From NCBI GenBank assembly GCA_026197095.1, contig JAPHTF010000119.1:1-64000 (forward strand): DNA of 64,000 bases. Reading direction: 5' to 3'. Below the pieces are notes generated by a model. The model ran no database searches, was not told the DNA's origin, and was given only the letters and a program-made list of their open reading frames with translations. The stretch is from Gammaproteobacteria bacterium. Lineage in GTDB: Bacteria > Pseudomonadota > Gammaproteobacteria > UBA6429 > Thiohalophilaceae. Below, in pieces: positions 1-64,000 of the stretch (within the stretch, counting starts at the first letter, position 1; each line of letters starts with the position of its first letter). The position numbers and the translations under genes were made by a program.

Positions 1-572
1 TGCTGTTCAGATTCGGTAAATTCGGTGATTTTACTGATCGTTCCTGAATCTCGTTGTTCACCGTTGAGAGCCTGATATTCAACAGCCAGAATAAGGCCGA
101 TATTGTGTACGGGCCGATATTCGAGTTCACTAATGAATAATGCTTCATTCCAGGCAAACTGCGTGTCCTGGTCGGTATTTTTCCCTATGGTTCTGCTATG
201 ACGATAGTTTAGATTGAGTCTTAATGAAAGAGCCTCTGATTCAAGGGGAATAAACCGGAGTAATAAACCAGCATATTCTCCTGAGGTGAATCGAGCCGAG
301 CTAAGGGTATTATCTGCTTGGCTCATTTCAATATAACCCAACTCTAATCCGCCATGAAAGTATTGCGTAAATGGCTCGTACCAATTGATACCTAGTTGAT
401 TGATTTTCGTTTTATATGTATTTGTTGTGAAAGCTAATGTTGAGGTTTGATTCTGTGCAGCAAGAGAAAACTCGAGAAAGTTTTGTAACTGGTTAGCATG
501 AATAAACGTGGCCGGTAAAATGGATAATAAACTTAAAAATAGCGCTCTAACTTGATTTGTATGTATATTCAT
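1..572 (-). CDS. Exported outer-membrane beta-barrel-like protein (truncated by window edge)
   Basis: Partial gene. The ATG lies at 570-572 and the frame stays open to position 1, giving about 190 residues. It starts with a signal peptide (MNIHTNQVRALFLSLLSIL..., likely cleaved after FIHA). Alternating aromatic/hydrophobic strands follow (for example GLELGYIEM, AGLLLRFIPL, LSLRLNLNYRHS), as expected for an outer-membrane barrel. The start directly abuts the stop of the TonB-like gene (573-575), so the two are probably cotranscribed and translationally coupled. It would be the last visible gene of the long minus-strand envelope run. The C-terminus is outside the window, so the barrel size and the C-terminal Phe signature cannot be checked. 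No specific family was recognised. Confidence 0.7.
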   Translation of the reverse strand, partial: MNIHTNQVRALFLSLLSILPATFIHANQLQNFLEFSLAAQNQTSTLAFTTNTYKTKINQLGINWYEPFTQYFHGGLELGYIEMSQADNTLSSARFTSGEYAGLLLRFIPLESEALSLRLNLNYRHSRTIGKNTDQDTQFAWNEALFISELEYRPVHNIGLILAVEYQALNGEQRDSGTISKITEFTESEQ

Positions 573-1478
573 TTAAGAAGGTAATAAATCGATTGGCATC
601 GTGACAGTGACGGTGGCCACATTTTTTGCAGAAAATCTGAAGGACTTAACTTGCAACACGAGTTTTCGCTCTAATGACTTATTTCCAAGCTCACTAGAAA
701 TAATTTTACAGTTTACCACTTGGCCAGCAGCATTAATGGTTAATTCAAAAACAACTTTACCTTGTAACGTAGGATCTTTTCTTAATGCACGTTGGTAAGT
801 ATTTTGAAGTGCACCTTTATATTTATCAAAAACCAATGTGAGTTCTTCTATAGCACGGGCATTTTGCCCAGACTGAGTGCGGCGCGGAATATTTACCCGA
901 TCATTTCCAAGGTTGCTTGATACTTTAGTACCCTGACGCCCAGCTAAGCCAGTATTTCCTGTATTTCGACTAAGTTGAGATGTATCAATACCACCACTAC
1001 TTGATTTAGCTTTACTGCTTAATACAGAACTAGATTGAATTGTTTTAGCCGCAGTGCTTGACGATTTTAAAGGTTTAGATGTGCTTAAAGATGAAAGATC
1101 AAACATGCTTTGCAAGTCTTGGATATCATTGCTCATTGCCATCAGCCCGGATTTTTGTACTTTCTTTATGGCTTGGACTGTTTTTTTCTTAACCACTTCT
1201 TTGCGTGTTTTCTTTTCAACTGTTTTTTTCTTAACAGATTTAACCTTAGGGGCTGGTGGCTTTTGTAACCGTTTCTGTGTAATGAGTTTTGCAAGCCTGG
1301 GAGAGACGTGTTTTAGCTGTTTCTTTTCTGCTTCAGGTGAAGGTAGCCATGGAATGATTAATCCAATAACAATAAACAGGATAAGTACCCATTTTGCGAT
1401 ACGTAAAAAACGATCATCATTCCGTGTATTACTCCACGGAAAAACAGGTTCATAAAAATAATCAAACGAGGCTGACAT
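573..1478 (-). CDS. TonB/AgmX-like energy-transducer protein
   Basis: 301 residues. A short cytoplasmic N-terminus is followed by one membrane anchor (about residues 28-47, AKWVLILFIVIGLIIPWLP). A Lys/Pro-rich stretch (66-108, with many KKK runs) and a Ser/Gly-rich linker precede a C-terminal domain (about 212-300) that matches the AgmX/PglI or TonB-C type (NTYQRALRKDPTLQGKVVFE). The architecture is that of a protein anchored in the inner membrane that crosses the periplasm and passes motion to an outer-membrane partner. It follows two ExbD genes and one ExbB gene with 1-8 nt gaps, which supports that role. AgmX-type domains are known from Myxococcus gliding proteins and from other gammaproteobacterial ExbBD operons. 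The partner is probably the barrel protein at 1-572 or those at 11408-12807 (inference). Confidence 0.85.
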   Translation of the reverse strand: MSASFDYFYEPVFPWSNTRNDDRFLRIAKWVLILFIVIGLIIPWLPSPEAEKKQLKHVSPRLAKLITQKRLQKPPAPKVKSVKKKTVEKKTRKEVVKKKTVQAIKKVQKSGLMAMSNDIQDLQSMFDLSSLSTSKPLKSSSTAAKTIQSSSVLSSKAKSSSGGIDTSQLSRNTGNTGLAGRQGTKVSSNLGNDRVNIPRRTQSGQNARAIEELTLVFDKYKGALQNTYQRALRKDPTLQGKVVFELTINAAGQVVNCKIISSELGNKSLERKLVLQVKSFRFSAKNVATVTVTMPIDLLPS

Positions 1479-1479
1479 A

Positions 1480-1974
1480 TTAGCTTTTTTCCACTTGTTT
1501 ACGCACTACCGCGAGTGAAATATTCGCAAATTTCGTTCCGGCACAAGTGATCATAATTTTCTTCAGCAATTTATAGGGAATTTCTTTGTCCCCCATAACA
1601 GTTACGTCATAGCGTTTTTTCTTTTCAGGTTCTTTTTTAGCATATTTGATAAGTTCAAGTGCTAATTCGGGAATAATGGTTTTACCATTATTTGTGGCAG
1701 CATTTATATTAATAATATGTTTGCCGTTAATTTTAATATCTTCATCACTAACCATTACAACTAACGTTCTTTTAGGTTGTTTTTCTGTAGTAGAAGAGGG
1801 CAGTTGAATAGACTTTGTTGATGGCAGAGTTTCAGAGTCCGAAGACGTTACAAGTAAAAAGAACACCAGGATAGTAAAAATATCCATAAGAGAAACCATG
1901 TTTAATGATGCGCCACGATCTTTTCGGTGCTTATTAAGCGCGATCATTCTTTGTGTACGGCGTGAATCCTTCAT
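1480..1974 (-). CDS. ExbD/TolR-family proton-channel subunit (Asp-containing)
   Basis: 164 residues. The layout is that of ExbD: a basic cytoplasmic N-terminus, a single membrane helix (about 26-43, NMVSLMDIFTILVFFLLV) and a periplasmic domain. Asp31 sits where ExbD/TolR proteins carry the essential protonatable membrane aspartate (Asp25 in E. coli ExbD). This makes it the likely proton-conducting member of the pair encoded here. It is placed between the Asn-type ExbD (1983-2486) and the AgmX/TonB-like gene, with gaps of 8 and 1 nt. It would form a complex with the ExbB homologue at 2489-3115. The start ATG at 1974 is the only good one ahead of the membrane helix. Confidence 0.9.
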   Translation of the reverse strand: MKDSRRTQRMIALNKHRKDRGASLNMVSLMDIFTILVFFLLVTSSDSETLPSTKSIQLPSSTTEKQPKRTLVVMVSDEDIKINGKHIININAATNNGKTIIPELALELIKYAKKEPEKKKRYDVTVMGDKEIPYKLLKKIMITCAGTKFANISLAVVRKQVEKS

Positions 1975-1982
1975 AGTTAAAC

Positions 1983-2486
1983 CTATTTTAACGCTGGTGC
2001 GTCGCCAATTGATATATCAGGAAAAAGATCAAATTGTACAACTTCGCCATCCTCTACAGCATTAAATACACGTACTGCATCCATAGTACTAATCAGTGAG
2101 TCATATTTAGTGTTTTGTTGCGACAAGATAGTAATATTTGTTTTCTCGGGGTAACTGGCTTTAATCTGCTTTAAAACACTATTAAGTATTTTGAAATGAC
2201 CATTCGTTTCAAATGTAGGGATATTTTTTATTACACGATTATTATTGTCTGTAACCAGAAAATATTTTTCACCCATAATTACGTTAACTTCAAACGTTTT
2301 CTTGTTAGATGGCGAACTACTTGTTTGAGTCGTTGTGGGTAAATTAATATCAAGAACGGTCAAATGTGTAAACACAGTTGTAATGAGCAAGAATGGCACA
2401 AGAATAACCATCAGGTTCATAAACGCAGTAATGTCGAGTTCAACACTTTCAGGAATGCGCACTCGTCTGGCAGTTCTTTTACTCAT
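1983..2486 (-). CDS. ExbD/TolR-family subunit with Asn in place of the membrane Asp
   Basis: 167 residues with ExbD topology: a basic start (MSKRTARRVRIPESVELDI), one membrane helix (about 20-40, TAFMNLMVILVPFLLITTVF) and a periplasmic domain. The position equivalent to the catalytic membrane Asp is Asn24 (AFMNLMVIL). A nearby acidic residue, Asp18, lies before the helix. The protein is therefore probably a structural or regulatory partner of the Asp-containing ExbD next door, not a proton carrier. Paired, non-identical ExbD subunits are known in Agl-type motors of Myxococcus (AglQ, AglS). The gene starts 2 nt after the ExbB stop, and its own stop is 8 nt before the next start. Confidence 0.88.
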   Translation of the reverse strand: MSKRTARRVRIPESVELDITAFMNLMVILVPFLLITTVFTHLTVLDINLPTTTQTSSSPSNKKTFEVNVIMGEKYFLVTDNNNRVIKNIPTFETNGHFKILNSVLKQIKASYPEKTNITILSQQNTKYDSLISTMDAVRVFNAVEDGEVVQFDLFPDISIGDAPALK

Positions 2487-2488
2487 TA

Positions 2489-3115
2489 TTATTTACGTTT
2501 TGTTAATAATTTAAGAAATTTAACAACAGCCATTTCAAGACTTACAATTATTTCAGTCGTTTTTGCCTGAAGTATTGTATATATAAGAATAAGCGGAATA
2601 GCCGTCATGAGCCCGAAAGCCGTTGTATTCATGGCAACTGATATACTGGTTGAAAGTATTTCACCTTTAAGGGCAGGATCAACCGCAGCAACAGCGGTAA
2701 ATGCTTTGATTAAACCAATAATTGTTCCAAGCAAACCAAGTAGGGTCGCGATATTGGCAAACATAGAGAGGTAATGAGTACGTTTCTCTAATTGTGGAAT
2801 GGTCTCCATCATACTATCTTCAATGGCTGTTTCTATTTCATCACGATCATTGGATGATTTCATACAAACCAAACCTTCACTGAGCATACGACTAATCGCA
2901 TGATTAGATTGTGAAGCTAAAGTATAAGCACCTTGCATGTCACCACTTTTTAATAAGGGAATAAGCTTTTTCAACAAGCTCTTATTTCGACGTTTAATAA
3001 TGGTTAAATAAACATAACGTTCAATTGCTATAGCAAGACCTAAGGCAAGAACAATCATGATGGGATACATGAAAATGCCACCATCTTGAAAAAAATCAAC
3101 TATTACTTTGTACAT
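2489..3115 (-). CDS. ExbB/TolQ/MotA-family proton-channel protein
   Basis: 208 residues with three predicted membrane helices (about 14-33, 112-137 and 157-180). The segment containing ATLLGLLGTIIGLIKAF is the family signature, and a cytoplasmic loop lies between helices 1 and 2. The protein forms the pentameric core around the ExbD dimer in the inner membrane and converts proton flow into motion. The start is well supported by a strong ribosome-binding site (AGGAGG about 5 nt upstream, in the minus-strand reading of 3116-3130). It opens a compact set of five genes (ExbB, ExbD, ExbD, AgmX/TonB-like, barrel protein). It is separated from the upstream TPR group by 185 nt, so a separate promoter is possible. 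Confidence 0.92.
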   Translation of the reverse strand: MYKVIVDFFQDGGIFMYPIMIVLALGLAIAIERYVYLTIIKRRNKSLLKKLIPLLKSGDMQGAYTLASQSNHAISRMLSEGLVCMKSSNDRDEIETAIEDSMMETIPQLEKRTHYLSMFANIATLLGLLGTIIGLIKAFTAVAAVDPALKGEILSTSISVAMNTTAFGLMTAIPLILIYTILQAKTTEIIVSLEMAVVKFLKLLTKRK

Positions 3116-3300
3116 ACCACCCTCCTGAATAGTGGATGTGTTATAAATTATTTAGTGTATTAAATATACAGAGGGAAAACTGGCTATCGTAACAGTTGTT
3201 ACTGATACAGCCTGCGGAGTTTTTGAACTCTACAACCTCGGCTGATATTAATTTTCTCCAAATGTAAATTACTCTGAATTATTAATCCAGTTACTGGTTC

Positions 3301-3591
3301 TCACTGTTTATCTTTTTTCGATGAATATATCTGGAAATAGCGAATTCTGCGCTTAAAATTATCTCTGTCCACCGGTGCTAATGCTTCGTCAATCAGGCTT
3401 TCAATTGGCGGGGCATTCATATCGGGCAATTCAGAATTTTTCCATGGCACAATATAAAGCATCTTTGGCAGTTCTTTATTGCCAATAATGGACATACCTT
3501 CTAATTCTATTCTGTCTTCTGCTGATAGTGGCCCGTTAAAAATCATTAACGTGATAACCATCAAAAATTGAAATATATTTTTATTATTCAT
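3301..3591 (-). CDS. Small exported protein of unknown function
   Basis: 96 residues. An N-terminal signal peptide (MNNKNIFQFLMVITLMIF..., likely cut after PLSA) leaves a mature part of about 70 residues containing IELEGMSIIGNKELPKMLY and a basic C-terminus. I do not recognise a named family. It lies between the TPR lipoprotein (stop at 3604) and the ExbB/ExbD genes, 12 nt from the former, so it probably belongs to the same periplasmic complex. The length, the signal peptide and the in-line spacing all argue that it is real. A role as an adaptor between the TPR proteins and the motor is only a guess from position. Confidence 0.75.
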   Translation of the reverse strand: MNNKNIFQFLMVITLMIFNGPLSAEDRIELEGMSIIGNKELPKMLYIVPWKNSELPDMNAPPIESLIDEALAPVDRDNFKRRIRYFQIYSSKKDKQ

Positions 3592-3603
3592 AATTTATCC
3601 TGA

Positions 3604-4233
3604 TTATTTTTTACTAAGGGCGTTTTGCTGCCTTCTTTCAAGATCGACTATCCACTTACTTACTTGCTGATCATTGCCCTTAGATAAATCATTGTAAATT
3701 TTGTATTGTTTTATCGCCTTTTCTAAATTATATAAATATAAATCATATAAAATACCTAAATTCAAATGGGCATTAGCATAACCAGATTCTATATTGATGG
3801 CCTTTTCATAGCTGGCTTTTGCATTAGAAAAATCACCCTTTCTTCGGTATAAAAAACCTTGTTGATTTAACGCATAAATATTATCAGGTGAAATCTTTAA
3901 TGCCTGTTGCATTGATGTTTCTGCTTTTTCAAACATGTTCATTTTAATATAAAGAATCCCCAGGTTTACATGTGCATTTGAGAAATCAGGCTGTTGCTGG
4001 ATAACTTTAGTTAGCAATAATTGTGCACTTTTTGTATTGCCGGATTTCATTTCGAAAACTGCATCGACATATAATTTATTCGTGCCAGGATTAAGTTCCT
4101 TATTACTTGAGGGCAAATTGTCCGGTGTAACCGAGCAAGCAGAGAAAAATAGCGTGAACAGTAATGTAGCTACTGTTCGCGTATTAGGGTGTTTCTCTGC
4201 ATAAGAAAGCGCACTAAGCAAATTATTCAACAT
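3604..4233 (-). CDS. TPR-repeat lipoprotein
   Basis: About 209 residues from the chosen ATG at 4233. That start has GAGAAG just upstream and reads MLNNLLSALSYAEK. An earlier ATG at 4260 adds nine residues but has no ribosome-binding site. The lipobox LFFSAC indicates an outer-membrane or periplasm-facing lipoprotein. At least three tandem tetratricopeptide repeats follow (for example FSNAHVNLGILYIKMNMFEKA, DNIYALNQQGFLYRRKGDFS and YANAHLNLGILYDLYL). The start overlaps the 3' end of the 949-residue TPR gene by 11 nt, which implies translational coupling. TPR lipoproteins commonly act as scaffolds. The counterpart in Agl-Glt systems would be GltE/AglT-like (inference). Confidence 0.85.
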   Translation of the reverse strand: MLNNLLSALSYAEKHPNTRTVATLLFTLFFSACSVTPDNLPSSNKELNPGTNKLYVDAVFEMKSGNTKSAQLLLTKVIQQQPDFSNAHVNLGILYIKMNMFEKAETSMQQALKISPDNIYALNQQGFLYRRKGDFSNAKASYEKAINIESGYANAHLNLGILYDLYLYNLEKAIKQYKIYNDLSKGNDQQVSKWIVDLERRQQNALSKK

Positions 4234-7072
4234 AAGCTTCTCGCTTTTCTGCTTTAGCATAACGGACAGGGTTCAACTTACTTAACTCTGTAATACTTAA
4301 TTTTACCCATTTGTCATATATATTATCTTTAACTCGCTCTGCATTTGCGGTATGGATATCAATTGCTTTTTCTTCAAATGGAAAAGCCTGATCCTCGATC
4401 AAGACAGTGTATTGCTCAAGTTCTTCTTTATTCAGGTTTTTGGGCTTTTGTGACTGAAGTAATGCTCCAGCAAAGTCATTGTATATTTCTGCGATGTAGT
4501 ATGTTGCGGATGTGGTAATTTCAGCAACTCGATATTTCATCGCGTTATCATAGGATTTAACTACTTTCTCCATAAGACCTTTTTTCTTTTTAAGACTGCG
4601 TTTTAATGGAATGGTTAAACGTACTGATTTATATGCTTTAAATAAGGGTAAAGTCAGTTGCATATAAGCATTTGCAGCCAGGAAATGCGTGCGGCGAGTG
4701 CGCTCTTTTCCGCCACGGTTGTCCGCTTTGATAATTTCTCTTAACCAGTGATGATAACGTTTATGGTTTGATTTTTTATTGAAGTCTGCTAACAGCTGTC
4801 TTGCTTCAATAGCTTGTTCAAGTGGTTTGGGATAATTTTTAATATATGCAGTTAGAATACGCTGGGCAGTTTTTTCTCGTTTATTTGCATTATATATGGA
4901 GGCAGCTTCCCAAAGTAATTCCCGACGTTGATTGGCTGTATAGTGTTTGGCTGTATTGGACAACACAATCATTTCATTAGCAGCTTTTAAAGCCTTACCG
5001 GATTTATTGTAAACAAGGGCTAATTTTTCTGTAACACCAAATTGAAGCTTATGTGACTCAGGATAGTTCTTTCTGAAATCTTCAAGTATTTTCCGGGCTT
5101 TAGCCCAGTTCTCAAGGTTGATATAGATTGTTGCAGCATCATAGTCTGCTGTAGCACGTAGTTTAGAGTCAGGCACAACTTTGCCTACACGAAGAAAAAA
5201 TTCAGCAGCAATGGCACTTTTATTTGAACTTTTAGCGAGCTCACCTTGCTTATAAATACTGGCAGCAAGACGTTCATTAATGTTTTTGATTTCTTTATGG
5301 TTACCGGGTAATTTCTTTTTTAGTGCCTGGTAAGATTCTTCAGCTTTACTATAGTTTCTCATTTCAAACTCAGAGTGTCCTATTACCAGTAGGGCACTAA
5401 TGACTAACTCTTGGCCAGTTTTCGATGTTAATTGGGGATTACTACTTAATTGGCTTGCAGTACTTATTGCTCGTGGGTAGTCGCCTGTTTTAAAGAGCTC
5501 TTCTGATGTATTGACTAAAATTGAAGCTGTATATTTATTACGTGGGTATGTCTCGGTAAATTTCAGTGCGCTGCTAATCTTTTTTTGCTGCCATTGCTTT
5601 TGCTCAGCACCCTTTAAACTTTTTTCTATAGCCGGATAAAGAAGTAATGCGGCGTAAGCAGCGTTTTCTTGCTGCTTGTGTTGTGGGTATTGGTATGCGG
5701 TCTTTTCAAATTGATATATCGCATTTTTATATTGACCAGCATCTTGATGAGCTTCAGCTAGTAAGAAATTAATTTTTTCAGTGCCGTTATCTTTAGGGAA
5801 AGACGTTATATATAGCTTGTACCATGTTGTGGCTTCAGTAATCGAAGAAACAAATTGAGTGTTGTTAGTTTTTTTCTTTTTAGCTTTATTATCTGTTTTA
5901 ATTTTTCGTGCCTGGGCATGATAGTGATTCGCTAATTCCTGAATATGTTGTTTTAATAAAGGGGTAATAGATTCCCTGGCTGTAATACTTTGTACTTTCC
6001 AATAATCAGTATTCATACCGTATTGTTTTACAAAACTGATTTTTGCCGGTAAGACTAAACTGGCAAAACCACCTTTTTTATAAGCATCGATTGCCTTTGA
6101 ATGATATTTCGGTGCCAGGGATGAAGTGGGGTATCGCTTGCTATAGGCAAGGTACGTAACAGAGGCGTCACGTATGCGATCTTTTTCAAGATAAAGCTCT
6201 GCAAGGTTATTATAAATTATTGACTCAAATGGTTTCTGCCCGTTTTGAGTAAAATAGTCTGTTACGCTGATGTGGCCTTGTTGATAGGAAAAGGACAGGC
6301 TGGTGACGCGCAAAACATCCATAAGTAACTCTTTATCAGAACGAGAAATTTCTGTAGAAGGCCCGTCAATAGAAAGCTGACCTTGTTGGTATTTGCGCTC
6401 AAGAAAACGAATAAATATATGACTTGATTCTGCATAGTCAGATTGTTTAAAGCGAGACCAGCCATACTTGTATAGTGATTTCTCGTAATAACCTGAATCA
6501 GGATGATTGTTTATAATGCTCGAATAGGCTTCTTCTGCTTGTTTATATTTACCTGAAACAAAATAGGTTTCACCACGTCTAAATTGCACTTCTTCAATAT
6601 AACGTGTTTTTGGAAAGTCTCTGACGATAGTATTTAATGTAAGAAGAAATTTATCTTGTTGCAGATCGAGTTCATAGGCTTTGGCTAATTGATACAGAAT
6701 GAGATCATTATTAGTCCGATTTGGATAAGTTTTAAGGAATGTTTCATAGAGACCAATTGCAGCTTTGATTTTTTTCCTGGATAAAACTCGGTCCTTTTTG
6801 TTATCTGAGGCGCCTTTTTCCTGGCCTGTTTGCAATTCAATATCAGCAAGACGACGCAGGGCGTCACCGTATAGGGTGCTTTTAGGTGCGTTTCTGAGGA
6901 AACGACGATAAAACTCAGACGTATTCTCACGCTTTAATGGCGTTGCAATCGGCTCTTCAAGGTTGAGTGTTTTTTCTGATAAGGCTTCAATAGTGGTATC
7001 TTTATGCGGGTTGCTGGAACAGGCTGATAAAGAGGCAACTAAACACAATGTAGTGAGTGAAGATAACTTCAT
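4223..7072 (-). CDS. Large TPR-repeat lipoprotein
   Basis: 949 residues with a lipoprotein signal (MKLSSLTTLCLVASLSAC, Cys18). The rest is a long alpha-helical solenoid of tetratricopeptide-type repeats. Clear units include FRRGETYFVSGKYKQAEEAY, INFLLAEAHQDAGQYKNAIY, GHSEFEMRNYSKAEESYQAL and YDAATIYINLENWAKARKIL. There is no catalytic domain, so it is probably a periplasmic scaffold tethered to a membrane. The start ATG overlaps the stop of the upstream TPR gene by 4 nt (ATGA), and its own end overlaps the next TPR gene. Three consecutive TPR genes beside ExbBD and AgmX-like genes resemble the TPR-rich Glt sets (GltD/AgmU, GltE/AglT), but no one-to-one match can be claimed by eye. Confidence 0.88.
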   Translation of the reverse strand: MKLSSLTTLCLVASLSACSSNPHKDTTIEALSEKTLNLEEPIATPLKRENTSEFYRRFLRNAPKSTLYGDALRRLADIELQTGQEKGASDNKKDRVLSRKKIKAAIGLYETFLKTYPNRTNNDLILYQLAKAYELDLQQDKFLLTLNTIVRDFPKTRYIEEVQFRRGETYFVSGKYKQAEEAYSSIINNHPDSGYYEKSLYKYGWSRFKQSDYAESSHIFIRFLERKYQQGQLSIDGPSTEISRSDKELLMDVLRVTSLSFSYQQGHISVTDYFTQNGQKPFESIIYNNLAELYLEKDRIRDASVTYLAYSKRYPTSSLAPKYHSKAIDAYKKGGFASLVLPAKISFVKQYGMNTDYWKVQSITARESITPLLKQHIQELANHYHAQARKIKTDNKAKKKKTNNTQFVSSITEATTWYKLYITSFPKDNGTEKINFLLAEAHQDAGQYKNAIYQFEKTAYQYPQHKQQENAAYAALLLYPAIEKSLKGAEQKQWQQKKISSALKFTETYPRNKYTASILVNTSEELFKTGDYPRAISTASQLSSNPQLTSKTGQELVISALLVIGHSEFEMRNYSKAEESYQALKKKLPGNHKEIKNINERLAASIYKQGELAKSSNKSAIAAEFFLRVGKVVPDSKLRATADYDAATIYINLENWAKARKILEDFRKNYPESHKLQFGVTEKLALVYNKSGKALKAANEMIVLSNTAKHYTANQRRELLWEAASIYNANKREKTAQRILTAYIKNYPKPLEQAIEARQLLADFNKKSNHKRYHHWLREIIKADNRGGKERTRRTHFLAANAYMQLTLPLFKAYKSVRLTIPLKRSLKKKKGLMEKVVKSYDNAMKYRVAEITTSATYYIAEIYNDFAGALLQSQKPKNLNKEELEQYTVLIEDQAFPFEEKAIDIHTANAERVKDNIYDKWVKLSITELSKLNPVRYAKAEKREAYVE

Positions 7073-8955
7073 TTTACAACACCTGCGTTAGTGCTCTCTG
7101 TATTTGAATTTTCAGGCAAGGTCATCCGGTCATAGAGCCGTGCAAAAGAATAGTTTGCGCGGGTGTGATAGTTTTTAATCTGAGCATAACGTTGTTGTAA
7201 AGAAGCGCTTGCTCGTTTCTCAATAAGTTTTTCTTGTGATGAAAGAATGCTTGTGATTTTTTTTAATAAGTTATCGAGTTTTATTTCTTTATCTTTAATT
7301 CTTTTATCAAACCCAGAAAAGGCAGAGGGCGCATTTGTTGTAGATTGCTTAAGTGACTGCAGGCTCTTAGTCGAAATATCTAATGCCCTGTCAACCTGAT
7401 TAAGTTCGTTTTTGACTTTCCAGAAGCGAGGTGCATAATCAGTACTGATTTCCCAGAGTACTAATCCGCGAAGTAACTGGTATTTTTCTGCTTCTTCGGA
7501 GAAATCTTCATTTTTGCTAAGATGTTTTAAAGATCGTCCAATTTTATCAAGACTAATTAATATCTCTTTTTCATCTTCTGTTGCCAGGGCGTAAAAATTA
7601 TTATGTTGTTTTATTTGATTAATTTTGGCTGCCAGCTTATTCCGTTTTTCTTTCAATGCAGTAACAAGTATTAAACGTGAATCATTGCTTGTGGAACGTT
7701 GTTGCTTTTTATAGTAGGTGTTTCGTTCTTTCAGCATTAAGTAATATGCTGAAAATTGATTTTTCCACTTACTGAGATTTTTATGTAAATAAATCAGGTC
7801 TAAATAATTTTTATGGATTCTTTGAAAATCAATATCATTAAGAAGGTGATGAATATAAGGCACTGAAATTGAGCCCGGCAATTTATTTTTGTACTCAGTA
7901 GCTAAAATATTTTCAGTCACCATTGCAGGTCTTAATGCAATTAATAGTTGACCTGACTTTACTGCTGATATCGCTGAATTTATTTTTGTTAATTCTTTTT
8001 TATAGTTATCAATGGCATAGGTGTAATGTTGTAATGCAAGTTGATTTTTGTCCATTTTCTCCAGCGTGTAAGGTATGGCTAGCAACGATTCCTGGACAGC
8101 CGTATCTATCACAGGCCAGTCACGTAACTCCATCCAGGGAATGAGCGCTTGCTCAAGTTTATTTTGTTGTTGGTAAGCCCAGCCGATACCTAGCAATGCT
8201 TTAGCGGATAAAGGACCTTTCAAGCGAACTTTTTGTAAATATTTGGTTGATATCTGCGGGTAGTTTTGTCGTATATAGGCATAACCCAATGCAACATTGG
8301 TTTTATCTCTTAATGCTTTGAGTTCTTCGTCACTTGTTTTGAGATCACTTATCTGTTTTAGTAATTCGCTACCTTCTTTGTTTTTACCGCTCTTAATCAG
8401 GTATATCCCTAAATTATATTTTGCATAAATCTGCCAGTCTTCATGCGCATCAAGTTGCTTAATTGCTTCAAATGCTTTCGAAAAATCTTTTTGCTTCAAA
8501 TAAGTGTTCGCCAGCATATTTTGTCTTTCAGCTTCTCTTTCCTTTGATAAGGAACTTTTGACTTTAATTAATGCTTTGTTGGCTTCGTTATAGAGTTGAC
8601 CTTGATAGCGCATTTTCCCCACATTGAACCACGCACGATCTTGCGTTTCTTCTGCCGTGTTATTTTCAATTAAGCCGGAAAAAATATTACTGGCATCCTG
8701 ATGTAATCCGTAATAAAGATATAAGCCTCCTAATAGTAATTCAGGATCAACTTCCTGCGAGGTAATAGGGGCGCGGTCTTTTGCCACCATCAGGTTAGTA
8801 ATAGACGTAAAATATTGCTCCTGATAAAAATGATATAGCGCTTCACCATAACGTAAATCATTAACCTGATGTGGTTCACGCTCAGCAGCCATACTGCTTA
8901 TTGCTAAAGATGCAATAACAGCCGTTGTGATACCTTGTTTTAATAAATGAATCAT
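7069..8955 (-). CDS. Exported TPR-repeat protein
   Basis: 628 residues. The cleavable signal peptide (MIHLLKQGITTAVIASLAISSMA, cut before AEREP) has no lipobox, so the protein is probably soluble in the periplasm. The N-terminal half carries TPR-like repeats (LYHFYQEQYFTSITNLMVAK, AWFNVGKMRYQGQLYNEANK, AKYNLGIYLIKSGKNKEGSE). The C-terminal third (about 410-620) is rich in Lys, Glu, Leu and Gln and probably forms coiled coils. It shares a 4-nt overlap with the following TPR gene and begins 18 nt after the stop of the coiled-coil protein at 8974. Its function is unknown beyond a scaffold role inferred from repeats and context. Confidence 0.85.
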   Translation of the reverse strand: MIHLLKQGITTAVIASLAISSMAAEREPHQVNDLRYGEALYHFYQEQYFTSITNLMVAKDRAPITSQEVDPELLLGGLYLYYGLHQDASNIFSGLIENNTAEETQDRAWFNVGKMRYQGQLYNEANKALIKVKSSLSKEREAERQNMLANTYLKQKDFSKAFEAIKQLDAHEDWQIYAKYNLGIYLIKSGKNKEGSELLKQISDLKTSDEELKALRDKTNVALGYAYIRQNYPQISTKYLQKVRLKGPLSAKALLGIGWAYQQQNKLEQALIPWMELRDWPVIDTAVQESLLAIPYTLEKMDKNQLALQHYTYAIDNYKKELTKINSAISAVKSGQLLIALRPAMVTENILATEYKNKLPGSISVPYIHHLLNDIDFQRIHKNYLDLIYLHKNLSKWKNQFSAYYLMLKERNTYYKKQQRSTSNDSRLILVTALKEKRNKLAAKINQIKQHNNFYALATEDEKEILISLDKIGRSLKHLSKNEDFSEEAEKYQLLRGLVLWEISTDYAPRFWKVKNELNQVDRALDISTKSLQSLKQSTTNAPSAFSGFDKRIKDKEIKLDNLLKKITSILSSQEKLIEKRASASLQQRYAQIKNYHTRANYSFARLYDRMTLPENSNTESTNAGVVK

Positions 8956-8973
8956 AGTGAAATAGAAATCTAC

Positions 8974-9501
8974 TTATTCCCAAACTTTAGTTTTAAATTC
9001 AGGTTGTTGTTTGGATAAATTATCAATGATTTTTAATTCAACAAATAAAGGTGAGCTTGTTTTTTCTATTTCAATTGTCGTACCACGTTTATAAGCTCGT
9101 TTATTTGGACCTTTGCCGGTAAAGAAGGCAACTAATTCATGTTTTCCTGATGCGATATTTCCCAGGTAAACGCGTTGAACACCACCGCGTTTAAGCGCGT
9201 TGATTTCACGCTGAGTGTAAAGGTGGTTACTAATGTTTTTGCCATCTATATTGATTTGTACTGAATCAAGATCGAATAATTGACCTATATCCATTGACAA
9301 AAAAATACTGAACTGTGTATTGGCAGGAAAAAGTAAATCTTCTTCAAGGATGAACAGCTCTTTATTTAAATCAAGTACTTCTTTTTTGAGGTTTTGTACC
9401 TGGCTTTCTAATGCGGGAGATCTTTCTTCTGCACAGGTAAAAGTTGAAATACTCAAAATTAAAAGTATGCTCGTGATATGTAGTAGTTGTTTATAAAACA
9501 T
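8974..9501 (-). CDS. Exported coiled-coil/beta-domain protein of unknown function
   Basis: 175 residues. A signal peptide (MFYKQLLHITSILLILSIST..., cut near TCA/EER) precedes a short heptad-rich coiled coil (about 30-58, SQVQNLKKEVLDLNKELFIL). The remaining beta-rich domain (about 60-170) has an Ig-like or carrier feel (VQINIDGKNISNHLYTQ, VQRVYLGNIASGKHELVAFF). No family name was recognised. It sits between the DUF3570 gene and the TPR trio with 18-nt gaps on both sides, so it is almost certainly part of the operon. The coiled coil may mediate oligomerisation with the TPR proteins (inference). Confidence 0.8.
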   Translation of the reverse strand: MFYKQLLHITSILLILSISTFTCAEERSPALESQVQNLKKEVLDLNKELFILEEDLLFPANTQFSIFLSMDIGQLFDLDSVQINIDGKNISNHLYTQREINALKRGGVQRVYLGNIASGKHELVAFFTGKGPNKRAYKRGTTIEIEKTSSPLFVELKIIDNLSKQQPEFKTKVWE

Positions 9502-9519
9502 AATTAACGTCCAGGATAA

Positions 9520-10665
9520 TTAAAACCAAACAGAAACAAAAAGTTGCATAATGTTTGCACTAAATTTATATAAAGGTTCAGTGCCTGGCGTATAACTTGT
9601 TAGCCGGGCATCTCGGAAATCTTCATAGTTAAACTGAATATGATCAAACTTAAAATTAACCGAGGCTTTATCTATAAAGCCAACTTCCGATTTAGCAAAC
9701 TCATAACTGACACCAAAACCAATAGTGCTGTTGTTAAATGTGCTGAGTTCTTTGTCCCGGGCCATAAAATTTTGTGCGTTTGAATAAGGGAATAAGTCGC
9801 TGTAAAAATTTGCTTTAGATTGGGCGTACGTTCTGAAGTGGGTTTCAATGGTCCAGTTTTTCGCAAAAGGGTGGGTATAGCCTAGTTCAATATTATTTCC
9901 AGCAATGCCCCACGAATCTGTAAATCTTCTAAATTCAGCATGAAGTGCTGCACGGTAAGGGAGAAAGTATCGCCCTCTAACAGCAAGTGCATTACTCGTA
10001 CGTGTTTTTGGATATACCTCATTTTCTAAAAGAAATGTTGTAGGCGTATCAATGTAACGTACTTTTCTATAAGGGTTGTTTAAAAATCCAGAGTCTGTTG
10101 TAACATCAAATGCTGCAGACATAATCAAATTTTTTGTGATGACTTGTGCAAGACTGAGATTGAAGTTGTCACTTTGCGATATCTCTGAAAATAAAGGATC
10201 ACCTGTTTTGCCAACTTTATTGCTGCCATGGGCATACCCCATAGAGACTGTTGTTAAATCACCAAATACATCCTGACTTATACCAAATGAAATAGTATCG
10301 GCTATAAAATCATTTTCTTTACTGTTGGTATAACCTAAACTCATTAATGTTTTTTCATTAAGAAAATCTATTGAAAAACTGTTTTCGACACGCTCTTCTT
10401 CATAAGTACTGGCACCCAGAATTACCTCAACATCAATGGATGCTGAACTTATGGTATCAACATAGTGTTTAGCTGAAAGCGATACACTGTCGCCAGCATT
10501 TGTTCTTACCAGAACAGCAGGACCTGTGATATCAATACCACCACCAGAGTATGAATGGTATAGCGCATCAGCACGTTCTTCTGGCAATACTGCAGCATTG
10601 CTCGAGATGCTGAACAATATAATCAATGGAACTAAATAAAGATGTAGGGCCTTAGTTACAACCAC
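9520..10665 (-). CDS. DUF3570 outer-membrane-barrel-like protein
   Basis: About 381 residues from a GTG start at 10665. I chose this start because a textbook GGAGG lies 5 nt upstream and because it yields a normal signal peptide (MVVTKALHLYLVPLIILFSI..., cut after SSNA). An upstream ATG at 10722 would add 19 residues lying inside the DUF4266 gene and spoil the signal. The mature protein begins AVLPEERADALYHSYSGGG and continues as long amphipathic beta strands ending in LFVSVWF, typical of outer-membrane barrels. This matches the DUF3570 family as I know it. Its start overlaps the DUF4266 stop by 14 nt. DUF3570, DUF4266, TlpA-like and ApbE genes are often neighbours in other genomes (recollection, unverified). 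Confidence 0.85.
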   Translation of the reverse strand: MVVTKALHLYLVPLIILFSISSNAAVLPEERADALYHSYSGGGIDITGPAVLVRTNAGDSVSLSAKHYVDTISSASIDVEVILGASTYEEERVENSFSIDFLNEKTLMSLGYTNSKENDFIADTISFGISQDVFGDLTTVSMGYAHGSNKVGKTGDPLFSEISQSDNFNLSLAQVITKNLIMSAAFDVTTDSGFLNNPYRKVRYIDTPTTFLLENEVYPKTRTSNALAVRGRYFLPYRAALHAEFRRFTDSWGIAGNNIELGYTHPFAKNWTIETHFRTYAQSKANFYSDLFPYSNAQNFMARDKELSTFNNSTIGFGVSYEFAKSEVGFIDKASVNFKFDHIQFNYEDFRDARLTSYTPGTEPLYKFSANIMQLFVSVWF

Positions 10666-10873
10666 AACCGCCTCCGGAACCACCTTCGGCACCACGAGCG
10701 CCTTCACGGGCTTGGTAGACATGATGCATATAACCTTGTGACAGAGGATCCTGACTAAAACTCATAATCGGATCAGCAAGGTTTGCTCGCTCGTAGGGTT
10801 TAACCCAGGGCTCTAAGCTACATGCACTTAAGCTGAGAAAAACTAAAAGGCTGAAAGAGAATTTATACAACAT
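10652..10873 (-). CDS. DUF4266 small lipoprotein with Cys-rich tail
   Basis: 73 residues. The lipobox LSLSAC (Cys18) is followed by SLEPWVKPYERANLADP, the hallmark of the DUF4266 family, and then MSFSQDPLSQGYMHH. The protein ends in a Gly-rich tail carrying two cysteines (GGSGGGCGCN). A lipid-anchored small protein with a terminal CGC suggests metal binding, disulfide chemistry or covalent attachment. The TlpA-like thioredoxin lies 2 nt upstream and would be a natural thiol partner (inference). The codons for the Gly tail also serve as the ribosome-binding site of the DUF3570 gene. Function is unknown in any organism to my knowledge. Confidence 0.85.
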   Translation of the reverse strand: MLYKFSFSLLVFLSLSACSLEPWVKPYERANLADPIMSFSQDPLSQGYMHHVYQAREGARGAEGGSGGGCGCN

Positions 10874-10875
10874 GA

Positions 10876-11385
10876 TTATTCTCTTAACAGCTTCTTAATC
10901 TGCTTTTGATAATCATTTTCATAACCAGGTTTGTAGCCTTTATGCAGGAAACGTTTATTGCCATTTCTATCAATAAGGATTGTTGTTGGCATGGCGCTTA
11001 CATCGTAAAGTTTGCTTGTTTTATTTGTACTATCAAATAAAACAGGGAAACTCACTTTTACATCTTTTAGATATTTTTTAGCCGCGCTTGAATTCTGTTC
11101 AACATTGACACCTAACAGTGTAAAACCAAGGCGTTTATATTTTTTATGAATTTTTTCCAGTAGTGGCATCTCTTTACGGCACGGACCACACCATGATGCC
11201 CAGAAATTTAGCATTACAACTTCACCTCGAAGCTCAGATAATTTGATGTTTTTTCCTGAGCGGCTTTTAAGTGTGAAGTTTGCAGCTTTACCCGATATTG
11301 TTTGTGACGCCGCATAGCTTGTCGAAGTTGCAAATACCAGTGTAAATCCGACTACTATTAGTGTTTTTAACATATTGTTTTTCAT
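10876..11385 (-). CDS. TlpA/ResA-type periplasmic thioredoxin
   Basis: 169 residues. A signal peptide (cut near SYA/ASQ) is followed by a thioredoxin fold with active site WASWCGPC (Cys66, Cys69) and a cis-proline loop (SAMPTTILIDRNG). The fold is of the TlpA/ResA type, which reduces specific periplasmic disulfides, for example in apocytochrome c or copper sites. The start is supported by GAGG 6 nt upstream. It lies 2 nt ahead of the Cys-tailed DUF4266 lipoprotein and 22 nt after a barrel gene. Likely clients are the CxxCH proteins encoded at 12917-19901 or the DUF4266 tail (inference). Confidence 0.93.
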   Translation of the reverse strand: MKNNMLKTLIVVGFTLVFATSTSYAASQTISGKAANFTLKSRSGKNIKLSELRGEVVMLNFWASWCGPCRKEMPLLEKIHKKYKRLGFTLLGVNVEQNSSAAKKYLKDVKVSFPVLFDSTNKTSKLYDVSAMPTTILIDRNGNKRFLHKGYKPGYENDYQKQIKKLLRE

Positions 11386-11407
11386 TCTCTACCTCACACT
11401 GTTATTT

Positions 11408-12085
11408 TTAGAAAAAGGCTGAAAGACCAAAGGTCACTTCCAGGTTATTTGCTGTTTTATCTTCAGCAAGAATATCTATATTGAAAATATGATTTCGCAC
11501 ATCAATATGCAAAGCTAACCAGTCAGTAGCAAGTAACCTGAATCCGCCACCCATATTAATAGTTAATTTATCACTGCCCGCAAAAGTGGTATTTCCTACA
11601 CCGGCAATAAGATAAACAGTACTGTTGAATGATGTGTTGCGGGTTAAGAATGATTCACCGGGTAATAAGTTATAACCAATAGATACATTGTAGTAGAGCA
11701 CTTCACGCTGTGCAGCAGTTAACAGTGGAGTACCGCCACTTAAGCGTTCATAACTTGTTTGTCCTGCTTTAGATTTAGCTAATGAGCCTTCAATGAAAAT
11801 ATCTTCATTCAAGTGATAAGCAAGGCGGATACCCATGACAGCGTTCGCACCAAAATCTTCAATGCTGAGAACACCCATGAAAGCCGTTGCTTCAAAATCT
11901 TCAGTGTCTATTTTATCTAATATAACAGTGCGTCGTTCAATTTCGGGCTGGATCAATTGTTCTGTTTGAATTTGTAATGGCGCAGTTTGTTCCTCAGCAT
12001 TTATATTAACTGAAGAAAAAACGATTACTGTAAAAGCAACACTATGTATTGCTTTTAGAAGAAAACGGCGAAACCAACTTGCCAT
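11408..12085 (-). CDS. Outer-membrane beta-barrel protein
   Basis: 225 residues. A signal peptide (cut after NINA/EEQ) is followed by a short linker and an eight-strand-type barrel (FMGVLSIEDFGANAVMGIRL, VYLIAGVGNTTFAG, LEVTFGLSAFF). The C-terminal Phe is the usual signal for BAM-assisted insertion. The start ATG at 12085 has AGGA about 9 nt upstream and overlaps the end of the preceding barrel gene by 31 nt. It forms a tandem pair with that gene (12055-12807), reminiscent of the tandem small outer-membrane proteins in myxobacterial gliding clusters (GltA, GltB). That correspondence is an inference from architecture, not from sequence comparison. Confidence 0.85.
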   Translation of the reverse strand: MASWFRRFLLKAIHSVAFTVIVFSSVNINAEEQTAPLQIQTEQLIQPEIERRTVILDKIDTEDFEATAFMGVLSIEDFGANAVMGIRLAYHLNEDIFIEGSLAKSKAGQTSYERLSGGTPLLTAAQREVLYYNVSIGYNLLPGESFLTRNTSFNSTVYLIAGVGNTTFAGSDKLTINMGGGFRLLATDWLALHIDVRNHIFNIDILAEDKTANNLEVTFGLSAFF

Positions 12086-12807
12086 GATGTTATTTCCTCA
12101 TTTTTGTCTCTGCTTTGAAAAATAATGTGTTTTTTTAGGTCGGTTCTTATTAAGAAGCTTCGTGTTAAGTACATTTTTAACCCAAGACTGACATTTGCAG
12201 TAAAGTCGGTATCGTCTTCAAGTTGTGATAATGTTGATTTAACCCGTGTACTAATGATCCCTCCACCTAAAGAAAAATAGGGTGATATTTTCCAGTCGGG
12301 AAAAGGTTGGTTGATTAAATTTATTCCAAGTAACTGTCGGCTGGAAAAATTACCGATGATCTGTGTGAATGATGCTTCAGTTGAAAGATTTTTTGTCAGT
12401 GCGTAACCGCCTGACAGCGTCATCATGGGTAAGCTACCGAAATTACCCCCAATCATGCTCATTTCCCATTTGTGATCGAGATAATCTTCACGAGTGATAT
12501 CCTTTATTTCAATTTCTTCATCATCAAGTGTTAATGTTTTTACTAGCTGTGAACGATGCACCCAGCCTTCATAATCTTTGTTATTTTTGATGAGGTACCA
12601 CGTAGTGCGCTGTTTTATAATAGAAATGGTTTCATCACGTTTAATAACATTTGTAATTGGATAGCCAACACTTGGACCGGTATGCATTTCAAGAAAGGGA
12701 TCGGCTACTTTTACCAGTTGTGCAGTATCTTCAGCATAAGTCATGGTCATGACTACATTTTGAAGCAAAATGAAAAGTAGAGTTAAAAGTCGCATGAGTA
12801 TTATCAT
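12055..12807 (-). CDS. SH3-domain outer-membrane beta-barrel protein
   Basis: 250 residues. The signal peptide is followed by a bacterial SH3-like domain (about 30-92, with FLEMHTGPSVGYPITNVIKR and WYLIKNNKDYEGWVHRSQLV). A beta-barrel then runs to a C-terminal Phe (WQVGFAVFF). An SH3b domain facing the periplasm often binds peptidoglycan or a protein partner, so this protein could link the outer membrane to the wall. The start at 12807 is uncertain: ATG at 12795 (MRLLTLLFILLQ) gives a shorter, more typical signal peptide, and neither has a clear ribosome-binding site. A hairpin lies immediately upstream. The 3' end overlaps the second barrel gene by 31 nt. Confidence 0.82.
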   Translation of the reverse strand: MIILMRLLTLLFILLQNVVMTMTYAEDTAQLVKVADPFLEMHTGPSVGYPITNVIKRDETISIIKQRTTWYLIKNNKDYEGWVHRSQLVKTLTLDDEEIEIKDITREDYLDHKWEMSMIGGNFGSLPMMTLSGGYALTKNLSTEASFTQIIGNFSSRQLLGINLINQPFPDWKISPYFSLGGGIISTRVKSTLSQLEDDTDFTANVSLGLKMYLTRSFLIRTDLKKHIIFQSRDKNEEITSWQVGFAVFF

Positions 12808-12830
12808 CGACTTTTACTGAGTAAAAGCCG
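12808..12830 (-). other. Hairpin directly before the SH3-barrel start codon
   Basis: A 7-bp inverted repeat (CTTTTAC 12811-12817, GTAAAAG 12821-12827) with a 3-nt loop is extended by two outer pairs across one mismatch. It ends at the base before the ATG at 12807. It could hide the initiation region or mark the end of the upstream transcript. No U-tract follows on the minus strand, so a plain terminator is less likely. Confidence 0.35.
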
Positions 12831-12916
12831 ATACATCTATTCCTTAAAATTTTTTATTGTTATGTCCCTTACACCACACTTCATCAGGAGAGGTGCAGAA
12901 CACATTGTATTACTAC

Positions 12917-15697
12917 TTAGTTCGTAGGCACAGCAGGATCTAATGGGTTATTGAAATATTGTGCTCCACCATCTAACCATTCAGCGATAAGTTTTAATTC
13001 TGATGCTGTTAGCATTGTATTGTGATTTTGAGTATCTGCCGGCTGACTACCATTATTGTTCAAATCAAGTCCCGTCATTAATTCCATGAATAGACTACTA
13101 CGAGCGCCAGCCGTTGACATAGAAGGGTTTCGTTCAAAGGCGGGATCAGGAACAGTTTCCTGATCAGGGATACCATCTAAATTAGCATCTATTGGCGGAT
13201 CAATATCTCGGGTAATCATAATATTATTACCAGATGCATCCTGACCATCATCATTATTGAGTAACTCCTGATATGAAGTCAGGTGATCCGGTTCTATATT
13301 TGATGCGTTGCTTGTGAGTTCAAGTTGGCCTGCATTAATGTGCGCTAAACCTGCAGCAGTATGGCAGGTTACACATGAATTTGGTGCACGTGCTTTTTCC
13401 CATATCGGTTGAATATGTTGCTGATAATTCACCACGATACGGCAGTAAGTAAAACTCGCAACAGTAGTATCATAATTATTTGCACAAGCTGTTGTCGTTG
13501 AGGCTGCAGGTATTGTTAATGGTGATACTGGAACATCGGTATAATCAATAGTAAAACTTGCATCAGCAGAACGATTTGCTGCTACATCATTTGTCCATAC
13601 ATCTGAATAGATTAAATCTGTACTGGGTTTTAAATCAGAACAAGGTGTGGGATTAGTTGGTAAACAACTTTGGCGAGCACGCGTCTCGGCCATGGTTTCA
13701 CCAATTTCTGCCCATAAGGCATCAACTGAAAAGGGAAAGCCAATTCCTGTTGTGGGCGCACCTTGATTAAATGTGGATGCATAGTCAGGACGACCATGAG
13801 GTTTATTTGTGCTTTGGTTATTCGTGTTATGAACATGACAGCCAACACACTCAAGTGTTTCACCAGGTTTAACCTGGAACCAGGATTGGTGTCGATTACT
13901 AATACGTTGTCCATTTTTATCAAGTACACCAAGGGTGAGTGGAACATTGGCAGGTACTTTTATTTTAACTGAACCATCAGGCTCAATGGGAGCATAGCCT
14001 ACGATTTCACGCATGCCCTGTTGAGTGCTAATTCCATAGGCGGCGTTATCTAAACGAAGTACAGTACGATCCGGCACGCTGACACTTTTAGTTATACGAA
14101 TAAAACGGGCGGGGCGTTGATCTGAAGTGGTGTTTTTAGGATTAGCTATTTTCGCTGGAGAATCAATGGTGATGGGCATTCCATCATTATCAAGAACAGG
14201 TAATGTAGTGCCATATGTGGAAAAATTATTATCAAAATCATAAACACTACGAATATGCAGGACACCAACACCATCATCGGCAAAAGCTTGATTAATTTCA
14301 GCAGAAACACCGGGCACTTTGTCAAAAATAATTGGTGGTGTTGAAGTCTTATATGCCATGACGACTTCATTGAAAAGAGTATCTGCCTGAGGCAAGACCA
14401 ATGGAACCTGGGTGTTATTACTGGCATCAACCAGAAATATTCCGTAACTCGGTGGCGCTTCAACCAGATCAGGATTATTGAGCTGAGCTTGAGAAGCCAA
14501 GGTACAGGGGATAATTCGTGAAGCAGGATCGGTAGGGATTTCTAAAATTTGGCATTGTGCCCAGCTCATTAAAAAACGGTTTGAACCATCCATCATTGGG
14601 AAGGCTGCATTATAACGCCCCTTAAGAGATAACCCATTTACAGTTGTAACGGTTTGTTTAAAGGCTGATTGTGCAGTGCCTGAAATAAATCCTTGCTGAG
14701 ACCAGATAGGTTGCGTGTTATCGGCAAAGTCTTTGCCATTTATAAAGATAAAATCACCTTCACCAAAATTTGTTACAAAAGGACTAATCTTTGCCAGAAT
14801 TCGACCATCATCCATTTCACGTGGCATAGAAAAGTGTATGTCGGAATCAGGATCTTGCCCGGTACGATGGCTGTGTGCACCGTAATACATTTGAGTATCA
14901 CTACCATCAGGATTCATAGTGTAAAGGCTGAAATCATTACGGCCACCCATATTATTCCAGCGGGTAAATAAAACCCGGCCGCTGTCTTTTAGTACAACAG
15001 GGTATAAATCATGACTTGGGTTGAATGATACCTGATTAATCGTGCCATCAAGATTGAGTACATGTAGAGAGAATGATGAGTTACGGCGATTTTCATCCGT
15101 AGCGGTAAAGGTACCTCTGCCTTCGTTTACTCGCACACCTTTACCAATATTTTGGCGGGTAGAAGAAAAAATAATACGATCATCGGGAAGGTAATGAGCA
15201 GAGATATCATCCCCATCTTCCTGAATACCTGATGAGATAAGTGCTGTTAAAGTATCATTAAGAATATCGTATTCGTATAAATTCCAGCTTGGAGTAATAT
15301 TGTCGTTTGGATTTGGGTCTTCTAACCGTACTGAAAAAAGTAATTTATTTCCATCATATGAAACACTGACATCTTTAACATCACCTAGACCATTAGTTAT
15401 GCCACCAGTAATATTTTTTACGGCAGCGGATGCACTGGCACGTGCCTGTAAATATAAATCACCACCTTCAGTGAAGGCGGCGGGTTCGCGCATGTCATGA
15501 GTAACAATATCCCCATTTTGATCTCGGGGGGTTGGACGCTTAATATAAGCGATTGAAACATCCTGGATACCAATTGCACCAGCTTCAGAATCACCTTCAC
15601 CACCGCCACAAGCAGCTAGCAGTAAAAAAGTAGCACTTAAACTGAATAATTTTATAACAGGAGCATTTCTGCTCCTGCCTTTTTTATTCCGCAACAT
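12917..15697 (-). CDS. Di-heme-motif lipoprotein, hydrazine synthase alpha-subunit-like (HzsA-related)
   Basis: 926 residues. The lipobox is LLLAAC (Cys30, followed by GGG). Residues about 60-330 contain beta-propeller-like PD40/WD-type strands (DVSVSYDGNKLLFSVRL, YLPDDRIIFSST, VLFTRWNNMGGRNDFSLYTM). A middle region precedes two c-type heme motifs, CVGCH at Cys617 and CVTCH at Cys775. The domain order and the phrases around the first heme resemble proteins annotated as HzsA-related. Such proteins occur outside anammox bacteria, so hydrazine synthesis is not implied. Expected location: membrane-anchored, facing the periplasm or surface. It is the first gene of the minus-strand run, 109 nt from the next gene. 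It diverges from the cytochrome/DUF1501-like operon with a shared 248-nt control region. Confidence 0.8.
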   Translation of the reverse strand: MLRNKKGRSRNAPVIKLFSLSATFLLLAACGGGEGDSEAGAIGIQDVSIAYIKRPTPRDQNGDIVTHDMREPAAFTEGGDLYLQARASASAAVKNITGGITNGLGDVKDVSVSYDGNKLLFSVRLEDPNPNDNITPSWNLYEYDILNDTLTALISSGIQEDGDDISAHYLPDDRIIFSSTRQNIGKGVRVNEGRGTFTATDENRRNSSFSLHVLNLDGTINQVSFNPSHDLYPVVLKDSGRVLFTRWNNMGGRNDFSLYTMNPDGSDTQMYYGAHSHRTGQDPDSDIHFSMPREMDDGRILAKISPFVTNFGEGDFIFINGKDFADNTQPIWSQQGFISGTAQSAFKQTVTTVNGLSLKGRYNAAFPMMDGSNRFLMSWAQCQILEIPTDPASRIIPCTLASQAQLNNPDLVEAPPSYGIFLVDASNNTQVPLVLPQADTLFNEVVMAYKTSTPPIIFDKVPGVSAEINQAFADDGVGVLHIRSVYDFDNNFSTYGTTLPVLDNDGMPITIDSPAKIANPKNTTSDQRPARFIRITKSVSVPDRTVLRLDNAAYGISTQQGMREIVGYAPIEPDGSVKIKVPANVPLTLGVLDKNGQRISNRHQSWFQVKPGETLECVGCHVHNTNNQSTNKPHGRPDYASTFNQGAPTTGIGFPFSVDALWAEIGETMAETRARQSCLPTNPTPCSDLKPSTDLIYSDVWTNDVAANRSADASFTIDYTDVPVSPLTIPAASTTTACANNYDTTVASFTYCRIVVNYQQHIQPIWEKARAPNSCVTCHTAAGLAHINAGQLELTSNASNIEPDHLTSYQELLNNDDGQDASGNNIMITRDIDPPIDANLDGIPDQETVPDPAFERNPSMSTAGARSSLFMELMTGLDLNNNGSQPADTQNHNTMLTASELKLIAEWLDGGAQYFNNPLDPAVPTN

Positions 15698-15769
15698 CTG
15701 AAGTCATCCCACAATACGGTAAAGATGCTCATATTATGGTGTTACTGCCGTAAACAATCCGAGACAGGT

Positions 15770-15790
15770 TTCACAGTTGTGAATAACTGT
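15770..15790. promoter_or_regulatory. Overlapping inverted repeats, possible operator
   Basis: TTCACAGTTGTGAA (15770-15783) is a perfect palindrome. It overlaps a second inverted repeat, ACAGTT (15774-15779) with AACTGT (15785-15790). The site lies 73 nt upstream of the HzsA-like start and well upstream of the divergent operon. It resembles CRP-family or other dimeric regulator sites but does not match the CRP consensus spacing. Confidence 0.3.
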
Positions 15791-15840
15791 ATCCTTTCTG
15801 TGAACAAGTTCAAATAAACATATTTTTAAAAGGCCTAGTA

Positions 15841-15854
15841 TTGATACAGGTCAA
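15841..15854 (+). promoter_or_regulatory. FNR/Anr-type box in divergent promoter region
   Basis: TTGATACAGGTCAA matches the FNR/Anr consensus TTGAT-N4-ATCAA at 9 of 10 defined positions. A -10-like TAGATT lies at 15880-15885. A start site near 15889-15892 would place the box about 42-45 nt upstream, close to the class II activating geometry for the plus-strand operon. For the minus-strand HzsA-like gene the box is about 144 nt upstream of the start codon. It suggests induction at low oxygen by an FNR-family regulator encoded elsewhere. Confidence 0.55.
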
Positions 15855-15945
15855 TATAAATCAATATTTTGCTAGTCGTTAGATTAAGCAATTTAAACAA
15901 TAAAAAGCAAGAAAGCAGTGCTATAGCTGGCAAAGGCAATAAAAA

Positions 15946-17214
15946 ATGCAGAATTTTATGACTAAAGGTAAAAGTGAGCTGAGTATGATTATGAATAGTC
16001 ATCAAAGTAAATTAAGTACAGCCTTGTTTGCTTTATTATTGATTCTGACGGCTCAAGTATTTGCCGATTCTCGCACTCAAGCAAAACGAATGCATGATCG
16101 TTTGACCGGTGTCGCTCCAAGTCCTGCAGTTTTAAATTCAATGGAAGCATTACTTGATACAGGTAACTCTGCTGACGCGGTGGAAGCAGCGTATATCGCA
16201 ATGAATAATAAGCATTTTTATAATGCCACCCTTGTTAATTTAATTACGCCCTGGACGAATGAGGCTCGAGCCGTGTTTCCAGAGGACATGGACACTGAAG
16301 GCACATTAAATGACTACACTGCGACAGTAATTGGTGCCATTCGTGATGAAATTGATTTTCGCCGTATTCTCTATGATGACATTTTATATGTGGGGGCAGT
16401 CGGTGGGTTACCTGCATACAGTTATTCAAGTAATGCTCATTATCAAGTTTTAGAAGCGACGGGTGCGGATATGGGGGATCCTGGTGTTCTGATTCCTGTT
16501 GCTCAATCAGCAAATACCGGTGGTGTTTTAACTTCTGCCGATACAGCCGGAGTGATTACTACACGTGCAGCGGCAAAAGCATTTTTTGTTGATGGCACAA
16601 ACCGCGCAATGTTTCGCTTCACCGTATTAAACCACCTTTGTCAGGATTTAGAACAACTCAAAGATGTCACCTTGCCCGCAGATCGTATTCGTCAGGATGT
16701 ATCACGGAGTCCGGGTGGAGATAGTAGAATATTCATGAATGCATGTATCGGTTGTCATACCGGTATGGATCCTATGACGCAAGCTTTTGCTTATTATGAT
16801 TATGATAAGACAGCAAACAGGCTGAAGTTTGAAAATGGTGTTGTGCAACAAAAAAATCTTATCAATGCTGATAATTTTAAGCCGGGTTACATTGTAACCA
16901 ACAATAACTGGCTTAATTACTGGCGCCAGGGAAATAATTCTCTGCTCGGTTGGGACACAAGTTTACCCGGAAGTGGAGGTGGCAGTGGCGCAGCAAGTGC
17001 TATGGCCAGAGAGCTGGCACATAGTGAGCAGTTTGCACGTTGCCAGGTTGAAAAAGTTTTTCAAGCTGTTTGTTTGCGCCCAGCAGGAAATACGGCTGAT
17101 CGCTCTGCAGTGAATAATATTCTTGCTAATTTTAAATTGCCATTTAAAAAATCAACGGGTTATGAATTGAAGCGGGTTTTTGCTGAAACCGCAGTTTATT
17201 GTAAAGGGCCATAA
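15946..17214 (+). CDS. Exported c-type cytochrome-like protein with CxxCH-x2-MDP motif
   Basis: 422 residues from the ATG at 15946. ATGs at 15985 and 15991 give a more usual signal peptide (MNSHQSKLSTALFALLLILT..., cut after VFA/DSR), so the true start may be there. A single heme motif, CIGCH (Cys267), is followed by TGMDPMTQAFAYYDYD. This resembles the CxxCH...DP motif of DUF1588-type cytochrome proteins of planctomycete and other large exported clusters. There are further Cys residues near the C-terminus (FARCQVEKVFQAVCLRP, VYCKGP) but no other heme motif. It is the first of three plus-strand genes with short gaps (50 and 58 nt), probably cotranscribed from the FNR-box promoter. Function is unknown; a redox role follows from the heme motif. 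Confidence 0.8.
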   Translation: MQNFMTKGKSELSMIMNSHQSKLSTALFALLLILTAQVFADSRTQAKRMHDRLTGVAPSPAVLNSMEALLDTGNSADAVEAAYIAMNNKHFYNATLVNLITPWTNEARAVFPEDMDTEGTLNDYTATVIGAIRDEIDFRRILYDDILYVGAVGGLPAYSYSSNAHYQVLEATGADMGDPGVLIPVAQSANTGGVLTSADTAGVITTRAAAKAFFVDGTNRAMFRFTVLNHLCQDLEQLKDVTLPADRIRQDVSRSPGGDSRIFMNACIGCHTGMDPMTQAFAYYDYDKTANRLKFENGVVQQKNLINADNFKPGYIVTNNNWLNYWRQGNNSLLGWDTSLPGSGGGSGAASAMARELAHSEQFARCQVEKVFQAVCLRPAGNTADRSAVNNILANFKLPFKKSTGYELKRVFAETAVYCKGP

Positions 17215-17264
17215 CCTTTGCTGAATAAATATTGGAAGTCGTTTAATCGATGGAGTAATAAACG

Positions 17265-19901
17265 ATGAGAAAGACATCGGGCATAATCAAGTTAGTATCA
17301 CTCGCATGGCTTACTGTCATAGGCTTGAGTGCGTGTGGTGGAGGTGCCAGTACAGAAGGTAACCAAAATAGTGGTGGCGGGTCTGCTTCAGGTGGGTCGT
17401 TAATAACAGCGTCTACCTCTGCAGAAGTTATTGCTTATGAACAAAATGTTTGGCAGAACCTGTCGAGCCAAAGTCGTTGTGGACGTTGTCATTCTACTGG
17501 TGGACAAGCTCCACAATTTGTACATGGAAGCAGTATCGAAACAGCTTATGCCGCAGCGTTAAGTTTTGTTAACGGCGTACAAGTTGCAAATTTAGCTTCA
17601 CCAAATGATTCGCGTATGGTAACTGTAATTCGAAATGGCCATAAACAAGTCAATGGAAAATCACAGGCCTGTTGGTTAGCTACCGATGCAGATTGTGCTG
17701 ATGCTATTCGTGATTTTATAATTGCCTGGAATGGTGAAACAAGCGGAACAGCAGCAGTACCTCAAGGTGTGCAACTTGTGGCACCAAGTCCACTTCGTGA
17801 TGTTAGCGCAAGTAAAACATTCCCGCTTTCATCATCAGCTTTTGCGACATGGGTGCATACACCTTTATTAACGCAACATTGTGCAGGGTGTCATACCTCT
17901 ACAGCAGCAACGCCTATCGCCCCATATTTTGCTTCGAATGATGTTGATGCTTCGTATCTTGCGGCACAACAAAAAATGGATTTACTAGACCCCGCCAACT
18001 CACGTTTAGTTTTAAGGCTACGTGAAGAATTTCACAATTGCTGGAGTAGCGATTGTGCTGCTGATGCTAACGCGATGGAATTAGCTATCACAAACTTTGC
18101 CAATACCATTACTACTACCCAAGTTGATTCGAACTTAATTATTAGTAAAGCCATGAAGTTACAGCCTCCAGAAGCGATTATTGCATCGGGTGGTGAACGC
18201 CATGCGACTAACCAAATAGCATTGTGGGAGTTTAAAACTGGCACGGGTAACCAGGCATTTGATACAAGTGGCGTAGAACCTTTAATTAACTTGTCATTAT
18301 CGGGAAATTATAACTGGGTTGGTGGTTATGGCATTGGATTTACAGATGGACGCGCACAGGCAACTTACCAGGCTAGTCAGAAGTTACTTAATAATATTCG
18401 AACTCGAGGCGAGTATTCAGTTGAGGCGTGGATCATTCCTGCGAATGTTGTGCAGCAAAATAAAAATATCATTTCATACTCAGGCAGCTCAACAGAACGT
18501 AACTTTACTATTGCGCAAAATGAATACAACTATCAGTTTTATAACCGGGCAACAACAGGTGGCGCTAATGCGAACAATGGTGGCCCGGTATTAGAAACAG
18601 ATGCTAACGATGAAGACCTCCAGGCATCACAACAGCATATTGTAATGAATTATGATCCTGTTAATGGTCGTAGTATGTATGTGAATGGAGTATTAACAGG
18701 CGACATTGATGCAAATGATGTTGGTGGGCTGCTAACTGACTGGAATAATACTCATGCTTTCATTCTTGCAAATGAATTAGGTCAGTCAAACCCGTGGCAA
18801 GGAACGTTCCGTATGGTTGCGATACATAACCGCATATTAACGGATGCCCAAGTGCAGCAGAACTATAATGCGGGGGTAGGTGAAAAATTTTTCCTCTTAT
18901 TCAGTATTAGTCATATTCCGGGTGTCCCTGCAGACAGCTATATCAAAATGCAGGTAGAACAGTTTGATACATACAGTTACTTGTTTAATAACCCTGTTTA
19001 TGTGAACTTAGGCAATCCAACACCAACTATCGATTTCCCAATTGCAGGTATGCGTGTGGGTATAAATGGTAAAGAAGCTATTGTTGGTCAATCGTTTATT
19101 AATTTAGAGACTAATCGAATAACCACTAATAACCAGGAAATATCCAGGTTGGGTTCGGTTATTCAATTGCAACAAGGTACTCAAGTTGATGATTTCTTTT
19201 TAAGTTTTGAAACACTGGGTACACAAAATAATCCATTTGTTGTTGCGGCTCCTTCTGCGCCACCCGCGCCTGCTGATTTACCCGCGCAATCTGATATTGG
19301 AGTAAGAACGTTCTCTGAAATTAACGCAACGATGTCTGATTTAACGGGTGTGCCAACCAGCAATAATGCAGTTTTAACAAAATATAATTTGTTAAAGCAA
19401 CAATTACCCTCAGCTGAGGGGCTGGATGCATTTGGTCCAGCAAATATTATTGGTATTGCTCAGCTAGCTTTCGAGTATTGTGATCGGATGATCGAAGACA
19501 CCAGTATCACTGGCTTGTGTGAGAGGACCGGTACAACTATTTCTGCACGACAATGTATGTTTGATACCTTTGATTTTTCTCAAGCAGCAACTACCTCGGC
19601 CGCATTTACTGTACCTAATAAAACAGCACTTGCTAATGCTTTGTATGACAGGATGATTGGAATTCCATCCACCGCTTTAGGTGCAGAATTGGTTAATGCA
19701 CCTACCCGTGCTGAAATTACTGGTGAACTGATTACCACTGCTGCAGGAGGTTCATATCCTGGAAACCTGGTCAGTCGCCTGATAACTGAAAGTTGTCCAA
19801 CGGCCGAATTAGATTGTACAGCTTCAGGTTCAGGAACCAGAGAAATTGTAAAAGCAATGTGTACCTCGGTACTGGGCAGTGCTGCCATGTTAGTACAGTA
19901 A
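17265..19901 (+). CDS. Lipoprotein with two CxxCH domains and a LamG-like domain
   Basis: 878 residues. The lipobox IGLSAC (Cys24) is followed by a Gly/Ser linker. Two similar cytochrome-like domains come next, each with a heme motif and a later C-W...C pair: CGRCH (Cys72) with ACWLATDADC, and CAGCH (Cys206) with NCWSSDC. Residues about 320-545 read as a LamG/concanavalin-like jelly roll (GEYSVEAWIIPANVV, HIVMNYDPVNGRSMYVNG, FRMVAIHNRILTDAQVQQNY). The C-terminal 300 residues contain several Cys but no named domain. LamG domains in such exported cytochrome clusters usually suggest binding to carbohydrate or other surface ligands. Gene order links it to the DUF1501-like protein downstream. Confidence 0.83.
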   Translation: MRKTSGIIKLVSLAWLTVIGLSACGGGASTEGNQNSGGGSASGGSLITASTSAEVIAYEQNVWQNLSSQSRCGRCHSTGGQAPQFVHGSSIETAYAAALSFVNGVQVANLASPNDSRMVTVIRNGHKQVNGKSQACWLATDADCADAIRDFIIAWNGETSGTAAVPQGVQLVAPSPLRDVSASKTFPLSSSAFATWVHTPLLTQHCAGCHTSTAATPIAPYFASNDVDASYLAAQQKMDLLDPANSRLVLRLREEFHNCWSSDCAADANAMELAITNFANTITTTQVDSNLIISKAMKLQPPEAIIASGGERHATNQIALWEFKTGTGNQAFDTSGVEPLINLSLSGNYNWVGGYGIGFTDGRAQATYQASQKLLNNIRTRGEYSVEAWIIPANVVQQNKNIISYSGSSTERNFTIAQNEYNYQFYNRATTGGANANNGGPVLETDANDEDLQASQQHIVMNYDPVNGRSMYVNGVLTGDIDANDVGGLLTDWNNTHAFILANELGQSNPWQGTFRMVAIHNRILTDAQVQQNYNAGVGEKFFLLFSISHIPGVPADSYIKMQVEQFDTYSYLFNNPVYVNLGNPTPTIDFPIAGMRVGINGKEAIVGQSFINLETNRITTNNQEISRLGSVIQLQQGTQVDDFFLSFETLGTQNNPFVVAAPSAPPAPADLPAQSDIGVRTFSEINATMSDLTGVPTSNNAVLTKYNLLKQQLPSAEGLDAFGPANIIGIAQLAFEYCDRMIEDTSITGLCERTGTTISARQCMFDTFDFSQAATTSAAFTVPNKTALANALYDRMIGIPSTALGAELVNAPTRAEITGELITTAAGGSYPGNLVSRLITESCPTAELDCTASGSGTREIVKAMCTSVLGSAAMLVQ

Positions 19902-19959
19902 GTAATACTGTATGAGTGCAGTAATGTTAATAATGAATACAGCGTAAGGAAGTACTATT

Positions 19960-21573
19960 ATGGCAAAGAAGAAAAATCGAACCCTTCATCCGGATGAGCC
20001 ATTATTACATCCTGATCATTCACGACCTGTGACACGTCGTGAATTTGTTAGCCAGGGTTTTATTGCAGGTACAGGTGCTGTACTTGCACCTTCATTGCTA
20101 GGCATGCTTGCGAGTACCCGGCAGGCGCATGCATTGTCCAGTGATTTAGATGCACTAAAAGCAATTACTGAATGTAATATTGTTCCTGGTGCAGATAAGA
20201 TTCCTTTCATTTGTTTTGATCTTGCAGGTGGTGCTAACTTTGCGGGATCAAATGTTCTGGTCGGTGGGCAAGCTGGTATTGAAGACTCTTTAACTTCTGC
20301 CGGTTATAGTAAGTTGGGCATTCCTGGTGATCGCTTGCCTGACTTTGCGACAAACGCATTTGTAAACCGTGATTTAGGTATCCCTTTTCATTCTGAAAGT
20401 TCAATGCTAGCGGGCATAAAAATGCGCTTTACCAATACAACGGAGGTAAATGGTGCAGTTATTCCTGCTCGTTCAGATAATGACACGGGTAATAATCCGC
20501 ACAACCCGATGTATGGAATTAATAAAGCGGGCGCTCGAGGAGAACTATTAACACTTATCGGTTCTCGAAATTCTGTTTCGGGTGGTAACTCTATGTCACC
20601 GGCATCAATGATTGATTTGTCAGTACGCCCCACAAAAATTGATCGCCCGAGTGATACACAAGGTCTGGTTGATACAGGTGAGCTTGCCGCAAAAATGGGC
20701 TTGAATAATGCAACACGAGTTATGGAATCCATTCAACGTGTAAGCTCTGATAAATTATTTAATGCCAATGTACAAACTGGATTGAATGATATTGATCCAG
20801 ATACCTCGGCAACCTATGACGCAGGAATTAAAAAACAGGCCAATTGTGCATATGTAAAAAGTGCTGATATGGTTGAAAATTTTGGAGATCCAACAGCACT
20901 TGATTCAAGCGCAAATGATCCCGATATCGCACAAGTATTCTCTGCTGGAGATTTAGCCGGTGATGGCGAATTTCGCAAAACTGCAGCTGTTATGAAAATG
21001 GTACTTAAAGGCTATGCAGGTGCAGGGACTATTACTATGGGTGGTTATGATTATCATACCGGTAACCGAACTACAGGTGATGCACGTGACTTGCGTGCAG
21101 GCCAATGTATCGGTGCCTGTTTACGTTATGCTGAGATACTTGGCAAACCACTTATGATTTATGTATGCAGTGATGGTTCGTTGTCAAGTAACGGTACACC
21201 TGATGCGGGTGCAAATGGTAAGCTGGTTTGGACAAGTGATAATTCATCAACAGCATGCTCATTTTTTCTTGTTTATAAACCGGGCGGACGCCCTGTTTTA
21301 TTTACTTCGGGTAGTGATAGTTTTACAGCTGCACAACATCAACAGTTGGGTTGGTTCCGTTCTGGCGCTTCAGTTGAAACTAATGCCACGCCAGCAGCAA
21401 ATAATGTAAATTTATTAGTAGAAACAGTTATTTTAAATTACATGGCTTTGCATGGAGAAATCGGACAATTCGCTTCAAAATTCCCCAATCATGGTCTTGG
21501 AAATAATACGATGTTAGATCGTATGACTGCTTTTGAACCTATCGTTAATGGGACAGCATCAAATATAATTTAA
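19960..21573 (+). CDS. Tat-exported DUF1501-like protein
   Basis: 537 residues with a twin-arginine signal (VTRREFVSQGFIAGTGA, predicted cut after QAHA). Tat export implies folding, possibly with a cofactor, before secretion. The C-terminal half has the block GGYDYHTGNRTTGDARDLR followed by LGKPLMIYVCSDG. This is similar in layout to the GGWDTH...FSEFGR blocks of DUF1501 (sulfatase/phosphatase-superfamily-like) proteins. In planctomycetes DUF1501 genes pair with cytochrome/LamG genes, as here. The start is supported by AAGGAAG upstream. It ends 11 nt before the convergent apbE gene, with a small hairpin between. Some databases label relatives with secretion-system names; nothing in this sequence supports that. 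Confidence 0.78.
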   Translation: MAKKKNRTLHPDEPLLHPDHSRPVTRREFVSQGFIAGTGAVLAPSLLGMLASTRQAHALSSDLDALKAITECNIVPGADKIPFICFDLAGGANFAGSNVLVGGQAGIEDSLTSAGYSKLGIPGDRLPDFATNAFVNRDLGIPFHSESSMLAGIKMRFTNTTEVNGAVIPARSDNDTGNNPHNPMYGINKAGARGELLTLIGSRNSVSGGNSMSPASMIDLSVRPTKIDRPSDTQGLVDTGELAAKMGLNNATRVMESIQRVSSDKLFNANVQTGLNDIDPDTSATYDAGIKKQANCAYVKSADMVENFGDPTALDSSANDPDIAQVFSAGDLAGDGEFRKTAAVMKMVLKGYAGAGTITMGGYDYHTGNRTTGDARDLRAGQCIGACLRYAEILGKPLMIYVCSDGSLSSNGTPDAGANGKLVWTSDNSSTACSFFLVYKPGGRPVLFTSGSDSFTAAQHQQLGWFRSGASVETNATPAANNVNLLVETVILNYMALHGEIGQFASKFPNHGLGNNTMLDRMTAFEPIVNGTASNII

Positions 21574-21590
21574 TACTATCAGTATTATTT
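21572..21590. terminator. Short hairpin between convergent genes
   Basis: AATACT (21572-21577) pairs with AGTATT (21581-21586) around a 3-nt loop and is followed by ATTTT on the plus strand. It overlaps the stop codons of the two convergent genes. The stem is short and AT-only apart from one pair, so the terminator call is tentative. Confidence 0.35.
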
Positions 21591-22565
21591 TGCTGGTTTT
21601 AATCCCGAGCTGTAATGCATTTGGCCGTTGTTATCAATAATAATGGCTTCAATGCCTTTTAATGAAGACACTAGTTTCATCCCTTTGTGTAAGCCTAATA
21701 TAAATACCGTTGTGGATAATGCATCTGTCGTTGTGCTATTTGAACCTAAAATACTAACACTTCTTAATTCTCGTGCAGAGTCGCCTGTGCTGGGATTTAT
21801 GATGTGGTGATGACGAATATTATCTTTAATAAAGTATCGCTCATAATCACCAGAAGTAGATATCGCCGTATTATTTAAAGGTAAAATAACGGCAGATTTA
21901 TTTTTATTTCTGGGATGCCGTATTCCTACATACCATGGCCGACCATTTTTATCACCAATAATACGTGTATCACCACCAGCAGAAATCATAGCTTGTTTTA
22001 TTCCATGCTGTTGCAATAGTTTAATGGCATTATCAACGGCATGACCTTTTGCTATCCCCCCTAAATCAATTCGAGTGTTTGCCTGAGTAAAAAATATGGA
22101 TTGCATCGAACTATCCAGCTTGATATTTTGGTAGTTGATTGATTTTAAACGTTTACTGATTTCTTCTTTTGTTGGTTGCTGTTTTTTTCGATAATCATAC
22201 ATGTATCCAACACTGGCAAAAGTAATATCAAATGCACCGTTAGAAAGCTTTGATATGTTTATTGATTTTTTGATTAATTCAAAAAGTTCAGAGCTGATTT
22301 TTAGCGGATGATTGCTTGCATTAGCATTGATTAAACTCACCTCACTGTTTTGTTTATAGGGACTCATTAAGCGGTCAATGCGGTGCATTTCATCAAATAC
22401 GCGCTGGATATTTGCTTCGGCTATTTTTTTATTATCATGCCATAATTCAACATTTATGGCGGTGCCCATAATGGCTTTATTCGCTTTGTACCATTCGGCA
22501 TAAGCAGGTGTGTGAGTTAAAAATACGAATAAAAAAGTAATGAAATGTAGATTTGTTTTGGGCAT
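21585..22565 (-). CDS. apbE: Secreted FAD:protein FMN transferase (ApbE)
   Basis: 326 residues with a cleavable signal peptide (cut after AYA/EWY), so the enzyme works in the periplasm. The family blocks are all present: KAIMGTAINVELW, DLGGIAKGHAVD, SAGGDTRIIGDKNGR, STSGDYERYF, HHIINPSTGD and TTTDALSTTVFILG. The last includes the Mg-binding Asp/Thr loop. ApbE moves FMN from FAD onto a Thr or Ser of target proteins. I saw no clear target motif (S/T-G-A-S/T in an exported context) in the window, so the substrate may be elsewhere. Its place beside the DUF1501-like gene, in a region with DUF3570, DUF4266 and TlpA genes, suggests service to that system. Confidence 0.93.
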   Translation of the reverse strand: MPKTNLHFITFLFVFLTHTPAYAEWYKANKAIMGTAINVELWHDNKKIAEANIQRVFDEMHRIDRLMSPYKQNSEVSLINANASNHPLKISSELFELIKKSINISKLSNGAFDITFASVGYMYDYRKKQQPTKEEISKRLKSINYQNIKLDSSMQSIFFTQANTRIDLGGIAKGHAVDNAIKLLQQHGIKQAMISAGGDTRIIGDKNGRPWYVGIRHPRNKNKSAVILPLNNTAISTSGDYERYFIKDNIRHHHIINPSTGDSARELRSVSILGSNSTTTDALSTTVFILGLHKGMKLVSSLKGIEAIIIDNNGQMHYSSGLKPAK

Positions 22566-22615
22566 TTTATTTTAAGCGGATGACTTTCCCTGCTGATTTT
22601 GATTATTATATTAAG

Positions 22616-23062
22616 ATGATAAATAAAATATTACCAATATATATTGTATTATTACTTGGCAGTTTGAGCCTGTTTTCATGTTCTGAGCCTGATGAGGCTG
22701 ATATTTTAAATCAGCGGATTGATAGCCTGGTGTCAGCTATTGAAAAACATGATGAGAAGGGAATTAAAGAGTTCCTTTCTAAAGATTTTTCTGCCAAAGA
22801 AGGTCTTAATAAAACACAGTTTTTTCTTTTTGCCCGATATCATTTTAAAAGAAACAAAAATGTTGTAATCACTATTATCGATAAAGAGGTGAGACTTAAT
22901 AAAGAACAGGCAGATGTAACGGCCAAGGTATTGTTAATTGGTGCGAGTGAGTGGTTACCTGAGCGGGGACAGTTTTATAAGGTCGCTTCACGTTGGCAGA
23001 AGGAAAGTGGTGACTGGGTGATGAGTCGGCTTATATGGGAAGTGGATGGGAAAAAGAACTAA
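22616..23062 (+). CDS. NTF2/SnoaL-like small lipoprotein
   Basis: 148 residues from the ATG at 22616. This start gives a proper lipoprotein signal (MINKILPIYIVLLLGSLSLF, lipobox LFSC), whereas the earlier ATG at 22580 and start at 22553 add a hydrophilic leader. The mature domain (ILNQRIDSLVSAIEKHDEKG ... SRWQKESGDWVMSRLIWEVD) has the alpha-beta pattern of NTF2-like or DUF4440-type proteins. No active-site residues could be assigned. It diverges from apbE, whose start lies 51 nt away, and is convergent with the Nudix gene, with 1 nt between the stops. Its role is unknown. Confidence 0.75.
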   Translation: MINKILPIYIVLLLGSLSLFSCSEPDEADILNQRIDSLVSAIEKHDEKGIKEFLSKDFSAKEGLNKTQFFLFARYHFKRNKNVVITIIDKEVRLNKEQADVTAKVLLIGASEWLPERGQFYKVASRWQKESGDWVMSRLIWEVDGKKN

Positions 23063-23063
23063 A

Positions 23064-23630
23064 TTAACGAATGATATCTACTTTTTCACCTAAACGGTTG
23101 CGCTTGGAAATAACACTGTTATACACGGTAAATTCACCTTTTTTACGATCTTCAAAATAGCGTTTAAGTGTTTTATCAATTGTTTTAAATGCTAATAAAT
23201 CCCATGGAATATCTTCTTCATTAAACAATTGAGCATCTAAACTTTCAGGGCCGGCATAAAAATCCAGGTCAAGTAATTTTGCGCGATACATAACGTATAC
23301 CTGGTTGATATGCGGCAAGCTGATTACTGAATACAAACTTTCAAGCTCAAGATTTGCATTTGCTTCTTCGCGGGATTCTCTTAACGCGGCTTCTTCAAGC
23401 GATTCCTGGTTTTCCATAAAGCCTGCAGGCAAGGTCCATAAGCCATAACACGGTTCAATAGCCCGCTTACATAGCAGAACTTGTTCATTCCAGATTGGAA
23501 GGCAGCCGGCAACTATTTTGGGATTTTGATAATGAATCAGGTCACACTGCTCACAAATATGGCGGGGCAAATTATCACCGTCTGGAATCTTATGAATAAC
23601 GGGATTGCCACATTCGCTGCAATATTTCAT
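23064..23630 (-). CDS. Nudix hydrolase with N-terminal zinc ribbon
   Basis: 188 residues. The N-terminal zinc ribbon has CSEC (Cys4, Cys7) and CEQC. The Nudix box GFMENQESLEEAALRESREE matches G-x5-E-x7-R-E-x-x-E-E, with Asn where the final Gly is usual. Zinc-ribbon Nudix proteins of this layout are mostly NADH or ADP-ribose pyrophosphatases (NudC-like) or of unknown specificity. No SQPWPFPxS-type NADH motif is seen, so the substrate remains open. It is 4 nt downstream of a small ORF (23635-23832) and reads toward the NTF2-like gene. Confidence 0.9.
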   Translation of the reverse strand: MKYCSECGNPVIHKIPDGDNLPRHICEQCDLIHYQNPKIVAGCLPIWNEQVLLCKRAIEPCYGLWTLPAGFMENQESLEEAALRESREEANANLELESLYSVISLPHINQVYVMYRAKLLDLDFYAGPESLDAQLFNEEDIPWDLLAFKTIDKTLKRYFEDRKKGEFTVYNSVISKRNRLGEKVDIIR

Positions 23631-23634
23631 GCGA

Positions 23635-23832
23635 CTAGTTACTTAGCCAGGCAGCCCACTCAGCATGAGTGGAAACATCGACATTGTCTTGCGTGGCTTG
23701 AGCTTGTAGAAAGCTTTGTAAATCATGCAGTAGATCACTATCCATAAGAGCAGGTTGTTCAATTACTTGAGCATGTAATAAAGAATAAATCAGTTTTAAT
23801 TCAGTCAGGGAATATTCACTAAGGTTTTTCAT
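23635..23832 (-). CDS. Small conserved-looking protein of unknown function
   Basis: 65 residues, acidic and helical (SEYSLTELKLIYSLLHAQVI ... EWAAWLSN). It has no signal peptide or membrane segment. It lies 4 nt upstream of the Nudix gene and 12 nt downstream of yggX in the same direction, which fits an operon of yggX, this gene and the Nudix gene. The tight spacing and normal composition suggest a real gene, but no family was recognised. Confidence 0.6.
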   Translation of the reverse strand: MKNLSEYSLTELKLIYSLLHAQVIEQPALMDSDLLHDLQSFLQAQATQDNVDVSTHAEWAAWLSN

Positions 23833-23844
23833 GTAAGTAATCGT

Positions 23845-24129
23845 TTACTTCTTCCCGCCTTGCGGAGTAAATCCATCAGGAAGTTTACCTTTATCACTTT
23901 CACCAAAAAGGAAGCCCAGCATATGTTGTTCTATCACTTCAATAGTGGCTGGATCGGCTGTATTTAGGCCATTTTCATTAATAATTGAGGTTAAACGTTC
24001 TAACCATTTTTTCCAGCCTTCGTCTGAAATTTCGTTAAAAATACGTTCGCCCAAGTCACCGGGATAAGTGTGTGCTTCTAAACCAGGTGCTTCTCTTTTT
24101 AAAACTTTACAAAAAACCATGCGTGACAT
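23845..24129 (-). CDS. yggX: Probable Fe(2+)-trafficking protein YggX
   Basis: 94 residues, near the usual 90. The family signature is at the N-terminus (MSRMVFCKVLKREAPGLEA) with the conserved Cys7. It continues PYPGDLG-like as TYPGDLGERIFNEISDEGWK and ends HMLGFLFGE. YggX helps protect Fe-S enzymes from oxidative damage and may buffer iron. The divergent neighbour is an A-type Fe-S carrier, so the intergenic region (24130-24276) may respond to iron or Fe-S status, although no clear IscR or Fur site was identified. Confidence 0.95.
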   Translation of the reverse strand: MSRMVFCKVLKREAPGLEAHTYPGDLGERIFNEISDEGWKKWLERLTSIINENGLNTADPATIEVIEQHMLGFLFGESDKGKLPDGFTPQGGKK

Positions 24130-24276
24130 AATGATATTCCTCTATATCTAACACTAAATATAGCGAGAGTCAGAACCTGTGTTAGAATGTATACAATAAG
24201 ACTCGGGTATTAGTTAATTTGCTATTATCCGTTGTTAGTCAGATTGATTCAAGCCTTACACGGCAGGAGAATGAGC

Positions 24277-24639
24277 ATGAGTTTTAATACTACACTAATG
24301 GAACATGAAGTCCGTTTATCCGACAGTGCTGCAGCTCAAATGGCACAAATTGTCAGTTCAGCTGAAGATAATGTTGAAGGCATTCGTGTATTTGTTTCGG
24401 GTGGTGGTTGTGGCGGCATGACCTATGGCATGACCTATGCTGAAGCGGCATTACCGACAGACAAAATACTTGAAGGTGAAGGTTTTAAAATGTTGGTTGA
24501 CGTTGTGGCTCTGGGGTATTTACAAGGCTGTGATATTGATTATGTTGAACAGGGCTTAAATGCTTCTTTTGTCTTTAACAACGTATTTCAAAGTGTTGGT
24601 GGCTCTGGTGGCTGCGGCGGTTGTGGTGGTGCTGCTTAA
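24277..24639 (+). CDS. A-type iron-sulfur carrier (HesB/IscA/ErpA family) with CGGC tail
   Basis: 120 residues from ATG 24277, chosen because AGGAG lies 7 nt upstream; ATG 24271 is too close to it. The fold signature includes VRLSDSAAAQMAQIV, FVSGGGCGGMTYGM (first ligand Cys) and GCDIDYVEQGLNASFVFNN. The canonical C-terminal CGCGxSF is replaced by GGSGGCGGCGGAA, so the two last Cys are spaced C-x2-C, not C-x-C. The protein should bind a Fe-S cluster or iron and hand it to apoproteins. Whether it is ErpA, IscA or a separate subtype cannot be settled by eye. It is divergent from yggX. Confidence 0.85.
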   Translation: MSFNTTLMEHEVRLSDSAAAQMAQIVSSAEDNVEGIRVFVSGGGCGGMTYGMTYAEAALPTDKILEGEGFKMLVDVVALGYLQGCDIDYVEQGLNASFVFNNVFQSVGGSGGCGGCGGAA

Positions 24640-24661
24640 TAAGCGCTTGCTCAGCTAATTT

Positions 24662-25951
24662 ATGTCATCCCGATCGTTCCCGGCTTCTTTAAAGCTGAGA
24701 GATCGGGTGTTAGTTATTGCTCCACATGGTAGTTACCGAACCGCACCTTTCATAACCGCAGCAAATCAACTTAATATTGATGTATTAATTGCATCACAAG
24801 GTGAACATTCTATAGTTTCAGATTATGTAAAAGGCCTGCATATTGATTTTCAAAATGAGAATCAATCTATTGAAGTCATTTTATCAGAAGCAAAGAAACG
24901 CCCCTTTAGTGGCATCATTGGTACGGACGATGTTACAACTGAGCTTGCCGCTCGAATTGCAGAAAAATTAAATTTACCGCATAACGATCCTCTAGCTGTA
25001 AAAACAGCTCAACGAAAAGATTTTGCGCGGTTATGTTTAAGGAATGCAAAAATTAAAATCCCCCGGTTTGATTTATTAATAACGACTGAATCTCTATCAC
25101 AACAAAAAATCACTGTGAACTATCCTGCGGTTGTTAAGCCTGTTGCACTGTCTGCAAGTCGGGGTGTAATTCGGGTTAATGATTTTTTAGAGTTAGAACA
25201 AGCGGTTGAGCGTATTAAAAATATGCTGGCAGTTGAACATCAGTTAGAAAAGTCAGCACAGGAAACTTTATTGTTAGAAGAATTTATCCCGGGTAAGGAA
25301 GTTGCCATTGAAGGTATGTTGCATGCCGGACAGTTAGATGTGCTGGCTATCTTTGATAAGCCCGATCCTTTGGAAGGCCCTTTTTTTGAAGAAACATATT
25401 ATTTAACACCAACTTCTTCTTCTGAAGATATTCAACGAGGAATTAAGAACGCGGTTTTGTTGGCGTGTCAGGCATATGGCTTAAAAGAAGGTCCGGTTCA
25501 TGCTGAATGCAGGATCAATGACAAAGGTGTTTGGATCTTAGAGGTTGCCGCCCGTACTATTGGTGGACTATGTGGCCGTTTATTGAGTATAGGCACTGGA
25601 TATTCATTAGAAGAGCTCGTATTACTGCATGCAATGGGAAAACATGTCGAGATTAATACTGTAGATTCTGCTGCCGGTGTTCTTATGATTCCCATTCCTG
25701 GCGCAGGCATATTAAAACGGGTGGAGGGTATATTGGATGCACAGCGTATACCTTATATAAGTGAAGTGAGTATTGAGGTGCGAGATGGCTATGAGCTTAT
25801 TCCTTTGCCAGAAGGAAATAGTTACTTAGGATTTATTTTTGCTGAGGCACCTACAGTAAAAGAAGCTGAGCAGGCATTAAGAGATGCGCATGATAGTTTA
25901 AATATTGTGATCGCGCCTTTATGGAAAATAGCAGGTAATATACCAGCATAA
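24662..25951 (+). CDS. ATP-grasp ligase family protein
   Basis: 429 residues. An N-terminal pre-ATP-grasp Rossmann-like part (VLVIAPHGSYRTAPFITAAN, IIGTDDVTTELAARIAEKLN) is followed by the ATP-grasp core. Key blocks are the ATP lysine region VVKPVALSASRGVIRV, the LLEEFIPGKEVAIEGML strand and the metal loop HAECRINDKGVWILEVAART. A C-terminal lid follows. Related proteins join a carboxylate to an amine or thiol, for example L-amino acid ligases; the substrate here is unknown. It lies 22 nt after the Fe-S carrier gene and 4 nt before a radical SAM gene, so the two probably act together. Confidence 0.85.
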   Translation: MSSRSFPASLKLRDRVLVIAPHGSYRTAPFITAANQLNIDVLIASQGEHSIVSDYVKGLHIDFQNENQSIEVILSEAKKRPFSGIIGTDDVTTELAARIAEKLNLPHNDPLAVKTAQRKDFARLCLRNAKIKIPRFDLLITTESLSQQKITVNYPAVVKPVALSASRGVIRVNDFLELEQAVERIKNMLAVEHQLEKSAQETLLLEEFIPGKEVAIEGMLHAGQLDVLAIFDKPDPLEGPFFEETYYLTPTSSSEDIQRGIKNAVLLACQAYGLKEGPVHAECRINDKGVWILEVAARTIGGLCGRLLSIGTGYSLEELVLLHAMGKHVEINTVDSAAGVLMIPIPGAGILKRVEGILDAQRIPYISEVSIEVRDGYELIPLPEGNSYLGFIFAEAPTVKEAEQALRDAHDSLNIVIAPLWKIAGNIPA

Positions 25952-25955
25952 ATAA

Positions 25956-27065
25956 GTGGCATTAGATATGGTTGATGAAATGAAAGAAATAAAAGTTGCA
26001 CCACAAAGTTACCAGCTTCAGGAAACGCGTCTACAGGAAAAGTTGGGTGACGGTGCTGAATCAATTGTGCGCTGTCACCTGTGTTTATGGCGCTGCAAGT
26101 TAAAACATGGGCAACGTGGTTTTTGTCAGGCACATGTTAATCGTAACGGTACTTTATATAACTTATCTTATGGCATTATTTCAGCGATTGATGTCGGTGC
26201 GATTGAAGATAAACCGGTTAAGCATTTTAAACCGGGTACAAAAGTTATGTCGGTAGGGAGCTATGGATGTAGTTTTCGTTGTGATGGCTGCCATAACCTT
26301 GAAATTTCATGGGGTGTGAGTGCGCTTGACGATTTAGCGAAAGGTGAATCTACCTCAGCCTATGTAACGCCACAAGAATTAGTTGATGCAGCGAAACGTT
26401 TAAATGTGCAGGGCATCGCTTTTACTTATTCTGAACCAGCTGTCTGGTTAGAATATGTCATTGATGTTTCGATACTGGCAAAAGAACAAGGGCTATACAC
26501 CGTCTATGTTTCCAATAGTTTTGTCACTGATGAAGCGCTGGAATTGATGGCGCCCTATGTTGATGTTTTGTGTTCAGATATTAAAAGCATGGATGATGCT
26601 TTTTATTATGATATCTGTAAATTGGCAACGGTTAGTGATGTCTTGGCTTCTGTTGAGAAAGCACATCAATTAGGTCTGCACGTAGAAACGCGCACCAACA
26701 TTATTCCCGGAAAAAATGATGATCTAGAAGGATATCGAAAAATTGCAACATGGATAAAAGAGCATCTGGGTGAAGAGAGTCCCTGGCATATTACCCGATT
26801 TTTCCCTGCGTATAAATTAAGTCATATTCCGATGACACCTTCAGAATCACTTTGGCAAGCGTATGATATTGCAAAGGACGTCGGACTAAAAAATGTGTAT
26901 GTATATGATGATAAAGGTTGTGATTGTGCAGAACAGAATTTGCCTGTCAGTCAATATTTAACTGGCACTGAAGAAGAGTTACACCAGGTTAAAAAATGTG
27001 CAGCTTCGTGTTGTGGAGATGAAGGTATATTGCTAAAAAAATATGAAAATGATGTAAATAAATAA
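25956..27065 (+). CDS. Radical SAM enzyme, AmrS-like
   Basis: 369 residues from a GTG at 25956; ATGs at 25968 and 25980 are alternative starts. An N-terminal Cys block (RCHLCLWRCKLKHGQRGFCQ) resembles the zinc or cluster site of AmrS-type proteins. The radical SAM motif follows (GSYGCSFRCDGCHNLEISWG, C-x3-C-x2-C) with NIIPGKND further on. The C-terminus is unusually Cys-rich (KGCDCAEQNL, KKCAASCCGDEG). In most genomes AmrS sits with AMMECR1 and Memo-like genes; none is seen here. Instead it follows an ATP-grasp ligase by 4 nt and precedes a hotdog-fold protein by 6 nt. A radical step coupled to ligation is inferred. Confidence 0.87.
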   Translation: MALDMVDEMKEIKVAPQSYQLQETRLQEKLGDGAESIVRCHLCLWRCKLKHGQRGFCQAHVNRNGTLYNLSYGIISAIDVGAIEDKPVKHFKPGTKVMSVGSYGCSFRCDGCHNLEISWGVSALDDLAKGESTSAYVTPQELVDAAKRLNVQGIAFTYSEPAVWLEYVIDVSILAKEQGLYTVYVSNSFVTDEALELMAPYVDVLCSDIKSMDDAFYYDICKLATVSDVLASVEKAHQLGLHVETRTNIIPGKNDDLEGYRKIATWIKEHLGEESPWHITRFFPAYKLSHIPMTPSESLWQAYDIAKDVGLKNVYVYDDKGCDCAEQNLPVSQYLTGTEEELHQVKKCAASCCGDEGILLKKYENDVNK

Positions 27066-27071
27066 TTCATT

Positions 27072-27593
27072 ATGGCATTAAACCTGTTTTCACTATTAAA
27101 ACGACTTCCTTTCATCCCTGAAAAAAAAATTCTCGAGTGGTACCCTCCTTTTTTCCTGATGCGAGTTAAAGTGCTTGAGATTTCAAATAATGGACGCCTG
27201 GTTCGTTTAAAACTACCTTTAAATATATTCTCTAAAAACATGGGGGATAGTATGTTTGGTGGTTATCAAGCGGCTGTTGCTGATCCAATTGCCGCTATAG
27301 TCTGTGCTAAAATATTTCCTGGTCATGAAGTGTGGACACGTTCTCAACATATTGATTTCCAGCATGAAGGTAATTCTGATCTTGAGCTTCGTTTTGAGTT
27401 CCCTGCTGAGATTGAGCAACAAATAAAAGATGATTTAACCGAGAAAGGAAGAAGTACGCCCAGGTTTGAATACGGCTTTTACCGTAAAGATGGTGTACGC
27501 TGTAGCAAAATAGTTAACACGGTGGCGATTCGACCAAAAGGGTATCAACTTCATCGGGAAAATAAAAAATCTGGTGAAGTTAAGAAATTATAA
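27072..27593 (+). CDS. Hotdog-fold (DUF4442/thioesterase-like) protein
   Basis: 173 residues. The hotdog signature (SKNMGDSMFGGYQAAVADPI AAIV) and overall length fit DUF4442 or PaaI-like thioesterases. The catalytic Asn/Asp of PaaI is not obvious. It follows the radical SAM gene by 6 nt, so it probably belongs to the same three-gene operon. It may act on a CoA or carrier-bound product, or simply be a housekeeping acyl-thioesterase (inference). A tandem 16-bp repeat follows its stop. Confidence 0.75.
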   Translation: MALNLFSLLKRLPFIPEKKILEWYPPFFLMRVKVLEISNNGRLVRLKLPLNIFSKNMGDSMFGGYQAAVADPIAAIVCAKIFPGHEVWTRSQHIDFQHEGNSDLELRFEFPAEIEQQIKDDLTEKGRSTPRFEYGFYRKDGVRCSKIVNTVAIRPKGYQLHRENKKSGEVKKL

Positions 27594-27594
27594 A

Positions 27595-27636
27595 TTATGA
27601 AATCGTGATGTTATGAAATCGTGATGTTATGAAATC
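27595..27636 (+). repeat. Tandem 16-bp direct repeat (2.6 copies)
   Basis: The unit TTATGAAATCGTGATG occurs at 27595-27610 and 27611-27626, with a partial third copy (TTATGAAATC) at 27627-27636. It starts 1 nt after the thioesterase stop and ends before the lpxA-like ribosome-binding site. Copies are identical, which suggests recent slippage. A GATTTC at 27651-27656 pairs with the GAAATC of the last unit and could form a hairpin. Confidence 0.85.
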
Positions 27637-27691
27637 AAGCGAAGCAATACGATTTCGCGAAATAAACAAATAATATAAAAAAGGATATGTC

Positions 27692-28474
27692 GTGAGTAAT
27701 TCCATTCATCCAACAGCATTAGTTTCTGATAAAGCTGTTTTAGGTAGCGGCAACGTTATCGGTGCCTACGTCATAATTGAAGATGGCGTTGTTCTTGGCA
27801 ATCATAATACTTTACTAAGTGGCTCAGTTTTAAAGTCGGGCTCTGAGCTTGGAAATGAGAATACCATCCATGAGCATGCTGTGATTGGTGGCTTGCCACA
27901 AGATTTGGGTTTTGACAGCAAAACAGCATCATATGTAAAGATCGGTAATAAGAATACTGTACGTGAATTTGTCACAATCCATCGTGCCAGCCAGAAAAAT
28001 AAAGCCACAACATTAGGCAATGAAAATTATTTAATGGCACAAGTTCATTTAGGCCATGATTGTGAACTGGGAAATAATGTCATTATTGCACCGAGTTCAG
28101 GATTAGGGGGATTTGTTACTGTCGAAGACAGGGCCTTTATATCTGGAGGTGTGATGGTGCATCAGTTTGTTCATATTGGCAGCATCGCAATGTTGGGTGG
28201 TAACGCAAAAATTACACAAGATGTTCTTCCTTATATGATGGCTGATGGAAATCCGGCTCATATTAGTGGCTTAAATAAAGTTGGCTTACGCCGGGCAGGC
28301 TTTAAAGTTGCTGATATATCGGCGATTAAAAAAGCTTATCAACTGCTATTTAATAATGAATCAAAGCTTGAAAAGCGCTTACACGCGCTTTCTCAACTAG
28401 ACCATCCTACTTCACAGCACCTTACTGCTTTTATTCATGCCTCAAAGCGAGGATTTCATCGAGATAAGTCCTGA
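27692..28474 (+). CDS. lpxA: LpxA-family UDP-N-acetylglucosamine O-acyltransferase
   Basis: 260 residues (E. coli LpxA has 262) from a GTG with AAGGA upstream. It folds as a left-handed beta helix of hexapeptide repeats followed by a helical C-terminus. The catalytic His is in VHLGHDCELGNN, and the GGVMVHQFVHIG and GLNKVGLRRAGF blocks are typical of LpxA. It lacks the usual lpxD-fabZ-lpxA-lpxB neighbours and the C-terminal part is divergent (GNPAHISG where GNHA is usual). It may therefore be the sole lpxA at a separate locus or a second, specialised acyltransferase. Its neighbour downstream is fabA, which makes hydroxyacyl-ACP dehydratase, so a fatty-acid connection is plausible. Confidence 0.85.
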   Translation: MSNSIHPTALVSDKAVLGSGNVIGAYVIIEDGVVLGNHNTLLSGSVLKSGSELGNENTIHEHAVIGGLPQDLGFDSKTASYVKIGNKNTVREFVTIHRASQKNKATTLGNENYLMAQVHLGHDCELGNNVIIAPSSGLGGFVTVEDRAFISGGVMVHQFVHIGSIAMLGGNAKITQDVLPYMMADGNPAHISGLNKVGLRRAGFKVADISAIKKAYQLLFNNESKLEKRLHALSQLDHPTSQHLTAFIHASKRGFHRDKS

Positions 28475-28579
28475 TAGCTAAATTTCAACTTTGTTTTGTT
28501 ACGCTTAAAAAGGTAAAATGCGGGTTTAATTGGGGTCGGGAAAGGGCTGAAAGTTAATATCTACCTTTCATTTGCACTA

Positions 28580-28592
28580 AATCTATTAGATT
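28580..28592. promoter_or_regulatory. Palindrome upstream of fabA, possible operator
   Basis: AATCTATTAGATT is a perfect odd palindrome 46 nt before the fabA start. It lies in the 164-nt gap between lpxA-like and fabA, where the fabAB promoter is expected. It does not match the E. coli FabR or FadR sites, so the regulator is unknown and the site may be chance. Confidence 0.25.
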
Positions 28593-28638
28593 GTGTGAAG
28601 GTTTACGGCTAAAAATACTTTAATTTTTGAGATAAATT

Positions 28639-29157
28639 ATGTTTGATAAGAAAAACAGCTATAGCCGTGAAGAAATTCTGGAATGTGGACGCGGTAACCT
28701 ATTTGGTGAGGGAAATGCACAATTGCCATTACCACCCATGTTGATGATGGATCGAATTATCAGTATTACTGAAGACGGCGGAGCAAATGGCAAGGGCCAG
28801 GTTGTTGCTGAGCTGGATATTACTCCCGATTTATGGTTTTTTGAATGTCACTTTCAAGGTGATCCTGTTATGCCAGGTTGTTTAGGGCTGGATGCCATGT
28901 GGCAGTTAGTCGGTTTTTATCTTGGCTGGATGGGTGGTCCGGGTAAAGGGCGCGCATTGGGCTCTGGAGATGTAAAATTTTCTGGACAAGTGACACCCAA
29001 AAATAAAAAAATCACCTATTATATAGATTTAAAGCGCGTCATTATGCGTAAATTGTTTATGGGAATTGCAGATGCACGCATGGAAGTGGATGGACGCGTA
29101 ATTTATGAAGCAAAAGACTTACGTGTAGGTTTATTTACATCGACTGAGGATTTTTAA
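28639..29157 (+). CDS. fabA: 3-hydroxydecanoyl-ACP dehydratase/isomerase
   Basis: 172 residues, the standard FabA length. The active-site His71 is in [15 protein letters not shown] and the Asp85 partner in [11 protein letters not shown]. FabA dehydrates 3-hydroxydecanoyl-ACP and isomerises the product to the cis-3 form, which starts unsaturated fatty acid synthesis by the anaerobic route. It is followed 3 nt later by fabB, the condensing enzyme of the same branch. Presence of the pair is typical of alpha- and gammaproteobacteria. Confidence 0.97.
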
Positions 29158-29160
29158 AAC

Positions 29161-30384
29161 ATGGCCGAGCGGCGTGTAGTGGTAACCGGGCTGGGTATTG
29201 TCTCCAGTATCGGAAATAATAAAGAAGAAGTAGCGGCATCTTTGCGTGAAGGTCGCTCTGGTATCGTGGCCAGTGAAGAATATGCCGAAATGGGTTTTCG
29301 TTCTTGCGTATATGGTGCTTTAAATATAGATCTTGCAAGTTTAATTGATCGTAAAGTTAAACGTTTTATGGGCGATGGTGCCGCATATAATTATATTGCG
29401 ATGCAGCAAGCAATTGAAGATGCCGGGCTTGATGAAAGTCAGGTGTCAAATGTACGTACGGGATTGATTGTCGGTTCCGGTGGCCCTTCAACAGAAAATA
29501 TCGTGCTTGCTGCCGATACGATGCGCGAGAAAGGTGTTAAACGTGTTGGTCCTTATATGGTGACACGCGGCATGTCGAGCACGAATTCGGCGTGTTTAGC
29601 CACACCCTTTAAAATCAAAGGCGTGAATTATTCGATTACATCGGCCTGTTCAACCAGTGCGCATTGTATTGGTAATGCAGCTGAACAAATTCAGCTCGGT
29701 AAGCAAGATATTGTCTTTGCTGGTGGTGGTGAAGAACTTCATTGGACGTTATCCGTTTTGTTTGATGGCATGGGTGCTATGTCATCAAAATACAATGAAA
29801 CACCAGAAAAAGCGTCACGTGCCTTTGATGCAAATCGTGATGGTTTTGTTATTTCAGGTGGTGGTGGTGTTTTAGTCATGGAAGAGTATGAGCATGCTAA
29901 AGCCCGCGGTGCAAAAATTTATGCTGAATTAGTTGGCTATGGCGCAACATCTGATGGTTATGACATGGTGGCGCCATCTGGTGAAGGTGCGCAGCGCTGT
30001 ATGCAGCAAGCATTAGCGACTGTCCCAGAAAACTCAAAAATTAATTATATTAATGCGCATGGTACAAGTACACCGGCGGGCGATATCCGTGAGTTAGAAG
30101 CGATTAAAGCAGTGTTTGGCGAAAATATGCCGCATATTGCATCAACTAAATCACTAACCGGACATGCTTTAGGTGCAGCAGGTGTTAATGAGGCAATTTA
30201 TTCATTAATCATGCAGGAAGAAGGTTTTATTGCTGCTTCAGCAAATATTGAAAACCTTGACCCTGATGCGGAAGGCTATCCGATTGTGCGTGAGCGTATC
30301 GACAATGCAGAGTTTGATTGCGTGATGTCAAATAGTTTTGGTTTTGGTGGCACGAACGCAAGTTTAATTTTCAAGAAAATTTAA
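29161..30384 (+). CDS. fabB: 3-oxoacyl-ACP synthase I
   Basis: 407 residues. The Cys-His-His triad is visible: Cys163 ([12 protein letters not shown]), His in [12 protein letters not shown] and His in [14 protein letters not shown]. The C-terminal [16 protein letters not shown] is typical. FabB elongates the cis-3-decenoyl-ACP made by FabA and is needed for unsaturated fatty acids. The gene starts 3 nt after fabA and ends before a strong bidirectional terminator shared with the convergent pilin accessory gene. Confidence 0.97.
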
Positions 30385-30395
30385 ATATCATTAGG

Positions 30396-30428
30396 ACTAC
30401 AGGCTATATTCAATAGCCTGTAGTTTTA
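30396..30428. terminator. Bidirectional intrinsic terminator
   Basis: A perfect 12-bp stem (ACTACAGGCTAT 30396-30407, ATAGCCTGTAGT 30413-30424) has a 5-nt loop. It is followed by TTTTATTT on the plus strand. It lies between the fabB stop and the stop of the convergent gene at 30426, so it can serve both; the tail overlaps the latter gene's end. Confidence 0.8.
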
Positions 30429-31223
30429 TTTCGCTGATTTTTCTGGTGTCGCACTCTTCTTTTTTCTCTTTACTTTTTGCGCATAGGTATAAGCTGAAGG
30501 CTCTATATCGATAGTGTCGATTATTTTCATATCATCTAAATCAAAAACGGTGGTCACCCATTTTTCACGAGAGTGTAATGCTAAATAGGATATGTTGGTT
30601 TTAGCTGTACTTGTTAGCAAAGAGTGTTGATAGAGTTTCTTTAATTCGGGCTTATCGTCGACATACTTCTCCAGATTCATTGAACTGTCTTTTAATATTT
30701 CAGCCTGCTCTTTACTAAATTTTTTATAGTATTCATTATATAAATAGAGTGGTTTAGCTTCACGCATTGATTTAGCCAGAACTTCAGATAAATTTTCTTT
30801 AGGAATATCACTGTAGATTATGATTGGCCAAGTATCACCATACTGTTTGAGTTCTTTCGCTGTGATTCCTTGTTCAGCAAGCTGATAAGCGGGTACTGGT
30901 GTGAAGAAGTCGAGAGTATAAATAATCGCGGCAGGGCGTTCATTATAGGTATTCCAGACTCCCCAGCTTAAAGCCAAGGCTTGTACTAAAGCAATCATTG
31001 CTAAATCAAATTTTAAGCCAGGTTTACCTGATTTAAAGACAATCAATGTAAGAAACGGACCAATAATAAGATCAACACCGACTATGATGCGTATAACGCG
31101 CCAGCCACCATCGGTTGAAAATAATGGCTGCGGATACCATTGCACTAGAATAAAATAAAGTAAGATCAGAAAGATGACAAAACTAATTGCAAAGTGGATA
31201 GAAAAGGCTTTAAAACGGCTCAT
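30426..31223 (-). CDS. TfpX/TfpZ-type type IV pilin accessory protein
   Basis: 265 residues. The N-terminal half has several membrane helices (ISFVIFLILLYFILVQWYP, VDLIIGPFLTLIVF, LAMIALVQALALSWGVW). The block WRVIRIIVGVDLIIGPFLT is the family hallmark. The C-terminal half (about 130-265) is periplasmic and Lys-rich at its end. TfpX/TfpZ proteins assist assembly or stability of particular type IV pilins and are usually next to a pilin gene. None is seen here, so this copy looks orphaned. It diverges from a membrane thioredoxin gene. Confidence 0.85.
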   Translation of the reverse strand: MSRFKAFSIHFAISFVIFLILLYFILVQWYPQPLFSTDGGWRVIRIIVGVDLIIGPFLTLIVFKSGKPGLKFDLAMIALVQALALSWGVWNTYNERPAAIIYTLDFFTPVPAYQLAEQGITAKELKQYGDTWPIIIYSDIPKENLSEVLAKSMREAKPLYLYNEYYKKFSKEQAEILKDSSMNLEKYVDDKPELKKLYQHSLLTSTAKTNISYLALHSREKWVTTVFDLDDMKIIDTIDIEPSAYTYAQKVKRKKKSATPEKSAK

Positions 31224-31290
31224 TTATAATTCCTAATATTATTCTGATATATCTAAAATCAAGCTATTTTAGAACAAGTTGAGTTAAAAA

Positions 31291-31788
31291 GTGAAATTGA
31301 ATAAAAAATATTATCGGTGGGTTGTTGAGATAACTTTAATTCTTATTGTTTTGTCAGCAATACGATTCTGGATGCAGCGGGATATTGTTTCAGGTATTGC
31401 GCCTGATATAAGTGCAGATATATTAAGTGGCCAGCGTTTTGAGCTTTATCAAAGTAAAGACAGACCTGTACTGATTCATTTCTGGGCCAGCTGGTGTCCA
31501 GTTTGTAAGCTGGAAGAGTCAAGTATTGAAAATGTAGCGCAAGACCATCCAGTAATCACTATTGCTATGCAATCAGGTGATAACGAAGAATTAAAAAAAT
31601 ATATGCAGGAAGAAAAGCTGACCTTTAAGGTAATTAATGATGAAAGTGGGCAATTAAGTCAAATGTATAAAATTAAGGGTGTGCCGGTTTCTTTTGTTGT
31701 GAATAAAGATAATGAAATTGAATTTGTTGAAGTAGGTTATACCACCGAATTAGGTTTGAGAATGCGCTTATGGTGGGCGGGTTTATAA
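31291..31788 (+). CDS. Membrane-anchored thioredoxin (ScsD/DsbE-like)
   Basis: 165 residues from a GTG start. One N-terminal membrane helix (about 10-27, WVVEITLILIVLSAIRFW) is followed by a periplasmic thioredoxin domain with HFWASWCPVC (Cys69, Cys72) and the cis-Pro loop KGVPVSFVV. The shape fits ScsD or CcmG/DsbE-like oxidoreductases, which reduce or isomerise periplasmic disulfides. No ccm or other scs genes are adjacent. The downstream gene is convergent 7 nt away, so it appears monocistronic. Confidence 0.88.
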   Translation: MKLNKKYYRWVVEITLILIVLSAIRFWMQRDIVSGIAPDISADILSGQRFELYQSKDRPVLIHFWASWCPVCKLEESSIENVAQDHPVITIAMQSGDNEELKKYMQEEKLTFKVINDESGQLSQMYKIKGVPVSFVVNKDNEIEFVEVGYTTELGLRMRLWWAGL

Positions 31789-31795
31789 ATAGATT

Positions 31796-32944
31796 TTATT
31801 TTTTACTTATTTCTCGAAGAACTGCTTGCAACTTATCCCGGGCATTATAAGCAAGAAATTTAAGCAACGGCGTTATGTGATAAAGAATAGCGTCGACCTG
31901 GGGTAACAGTTCCTGGGGTTTGTTTTCCTTAAGTTTTTCCAGTAACTCAACAATATTAATATCATTGCGTGGCTTTTTAATATCAATTTTATTGACTGTC
32001 GAGTGACAAATAATCCGGTTTCCACCGGCAGCTTTGGCTTCATCTAAATGTTTTTCAGTTTCAGCAATAAGCTGCTGAAAAGTTACGTCAGGTTTTAACT
32101 CCGGTTCATAAAGTCCTGCGCTGATGGTGAGTTTAATAACATCATTATTATCTGGAATTTTAAATGCAAGTTTATTGATTTCTGAACGAATACGGTCTGT
32201 TAGAATTTCTGCATCACTTAATGTTGTTTCTTTAAGAATAACAGCGAATTTTGATACGCCGATACGTGCGATCGTATCTTCCTGACGTACAAGTTGTGCA
32301 AATTTTTCACCTATTAATTGCAGAATGCTATCCATAATCTTTTTACCATGCTTGATAAAAAGGCTATTAAAGTTATCAATATCCATGCGGGTAAGAATAA
32401 ATTGCCCGCCATGACGAACAGCATAAGAATGGGTTTCATCACCCACTTTACAAAAATAGCGTTGCCCACCTAAGCCGGTTGTTTCATCAACAGTGGCCTG
32501 TCGTTCAAGTTTGTCAGAGGTTTCAGTAAGTTTAGTCGTCGTTTGCTTAAAGGTAACGTGCGCTTTTGCCCTGGCCTGAAGTTGAATAGAATCAAACGGT
32601 TTGGTGATAAAATCATTTGCACCTTTATCTAAGGCTTCTTGTTTAGTTTCATCGTCGTCATCTTTACCTGTAATGATAATGACAGGTGTTTCATTTAAGC
32701 GAGCATCATCAGACTCTCGCATGCGTTTGAGTAAGCCAAAACCATCAAGAAAAGGCATATTAAGGTCAGTGAAAACGATCTGGATAGAATTATCGTTTAA
32801 CAATACTGTCCAGGCATCTTCACCATTTTCAACTTCGATAACATCGTAGTCTTTACTTAGTATTTTAGACATAGCCCGTCTCATCACACGTGAATCATCG
32901 ACGGCTAAAATGCGAGGCTTTTGTTGTTGTTCTTCTTCTGCCAA
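31796..32944 (-). CDS. Response regulator with degenerate GGDEF domain
   Basis: 382 residues. The N-terminal receiver (about 10-130) has the acidic pair in LAVDDSRVMRRAM, the phospho-acceptor Asp in IVFTDLNMPFLDG and the conserved Lys in FITKPFDS. A GGDEF-type domain follows (about 155-305, DETTGLGGQRYF, FILTRMDIDNFNSLF, EAKAAGGNRII). The catalytic signature reads GVSKF (about 227-231) where GGDEF is required, so diguanylate cyclase activity is unlikely. A helical tail of about 70 residues ends the protein. It probably works as a signalling scaffold or nucleotide sensor. It is monocistronic as far as seen; no histidine kinase is adjacent. Confidence 0.9.
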   Translation of the reverse strand: MAEEEQQQKPRILAVDDSRVMRRAMSKILSKDYDVIEVENGEDAWTVLLNDNSIQIVFTDLNMPFLDGFGLLKRMRESDDARLNETPVIIITGKDDDDETKQEALDKGANDFITKPFDSIQLQARAKAHVTFKQTTTKLTETSDKLERQATVDETTGLGGQRYFCKVGDETHSYAVRHGGQFILTRMDIDNFNSLFIKHGKKIMDSILQLIGEKFAQLVRQEDTIARIGVSKFAVILKETTLSDAEILTDRIRSEINKLAFKIPDNNDVIKLTISAGLYEPELKPDVTFQQLIAETEKHLDEAKAAGGNRIICHSTVNKIDIKKPRNDINIVELLEKLKENKPQELLPQVDAILYHITPLLKFLAYNARDKLQAVLREISKK

Positions 32945-33134
32945 GGTCTTACCTGAAATATACTTGGTTAAGTTTAATAACCAGAATTAAAGTGAATGCA
33001 AATTTGTAGCCAGCATAACGTTTTATTTTTGATATGCCAAGTAAGTCCATGTATAAGTTAAGAATAAACAGGTACTTACAGACTATAATTGATTAATATT
33101 AGTACTTATATTTGAATCAATACTCAGGGTAACA

Positions 33135-33662
33135 ATGAGCCATATCAGTATAAAGAAGCTTGCTGCAACAGCCCTTTTACTTGGTGCTATAACTGTGCAT
33201 GCAACTGATCTAGAGGATCGATATCGGCAGGCAGGCCATCCAGCAACAAGCGCGAGCATGTTTAAATCGTTGTCATTAGATACGGATGCTGCAATTCGAA
33301 AACGTGTTGCCAGCAATCGCCGAACACCAAAAAATATATTACTTCGTTTAGCGAATGATCCCGAGCAGTCAGTAAAGATAGCTGTTGCAACTAACCTGTC
33401 AGCCGCTGATGAAACATTTTTAATATTGGCTAAAGATTCCATGCAAGCTGTACGGAGTGTTGTTGCTCGATTTGAGTATGTACCTGTTGCGGCACTACAT
33501 ATTTTAGCGAATGATAAAGATGTTGATGTTCGCCTGGAAGTGGCTCGCAATTTAAACTCAACTAAAGAAATTTTATTTAAGTTAAGTCATGACCCCAATC
33601 ACTCAGTAAGTACGCTGGCAGAACAAGCACTGCAGCGATTAGATGATGAAAAACACCAGTAA
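33135..33662 (+). CDS. Exported LRV/HEAT-like repeat protein
   Basis: 175 residues. The N-terminus looks like a signal peptide (ISIKKLAATALLLGAITVHA, cut before TDLED). The rest is built from about 24-residue helical repeats of the leucine-rich-variant type. Examples are AAIRKRVASNRRTPKNILLR LANDPE, SVKIAVATNLSAADETFLIL and VDVRLEVARNLNSTKEILFK. LRV repeats serve protein binding and are usually cytoplasmic; an exported one is less common. Neighbours (response regulator, HDOD protein) give no firm clue. A weak hairpin follows the stop. Confidence 0.8.
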   Translation: MSHISIKKLAATALLLGAITVHATDLEDRYRQAGHPATSASMFKSLSLDTDAAIRKRVASNRRTPKNILLRLANDPEQSVKIAVATNLSAADETFLILAKDSMQAVRSVVARFEYVPVAALHILANDKDVDVRLEVARNLNSTKEILFKLSHDPNHSVSTLAEQALQRLDDEKHQ

Positions 33663-33690
33663 AAATCGGGCTATTAACTCGATTTTATTA
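33662..33690 (+). terminator. Possible intrinsic terminator
   Basis: AAAATCG (33662-33668) pairs with CGATTTT (33680-33686) around an 11-nt loop and is followed by an AT-rich run (ATTATTTATT). It begins at the stop codon of the LRV-repeat gene. The stem is AT-rich, so strength is doubtful. Confidence 0.4.
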
Positions 33691-33773
33691 TTTATTGAAA
33701 ATTTGTGATGTATTCGATCTCTTGCACGTATTTGAGACTAAAGTTTTTCAAAATTTGGTCGTGAACCATAACT

Positions 33774-34667
33774 ATGAATGAACAAAAACCAAAAGCCACA
33801 AATTTAACCGCGAAGGAGTTAGTAACAGGCTCAATACGACTCGTGTCATTACCCGAGGTGTGTATTCGTGTAAATGAAATGTTAGATGACCCTTCCGTTA
33901 CAGCCGCTGAACTTGGGCAGATTATTAGTCAGGACACCAGTTTAACTGCACGCTTACTAAAAATAGTGAATAGTTCTTATTACGGTTTTCAAGCAAAAAT
34001 TGAGACGGTGTCAAGGGCGGTAACGGTTGTTGGCTTACGAGAATTAAGAGGCCTGGTGATAGCGGCTTCAGCAGTGGAAACATTTTCAAATATTTCTGAT
34101 GAGGTATTAAACAAGGTTCGTTTTTGGCGCCATAGTTTGTATTGTGGTGTGATTGCTCGCTTACTGGCAGAGCAATGTCATGTCTTACATAGTGAACGTT
34201 TATTTGTCGCCGGTTTATTGCATGATATCGGTAAGCTTATTATTGCTCAGCGTTTACCCCAGGAAACCAGAATGATTGCGCTAGAAGCCGATTCTGCACA
34301 ACGACCAGAATTTGAGGTTGAACAGGATCTACTTGGTTTTAATCATGCGGAAGTGGGTGGAGAACTTATGCATGCCTGGAACATGCCTGAAACACTCTTC
34401 GAGTCGGTGGCATATCATCACAGTCCAAAGCATGCTGAAGTGGGCATTATGGAAACGTATCTGGTTCATATGGCTAATATATTTACTGATGAGGCTGAAC
34501 AAGGCCTGGATATGCTCAATGACAAGCCGCTACAAAAAGTCGATCCTTATGCCTGGGAGATAACCGGGCTTGATGAGAGCGTAAAAGATCTTGTTTTCCG
34601 TGAAGCGGGTCCATTGTTTACAGAAGCGTTAGAAACTATTTTACCTCGTTCTTATCCATCCTATTAG
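33774..34667 (+). CDS. HDOD-domain signalling protein
   Basis: 297 residues covering one HDOD domain (about 20-215). Blocks include LPEVCIRVNEML, IISQDTSLTARLLKIVNSSY, TVSRAVTVVGLRELRGLVIA and the HD pair VAGLLHDIGKLIIAQ. HDOD proteins are related to HD phosphohydrolases but most lack full metal sites and act as regulators in signalling or motility. Some HD-type ligands are present here (LLHDIGK, NHAEVGGELMHAWNMP, AYHHSP), so residual enzymatic activity is possible. The gene stands alone between the LRV gene and mazG. Confidence 0.88.
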   Translation: MNEQKPKATNLTAKELVTGSIRLVSLPEVCIRVNEMLDDPSVTAAELGQIISQDTSLTARLLKIVNSSYYGFQAKIETVSRAVTVVGLRELRGLVIAASAVETFSNISDEVLNKVRFWRHSLYCGVIARLLAEQCHVLHSERLFVAGLLHDIGKLIIAQRLPQETRMIALEADSAQRPEFEVEQDLLGFNHAEVGGELMHAWNMPETLFESVAYHHSPKHAEVGIMETYLVHMANIFTDEAEQGLDMLNDKPLQKVDPYAWEITGLDESVKDLVFREAGPLFTEALETILPRSYPSY

Positions 34668-34746
34668 TAAGACTTTATATCTCCTTCCACCATTTTGCTA
34701 TTTCATGATTTAATGGCTGTGATTAATTGTTCACAGGTATTTTATT

Positions 34747-35550
34747 ATGCAATCGATGCAGCAACTTTTAGATATTATGCGGGCTTTACGAGATCCCACT
34801 TCAGGTTGCCCCTGGGATCGAAAACAAAACTTCCAGACACTCATACCTTATACCATTGAAGAAGCGTATGAAGTTGCTGATGCCATTGAACGCAATAACT
34901 ATGATGATATAAAAAATGAATTAGGCGATTTACTCTTTCAAATTGTATTTTATAGTCAACTCGCGGCAGAAGAGCAGGCTTTTAATTTTAGTGATGTTGC
35001 ACAATCGATTAGTGAAAAATTGTTAAGGCGACACCCACATGTCTTTGCAGATGCAACGGTAGCTGATGCTGAAGATCAGACTAAATCATGGGAAAAACTC
35101 AAGCAGCAGGAGCGTGAGGTTAAAGCGGCAGAGAGTTCTTCATTATTGAGCCACCTTGACGATGTAAGCCGCACCTTACCCTCTTTGATGCGAGCTGAAA
35201 AACTGCAAAAACGTGCTGCACGAGAAGGTTTTGACTGGCCAGATGTGAAAGGGGTGGTGGCGAAGATTTATGAAGAGCTGGATGAAGTACAACAAGAGCT
35301 TGATGCAGAAAATCAAGTACATCAGAAACTGGAAGATGAGATAGGCGATCTCTTTTTTAGCTGCATAAATTTATCCCGCTATGTTGGCGTTGACGCAGAA
35401 CAAAGTTTACGTAAGGCTAATCTCAAATTTGAACGGCGATTTCGTGTATTAGAAAAAATGGCGATTGCTCAGGATTTACAGATTAATGAAATGACGGTTA
35501 ATGAGTTGGAAGATTTCTGGCTGAAAGTGAAAAAACAGGAGAAAAAGTAA
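34747..35550 (+). CDS. mazG: Nucleoside triphosphate pyrophosphohydrolase MazG
   Basis: 267 residues, close to the E. coli protein (263). Two MazG domains are present. The first has GCPWDRKQNFQTLIPYTIEE and ELGDLLFQIVFYSQLA, with the EExxE metal-binding helix (EEAYEVADAIE). The second has EELDEVQQELDAEN and EIGDLFFSCINLSR. MazG hydrolyses NTPs to NMP and PPi, removes abnormal nucleotides and can lower ppGpp. It is followed by an intergenic inverted-repeat element. Confidence 0.96.
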   Translation: MQSMQQLLDIMRALRDPTSGCPWDRKQNFQTLIPYTIEEAYEVADAIERNNYDDIKNELGDLLFQIVFYSQLAAEEQAFNFSDVAQSISEKLLRRHPHVFADATVADAEDQTKSWEKLKQQEREVKAAESSSLLSHLDDVSRTLPSLMRAEKLQKRAAREGFDWPDVKGVVAKIYEELDEVQQELDAENQVHQKLEDEIGDLFFSCINLSRYVGVDAEQSLRKANLKFERRFRVLEKMAIAQDLQINEMTVNELEDFWLKVKKQEKK

Positions 35551-35562
35551 ATTAAAAAAATT

Positions 35563-35708
35563 AACCACAGAGGACACGGAGGTTCACAGAGGAAAATATA
35601 GCTTAAAATCCGTTATTATTCTGAATAAACATAGATAGATTGTCTCAATCAACATAAGATTACCTCGTTATAAAAATAACTCTGTGAACCTCCGTGTCCT
35701 CTGTGGTT
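35563..35708. repeat. Inverted-repeat element with perfect 29-bp arms
   Basis: The left arm (35563-35591, AACCACAGAGGACACGGAGG then TTCACAGAG) is repeated as a perfect reverse complement at 35680-35708, with an 88-nt spacer. The spacer has no ORF. The CCACAGAGG core recurs in a second, degenerate copy at 61439-61517, so it is a dispersed family, resembling MITE or REP-type elements. It fills the middle of the 327-nt gap between mazG and amt (35551-35877). The rest of that gap (35709-35877) holds only the amt leader, where I see no clear promoter or riboswitch. Confidence 0.85.
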
Positions 35709-35877
35709 CAAAATTGCTTGAAATAGGCTTAGTCATTATTCCAAAATAGTGCATTCCTACAACTTGGTGCAAAAAGCATCAAATTCGTAGGTCTAATTCT
35801 TTCCTTCATTCCAACATGGTGCGAAAATAAAAAAATAATAACTAATGAAAAGCGTGTTCTTGCTTTAGGGGAATTTA

Positions 35878-37077
35878 ATGGAAAATATTAAAACTGCAAC
35901 AGATGTGTTGTTTATCTTGCTAGGCGCCATTATGGTGCTGGCGATGCATGCCGGTTTTGCTTTTTTAGAAGTCGGTACTGTGCGGAAGAAGAACCAGGTA
36001 AATGCACTGGTTAAAATTATTGTTGATTTTGCTGTTTCGACCATAGCTTATTTCTTTATTGGTTATGGTATTGCTTATGGTGTTGATGGCATAAATATTT
36101 TTGACACAGCAAAAGCTTTAAGTGAACTAAATGGGTATGCGTTAGTAAAATTCTTCTTCTTACTCACCTTTGCTGCGGCTATTCCCGCGATTATTTCAGG
36201 TGGTATTGCTGAGCGGGCACGTTTTTATCCCCAGGTAGCGGCTACATTTATTATTGTTGCACTGATTTATCCCTTTTTTGAAGGTATGGCCTGGCATGGC
36301 AACTATGGCATGCAAGCCTGGTTAGCCGCTACTTTTGGGGCAGAGTTTCATGATTTTGCCGGCTCTGTTGTCGTTCACGCGATGGGTGGGTGGTTAGCCT
36401 TGGGTGCAGTGATCCTGCTTGGTCATCGCTATGGTCGTTATGGAAAAGATGGTGAGGTTTATGCTCATCCACCCTCAAGTATTCCGTTCCTTTCACTGGG
36501 TGCCTGGATTTTAACCGTCGGTTGGTTTGGCTTTAATGTTATGTCTGCTCAGACTATTGATGCCATTGCCGGTTTAGTCGCGGTGAACTCTCTTATGGCT
36601 ATGGTGGGAGGTATTTTGGCCGCAACAATTGTGGGTCGGAATGATCCGGGTTTTGTTCATAATGGTCCATTAGCAGGTCTCGTTGCCGTGTGTGCAGGTT
36701 CCGATTTAATGCATCCTCTTGGAGCTTTAGTGACAGGCGGTATTGCTGGCGGCTTGTTTGTCTGGACATTCACAATGGCACAAAACAAATGGAAAATTGA
36801 TGATGTGCTCGGTGTTTGGCCATTACATGGTTTATGCGGAGCATGGGGTGGTATCGCTGCAGGAATTTTTGGTTCTACTGCTTTAGGTGGCCTGGGTGGA
36901 GTAACATTTATGTCTCAACTCGCAGGTACAGTGATTGGGCTGAGCGTAGCATTAGTGGGTGGATTTCTCGTTTACGGCATCATAAAAACCTTAGTGGGGC
37001 TGCGTCTAAGTCAGGAAGAAGAATATCAAGGTGCGGATTTGAGTATTCATAAGATTGCTGCTGAAGCTGACGATTAG
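35878..37077 (+). CDS. amt: Ammonium transporter
   Basis: 399 residues with about 11 membrane helices (AMHAGFAFLEVGTVRKKNQV at the N-terminal region, FDFAGSVVVHAMGGWLALGA-like block at about 160, DDVLGVWPLHGLCGAWGGIA near the C-terminus). The pore histidines of the Amt family are in VVHAMGG and LHGLCGAWGG. It moves ammonium/ammonia across the inner membrane. No glnK (PII) gene is adjacent, which is less usual. The start has GGGGA upstream. No sigma-54 promoter with correct spacing was found in the leader. A strong terminator follows. Confidence 0.95.
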   Translation: MENIKTATDVLFILLGAIMVLAMHAGFAFLEVGTVRKKNQVNALVKIIVDFAVSTIAYFFIGYGIAYGVDGINIFDTAKALSELNGYALVKFFFLLTFAAAIPAIISGGIAERARFYPQVAATFIIVALIYPFFEGMAWHGNYGMQAWLAATFGAEFHDFAGSVVVHAMGGWLALGAVILLGHRYGRYGKDGEVYAHPPSSIPFLSLGAWILTVGWFGFNVMSAQTIDAIAGLVAVNSLMAMVGGILAATIVGRNDPGFVHNGPLAGLVAVCAGSDLMHPLGALVTGGIAGGLFVWTFTMAQNKWKIDDVLGVWPLHGLCGAWGGIAAGIFGSTALGGLGGVTFMSQLAGTVIGLSVALVGGFLVYGIIKTLVGLRLSQEEEYQGADLSIHKIAAEADD

Positions 37078-37098
37078 GGCGTCTACTTTATAAATTAC

Positions 37099-37137
37099 AA
37101 AGGGCGTTTCAATTTATAGTTGAAACGCCCTTTTTTT
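37099..37137 (+). terminator. Strong intrinsic terminator after amt
   Basis: A perfect 14-bp stem (AAAGGGCGTTTCAA 37099-37112, TTGAAACGCCCTTT 37120-37133) has a 7-nt loop and runs into seven or more T. It lies 22 nt after the amt stop. Confidence 0.93.
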
Positions 37138-37243
37138 CTATTTTCATCATATTATGAAGATTATCGAACTATTAGTTTAGCTATGCTGGATCATCATGGG
37201 ACAAAGTGATACCTTTCTCCGTCCCTGAATATGTGGTTAAAAA

Positions 37244-38650
37244 ATGCGCAAATTACACATTAGAACCTTTGGTTGCCAGATGAATGAGTACGATACTCAA
37301 AAGATGGCCGATGTACTAAAAGCTTCCCATGGTCTGGAACTGACCGATGTCGATACTGAAGCAGATGTTCTCCTTTTGAACACCTGTTCAGTGCGGGAGC
37401 GTGCACAAGAAAAAGTATTTTCTCATTTGGGTATGTGGCGAAAATTAAAAGATAAGCGCCCTGAACTTGTCATTGGCGTGGGGGGATGTGTGGCCAGTCA
37501 GGAGGGTGAGGCGATCCTGAAACGGGCTCCTTATGTTGATTTAATTTTTGGACCGCAAACCTTACACCGTTTGCCGATGATGCTGAGTGATGCAACTAAA
37601 AAGCATAAATCAGTGGTTGATATTTCTTTCCCCGAAATTGAAAAATTTGATTTTATGCCGGAGCCGAAAAGTGATGGCGCCAGTGCTTATGTTTCGATTA
37701 TGGAGGGTTGTAGTAAATACTGCTCATTTTGTGTTGTGCCCTACACGCGCGGTGAAGAATTTAGCCGTCCCTTTGATGACATCATTACTGAAATTGCTCA
37801 ATTGGCACAGCAGGGTGTACGTGAAGTCAATCTACTTGGGCAGAATGTGAATGCATACAGGGGAGTGATGTCAGATAATGAACTGAATGGTCATGATTCC
37901 AGTGAAGAAACTATCGCTGATTTAGCATTGTTGATTCATTACGTTGCTGCTATTGATGGCATTGATCGGATTCGCTTTACAACATCTCATCCCATTGAAA
38001 TGAATGACAATCTTATTCAGGCCTATGCTGAGGTTCCTGAGTTAGTGAGCCATTTACATTTGCCTGTGCAAAGCGGTTCAGATCGTATTTTGGCGCAAAT
38101 GAAACGTAAACATACGGCATTGGAATATAAGGCGATCATTCGTAAATTACGCGAAGTACGTCCTGATCTCTGTTTTTCATCTGATTTCATTATTGGTTTT
38201 CCTGGTGAAACAGATAAAGATTTTGAAGACACCATGAATTTGATTGCCGATGTAGGCTTTGATTTATCTTATAGTTTTATATATAGCCCTCGTCCGGGTA
38301 CACCGGCGTCTAGTTTGCCAGATGATGTGCCTGAAGAAGTGAAAAAAGAACGCTTAAAAATCTTACAAACACGTATTAATCAACAAACACTTAATATCAG
38401 TGAAAATATGATGGGCAAGGTGCAGCGTGTATTGGTAACCCGTGCTTCTCGAAAAGATGAAACTGAAGTGAGTGGCCGCACAGAAAACAATCGTGTGGTA
38501 AACTTCAAAGCAGACAAATCACTTATTGGTCATTTTGCAAACGTGAAAATTACTGAAGTTCGACCAAACTCATTACGCGGAGAATTAGTTGAAATCGCTG
38601 ATACTATCGCTGTAGCTGCATCAAATACTGTATCAGCACATAACGGATAA
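37244..38650 (+). CDS. miaB: tRNA-2-methylthio-N6-dimethylallyladenosine synthase MiaB
   Basis: 468 residues. The N-terminal MTTase domain holds the second Fe-S cluster ligands in [19 protein letters not shown] and GVGGCVASQ. The radical SAM motif is [22 protein letters not shown] domain closes the protein (about 380-450, [20 protein letters not shown]). MiaB adds a methylthio group to i6A37 of tRNAs reading UNN codons. The gene leads the conserved run miaB-ybeZ-ybeY-corC-lnt, as in many gammaproteobacteria. Confidence 0.97.
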
Positions 38651-38664
38651 TTACTTCTTATATT

Positions 38665-39639
38665 TTGAATACCTCTGCACACTCTCTTGATATCACGTTA
38701 GATCCCGCTGATAACCAGCGCCTGGCAAATTTATGTGGCCAGTTTGATGAGCATTTACGACTTATTGAACGACGCATGGGCGTGGAAATAAATAACCGTG
38801 GAAATAATTTCCGTATTATAGGCAAAAAAAAATCTGTAGATGAAACAGAAGCGCTTTTACACGGGCTTTATAGTGAAACAGACAAAAATACCCTGACACC
38901 TGAAATTGTAAATTTACATTTGCATGACACCGCATCAGTGCAATTGGTTAAAACGAAAAAAGTGCACTCTGGTGATGAAGTTGTTATTCAAACTAAACGT
39001 GGACAAGTACGCGGTCGAGGCCCAAGCCAGCAACATTATTTACGTTCCATTGTCGAACACGATATTAGTTTTGGTGTTGGCCCTGCGGGTACCGGTAAAA
39101 CGTATCTTGCCGTTGCCTCAGCTGTGGAAGCGCTTGAACGAGATGAAGTGCGTCGACTTATTTTAACGCGCCCCGCTGTTGAATCCGGTGAGCGTCTTGG
39201 ATTTTTACCAGGTGATTTAGCACAAAAAATCGATCCCTATTTAAGACCTCTATATGATGCTTTATATGAAATGCTGGGTTTTGAAAAAGTAGCCCGTTTA
39301 ATGGAGCGTAACGTGATAGAAGTGGCGCCATTAGCCTATATGCGTGGGCGTTCATTAAATGAGTCATTTATTATTCTCGATGAAGCACAAAATACCACCG
39401 TTGAACAAATGAAAATGTTTTTAACACGGATTGGTTTTGGCTCTAAAGTGGTTGTTACCGGTGATGTGACGCAAATTGATTTACCTAAAGGGCAGCAGTC
39501 CGGCTTACGTCAGGTGATTGATGTTTTATCTGATGTTGATGGTTTAAGTTTCAGTTTTTTTACACCAAAAGATGTGGTGCGTCATCCCCTGGTTCAGCGT
39601 ATTGTTGAAGCTTACGATAAATATGATGACGTCCCATAA
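38665..39639 (+). CDS. ybeZ: PhoH-family ATPase YbeZ
   Basis: 324 residues from a TTG start, the only plausible start before the conserved N-terminal KH-like region (LCGQFDEHLRLIERRMGVEI). The PhoH core has the Walker A loop GVGPAGTGKTYLAVA and Walker B with SFIILDEAQNTTVEQMKMFL. PhoH-like proteins pair with YbeY and act in RNA metabolism, possibly as helicases. It lies 14 nt after miaB and 18 nt before ybeY. Confidence 0.95.
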   Translation: MNTSAHSLDITLDPADNQRLANLCGQFDEHLRLIERRMGVEINNRGNNFRIIGKKKSVDETEALLHGLYSETDKNTLTPEIVNLHLHDTASVQLVKTKKVHSGDEVVIQTKRGQVRGRGPSQQHYLRSIVEHDISFGVGPAGTGKTYLAVASAVEALERDEVRRLILTRPAVESGERLGFLPGDLAQKIDPYLRPLYDALYEMLGFEKVARLMERNVIEVAPLAYMRGRSLNESFIILDEAQNTTVEQMKMFLTRIGFGSKVVVTGDVTQIDLPKGQQSGLRQVIDVLSDVDGLSFSFFTPKDVVRHPLVQRIVEAYDKYDDVP

Positions 39640-39657
39640 GGGTAATAGCACGTTCTA

Positions 39658-40116
39658 ATGGAAATATATTTAGATGTACAACGAGAAGTCGAAGCCTTAC
39701 CTACAGATGATGAAATATTAAAATGGGTAAGTGAAGTGTTAATCTCTGAACAGCATGCTGATACTGAGTTAACCGTCCGTTTTGTGAGTGAAGAAGAAAG
39801 TGCTGAATTGAATGAACAATATCGTCACAAAACAGGTGCAACCAATGTACTGTCGTTTCCATTTGAAGCACCGGCAGAAGTTGAACTTAATTTATTGGGT
39901 GATTTAGTTATCTGTTCTGATGTTGTAAAAAAACAAGCTAAAGAACAGCAAAAACAAGAGCTGGCACATTGGGCACATATGATTGTACATGGAATGTTGC
40001 ATTTATTAGGGTATGATCACCAAACAGATGCAGAAGCGAATATAATGGAAACAAAAGAAATACACATCTTGTCACAACTGGGATATTCCGATCCATATCG
40101 GGAAATAAACGTATGA
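39658..40116 (+). CDS. ybeY: Endoribonuclease/rRNA maturation factor YbeY
   Basis: 152 residues. The metal-binding motif H-x3-H-x5-H is visible as VHGMLHLLGYDH. The LLGDLVICSDVV block and the NVLSFPFE strand are also typical. YbeY acts in 16S rRNA 3'-end processing and ribosome quality control. The stop overlaps the corC start by 4 nt. Confidence 0.97.
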   Translation: MEIYLDVQREVEALPTDDEILKWVSEVLISEQHADTELTVRFVSEEESAELNEQYRHKTGATNVLSFPFEAPAEVELNLLGDLVICSDVVKKQAKEQQKQELAHWAHMIVHGMLHLLGYDHQTDAEANIMETKEIHILSQLGYSDPYREINV

Positions 40117-41015
40117 GTGAAGAACAGCCGAGTCATTCGGAAAAAGAAACTAAAGTACAACGCAGCTGGTTTGAACGTATCGGTCAGGCTTTGCAGGGAG
40201 AACTAAAAGATCGTGCGCAACTCACGGTTGTACTTAATGAAGCGCATAAAAATAATGTAATCGATCATGAAGCCTTAAGTATGATTGATGGCGCATTACA
40301 AGTTGCAGAAATGCAAGTGCGTGACATTATGATTCCTCGTTCACAAATGATTGTGCTTGAAATGGATTCAAGTGAGGAAGAACTGATGAACACCGTTATC
40401 GCTTCTGCACATTCACGATTTCCTGTTGTGGGTGACAGCAAAGATGAAATAGTCGGTATTTTGTTAGCAAAAGATTTATTACCTCACCTGATTAATGATA
40501 CGGATAAAAAATTTAGTATTCGTGATATTTTAAGACACGCAGTATTTATTCCGGAAAGTAAACGACTAAATATCTTATTGAAAGAATTTAGAAGTACGAG
40601 AAATCATATAGCCATAGTTGTTGATGAGTATGGCGGTGTAGCCGGGATGGTTACTATAGAAGATGTTCTGGAACAAATTGTGGGTGAGATAGAAGATGAA
40701 CATGATTTTGATGAAGATACGTTTATCTTTGAGCATGCTAATAATCGCACTACAGTAAAAGCGATTACTCCAATTGAAGATTTTAATAAACACTTCAATA
40801 CACAGTTTACTGGTAGTGAGTTTGGTACCATCGGCGGTATAGTTATGAATGCCTTAGGTCATGTGCCAAAACGCGGTGAGTCAGTTGTTATTGATGGTCT
40901 GAAATTTAAAATTTTACGTTCAAGTAGTCGTCGAATAAATTTGCTTGAAGTAACCACAAAGCTGAAGCGGTCAGACAAAGAGGCAACGAAATCTACCGAT
41001 GCCGAGCAACATTAA
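40113..41015 (+). CDS. corC: CorC/HlyC-type CBS-domain protein
   Basis: 300 residues. A short N-terminus (no membrane helices) is followed by two CBS domains (about 60-190, MIPRSQMIVLEMDSSEEELM, FIPESKRLNILLKEFRSTRN). A CorC/HlyC C-terminal domain (about 205-285) follows. It is placed in cation (Mg or Co) efflux on the basis of the family, but the exact role is not settled. The motif HIAIVVDEYGGVAGMVTIED is diagnostic. It overlaps ybeY by 4 nt and lnt by 17 nt. Confidence 0.95.
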   Translation: MSEEQPSHSEKETKVQRSWFERIGQALQGELKDRAQLTVVLNEAHKNNVIDHEALSMIDGALQVAEMQVRDIMIPRSQMIVLEMDSSEEELMNTVIASAHSRFPVVGDSKDEIVGILLAKDLLPHLINDTDKKFSIRDILRHAVFIPESKRLNILLKEFRSTRNHIAIVVDEYGGVAGMVTIEDVLEQIVGEIEDEHDFDEDTFIFEHANNRTTVKAITPIEDFNKHFNTQFTGSEFGTIGGIVMNALGHVPKRGESVVIDGLKFKILRSSSRRINLLEVTTKLKRSDKEATKSTDAEQH

Positions 41016-42591
41016 TTTAAACACTACCGACTCTAATTCGATAATAAAAAATCATTCGTGGTTAGCTCCTTCACGAATGGCTTACTTTATTGTTTTTATA
41101 GCCGGCGCATTATTACCTCTCGCCTTTTCCCCGGTTAATTTTTACTTGCTTGCAGTTTTAAGTCCTGCGTTACTGTTTCATTCCTTTTTATCTGCATCAC
41201 CTCGCCGCGCTGCCTGGTTAGGCTGGTGGTTTGGTATGGGGTTTTTTGGTGTGGGTGTTTCCTGGGTATTTGTTGCCATTTATGTTTTTGGTTTGAGCTC
41301 AATTAGCATATCTATTTTACTTACATTTATTTCAATAAATGTTCTGGCCGCATTTACTGCATTGCAAGGTTATTTGAGTGTTTATTTTGTACGAAAAATA
41401 AATCTGGTTAGTCGTAGTGTCATGCTTATTCTTGTTTTTCCATTATTCTGGGTTTTGTTTGAATGGTTTAGAGGATGGTTTTTGACAGGCTTTCCCTGGT
41501 TAAGTTTAGGCTATAGTCAAACAGATAGTGCTCTGTCAGGTTATGCTGCCATTGTGGGCGTTTTTGGGGTGTCATGGATAGTGACTTTAATTGCCGGTTT
41601 ATTACTCTTTACCGTATCTCACTATTATTCCTTATCAGATAAAAAACGGATTTATATTTTATTGAGTGTTGCTGCTATTTGGTTGGGTGGTGCGTTGTTA
41701 TCACAGGTTAACTGGACGGATAAGTCAGGAGAGCCATTAAAGGTAAGTTTGGTTCAGGGTAACGTGGAACAAATAAGTAAATGGGACCCGGATCAGTTTG
41801 AAAAAAGAAAACAACGTTATTTATCGTTGACAGAAAAAAACTGGGACAGTGATCTTGTTCTTTGGCCTGAAAATTCGCTGACTATTTTTTATCACCATTT
41901 AAAAGATAATTTTTTAGCCGAACTTTCTAAAGAAGCGAATAAGAATAATACTGATATCATTTTAGGTTTGCCGGTATTAGATAAAGAAAAAGATGAATAC
42001 TTTAGTAGCTTGATGGCAATTAATCATTCGACAAATAATAGTCAGCCACAGTTCTATCATAAAAATCATCTGGTGCCTTTTGGTGAGTATTTACCTTTTT
42101 CCTCTTTGCTTCGAGGTTTGATTTCATTTTTTGATTTACCTATGTCAGGTTTTACAGCGGGACACTATAAGCAAAAATTATTAACTGCAGCAAAGCAAAA
42201 AATTGCCCCAACTATTTGTTATGAAGATGCTTTTGGTGAGGATTTAATTCGCTTTTTACCTGAAGCAACACTGATATTAAATGCGAGTAATAATGCCTGG
42301 TATGGTGATTCATTTGCTCCACACCAACATTTACAGATATCACAAATGCGGGCATTGGAAACAGGACGTGATGTCATGCGCGTGACCACGAATGGTGTTT
42401 CAGCACTAATTGATTATAAAGGGCACATAATTGCCCGATCACCTCAGTTTAAATCTCATGTGGTGAAAGGATTAGTGCAGCCTCGTACTGGAGCGACACC
42501 TTATGTGCTATGGGGTAATAGCCCTGTTCTAGTTTTAATGATTTTAATTATTATTTTAATGGTGTTTTTAGGTAAGATTAAGAAAAAATAA
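40999..42591 (+). CDS. lnt: Apolipoprotein N-acyltransferase
   Basis: 530 residues. About seven membrane helices fill the N-terminal 220 residues. The nitrilase-like periplasmic domain follows with the catalytic triad visible: Glu in WPENSLTIF, Lys in YHKNHLVPFGEYLPF and Cys in PTICYEDAFGEDL. A last helix is near the C-terminus (VLVLMILIIILMVFLG). Lnt adds the third acyl chain to lipoproteins, needed for Lol sorting; several lipoproteins in this window depend on it. The start overlaps corC by 17 nt. Confidence 0.96.
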   Translation: MPSNINLNTTDSNSIIKNHSWLAPSRMAYFIVFIAGALLPLAFSPVNFYLLAVLSPALLFHSFLSASPRRAAWLGWWFGMGFFGVGVSWVFVAIYVFGLSSISISILLTFISINVLAAFTALQGYLSVYFVRKINLVSRSVMLILVFPLFWVLFEWFRGWFLTGFPWLSLGYSQTDSALSGYAAIVGVFGVSWIVTLIAGLLLFTVSHYYSLSDKKRIYILLSVAAIWLGGALLSQVNWTDKSGEPLKVSLVQGNVEQISKWDPDQFEKRKQRYLSLTEKNWDSDLVLWPENSLTIFYHHLKDNFLAELSKEANKNNTDIILGLPVLDKEKDEYFSSLMAINHSTNNSQPQFYHKNHLVPFGEYLPFSSLLRGLISFFDLPMSGFTAGHYKQKLLTAAKQKIAPTICYEDAFGEDLIRFLPEATLILNASNNAWYGDSFAPHQHLQISQMRALETGRDVMRVTTNGVSALIDYKGHIIARSPQFKSHVVKGLVQPRTGATPYVLWGNSPVLVLMILIIILMVFLGKIKKK

Positions 42592-42651
42592 AGCCCTACT
42601 GAAATAAATTTGTTTTTAATATACGTTATTTATAATTAAGGAAATAGAATA

Positions 42652-43557
42652 ATGGAAAGCCTGGTTAAAAAAATAAGAGCATTACGCAAAAGGTTGTCAG
42701 CGAAAATACGGAATGCAAAGCATACTAAATTCATTAATAGAAATGTTGAATACATGCGTCGTATCGCAGTAAATATGTATAAGGATAATTTAAAAAATAA
42801 AGAACGCTATCAAGATGATAAGAGACTTAGCAAGCACGGAAAAAAAATGTATTCCCAAAATGAAGAAGACGGGATTATTCTGGAAATATTTAATCGTATT
42901 GGCACAACGAATAAAACATTTGTTGAATTCGGAATTGGAGATGGCTTAGAGAATAATACCTTAGGACTTCTTTTACAAGGATGGAAAGGGTTATGGCTTG
43001 AGGGTTCTGCGAAATCAGTAAATAGCATTAATGATCATTTTAAAAGTGTCTTAGATACTAAACAATTACAGATTACTGAAGCATTTATTACAAAAAAAAA
43101 TATTAATGAACTTATCTCTTCTAAAATTAAAGATAAGGAAATTGATTTGTTATCTGTTGATATAGATGGAAATGACATACATATTTTTAATGAAATATCT
43201 GTTATTAATCCTCGCGTAGTTGTCATTGAATATAATGCAAAATTTTTCCCTCCGGTTATGTTTACAGTTGATTATAATCCGATGCATATATGGCAGGGTG
43301 ATGATTATATGGGAGTATCATTAAAGTACCTTGAAGTGGAGTTTGAGAAAAAGGGTTATAAGTTAGTCGGTTGTGATATTGCGGGTGTGAATGCGTTTTT
43401 TGTAAGGGATGATTTAGTTGGTGATAAATTTTTGTCGCCATATACTGCTGAAGAACATTATGAGCCGGTTAGATATCATTTATTGGCGACAACTCCAAGC
43501 CCAACATACCAGGCTATGGAAAAAATCCTAACATCATGTGTTAAAAATAGTATTTAA
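42652..43557 (+). CDS. FkbM-type methyltransferase-like protein
   Basis: 301 residues with AAGGAAATAG upstream of the ATG. A basic N-terminus is followed by a SAM-dependent methyltransferase-like core: FVEFGIGDGLENNT (SAM-binding loop), GLWLEGSAKSVN, LLSVDIDGNDIHIFNEI and VVVIEYNAKFFPP. FkbM-type enzymes often O-methylate sugars or other small molecules in surface polysaccharide and antibiotic loci. The gene is visibly more AT-rich than its neighbours and interrupts the lnt-to-leuS synteny, which points to horizontal gain. Substrate unknown. Confidence 0.8.
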   Translation: MESLVKKIRALRKRLSAKIRNAKHTKFINRNVEYMRRIAVNMYKDNLKNKERYQDDKRLSKHGKKMYSQNEEDGIILEIFNRIGTTNKTFVEFGIGDGLENNTLGLLLQGWKGLWLEGSAKSVNSINDHFKSVLDTKQLQITEAFITKKNINELISSKIKDKEIDLLSVDIDGNDIHIFNEISVINPRVVVIEYNAKFFPPVMFTVDYNPMHIWQGDDYMGVSLKYLEVEFEKKGYKLVGCDIAGVNAFFVRDDLVGDKFLSPYTAEEHYEPVRYHLLATTPSPTYQAMEKILTSCVKNSI

Positions 43558-43629
43558 GATCTAATACTGTTTGTTTTTTGCAATCTAATGCTGGTCAGCG
43601 TAAAAGTGCCTTTATATTTTAAGGAATAT

Positions 43630-44553
43630 TTAAGAATGTCTAGGAAAAATCTCCCGAACTGCCCAGTGGGCAAATTCAGAGCGGGTGCAGCTGTCAGCAC
43701 TTTGTAATCCCTGGCCTTCAACTACACGGTAAATCACCATATCTTTTTTGGGATCGTCAGATATGGCCTCATCAATAATTTGTCGTACCGACCATTCTGC
43801 ACCATGTTTACTATTGGTGTAGTAGTGTCCCAATTTTATTTGGCGGGGTGAAAACTGTGGTGTTTCTGCATGTTCAAGTGTTAAAGCAAATAACTGTTGC
43901 AGATCATCTACACTGAGATCAATAACTAAATCAATATCTGAAAGTGCACGTTCAATGTGTTCTTTATCAATATATCGTGAAGGTTTTTTATGCTCTATCG
44001 TTGGCGTGTCGGTAAAGCGCATCATACTTGTAGGATAACGACGCCAGGGGAAAAAGCTATTAAATACAACAGCGGTCAGGAAAATAACGATTGTATTTAA
44101 CAGGACAGGTGTGAGCATATACTCAAAGCCTAGAGAATTAATTGCTGAACCACCAATAACGGCAGCGAGTGCTGTCGCACCACCTGGTGGGTGAATGCAA
44201 TTAAAAATGTGCATCGCGCCAATAGCGAGTCCTACTGCAAGGCTAGCCGCTAAAAATAAATCAGGAACAAGCTGGTAACAGAGCACACCAATGAATGCAG
44301 ATATTAAGTGGCCACCAAATAATGCCCACGGTTGAGAAAGTTTGCCATGAGGTACAGCGAAAACGAGAACAGCGGAAGCACCCATTGAAGGGACGATAAG
44401 TGCGGCTCCACTCATCCCGGTGAAATAAAAACTTATCCACGAAATGAGAAAAATACCAACAAAGCCGCCAAGAGTTGAAGCAAGTTTTTCTGCACTACTG
44501 ACTGAGTTATCGATACCTAAAAAATTTTTTAGTTTTATTATTATTTTTAGCAA
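43630..44553 (-). CDS. HPP-family membrane protein
   Basis: 307 residues. An N-terminal HPP domain (about 25-175) has four to five membrane helices and the name-giving motif NCIHPPGGATALAAVIGG. A soluble C-terminal part (about 190-307, DLQQLFALTLEHAETPQFSP, WSVRQIIDEAISDDPKKDMV) follows. HPP proteins are implicated in nitrite transport in plants and cyanobacteria; the bacterial role is otherwise poorly known. It lies 27 nt downstream of the zinc-ribbon gene, so the two may be cotranscribed. Confidence 0.88.
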   Translation of the reverse strand: MLKIIIKLKNFLGIDNSVSSAEKLASTLGGFVGIFLISWISFYFTGMSGAALIVPSMGASAVLVFAVPHGKLSQPWALFGGHLISAFIGVLCYQLVPDLFLAASLAVGLAIGAMHIFNCIHPPGGATALAAVIGGSAINSLGFEYMLTPVLLNTIVIFLTAVVFNSFFPWRRYPTSMMRFTDTPTIEHKKPSRYIDKEHIERALSDIDLVIDLSVDDLQQLFALTLEHAETPQFSPRQIKLGHYYTNSKHGAEWSVRQIIDEAISDDPKKDMVIYRVVEGQGLQSADSCTRSEFAHWAVREIFPRHS

Positions 44554-44580
44554 AGACGTTTCCTTTCACTCCAGTCAGAT

Positions 44581-45102
44581 TTATTCATTTTTATTGAAAA
44601 CTTTTTTAAATTCCGTGCCTTTGCATTTTGGGCAAGGAGGTATGTGGCCGGGTTTTTTAAAGTGTAATGCTTCACCACATTCTTTGCAGTAAAGAATGCC
44701 GACATTCGTGATTTCTCCGGTGCGCCAGACACCTACCTGACGGGCACGCTCAGCCAGCGCATCAAGTTCAAGACGTGTTTTATCGGCTAAATTCGCAAAC
44801 ATTTCAGCAAATTTTGTTTCAGCAAATTCAAGGTCATTTTTAATTAAGTTTTCTAATTGTTGACCATTTTCAGTCAAATAGTCAGCGGCCTGTTCTAAGT
44901 CTTTTTGGATATATTCACCGATTTTTTCAGCTTCTTCTTTTGTTAGTTCACCCAACTCAGACGCTTTTTCTGCCGCTTTTTCAAGATTCTCTGCTAAGGT
45001 CGGGATCGCCTTTTCTTCTGCTGTGTGCCAGAGTTCTTTAACCTGATCTAACATTGCATGATAGGTTTTGAGGAGTTTATCTGCCGTTTCTTTGCTATTC
45101 AT
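44581..45102 (-). CDS. ybeL: DUF1451 zinc-ribbon protein (YbeL-like)
   Basis: 173 residues. A long helical, charged N-terminal two thirds with heptads (EKAAEKASELGELTKEEAEK) is followed by a C-terminal zinc ribbon with two C-x2-C pairs (YCKECGEAL, PPCPKCKGTEF). This matches E. coli YbeL, which also lies next to leuS, so the synteny supports the call. Function unknown. It is divergent from leuS; the intergenic region carries an FNR-like site. Confidence 0.88.
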   Translation of the reverse strand: MNSKETADKLLKTYHAMLDQVKELWHTAEEKAIPTLAENLEKAAEKASELGELTKEEAEKIGEYIQKDLEQAADYLTENGQQLENLIKNDLEFAETKFAEMFANLADKTRLELDALAERARQVGVWRTGEITNVGILYCKECGEALHFKKPGHIPPCPKCKGTEFKKVFNKNE

Positions 45103-45167
45103 GGTGATGACCTCATTATTATGTGAACACTACAGTACTATATAAGCATAGTATCCCAAAACAAGCT

Positions 45168-45181
45168 TTGATCTATATCAG
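45168..45181. promoter_or_regulatory. FNR/Anr-like site
   Basis: TTGATCTATATCAG matches TTGAT-N4-ATCAA at 9 of 10 defined positions. It lies 66-79 nt upstream of the ybeL-like/HPP operon and about 118-131 nt upstream of leuS. If functional, it more likely serves the minus-strand operon. Confidence 0.4.
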
Positions 45182-45289
45182 AGTTTTATTGTGGAGTATT
45201 CCCCCGGTGCTGTATCCTTACACCTTTCATCAGCATTTATTAGTCTTTTTACTGATAAAACATTATTTGTATATAAATCAAAGATATAG

Positions 45290-47749
<2,460 letters not shown>

Positions 47750-47752
<3 letters not shown>

Positions 47753-47782
47753 TTAAAGCTTAAGTAAGTTAAGCTTTAATTA
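47750..47782. other. Perfect 14-bp hairpin at the leuS stop
   Basis: TAATTAAAGCTTAA (47750-47763) and TTAAGCTTTAATTA (47769-47782) are exact reverse complements with a 5-nt loop. The stem includes the leuS stop codon. It is AT-rich and lacks a T-run, so it may protect or punctuate the message between leuS and lptE without full termination. Confidence 0.6.
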
Positions 47783-47790
47783 AATTTATG

Positions 47791-47821
47791 TCGTTCCGGC
47801 TATTCTTATGCCGGAATGACG
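47791..47821. repeat. Small palindromic repeat with GTCRTTCCGGC arms
   Basis: GTCGTTCCGGC (47791-47801) pairs with GCCGGAATGAC (47811-47821), one mismatch over 11 bp, 9-nt loop. Sequences of this form are dispersed palindromes in many proteobacterial genomes. Only one copy was noticed here. It separates leuS and lptE together with the preceding hairpin. Confidence 0.6.
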
Positions 47822-47834
47822 GCGTCTATTTAGA

Positions 47835-48362
47835 ATGAGTAGTATGGAAAAAATAAAATTTACACTTTTAATTTTATTAAGTGGTTTTATTATTAGCTGC
47901 GGTTTTCACCTGCGTGGAAATCAGGACCTCTCTGCCGTTTTACCTGAAGTACAAGTTCTTGGGATTAATAAACACAGTGAATTAGGCCGTGACTTACTGC
48001 GTGCTTTAAATAACTCAAAAGTTAATGTGTTAGATGAGTCAGCCACTATTTTGACTATTACTCAAGATAATATTTCAAAACGTGTTTTATCACTTGATAG
48101 TGCAGGTCGTGCTAATCAATATGAGCTAAGTTATCAACTTGGTTTTTCATTACAGAAAATAGTGCAAAGTGATGGCGAAAAACAGCAGTTGCTTGATTTA
48201 ATTGCTGCGCAACGTATCAGTGAAAAACGAGAATATCTTTTTGATGCAAATTTAGTCTTAGCCAAATCAGACGAAGTGACTAAACTAAATAATGATATGC
48301 GACAGTCTGCAATCTTGCAGTTACTTCGCCGTTTAAAATTTTCTTTAGAAGCTAAAAACTAA
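47835..48362 (+). CDS. lptE: LPS-assembly lipoprotein LptE
   Basis: 175 residues. A lipoprotein signal ends in IISC followed by GFHLRGNQDLSAVLPEV, the LptE/RlpB signature. The fold is of mixed alpha-beta type, with DNISKRVLSLDSAGRANQYE in the middle. LptE plugs the LptD barrel in the outer membrane and helps place LPS. It sits between leuS and holA as in E. coli. ATG 47835 is used; ATG 47844 is an alternative. Confidence 0.93.
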   Translation: MSSMEKIKFTLLILLSGFIISCGFHLRGNQDLSAVLPEVQVLGINKHSELGRDLLRALNNSKVNVLDESATILTITQDNISKRVLSLDSAGRANQYELSYQLGFSLQKIVQSDGEKQQLLDLIAAQRISEKREYLFDANLVLAKSDEVTKLNNDMRQSAILQLLRRLKFSLEAKN

Positions 48363-48378
48363 ACTGCGTTTTTGTTAT

Positions 48379-49422
48379 ATGAAATTAAATTTTAATCAAC
48401 TTGGCAGCCATCTGCAAAAAACATTACAACCTGTGTATTTCATTAGTGGTGATGAACCTTTCCAGCTTGATGAATCTACACGACTCATTCGTGAAGCTGC
48501 GAAAGCTCAGGGCTATACTGAACGCGAGGTTTACCACGTTGATCGCAGTTTTGACTGGGATCAGTTACTTTATTCAGCAGGAAGTATGTCTTTATTTTCT
48601 GAACGAAAGGTGATTGAACTGCGTATTCCAACAGGAAAGCCGGGGGATAAAGGCTGTAAAGCACTCGTGGCTTATACCAGCCAGTTACCTGAAGATAACT
48701 TACTGTTGATCGTTTCCGCTAAGCTGGATTCAAATCAAAGCAAAAGCAAGTGGTTTAAAGCTATTGATGCCGTAGGCGCAACTCTGGCGGTATGGCCACT
48801 TGAAATTCAACAGTTACCCGGCTGGTTAAAGCTGCGTATGCAATTGCGTGGATTACAACCGACAGAAGATGCATTGACGATTCTTGCAGAGCAAGTTGAA
48901 GGTAATCTTTTAGCCGCGGATCAGGAACTGGAAAAGTTACGCATGCTTTATGGTGAAGGTGCCATTACTGCAGAACAAGTACTTGGAGCTGTAAGTGATA
49001 GTGCGCGGTTTGATGCTTTCGCACTGGTTGATGTTGCTTTACAAGGTGATCCCGTTAGGGTTTCTCGCATATTGCATGGATTAAAAAATGAAGGTGAAGA
49101 CGTACTACATATATTAGGTGCGTTGATGTATCAGCTTCGTATGTTGGAAAAAATGGCTAGAGCAAAGTCAAATGGGCAACCTTTAGAACAGATTTTTAGT
49201 CAGTACCGAATATGGGACAAAAGAAAAATCGTTTTATCTGCAGGCTTGAATCGTCATGGATTAAAGCGTTGGCAAGCTTTTTTACTGGTTGCCGGTCGTA
49301 TTGAACGAATGTGTAAAGGTTTAGCAACGGGTAAACCGTGGGATGAGTTGCTACAATTAACATTACGTATTGCTGATGTGGCATTGTTTCCTTTAACAGC
49401 AGAACAGATTGCAACACGATAA
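48379..49422 (+). CDS. holA: DNA polymerase III subunit delta
   Basis: 347 residues (E. coli 343). The N-terminal domain starts with VYFISGDEPFQLDESTRLIR, typical of HolA, followed by the clamp-opening region (LFSERKVIELRIPTGKPGDKG) and an AAA+-like fold without Walker motifs. The delta subunit opens the beta clamp in the clamp loader. It follows lptE by 16 nt in conserved order. Confidence 0.96.
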   Translation: MKLNFNQLGSHLQKTLQPVYFISGDEPFQLDESTRLIREAAKAQGYTEREVYHVDRSFDWDQLLYSAGSMSLFSERKVIELRIPTGKPGDKGCKALVAYTSQLPEDNLLLIVSAKLDSNQSKSKWFKAIDAVGATLAVWPLEIQQLPGWLKLRMQLRGLQPTEDALTILAEQVEGNLLAADQELEKLRMLYGEGAITAEQVLGAVSDSARFDAFALVDVALQGDPVRVSRILHGLKNEGEDVLHILGALMYQLRMLEKMARAKSNGQPLEQIFSQYRIWDKRKIVLSAGLNRHGLKRWQAFLLVAGRIERMCKGLATGKPWDELLQLTLRIADVALFPLTAEQIATR

Positions 49423-49458
49423 AGATCTTAGTGAATTTATAGAAATAGAGATATAAGT

Positions 49459-50715
49459 ATGGATATTAAAAAATATATGAACGAGCTCGGTCAACAAGCA
49501 CGTGCAGCCGCACGTGAATTAAACCGAGCCAATACCGGGCAGAAAAACACGGCTTTGTTAGCGATTGCTGATGCCATTGAAACGCGGAGTGCCGAGCTAT
49601 TAGCTGCCAATAAAAAAGATATGGATGCCGGTGCAAAAAGTGGTCTGGATGAAGCCTTGCTTGATCGCCTTGCCTTAAATGAAGAACGCATAGCGGGCAT
49701 GGCGGAAGGTATTCGCCAGATTGTGGCATTACCTGATCCCGTTGGTGAGATCACAGATTTGAATTACCGCCCAAGTGGAATTCAGGTTGGAAAAATGCGC
49801 GTACCTTTAGGGGTCATTGGTATTATTTATGAATCACGTCCTAATGTAACAGCAGACGCGGCAGCATTATGTTTAAAGTCAGGTAACGCAGCAATTTTGC
49901 GCGGTGGCTCTGAAGCGATGTTTTCAAACCAGGCTATTGCAGCGTGTATTCATGCTGGCCTTGAACAAGCGGGCTTAGCGAAAACGACGGTACAAGTGAT
50001 TGAAACAACCGATCGCGCAGCAGTCGGTGAACTTATTACGATGAAAGATTATGTAGATGTCATCGTCCCACGTGGTGGTAAAGGTTTAATTGAACGGGTT
50101 AGTGAAGATGCACGTATACCTGTGATTAAACATCTTCATGGTGTCTGTCATGTTTACATTGATGATGATGCAAATTTACATCAAGCGATTCAGGTTGCCT
50201 TTAATGCTAAAACACAACGTTATGGTACCTGTAACACCATGGAAACTTTACTTGTGAGTAATACGGTTGCGGCAGATGTGTTACCTGAACTTGGTCAGAT
50301 GTATAAAGATGAAGGTGTTGAATTACGCGGTTGTGAAATCACACAATCCATCATACCGGGTATTAAAGCAGCAACAGAAGCAGACTGGGATGAAGAATAT
50401 CTTGCGCCTATTCTTTCAATTCGTGTGGTTGATGGATTTGCTGAAGCGGTTGATCATATTCATAAACATAGCTCGGGCCATACTGAATCGATAATGACCG
50501 AAAACATTACCATTGCTCGTCAGTTTATGATGGAAGTGGATTCGAGTTCAGTGATGATTAATGCCTCTACCCGTTTTGCGGATGGCTTTGAATATGGATT
50601 GGGTGCGGAGATTGGAATTAGTACCGATAAAATTCATGCCCGTGGCCCTGTTGGACTGGAAGGCTTAACCTCACAAAAATACATTGTGATCGGTGATGGT
50701 CATATCCGTAAATAA
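49459..50715 (+). CDS. proA: Gamma-glutamyl phosphate reductase
   Basis: 418 residues. The aldehyde-dehydrogenase-like fold shows [35 protein letters not shown] and the catalytic Cys in [12 protein letters not shown]. It makes glutamate-5-semialdehyde in proline synthesis. Its place between holA and nadD is common in several gammaproteobacteria, although E. coli pairs it with proB. proB is not in the window. Confidence 0.97.
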
Positions 50716-50721
50716 AATCAC

Positions 50722-51348
50722 ATGATAGGCATTCTGGGTGGAACATTTGATCCCATTCATAATGGGCACTTGCGTACAGCACTTGATGTACAGCAGTGCC
50801 TGTCGTTAGAGCAGGTGCGCTTTATCCCATGTGGTGAACCACCACATCGAGTTGCACCGGTTGCAGAACCCATACAACGACTTTCTATGGTACGTGCTGC
50901 TATTGCAGGGCAGGAAAAATTCACGATTGATGATCGTGAAATTCGACGTAAGGGACCTTCTTACATGGTCGATACATTGATCAGTTTAAAGCAGTCTTTT
51001 AAAGATAAGTCGTTATGTTTGATATTAGGCACGGATGCGTTTAACGGGTTAGAACAATGGCATCGTTGGCAACAAATATTTGAGCTTGCCAATATTGTTG
51101 TTATGCAACGTCCGGCAATCCGGGGACATAATGAGTTAAACAAAAGACTGCTGGCATTACTCAAAGATCGGTTGATTGATGCAGACAGGCTTAAGCAAAA
51201 ACAAAATGGTGGACTTGCTTTTGTGCCTGTCACGCAGATGGATATATCTGCCACCAAAATTCGCCAGATGTGGCAACAGGGTAAGGATATACAATTTTTA
51301 TTGCCGGATTCAGTATTAACATTGATCCGTCAGCAACATATTTATTAA
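50722..51348 (+). CDS. nadD: Nicotinate-nucleotide adenylyltransferase
   Basis: 208 residues. The nucleotidyltransferase motif GGTFDPIHNGHL is at the N-terminus, with GTDAFNGLEQWHRWQQ and the C-terminal ISATKIRQMW. The enzyme converts NaMN to deamido-NAD in NAD synthesis. It starts 6 nt after proA and ends 9 nt before rsfS, so it lies in one operon with them. Confidence 0.96.
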   Translation: MIGILGGTFDPIHNGHLRTALDVQQCLSLEQVRFIPCGEPPHRVAPVAEPIQRLSMVRAAIAGQEKFTIDDREIRRKGPSYMVDTLISLKQSFKDKSLCLILGTDAFNGLEQWHRWQQIFELANIVVMQRPAIRGHNELNKRLLALLKDRLIDADRLKQKQNGGLAFVPVTQMDISATKIRQMWQQGKDIQFLLPDSVLTLIRQQHIY

Positions 51349-51357
51349 GGTTAAATT

Positions 51358-51714
51358 ATGAATAGTAAACAACTTTGTGAACTGGCTATTGATGCGTTAG
51401 AAGATGTTAAAGGCATCAACATTAAAGTTTTTGATGTGGTTAATAAAAGCAGTGTCACAGATATTATGATTTTTGTCAGTGGTAACACTTCTCGTCAGGT
51501 CAAAGCACTGGCAAACAGTGTTGCGCTTAAAGCAAAAGAAGCAGGTATGCCTGCGCTTGGTATAGAAGGTGATGACACCAGTGAGTGGGTGTTAGTCGAT
51601 TTAGGTGATGTTGTGGTTCATGTTATGCAACCTTCTATCCGCGAGTTCTATAACCTGGAAAAACTGTGGGGTGAAGACAGCCCGGCAGACAGCTCTTTAA
51701 CTGAAGCAAACTAA
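51358..51714 (+). CDS. rsfS: Ribosome silencing factor RsfS
   Basis: 118 residues, the normal length. The conserved parts are [41 protein letters not shown] and the ending with [12 protein letters not shown]. RsfS binds L14 on the large subunit and blocks joining when nutrients are low. It lies between nadD and rlmH as in most gammaproteobacteria. Confidence 0.96.
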
Positions 51715-51731
51715 GCAGAAAAAAATACCTT

Positions 51732-52199
51732 ATGCTGATCCACCTTATTGCCGTTGGGACACGAATGCCTGGCTGGGTTGAACAGGGCTATGCGGAATAC
51801 GCTAAACGTATGCCACCTGAAACCAGGATTAAACTGGTTGAAATCAGTGCAGGCAAGCGCAGTAAGAACAGTGATATTAAACGCCTTACTCAACAAGAAG
51901 GTGAAAAAATGCTGGCGGCTATTCCAAAAGGCACAAAAGTGGTTGCTTTAGATGTATTAGGTCAAGCATGCTCAACAGAAGAGTTGGCACAAGAGCTAAA
52001 AAGCTGGCAAGCATCGGGGCAGGATATTGCTATTCTCATTGGCGGCCCTGAAGGACTGGCTGAAGACTGTTTAAAAATGGCACAACAAAAAATTTCTTTA
52101 TCTCAATTAACCTTACCTCATCCTTTAGTTCGGGTCGTACTAGCCGAACAACTTTACCGGGCATCAACAATTCTCAAAGGTCATCCTTATCATAAATAA
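51732..52199 (+). CDS. rlmH: 23S rRNA pseudouridine-1915 N3-methyltransferase RlmH
   Basis: 155 residues (E. coli 155). The SPOUT fold shows [27 protein letters not shown]-type loop as [14 protein letters not shown] and the C-terminal [16 protein letters not shown]. It methylates pseudouridine 1915 in the decoding region of the ribosome. It follows rsfS by 17 nt and precedes maf by 20 nt. Confidence 0.97.
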
Positions 52200-52219
52200 A
52201 AATATGATATGTTTGTCCC

Positions 52220-52834
52220 ATGAAAACACAATTTGACCTTTACCTTGCCTCCCGTTCCCCACGTCGTCGTGAATTACTGACCCAGGTGGGCATTTCTTTT
52301 GCTGTTTTAGACGTGGATATCGATGAATCAGAGAAAGATAATGAATTAGCCGAAGATTATGTCGTTCGATTAGCCAGAGAAAAGGCGGTTGCGGGCTGGA
52401 ACCAGAGAAAATCTATAATCAAGCCCGTTTTAGGTTCTGATACGGCTGTTGTCATCAATGGAACAATCCTCGGTAAACCTGAAAATCAGGCTGATGCCAG
52501 CCGAATGCTCGGTTTGTTGTCGGGGAAAACTCACCAGGTGATGACGGCGGTGGCGTTGCTTGATTCTGGCAAAAATACTCTACAAACAGGCCAATATGAA
52601 CTCAATAGCGTAATAAATGTCAGTGATGTGACCTTCAAAGTATTATCAGATCGTGAAATAGAACAGTATATTCAATCGGGAGAATGCCATGATAAAGCAG
52701 GCGCATATGCAATTCAGGGTAGAGCAGCGGCATTTATCACAAACTTATCTGGCAGTTATTCGGGAGTGATGGGTTTACCCATATTTGAGACACTTGAACT
52801 TCTAAATAAAGCAAGTATCAGCACAGAATTCTAA
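52220..52834 (+). CDS. maf: Maf-family nucleotide pyrophosphatase
   Basis: 204 residues. The N-terminal ASRSPRRRELLTQVG motif, the GSDTAVVINGTILGKP loop and GKTHQVMTAVALL are typical of Maf/YhdE. Members hydrolyse non-canonical or canonical NTPs (dTTP/UTP in YhdE). It precedes rng by 37 nt, in the same order as yhdE-rng in E. coli. Confidence 0.95.
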   Translation: MKTQFDLYLASRSPRRRELLTQVGISFAVLDVDIDESEKDNELAEDYVVRLAREKAVAGWNQRKSIIKPVLGSDTAVVINGTILGKPENQADASRMLGLLSGKTHQVMTAVALLDSGKNTLQTGQYELNSVINVSDVTFKVLSDREIEQYIQSGECHDKAGAYAIQGRAAAFITNLSGSYSGVMGLPIFETLELLNKASISTEF

Positions 52835-52871
52835 GTAGTATCATAGGCTTATAACTGTTTAAAGGATAAAT

Positions 52872-54338
52872 ATGAGTGAAGAACTACTGATTAATGTCAC
52901 CCCGCAAGAAACGCGAGTGGCTTATGTCGAAAATGGAGTGTTACAGGAAGTTCATATTGAACGCGAACGTAAACGTGGTTTGGTTGGCAATATTTATAAA
53001 GGTAAAGTCGTGCGCGTTTTACCTGGTATGCAGGCGGCATTTTTAGAGGTTGGTTTGGACCGTACCGCTTTTCTACATGTTTCAGATATTGCCCAGCCTA
53101 ATGGAAAAAATGGCGATGGTGGTGAGCCCTCCGATATTATTATGGAGTTGTTGCGCGAGGGGCAGGAGCTAATGGTTCAAGTGGTCAAAGATCCGATGGG
53201 CACGAAGGGTGCGCGTTTAACCACTCAAATTTCTTTCCCTTCTCGTTACCTGGTGTACATGCCCGGTATATCTCATGTCGGTATTTCTCAGCGTATTGAA
53301 GATGAAGCCGAGCGACAAAGATTAAAAGATGTTATTACAGAATATTCTGCTGAGTTTGAGCCAGGTGGTTACATTGCACGAACAGTTGCTGAAGGTATTC
53401 CAGAAGAAGCTATCTATAAAGACATGCAATTTTTACAAAAGATATGGATGAATATTCTTGAGCGCAATAAAGAATCAGCACCAGGCTCATTAATTCATGA
53501 AGATATGTCATTAGTCATGCGTACCATGCGTGATTTAAGTGGAATTGATATCGAAAAAGTCAGAATTGATTCCCGTTCAACTTTTGACAAAGTTAAAAAA
53601 TTTGCCAGTAAATTTATTCCAGAGTTGGAAAATCAGATTGAACATTATCCAGGTGAACGTCCTGTTTTTGATCTTTACGGCGTTGAAGACGAAATTCAAA
53701 AAGCATTAGAAAGAAAGGTACCGCTTAAGTCGGGTGGCTATTTGATTATCGACCAAACAGAATCCATGACCACGATTGATGTTAACACCGGCGCATTTGT
53801 CGGGCATCGAAACTTAGAAGAAACCATATTCAAAACAAATCTTGAATCTGCACAAGCCATCGTAAGGCAACTGCGATTACGCAATCTTGGCGGCATTATT
53901 ATTATTGATTTTATCGATATGTCTGACGCAGAACACAAGCGACAAGTGTTGCGTGCACTGGAAAAACATCTTGAAAACGATCATGCAAAAACAAATGTGT
54001 GTGATGTCTCTTCGTTAGGTCTGGTCGAAATGACGCGCAAGCGAACTCGCGAAAGTCTTGAACATATTTTGTGTGAACCCTGCCATTACTGTAAAGGACG
54101 TGCATCCTTAAAAACAGCAGAAACGGTTTGTTATGAAATTTTCCGGGAGATCATTCGTGAGGCTCGGCAATTTGAAGCACAGGAGTTTTTAATTCTGGCT
54201 GCTCAACCTATTATCGACCTCATGCTGGATGAAGAGTCAACAAGTATTGCGGAGCTTGAGGAGTTTATTGGTAAACCTTTACGCTTCCAGGTTGAAACGG
54301 AATATAATCAGGAACACTTTGATGTTGTATTGATGTAA
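52872..54338 (+). CDS. rng: Ribonuclease G
   Basis: 488 residues (E. coli 489). An S1 domain (about 38-125, GLVGNIYKGKVVRVLPGMQA) is followed by the RNase E/G catalytic core with the metal-binding TTIDVNTGAFVG and FIDMSD residues. The zinc-link appears as CEPCHYCKG. The enzyme matures 16S rRNA 5' ends and some mRNAs. The run maf-rng-yhdP is well conserved. Confidence 0.97.
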   Translation: MSEELLINVTPQETRVAYVENGVLQEVHIERERKRGLVGNIYKGKVVRVLPGMQAAFLEVGLDRTAFLHVSDIAQPNGKNGDGGEPSDIIMELLREGQELMVQVVKDPMGTKGARLTTQISFPSRYLVYMPGISHVGISQRIEDEAERQRLKDVITEYSAEFEPGGYIARTVAEGIPEEAIYKDMQFLQKIWMNILERNKESAPGSLIHEDMSLVMRTMRDLSGIDIEKVRIDSRSTFDKVKKFASKFIPELENQIEHYPGERPVFDLYGVEDEIQKALERKVPLKSGGYLIIDQTESMTTIDVNTGAFVGHRNLEETIFKTNLESAQAIVRQLRLRNLGGIIIIDFIDMSDAEHKRQVLRALEKHLENDHAKTNVCDVSSLGLVEMTRKRTRESLEHILCEPCHYCKGRASLKTAETVCYEIFREIIREARQFEAQEFLILAAQPIIDLMLDEESTSIAELEEFIGKPLRFQVETEYNQEHFDVVLM

Positions 54339-54363
54339 TGATTTGTAACAGCAACTAATACAG

Positions 54364-57300
54364 ATGGCGAAAAACCACTCATTATTTCACAAGTTAAAAG
54401 CGGTACTTGGATACGGTATTGCTGTGGCTGTGATTGTTGTTGCCTTAGGTGTGTCAGGTTTACGCTTAATATTATCAACGGCTAACATATATCAATATGA
54501 AGTGGAGCAATTCGCATCCAGTTTGTTTAAGCAGCCCGTTAAGATTGGACGAATGGATGCCAAACTTAGTGGCTTAATGCCAACATTGATATTTCACAAT
54601 GTTGAGCTGATTTCAGAAAAAACAAATAAATCCCTGTTTTCACTTTCTCGTGTTGATGTCGGCATCTTATTTAACGATCTTCTTTTTCAGCAAAAAGTTA
54701 CCCCCGCACAGCTCACAATAAGAGGAATGAATCTTTTCATTACTCGAACAGTAGAAGGTAATCTAAGGATAAAAGGCGTGGATATTGGCAGTTTCAATAA
54801 AGTTGAAGCTGATGAATATAGCCCATTCTTTGAGGAATGGCTGCTACAGCAAGGTGAGGTTGCAATAGAAGAGAGTACGTTTGCATGGAAGGACGAACAA
54901 AAAGCAGGATTAACATGGTTTTTTGATGATGTGAATTTATTGCTAAAGAAAACACATGAACGCCACCAGCTTTTATTATCCACTAAGTTGCCGAATGTGC
55001 TGGGTGATAAGTTAAAGGTTGCGATTGATTTAGTCGGGGATATCGCTTCACCCAGTTCATGGGATATAAATACATATATTGAAAGTAAGAATATAAATTT
55101 AGCGCCATTACAACAATATATTAATAATAAAAATATTGAAATTGTTGATGGTATTGCCGATCTTAAATTATGGCTTGACTGGAAAAAAGAAAATATTAAA
55201 CAGTTAAGTGGCAATGTTGGTTTTAATAATCTTAGTTATCGTCTTAATAAAAATAAGCTTGTTACTTTAAAGCATGTTTCCGGAATATTTGATTCATATA
55301 AAGATGAAAGGAATTTATGGAATATGAGTATTGAACGATTCTTTTATGAAAGTGATCGTGAGGTATCAAATAATTCAAAATTTTCACTTGCTTTTAATTA
55401 TGAGAATAAATTAATAGAAAATTTCTACATTAGAGCTAATCAGCTAAAACTGGATGCATTATCGAAAATTATTATTGATAATAATCTGGTTAGTAAAGAA
55501 CATGAAAATCAAATTAAACAGTTAAGTGCCAAGGGAGATATCCATGATTTTTACATCGCCTGGCAAAATAATGAACTGCAAAAACTTAATGCGAAATTTA
55601 GTAACCTTGGAATAAACGCATGGAATACAGCACCTGGATTAAATGCAGTGTCAGGTAGTGTCGCGTATGCAGAGCAAAAAGGTGCTATTTCATTATCGTC
55701 AATTAATTCTGTCGTCGGGTTTCCTAAGTTATTCCGTGATGATTTTAAGTTTGATTATCTCACGGCTGACATCGGCTTTGTTAATGTAAAAGAAGGACTT
55801 CTTTTTGATGTGAAACAGCTAACAACAAAAAGTTCTGAAGTGAGCTCAGCATCAAAAGCAAAATTCTGGTTGCCGAAAGATGGAACCAATTCCTATCTTG
55901 ATTTGCAGACGCATCTTTCTGAAGGTGATATATCAAAAATTTCACATTACTTACCTGTAACTATAATGGATAAATCACTGGTTCAGTGGCTTGATAAAGC
56001 ATTACTTGAAGGAAAGTTAAATAAAGGTACGGTCGTGTTTAATGGTAAGTTGGGTGATTTTCCTTTTAATAATAAAGAAGGCGAGTTTGCTGTAGGGATT
56101 GAAACATCTGATTTTCTATTTAACTACAAAGAGGGCTGGCCAAAAATTACTAAAGCTAAATTAGATGGAATATTTACCGGGCAGGGACTGAAGCTTCACC
56201 TGAAAAGTGGTGAGGCAGGAAACAATGCCATATCTAATTCATATGCTGAAATTAAATCTTTTGCTGCCGCAGAAGTACAGCTTGATCTTATGGCAATGGG
56301 TTCAACACATAATGTAATGCAATACCTTATTAATAGCCCTATTTTACCAAAAGCAAAAAATACGATAAATTCGATGAAGTTATTGGGCAATGTCGAAGCT
56401 AAAATGAAGGTTAATATTCCTTTAGCAGATTCTGTTCGAAAGAAAAAATCACTGTCTTATTCTGGCTCTGCAAAACTACATGATACTTCGTTATATATGA
56501 TAGAAAATAAAGTGGATATTACTAAAGGCTCAGGTACCATTTTATTTAGTGAGAAAGGTTTATCAAGTAATAATTTGATTGCTCATGTTCTGGATAAAAA
56601 AGCCACGTTTACCGTTTCATCTGACAAGGGGGGGGATATTAACATTTCTGCTAATGGCGAGATGGAAGCCAATATCATATTGAACAGATTTAATATTCCT
56701 GGTGCAAAAAGAGTTTCAGGCAGCATGACCTTTCAGGCAAATATGGCTTTCCCTGCTCATAGCGCTAAAGATAATCATCCTGTTTTAACCGTCAACAGTG
56801 ATTTAATGGGAATTAAAAGTACTTTGCCAGAGTACTTATATAAAAAAGAACAAGACAAGCAAGACTTTGAGTTTATTGCTGGATTTGTCGGCAATGATAG
56901 AATCCAACTGGGCGTTGAGTTTGGAAAAAAAGGTTCAGCTATTTTAGAGCTTGATCAAGCTAAGAAAACGACTTATTTACGTAAAGGCGCTATTTCGGTA
57001 TCCAATAAAAAAGCCATTCTGCCAAGGAAAAACGTTTTATATATTGATGGTGTAGTAAAGAAAATAACGCCAAACAAATGGATTGAGGCTCTTGAGCTTA
57101 ATGAAGGAGTCGCTAAACAGGCCTTTTTTGTGAATCCCATCATTTTCAATTTAGATGAACTTAAAATAGTCACGGAAAAAGAAGGAGATAAAACGAGCAA
57201 GGCTATCTCAATTCCTCAAAATTTCCCTGCCTTTGAAGGGATTATTAAAAAGTTTTATTTAGATAAGGATTTTATTGGCCGACTTGATTTTAAAGTTTCT

Positions 57301-58032
57301 CAAAAAAACTATGGACTTCATCTTGATGAGTTAATTGTCTCTGCGAAAAATATGAAATTATTTTCTCATGGTGACTGGAAATATATTCGAGGTCTGCATA
57401 AAACCAATATGAATATTACCTTGAGCAGTAAAAATTTTGGCGGAATGTTAACTGATTTAGGTTATGCAGTGGTGATAGATCAAGGTACAGCACAGGCTAC
57501 CGGTGACATTGACTGGCAAGGTACACCATTACAATTTTCTCTGGCTAAACTCAATGGCAATCTTCAGCTTAAAGTTGAAAAGGGCAGTATTGTTGATGTC
57601 GATGCAGGAGCAGGGCGGTTACTGGGATTATTTAGTTTAAGTGCGCTGCCACGCAAGTTATTTGGTGATTTTAAAGATAGCGCTAAATCAGGTTTTAGTT
57701 TTGATACCGCAAGCGGCCACCTTAAGATAGATGAAGGTGATGTTTACACCGATGATTTTCAGCTTGATAGTCCTATTGCGGATGTTTCTATAAGCGGAAG
57801 AGTAGGCTTGGCTGACAGAGATTATGAAAATACTATTGAAGTCGTCCCCGATGTGGGTGGTGGTGTTGCTGGTGTGACGGCTCTTTTGGTTAATTTACCT
57901 GCCGGTATTGGTCTCTGGTTACTGGATAAACTTACTGGTGAGCAATTTAATGAAGCCTCAACAAAGGTTTATGAGGTAAGTGGAAGCTGGGATAAACCTG
58001 TTATTGTGCTACGTAAAGCTGAGTCATTGTGA
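54364..58032 (+). CDS. yhdP: AsmA-family envelope protein YhdP
   Basis: 1222 residues. One N-terminal membrane helix (about 13-33, GYGIAVAVIVVALGVSGLRL) is followed by a long beta-rich periplasmic part of the TamB/AsmA type. The C-terminal region (about 1040-1215) includes GRLLGLFSLSALPRKLFGDF, diagnostic of YhdP. AsmA-like proteins form grooves thought to carry phospholipids to the outer membrane. It follows rng by 25 nt. Confidence 0.95.
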   Translation: MAKNHSLFHKLKAVLGYGIAVAVIVVALGVSGLRLILSTANIYQYEVEQFASSLFKQPVKIGRMDAKLSGLMPTLIFHNVELISEKTNKSLFSLSRVDVGILFNDLLFQQKVTPAQLTIRGMNLFITRTVEGNLRIKGVDIGSFNKVEADEYSPFFEEWLLQQGEVAIEESTFAWKDEQKAGLTWFFDDVNLLLKKTHERHQLLLSTKLPNVLGDKLKVAIDLVGDIASPSSWDINTYIESKNINLAPLQQYINNKNIEIVDGIADLKLWLDWKKENIKQLSGNVGFNNLSYRLNKNKLVTLKHVSGIFDSYKDERNLWNMSIERFFYESDREVSNNSKFSLAFNYENKLIENFYIRANQLKLDALSKIIIDNNLVSKEHENQIKQLSAKGDIHDFYIAWQNNELQKLNAKFSNLGINAWNTAPGLNAVSGSVAYAEQKGAISLSSINSVVGFPKLFRDDFKFDYLTADIGFVNVKEGLLFDVKQLTTKSSEVSSASKAKFWLPKDGTNSYLDLQTHLSEGDISKISHYLPVTIMDKSLVQWLDKALLEGKLNKGTVVFNGKLGDFPFNNKEGEFAVGIETSDFLFNYKEGWPKITKAKLDGIFTGQGLKLHLKSGEAGNNAISNSYAEIKSFAAAEVQLDLMAMGSTHNVMQYLINSPILPKAKNTINSMKLLGNVEAKMKVNIPLADSVRKKKSLSYSGSAKLHDTSLYMIENKVDITKGSGTILFSEKGLSSNNLIAHVLDKKATFTVSSDKGGDINISANGEMEANIILNRFNIPGAKRVSGSMTFQANMAFPAHSAKDNHPVLTVNSDLMGIKSTLPEYLYKKEQDKQDFEFIAGFVGNDRIQLGVEFGKKGSAILELDQAKKTTYLRKGAISVSNKKAILPRKNVLYIDGVVKKITPNKWIEALELNEGVAKQAFFVNPIIFNLDELKIVTEKEGDKTSKAISIPQNFPAFEGIIKKFYLDKDFIGRLDFKVSQKNYGLHLDELIVSAKNMKLFSHGDWKYIRGLHKTNMNITLSSKNFGGMLTDLGYAVVIDQGTAQATGDIDWQGTPLQFSLAKLNGNLQLKVEKGSIVDVDAGAGRLLGLFSLSALPRKLFGDFKDSAKSGFSFDTASGHLKIDEGDVYTDDFQLDSPIADVSISGRVGLADRDYENTIEVVPDVGGGVAGVTALLVNLPAGIGLWLLDKLTGEQFNEASTKVYEVSGSWDKPVIVLRKAESL

Positions 58033-58087
58033 TATTTGAGCGATACAATCATCCCCGTGAAAATCACTTTGTGATATGATTTGAATT

Positions 58088-58429
58088 ATGAAAAGATTGA
58101 TCTGGATTATTTCTGCTGCATTAGCACTTTTTTTTACAAGCAACATTTATGCGGCTGAAGCTGAATTATTGCATGCCAATGAATGGTCTGTACCAAAACA
58201 AGCCAACACAATATTAGCCATGCCAGCAGTACGGAAAAGCATGAAAAAATTGCAAATGAATGTAAATAGCTCCTTAAAGCTAAAATATCCTGGTGGCGAT
58301 GAAGGTACGCTTTGGGTAAATGAACTCAGAAGCTGGTTAATTGCGTTAGGCCTGTCCTCGAAGCGCATTGAACTGATTCCAGGCAGTGCAATTTCTACCA
58401 CAATAGAGCTTGAAGTATTAACAAATTAA
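58088..58429 (+). CDS. Small exported protein of unknown function
   Basis: 113 residues with a signal peptide (MKRLIWIISAALALFFTSNI, cut after YAA or YA). The mature part contains KLKYPGGDEGTLWVNELRSW followed by LIALGLSSKRIELIPGS, which reads like a partial OmpA-C-like fold (a loop and helix with ELRSWLIALG and a final basic/Pro strand). It lies between yhdP and the nitrilase gene in the same direction. The wall-binding residues of a full OmpA-C domain are not evident, so function is open. Confidence 0.75.
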   Translation: MKRLIWIISAALALFFTSNIYAAEAELLHANEWSVPKQANTILAMPAVRKSMKKLQMNVNSSLKLKYPGGDEGTLWVNELRSWLIALGLSSKRIELIPGSAISTTIELEVLTN

Positions 58430-58473
58430 TAACCACTACAGTAACTTTCACAATAAAAATTTAGAATATTCCT

Positions 58474-59304
58474 ATGACGAAAATAGCAGCAATCCAGATG
58501 GCCTCTGGAACGAATGTAAGTGCAAATTTAATTGAAGCAGGTAAACAGATTACAGGTGCAGCACAAGCGGGAGCAAAGCTGATTGTTTTACCCGAGAACT
58601 TTTCCATTATGGGTTTTAATAATACTGATCAGGTTAAAATTGCAGAAGAAGAGGGGCACGGCCCTATCCAGGATTTCCTGTCTGAACAAGCTAAGAAAAA
58701 TAAAGTGTGGTTAGTCTCCGGAACTATTCCTGTTAAGTCGGCTCTTGAAAATAAGGTGTATGCGGCATGCCTTGTCTATAATGAAAAAGGTGAGCGTGTC
58801 AGCCGCTATAACAAAATACATTTATTTGATGTTCATCTTGAAATTACCAGTGAAACATATCACGAATCAGAATCAATTGAAGCAGGTAACCAGGTCGTGG
58901 TTGTTGATACACCCTTCGGCAAAATTGGTATCGGGGTTTGTTATGATTTACGTTTTCCAGAATTGTTTCGCCAATTGGTCTTGCAGGGTGCAGAAATAAT
59001 TGTATTGCCTTCTGCATTTACCGCCATTACAGGCAAAGCTCACTGGGAAGTATTATTGCGTGCCAGGGCAATTGAGAATTTGTGTTATGTTGTTGCTTCT
59101 GCACAAGGTGGTTATCATGTGAATGGACGTGAAACACATGGTGATAGCATGGTAGTTGATCCATGGGGTACGATTATTAATCGCTTACCACATGGCTCAG
59201 GTTTTATCATTGCCGACATTGATGTTGAGAGTATTCATAAACTTCGCAAAAATTTCCCTGTTCTGCAACATCGCAAAATTTCTTGCATGTTACCCAAAGA
59301 GTAA
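58474..59304 (+). CDS. Nitrilase-superfamily amidase (Nit-type)
   Basis: 276 residues. The Glu-Lys-Cys triad is visible as [19 protein letters not shown] and [15 protein letters not shown]. The family member near rng/tldD in many gammaproteobacteria is Nit1-like, which removes deaminated glutathione. That activity is likely here on grounds of synteny and sequence. The true tldD start is 8 nt after this stop. Confidence 0.92.
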
Positions 59305-59312
59305 AATTCATT

Positions 59313-60749
59313 ATGAGTTATCTTGATACTGCAAATAATATTTTATTGTCACCTACCGGGCTTGAAGTAAATGATTTGCAAACGGTACTTGATCAGATGA
59401 TGGGGCATAGTATCAATCGTGCCGATCTTTATTTTCAAACAGCACGCCAGGAATCATGGGTCCTGGAAGATGGCATTGTAAAAGAGGGTAATTACAATAT
59501 TGAACAAGGTGTAGGTGTACGTGCTATAAGCGGTGAAAAAACCGGTTTTTCTTATTCTGATGAAATTGTTTTACCTGCATTAACTCAAGCTGCAAATGCC
59601 GCTAAATCAATTGCACGCGCAGGGCAGAAACAACAGGTTCAGGCATGGAAGAAACATTCATCACACCAGTTATATCTTCCTTCTGATCCACTGGACTCGC
59701 TGACCACAGATGAAAAAATTGATTTATTAAAACAAGTTGATGCTGAAGCGCGTAAGCAAGACACACGCATTAAGCAGGTTATTGTTAGCCTGGTGGGTGT
59801 GCATGAAGTTGTTTTAGTTGCTTCAAGTGACGGCACATTAAATGCGGATGTGCGCCCATTAGTCAGAATGAATGTGACGGTTATCGCTGAAGATGGTAAT
59901 GATCGGGAACAAGCCAGCTCAGGTGGTGGCGGCCGAGTCGGTTATGAATACTTTACTCAAGATGACCGTGCCCTGGGTTTTGCACGTGAAGCCGCACGCC
60001 AGGCATTGGTAAATTTAAAAGCAGTTGAAGCACCTGCGGGTACGATGCCGGTTGTTCTTGGCCCTGGTTGGCCGGGAGTATTATTGCATGAAGCAATTGG
60101 GCATGGATTAGAAGGTGACTTTAATCGTAAAGGGAGTTCAGCATTTAGTGGCCGTATTGGTGAACGCGTCGCGTCACCTCTGTGTACCATCGTTGATGAC
60201 GGTACGTTAGATGGACGTCGTGGCTCATTAAATATGGATGATGAAGGTACAATTACTCAGCAAACCATGTTGATTGAAAAAGGTGTACTCAAAGGTTATA
60301 TGCAAGACAAGATGAATGCCGAATTAATGGGCGAAAAATCTACCGGCAATGGCCGCCGTGAATCTTACGCACATTTACCTATGCCACGCATGACAAATAC
60401 TTATATGCTTGCAGGCGAACATGCTCCCGAAGAAATTATTGAGTCAGTTGAAAAAGGCATTTATGCGGTAAACTTCGGTGGTGGTCAGGTTGATATCACC
60501 TCAGGAAAATTTGTCTTTTCAGCAAGTGAAGCTTATCTCATTGAGAACGGAAAGGTCACTCAACCAATTAAAGGTGCTACTTTAATTGGCAATGGTCCTG
60601 ATGTTCTAACACGAGTCTCAATGGTGGGTGACGATCTTAAACTCGATAGTGGTGTTGGTGTCTGTGGTAAAGAAGGTCAAAGTGTTCCTGTGGGTGTGGG
60701 GCAACCCACATTAAAAATTGATAGCCTCACAGTGGGCGGCACAGCCTAA
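59313..60749 (+). CDS. tldD: Metalloprotease TldD
   Basis: 478 residues from ATG 59313 ([14 protein letters not shown]). The start at 59283 lies inside the nit gene and adds a non-family leader. The zinc site is [15 protein letters not shown] (HExxxH). It forms a heterodimeric protease with PmbA/TldE (gene at 62165-63532), known to trim peptides such as microcin B17 and unfolded helices. The two genes are separated by two others here. Confidence 0.96.
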
Positions 60750-60821
60750 AATTTTTAGTATGCGAGCATCAATCTAAAAGCCTGCCAGTATTATTTTGCA
60801 AAATTAAAATACTCATTTTTC

Positions 60822-61421
60822 TTGAAAAATAAAATAGAAAATATCCTTAATGACCTGGATCAACAAGGCTGGTCTGTGCAAAAGCAATTCTTTCCCACTG
60901 AGCTTCTACGGGAATTATCACAAACGTTGCTATTGTTTCGTCAGCAGGGTATTTTGAATCAAGCGGGTGTTGGACGAAAAGAGGGATTTCATATTGAGCA
61001 ATCCATTCGCAGTGATGAGATTAGCTGGTTTGATGAAGAAAATTTAAATGAAGCACAAAAGAAGTACCTCTCCATCACAAAAGAGTTACAAGATGAAGTT
61101 AATCAGCGTTTTTATCTTGGCCTGTTTGAACTAGAAGTCCATTTTGCACTTTATTCACCTAATGCCTTTTATAAACGACACCTTGATCAACATAAAAATC
61201 AGGACACCCGTGTATTGACATTAATTACCTACCTGAATGAAAACTGGAAGGACGATGATGGTGGTGAACTGCAGATATATTTGAAAAATGGACAAACTGT
61301 TTCAGTGAGTCCCAGGTCTGGAACCGTGGTCTGTTTTTTTAGCGCTGAATTTGAGCATGAAGTTTTACCGGCTAAACGAGAACGTGCAAGTTTAACTGGC
61401 TGGTTTAGAAAGCGTAGATAG
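60822..61421 (+). CDS. 2-oxoglutarate/Fe(II) dioxygenase
   Basis: 199 residues from a TTG start. The prolyl 4-hydroxylase-like (double-stranded beta helix) core has the HxD pair (YKRHLDQHKNQ), a distal His (FSAEFEHEVLPAKRERA) and the 2-oxoglutarate-binding Arg (RASLTGWF). The middle block is LITYLNENWKDDDGGELQIY. Related SM-20/PHD-type enzymes hydroxylate proline or arginine, sometimes on ribosomal protein or elongation factor Tu. The substrate is not known. It is monocistronic between tldD and the repeat element. Confidence 0.88.
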   Translation: MKNKIENILNDLDQQGWSVQKQFFPTELLRELSQTLLLFRQQGILNQAGVGRKEGFHIEQSIRSDEISWFDEENLNEAQKKYLSITKELQDEVNQRFYLGLFELEVHFALYSPNAFYKRHLDQHKNQDTRVLTLITYLNENWKDDDGGELQIYLKNGQTVSVSPRSGTVVCFFSAEFEHEVLPAKRERASLTGWFRKRR

Positions 61422-61438
61422 TATTTAAAATAAAAATT

Positions 61439-61517
61439 TACCACAGAGGTCACTGAGTTACACGGGGAGATATTAAACAATGTTTTACTCTGTAAACCTC
61501 CGTGGCCTCTGTGGTTT
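61439..61517. repeat. Second, degenerate copy of the CCACAGAGG inverted-repeat element
   Basis: The left arm begins ACCACAGAGGTCACTGAGTT and the right arm, read in reverse complement, begins AACCACAGAGGCCACGGAGG. The arms match imperfectly. The core CCACAGAGG and the outer bounds agree with the perfect copy at 35563-35708, but the spacer is much shorter. It lies between the dioxygenase and darP genes. Confidence 0.7.
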
Positions 61518-61524
61518 ATTCTTT

Positions 61525-62073
61525 TTATTCAAATAAAGTCTTCAGGTATTTAAAGATTTCACGTGCCGACTTGGGCGGTTTATTGAGCTTGGTTTCTTTT
61601 GCTGATTGACGAATTAACTGCCTTAAATGCTGGCGGTCAGCATTTGGCGCCTCATTGACCAAATTTTCTAATGCTTTGTCCCCTTGAGCCAATAAGCGAT
61701 CACGCCAGTTTTCTAAGCGGTGGAGTTCTTTAATATCCTGGCCATAGTGGTTTTTCAGCTTGAGGAATTCTTCCTGTATTGGCTCAATATCTATGTGGCG
61801 CATGAGTTTGCCAATGTATTGAAGTTGACGTTTTAACGCGCCATGTTTTCTAATGCGGCGAGCATCATCGAGTGCTTTTACAAGGTTTTCAGGTAATTCG
61901 ATGGTTTGTAATGCATCAGGGGCAAGTGTCAGTAAATCTTTGCCAAGTTGCTGCGCCGCTTCGGCATCCCGTTTGCGTTGTGATTTGCTGATGAGTTCAT
62001 CTGCATATAGTTCACCAGAATCATCAAATTCATTATCATCAGGTACATCTGTTTGAATAATTTTTTTTACCAT
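61525..62073 (-). CDS. darP: Ribosome-associated protein DarP (YjgA, DUF615)
   Basis: 182 residues, helical and charged. The signature is near the N-terminus (DELISKSQRKRDAEAAQQLG) and continues with HGALKRQLQYIGKLMRHIDI and NWRDRLLAQGDKALENLVNE. DarP assists late assembly of the 50S subunit. It is divergent from pmbA, as in E. coli (yjgA-pmbA). Confidence 0.96.
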   Translation of the reverse strand: MVKKIIQTDVPDDNEFDDSGELYADELISKSQRKRDAEAAQQLGKDLLTLAPDALQTIELPENLVKALDDARRIRKHGALKRQLQYIGKLMRHIDIEPIQEEFLKLKNHYGQDIKELHRLENWRDRLLAQGDKALENLVNEAPNADRQHLRQLIRQSAKETKLNKPPKSAREIFKYLKTLFE

Positions 62074-62164
62074 GTGCCTATTATGACATTTGTGATGCGC
62101 GCTTCGTAGCCTTACAATGGAGTATATTAGAAAAATATTTCAGCAACACTATCTTGAGGTTTTC

Positions 62165-63532
62165 ATGTCCAGCCAGAATTCAAGCTCTAAAAATACAGAT
62201 GCTTCTAATCCATATGATTCAGAAAATCTAAAATCAGTTGTTAACGACTTATTACAGGAAGCGACTGCACAAGGTGCCTCAGCGGCTGAAGCAGGCTTAA
62301 GTGTAGAATCTGGACTTTCAGTTACCGTGCGCATGGGTGAGGTTGAAACCATGGAGCACAACCGTGATAAAGGTTTAGCTATTACGGTCTATTTTGGCCA
62401 GCGTAAAGGCTCGGCCAGCACCAGTGATTTCTCACCTAAAGCCATTAAGGACACTGTAAAAGCAGCATGTGATATTGCCCGCTACACGGAAGATGATATA
62501 TATGCGGGTTTACCGGATGAACATCTCATGGCTAAAGATATTGCTGATTTAGATTTATATCACCCCTGGGAGATCAGCGCTGAAGAAGCTATGCAACTCG
62601 CCAGGCAATGTGAAGACGCGGCAAGAGCAGAAGACAATCGTATCCTTAATTCTGAAGGCGGTTCTGTGAGTAGCCATTCGGGAATCAGGGTTTATGGCAA
62701 TACTCAAGGTTTTTTAAATGGTTACCCAACTTCACGTCACAGCATGTCATGTACCGTCATAGCCGGGCAGAATGAGGCCATGCAGCGTGATTACTGGTAC
62801 AGCGTTAACCGTGATGCCAGCAAGTTAGAATCTGCTGTTGATATTGGCAAACAGGCTGCCCAACGCACAGTCAGCCGCCTGGATGCTAAATCAATGCCGA
62901 CCTGTAAGGTGCCGGTTATTTTTAAAGCCGAAGTGGCACGTGGTTTATTATCACATTTCTTAGCCGGGATCCGAGGTGGGGCACAATACCGTAAAGCATC
63001 ATTCTTACTCGATCATTTAGGCAAACAAATTTTCCCTGAAAATATTCGTCTGGATGAACGTCCACATATCAAAGGTGCGCTTTCGAGTGCTCCTTATGAT
63101 AGTGAAGGTGTTATGACCAGGGCACATGACATTATTACTGATGGCGTATTACAGAGTTATGTCTTAGATAGTTATGCCGCGCGTCGACTTGATATGCAAA
63201 GCACCGGTAATGCTGGTGGTATCCACAACCTTTATATTAACCATGATGATGTTTCACTTGAGGCCATGTTAAAAGAAATGGACAAAGGCTTATTGATTAC
63301 TGAAGTGATGGGGCAGGGCGTGAATACTGTTACCGGCGACTACTCACGCGGCGCAACAGGATTTTGGGTAGAGAATGGTGAAATTCAATATCCAGTTGAA
63401 GAATTTACTTTGGCCAGTCGCTTACAAGATATGTTTATGGGTCTACAGCGTGTTGGGAATGATCTTGATACACGCGCAGGCGTGATTACCGGTTCATGGC
63501 TAATCGATAATATGACTGTTGCAGGTAGTTAA
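62165..63532 (+). CDS. pmbA: Metalloprotease subunit PmbA (TldE)
   Basis: 455 residues from ATG 62165 (MSSQNSSSKN), chosen because GAGG lies 5 nt upstream; the ATG at 62117 gives a non-family leader. The N-terminal and C-terminal domains match the TldD/PmbA fold (VTVRMGEVETMEHNRDKGLA, TVTGDYSRGATGFWVENGEI). It lacks the HExxxH zinc site, as expected for PmbA, and pairs with TldD. The 3' end overlaps the convergent PilZ gene by 33 nt. Confidence 0.96.
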   Translation: MSSQNSSSKNTDASNPYDSENLKSVVNDLLQEATAQGASAAEAGLSVESGLSVTVRMGEVETMEHNRDKGLAITVYFGQRKGSASTSDFSPKAIKDTVKAACDIARYTEDDIYAGLPDEHLMAKDIADLDLYHPWEISAEEAMQLARQCEDAARAEDNRILNSEGGSVSSHSGIRVYGNTQGFLNGYPTSRHSMSCTVIAGQNEAMQRDYWYSVNRDASKLESAVDIGKQAAQRTVSRLDAKSMPTCKVPVIFKAEVARGLLSHFLAGIRGGAQYRKASFLLDHLGKQIFPENIRLDERPHIKGALSSAPYDSEGVMTRAHDIITDGVLQSYVLDSYAARRLDMQSTGNAGGIHNLYINHDDVSLEAMLKEMDKGLLITEVMGQGVNTVTGDYSRGATGFWVENGEIQYPVEEFTLASRLQDMFMGLQRVGNDLDTRAGVITGSWLIDNMTVAGS

Positions 63533-63904
63533 TGACTTATTATGTTCATGAATGAGCGTTTCAAAGTCACGGTTAACTAACTCAACATCGCCAAGATTGT
63601 ATTCAATCAACTTGCGAAGATGCGCCATGCTGTCACTGTCGATAGATTCACAATGTATGCCGACACGGTTTTCTATTTTGTGAGCGACAGTGCCATTCAT
63701 GATGATTTGAATTTCAGCAGAATCATCTAAACTGATCTTGAGTTGGCAAGGTGTGCCAGTATCCGGAGTTGCACCTGAACACGCAGCAATGAGTGCACCT
63801 TGAAGTGATATATCAATAAGCTCACAAATATGTCGGCAATCGGTCGATGTAAATTCAACTAAACTGTCAAAAGCGATCCTATATGAACGTCGGTGTTCAG
63901 TCAT
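63500..63904 (-). CDS. PilZ-domain protein
   Basis: 134 residues. The c-di-GMP-binding motifs are present: RxxxR as HRRSYR (residues 4-9) and DxSxxG as DISLQGA (about 32-38). The single domain is followed by a short helical C-terminus. The protein probably binds c-di-GMP and acts as an effector, for instance on motility or adhesion. It overlaps the 3' end of pmbA by 33 nt in a convergent arrangement. Upstream (63905-64000) no further gene is certain. Confidence 0.9.
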   Translation of the reverse strand: MTEHRRSYRIAFDSLVEFTSTDCRHICELIDISLQGALIAACSGATPDTGTPCQLKISLDDSAEIQIIMNGTVAHKIENRVGIHCESIDSDSMAHLRKLIEYNLGDVELVNRDFETLIHEHNKSLTTCNSHIID

Positions 63905-64000
63905 AAAATAAAATTTCTCGTTGAATAATAATGATCACTCATTATTTAAACAGTATCGGTCAAAAGAAGCCATGGATATATTATGGCTACCTGTTTCTCG

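Follow-up and report, generated by a model that had tools for sequence, protein, structure and literature searches.

An exported cytochrome, LamG and Tat protein trio as a likely accessory of an Agl/Glt-like motor and redox operon in Gammaproteobacteria

Introduction

The Agl/Glt motor powers myxobacterial gliding. A seven-gene "core complex" of this system (aglRQS and gltC, D, E and G) is also present in Gammaproteobacteria, where it comes with one extra gene that Myxococcales lack and in several copies per genome; it was published as a functional complex whose role there is unknown (PMC3169522, Luciano et al. 2011). In Myxococcus, Agl-Glt/Nfs transport surface polymers, either slime or spore coat (PMC3858216). 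Clusters of ApbE, DUF3570, thioredoxin and DUF4266 genes are also already known, with a function published as uncertain, and the DUF3570 protein of Chlorobium was found experimentally to be flavinylated by ApbE on [S/T]GA[S/T] (PMC8238504, Meheust et al. 2021). The main text of PMC3169522 mentions no cytochrome, redox or thioredoxin, that of PMC8238504 mentions no ExbB, TPR, gliding or hydrazine, and we found no publication tying the Agl/Glt core to redox genes.

Here, we describe a locus in which genes of both kinds form one operon that diverges from three genes, A, B and C, for exported proteins. The window analyzed is a 64,000-nucleotide stretch of a contig from the family Thiohalophilaceae. 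The initial annotation compared the trio with planctomycete-type sets and overlooked the adjoining redox and Agl/Glt-like motor operon, to which the trio appears to be an accessory, instead of a free-standing set of that type.

Results

A redox and motor operon beside the trio

The ORFs of A, B and C all lie on the plus strand at the coordinates initially assigned, with about 50 nt between A and B and about 58 nt between B and C, and an ApbE gene comes after C on the opposite strand. Diverging from the trio, a 15-gene operon runs on the minus strand from 15697 down to 573; its intergenic spacing is -38 to 22 nt, except for 109 nt (HzsA to SH3) and 185 nt (before TolQ), and we infer a single transcript. 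The features of the locus are as follows.

21585..22565, minus strand: ApbE (FAD:protein FMN transferase; Pfam ApbE, 283.9 bits)
19960..21573, plus strand: protein C, predicted Tat-exported, GGYDYHT, no Pfam family
17265..19901, plus strand: protein B, lipoprotein with two CxxCH...HxCW cytochrome modules and LamG (Laminin_G_3)
15946..17214, plus strand: protein A, secreted monoheme cytochrome, probable distant DUF1588/DUF1585 relative (CIGCHTGMDP)
12917..15697, minus strand: HzsA-like diheme lipoprotein with TolB-like beta-propeller, HZS_alpha middle domain (64.6 bits) and C-terminal heme domain
12055..12807, minus strand: SH3 domain plus outer-membrane beta-barrel
11408..12085, minus strand: outer-membrane beta-barrel OMP_myx_plus (TIGR04565, 166.7 bits)
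10876..11385, minus strand: TlpA/ResA-like thioredoxin
10652..10873, minus strand: DUF4266 small lipoprotein with C-terminal CxC (Pfam, 7.4e-24, 84.9 bits)
9520..10722, minus strand: DUF3570, of the family flavinylated by ApbE (Pfam, 143.3 bits)
8974..9501, minus strand: conserved 175-aa exported protein of no known family (from alignment)
7069..8955, minus strand: TPR protein of 628 aa, in GltC position and of GltC size (Myxococcus sizes from PMC3169522)
4223..7072, minus strand: large TPR lipoprotein of 949 aa, GltD-like
3604..4260, minus strand: TPR lipoprotein, GltE-like (NF033758, 1.1e-10)
3301..3591, minus strand: conserved 96-aa exported protein, no Pfam match
2489..3115, minus strand: TolQ/ExbB (AglR-like)
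1983..2486, minus strand: TolR/ExbD (AglQ/S-like), first copy
1480..1974, minus strand: TolR/ExbD (AglQ/S-like), second copy
573..1478, minus strand: TonB-like protein with AgmX/PglI C-terminal domain, GltG-like (NF033768, 64.9 bits, cut-off 40)

Within the motor half, TolQ, two TolR, an AgmX/GltG-type TonB and three TPR genes stand in one cluster with an extra gene, like the published core (PMC3169522). Judged by the genes present and their domains, this half of the operon is a putative Agl/Glt core complex. The individual proteins score below the GltG (41.5 versus 650 bits) and GltE (41.1 versus 225 bits) equivalog cut-offs. Unlike the core as published, the window operon adds the HzsA-like protein, thioredoxin, DUF4266, DUF3570 and barrels, and the trio lies next to it.

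All four genes of the flavinylation clusters (PMC8238504), namely, ApbE, DUF3570, thioredoxin and DUF4266, are present together at the locus, which differs from those clusters in that its DUF3570 motif is degenerate and in that DsbD was not seen among the scanned locus proteins. Exact [S/T]GA[S/T] occurs once each in 25 of 62 DUF3570 homologues; the window protein lacks it and reads SSAS and LGAS, the commonest reading in the DUF3570s of this locus family being SSAS...TTAS. The DUF4266 gene is concealed by a frame overlap with the start of the DUF3570 ORF and is absent from the initial annotation, and the true DUF3570 start is probably downstream of DUF4266, at about 10650. The HzsA-like protein resembles the hydrazine synthase alpha subunit, with propeller, CxxCH middle domain and C-terminal domain all aligning to PDB 5c2v (6.5e-16). 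Identity as hydrazine synthase was rejected, with a score of 45.6 versus an equivalog cut-off of 800 bits and neither the beta nor the gamma subunit found in the locus proteins scanned.

Three exported proteins

Protein A (422 aa) has a Sec-type signal peptide and a single CxxCH-x2-MDP motif. Motif conservation in A, B and C was read from alignments of 17 to 18 homologues each, in which the signal and heme features of A are invariant or nearly so, and from a wider count of about 100 homologues, in which a single CxxCH is present in 94 of 95 A proteins. The parallel with planctomycete DUF1588/DUF1501 sets that was initially drawn probably holds, distantly, for A and is not supported for C, which matches no DUF1501 profile. 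Window A scores 12.6 and 12.3 bits against DUF1588 and DUF1585 (PSCyt3/PSD2), both under the Pfam cut-off and in the expected order, the end of DUF1588 and then DUF1585. PSD2/DUF1585 is matched by 7 of 17 A homologues (best, 5.6e-5), and a profile of 77 A proteins matches, at 20 bits over 150 residues including CxxCH-x2-MDP, a gammaproteobacterial DUF1588 protein whose gene adjoins a true DUF1501 gene (locus L131). No DUF1592 or DUF1587 domain was matched in 17 A homologues, and a solved-structure sequence search with A gave nothing useful. The sub-threshold matches, together with the profile match, indicate that A would be a remote, shortened member of the DUF1588/DUF1585 cytochrome group, and the pairing of A with a Tat protein is a fair parallel. 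The likeness to planctomycete PSCyt3 (DUF1588)/PSD2 (DUF1585) lies in the CxxCH-x2-MDP motif, the flanking order and the Tat-protein partner; unlike in the planctomycete sets, A has no detectable DUF1592/1587, C falls outside the DUF1501 profile, and a LamG diheme lipoprotein stands between them.

Protein B (878 aa; lipobox LSAC) contains two heme modules, C72xxC75H76...C136-W and C206xxC209H210...H257xC259W260, both showing little or no variation across 17 homologues, and two CxxCH motifs are present in 94 of 112 B homologues. The LamG assignment made initially is upheld by a Laminin_G_3 domain (59.1 bits versus a cut-off of 27.6) situated after both CxxCH modules.

One reading of the redox module and trio is an outer-membrane electron conduit, leading to or from an insoluble or surface-bound partner by mechanically assisted extracellular electron transfer. 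Outer-membrane-type heme lipoproteins (HzsA and B), barrels, a flavinylated-family protein and a thioredoxin are united in one operon, and another core copy, in L167, adjoins a protein with 21 CxxCH motifs. We consider a conduit rather unlikely, however: the hemes total five, the locus has no MtrA-like decaheme and no evident inner-membrane quinol oxidase, and the aerobic Alteromonas and Microbulbifer carry the system.

Protein C (537 aa) bears a predicted Tat motif (TRREF), in agreement with the export route first proposed; the twin-arginine motif is present in 104 of 111 homologues. Within its MGGYDYHT segment, G361-G362-D364-Y365-H366 are invariant across 87 homologues, and its invariant residues (D87, S172, N174, D175, H181, D364, H366, D405 and D427) form a D/S/N/H set that would suit a metalloenzyme.

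Profile searches gave no match to DUF1501, DUF1552 or DUF1592, and the DUF1501-like identity first proposed is not supported. Among 18 C members, no Pfam family was matched and DUF1501 (PF07394) gave no match at E<=1, and HHalign of C against 32 DUF1501 proteins returned a probability of 13%; at the profile level, C is thus rejected as an ordinary DUF1501 protein. DUF1552 (PF07586) was matched in none of 30 relatives and likewise in none of the controls. The DUF1501 motif order (GGxDxH ... TEFGR..NG..GTDHG) has a possible colinear counterpart in C, GGYDYHT ... SDGS.SNG..WTSDN, with GGYDYHT falling on GGWDTH and SDGS-SNG-WTSDN on TTDFGR-NG-GTDHG. With signal peptides removed, this alignment scores 21.3 versus 19.4 for the best of 40 column shuffles, which is suggestive but short of any accepted threshold.

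An AlphaFold2 model of C with 87 sequences (pLDDT 83) has weak, non-significant structural matches (best Foldseek E, 0.008; TM, ~0.2), the 50 listed PDB matches comprising alkaline phosphatases, phosphoglycerate mutases, sulfatases, PorX (PglZ-type domain) and one archaeal entry without assignment. A shallower model gave a similar list, and a solved-structure sequence search with C gave nothing useful. The fold of C is probably of the alkaline-phosphatase/sulfatase type, and DUF1501 (PF07394) is a member of the alkaline-phosphatase-like fold clan. Because the motif alignment is colinear, if weak, and the fold matches are almost wholly of the alkaline-phosphatase superfamily, a remote relation between C and DUF1501 is plausible but unproven.

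The LamG domain of B and the sulfatases among the fold matches of C also fit a machine that moves or modifies surface polysaccharide, in which LamG would bind the polymer, C would cleave an ester and the cytochromes would oxidize the polymer. Such a role is possible, if tentative, and accords with the transport of surface polymers by Agl-Glt/Nfs (PMC3858216) and with Verrucomicrobia PSCyt genes that adjoin sulfatases and carbohydrate-binding modules (CBMs) (PMC5615132); but no glycosyltransferase, polysaccharide exporter or glycoside hydrolase is found among the proteins scanned in or beside the operon, and catalysis by C is putative.

Linkage of the trio to the operon

In a genome collection, 47 loci have full flanks, and all 47 retain thioredoxin, both barrels, HzsA, A, B and C, with DUF3570 retained in 46. 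The order A-B-C is unbroken in 47/47, which is more than chance. The three genes strictly co-occur, so that one outcome named by the initial annotation as refuting its proposal, their failure to occur together in other genomes, was not seen. The neighborhood is identical across the window's family, with DUF3570-Trx-OMP-SH3/OMP-HzsA diverging from A-B-C.

An even sample of the class Gammaproteobacteria (274 genomes) contains C in 35 genomes spanning 26 families, the trio being found in at least 26 gammaproteobacterial families. The GltD-like protein occurs in 63 of the sampled genomes, and there are 58 with the 175-aa protein and 42 with the OMP_myx barrel. The core (GltD-like TPR) is present in 33 of 35 genomes with C versus 30 of 239 without it (Fisher test, 9e-23, not corrected for phylogeny), and C is similarly associated with OMP_myx (Fisher test, 2e-27, n = 274, phylogeny again uncorrected). 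Within the window's own family, the corresponding counts for the core are 20 of 21 versus 5 of 16. Every genome with OMP_myx has the core (42/42), within 25 kb in 33 of them. In 11 of the 32 C-bearing genomes with a located core copy, that copy does not lie within 20 kb of C, mostly because the two are on different contigs of fragmented assemblies. The two C-bearing genomes without a core are G037, where C is on a contig-edge fragment, and G167, a complete genome in which the trio is present, the core and OMP_myx are absent and HzsA is split into two ORFs.

Set against the missing phylogenetic correction, presence and absence vary inside the window's family, and gene order varies.

Variants of the operon and trio

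Operons with no adjacent trio, in which HzsA is triheme and is accompanied by a small CX4CH lipoprotein, occur in L149, L150, L153, L159, L196/L197 and L199. In L149, L150, L153, L196/L197 and L199, the genes form a strand-consistent row in the order ApbE-HzsA(3 CxxCH)-CX4CH lipoprotein-SH3/barrel-barrel-Trx-DUF3570-175aa-TPRs-TolQ-TolR-TolR-TonB. In trio-bearing forms, HzsA mostly has two CxxCH and no small CX4CH lipoprotein lies alongside; the comparison suggests that B replaces this lipoprotein. A-B-C occupies a separate site in three genomes (L158, L161 and L163). Two genomes with a stand-alone trio (G177 and G340) have the HzsA operon at another site, and a third (G232) has a stand-alone trio plus the core, with no OMP_myx match found there. 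Since the operon exists without the trio, and a trio located elsewhere still has the operon or its core in its genome, the trio appears to be optional and to rely on the machine, which does not in turn rely on the trio.

These loci bear on whether the trio could instead stand on its own as a gammaproteobacterial counterpart of DUF1588/DUF1501 pairs, the operon being no more than a frequent neighbor. The distant likeness of A to DUF1588/1585, the true DUF1588-DUF1501 pair in another gammaproteobacterial genome (L131) and the stand-alone trio loci would all be compatible with independence. It is nevertheless improbable, given that the stand-alone genomes G177 and G340 hold the operon elsewhere and G232 holds the core, and that co-occurrence is 33/35, with the sole complete core-less genome having a broken HzsA.

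A proposed envelope machine

From these components, with their heme motifs, conservation and co-occurrence, we infer a complex, an electron path and a motor role, and consider it reasonably likely that the trio serves as an accessory module to a single motor and redox machine that spans the envelope. TolQ, two TolR and the AgmX/GltG-type TonB would form an inner-membrane motor driven by the proton motive force; from knowledge of these families, proton flow through TolQR would move the GltG-like TonB and the periplasmic TPR scaffold. Motor, scaffold and outer-membrane barrels appear genetically fused to a redox module of thioredoxin, DUF4266, the ApbE-flavinylated-family DUF3570 barrel and the HzsA-like diheme lipoprotein, in which thioredoxin/DUF4266, the DUF3570 flavin and the HzsA hemes could provide, again by family knowledge, a short outer-membrane electron path. 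A, B and C would sit at the outward end of the machine, with B reaching the cell surface through its lipid anchor and LamG. LamG would bind an extracellular ligand, for which a glycan or a surface polymer is the probable candidate. Electrons may pass between the hemes of the trio, two in B and one in A, and both the HzsA-like protein and the flavin, and C, which would be folded before export, may act on the LamG ligand or its carrier.

A stronger proposal, which we hold only tentatively, is that there is mechanical coupling between a proton-driven Agl/Glt-type motor and a flavin/heme redox complex at the outer membrane, the trio being the exchangeable surface tool of this machine. If so, it would be a new category of envelope machine, combining mechanical work and extracytoplasmic electron transfer in one. 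With the Agl/Glt core and DUF3570 flavinylation genes in one operon, and the trio strictly co-occurring, there is a concrete, testable hypothesis for both, and cultured hosts that carry the system (Alteromonas, Paraglaciecola and Microbulbifer) make a gene deletion test possible.

Regulatory sequence and distribution

A candidate low-oxygen FNR/ANR box at about 15841-15854 (TTGATACAGGTCAA) was rejected as conserved regulation, its best-match scores in 83 homologous intergenic regions equaling the shuffled expectation, and a sigma-70 promoter scan found fewer sites than in shuffled sequence. Viral contigs contained no relative, and a viral origin was rejected on this basis. A scan of the bacterial genome collection recovered 580 or more relatives of C. 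The 80 best matches are from Gammaproteobacteria or are labeled just proteobacterial or uncultured; the hosts among these 80 include Alteromonas, Paraglaciecola, Aliiglaciecola, Microbulbifer, Aliikangiella, Thiodiazotropha, Sedimenticola and many uncultured organisms.

Trio without its motor genes

The trio (A, a cytochrome; B, a LamG cytochrome lipoprotein; C, a Tat-exported protein) is present in the complete genome G167 (locus L162), where HzsA, the heme lipoprotein gene of the divergent operon, is broken into two ORFs and the Agl/Glt-type core is absent, an apparent case of natural decay of the machine. The window's locus is carried by L094, whose record title, Klebsiella pneumoniae MAG, looks like that of a mislabelled bin. 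A true DUF1588-DUF1501 gene pair occurs in a gammaproteobacterial genome (L131/L195).

Divergent promoter and operon genes

An FNR-like box (TTGATACAGGTCAA, window 15841-15854) lies within the divergent promoter region, and is not conserved among relatives. Three ORFs of the operon and one lipoprotein of relatives are as follows.

3301-3591, minus strand: exported protein of 96 aa, flanked by TolQ and the GltE-like TPR gene
9520-10722: DUF3570 ORF, as called mechanically
10652-10873, minus strand: DUF4266 gene, overlapping the DUF3570 ORF start
L149, 8673-9176, and L196, 12341-12796: small CX4CH lipoprotein (motifs CSASACH and CSASGCH)

The DUF4266 gene was hidden because the mechanically called DUF3570 ORF begins within it in a different frame. 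The 96-aa protein, which matched no Pfam family, is conserved, with counterparts in relatives L197 and L200. Downstream of the TonB-like gene lies a partial barrel-like protein (3-572, minus strand), with a counterpart in L200 (16335-17021). In operons of relatives that lack an adjoining trio, a triheme HzsA is followed by the small lipoprotein, whose CX4CH motif is unusual and heme-like.

Further core copies

The window's own genome holds two more copies of the GltD-like core gene, on contigs C88 (L155) and C169 (L156). The entire core is present at the C88 copy, which, as read by eye, adjoins putative Nuo subunits and small SoxZ- and SoxY-like proteins. At L167 (2-2176, minus strand), a second type of core copy adjoins a protein with 21 CxxCH motifs.
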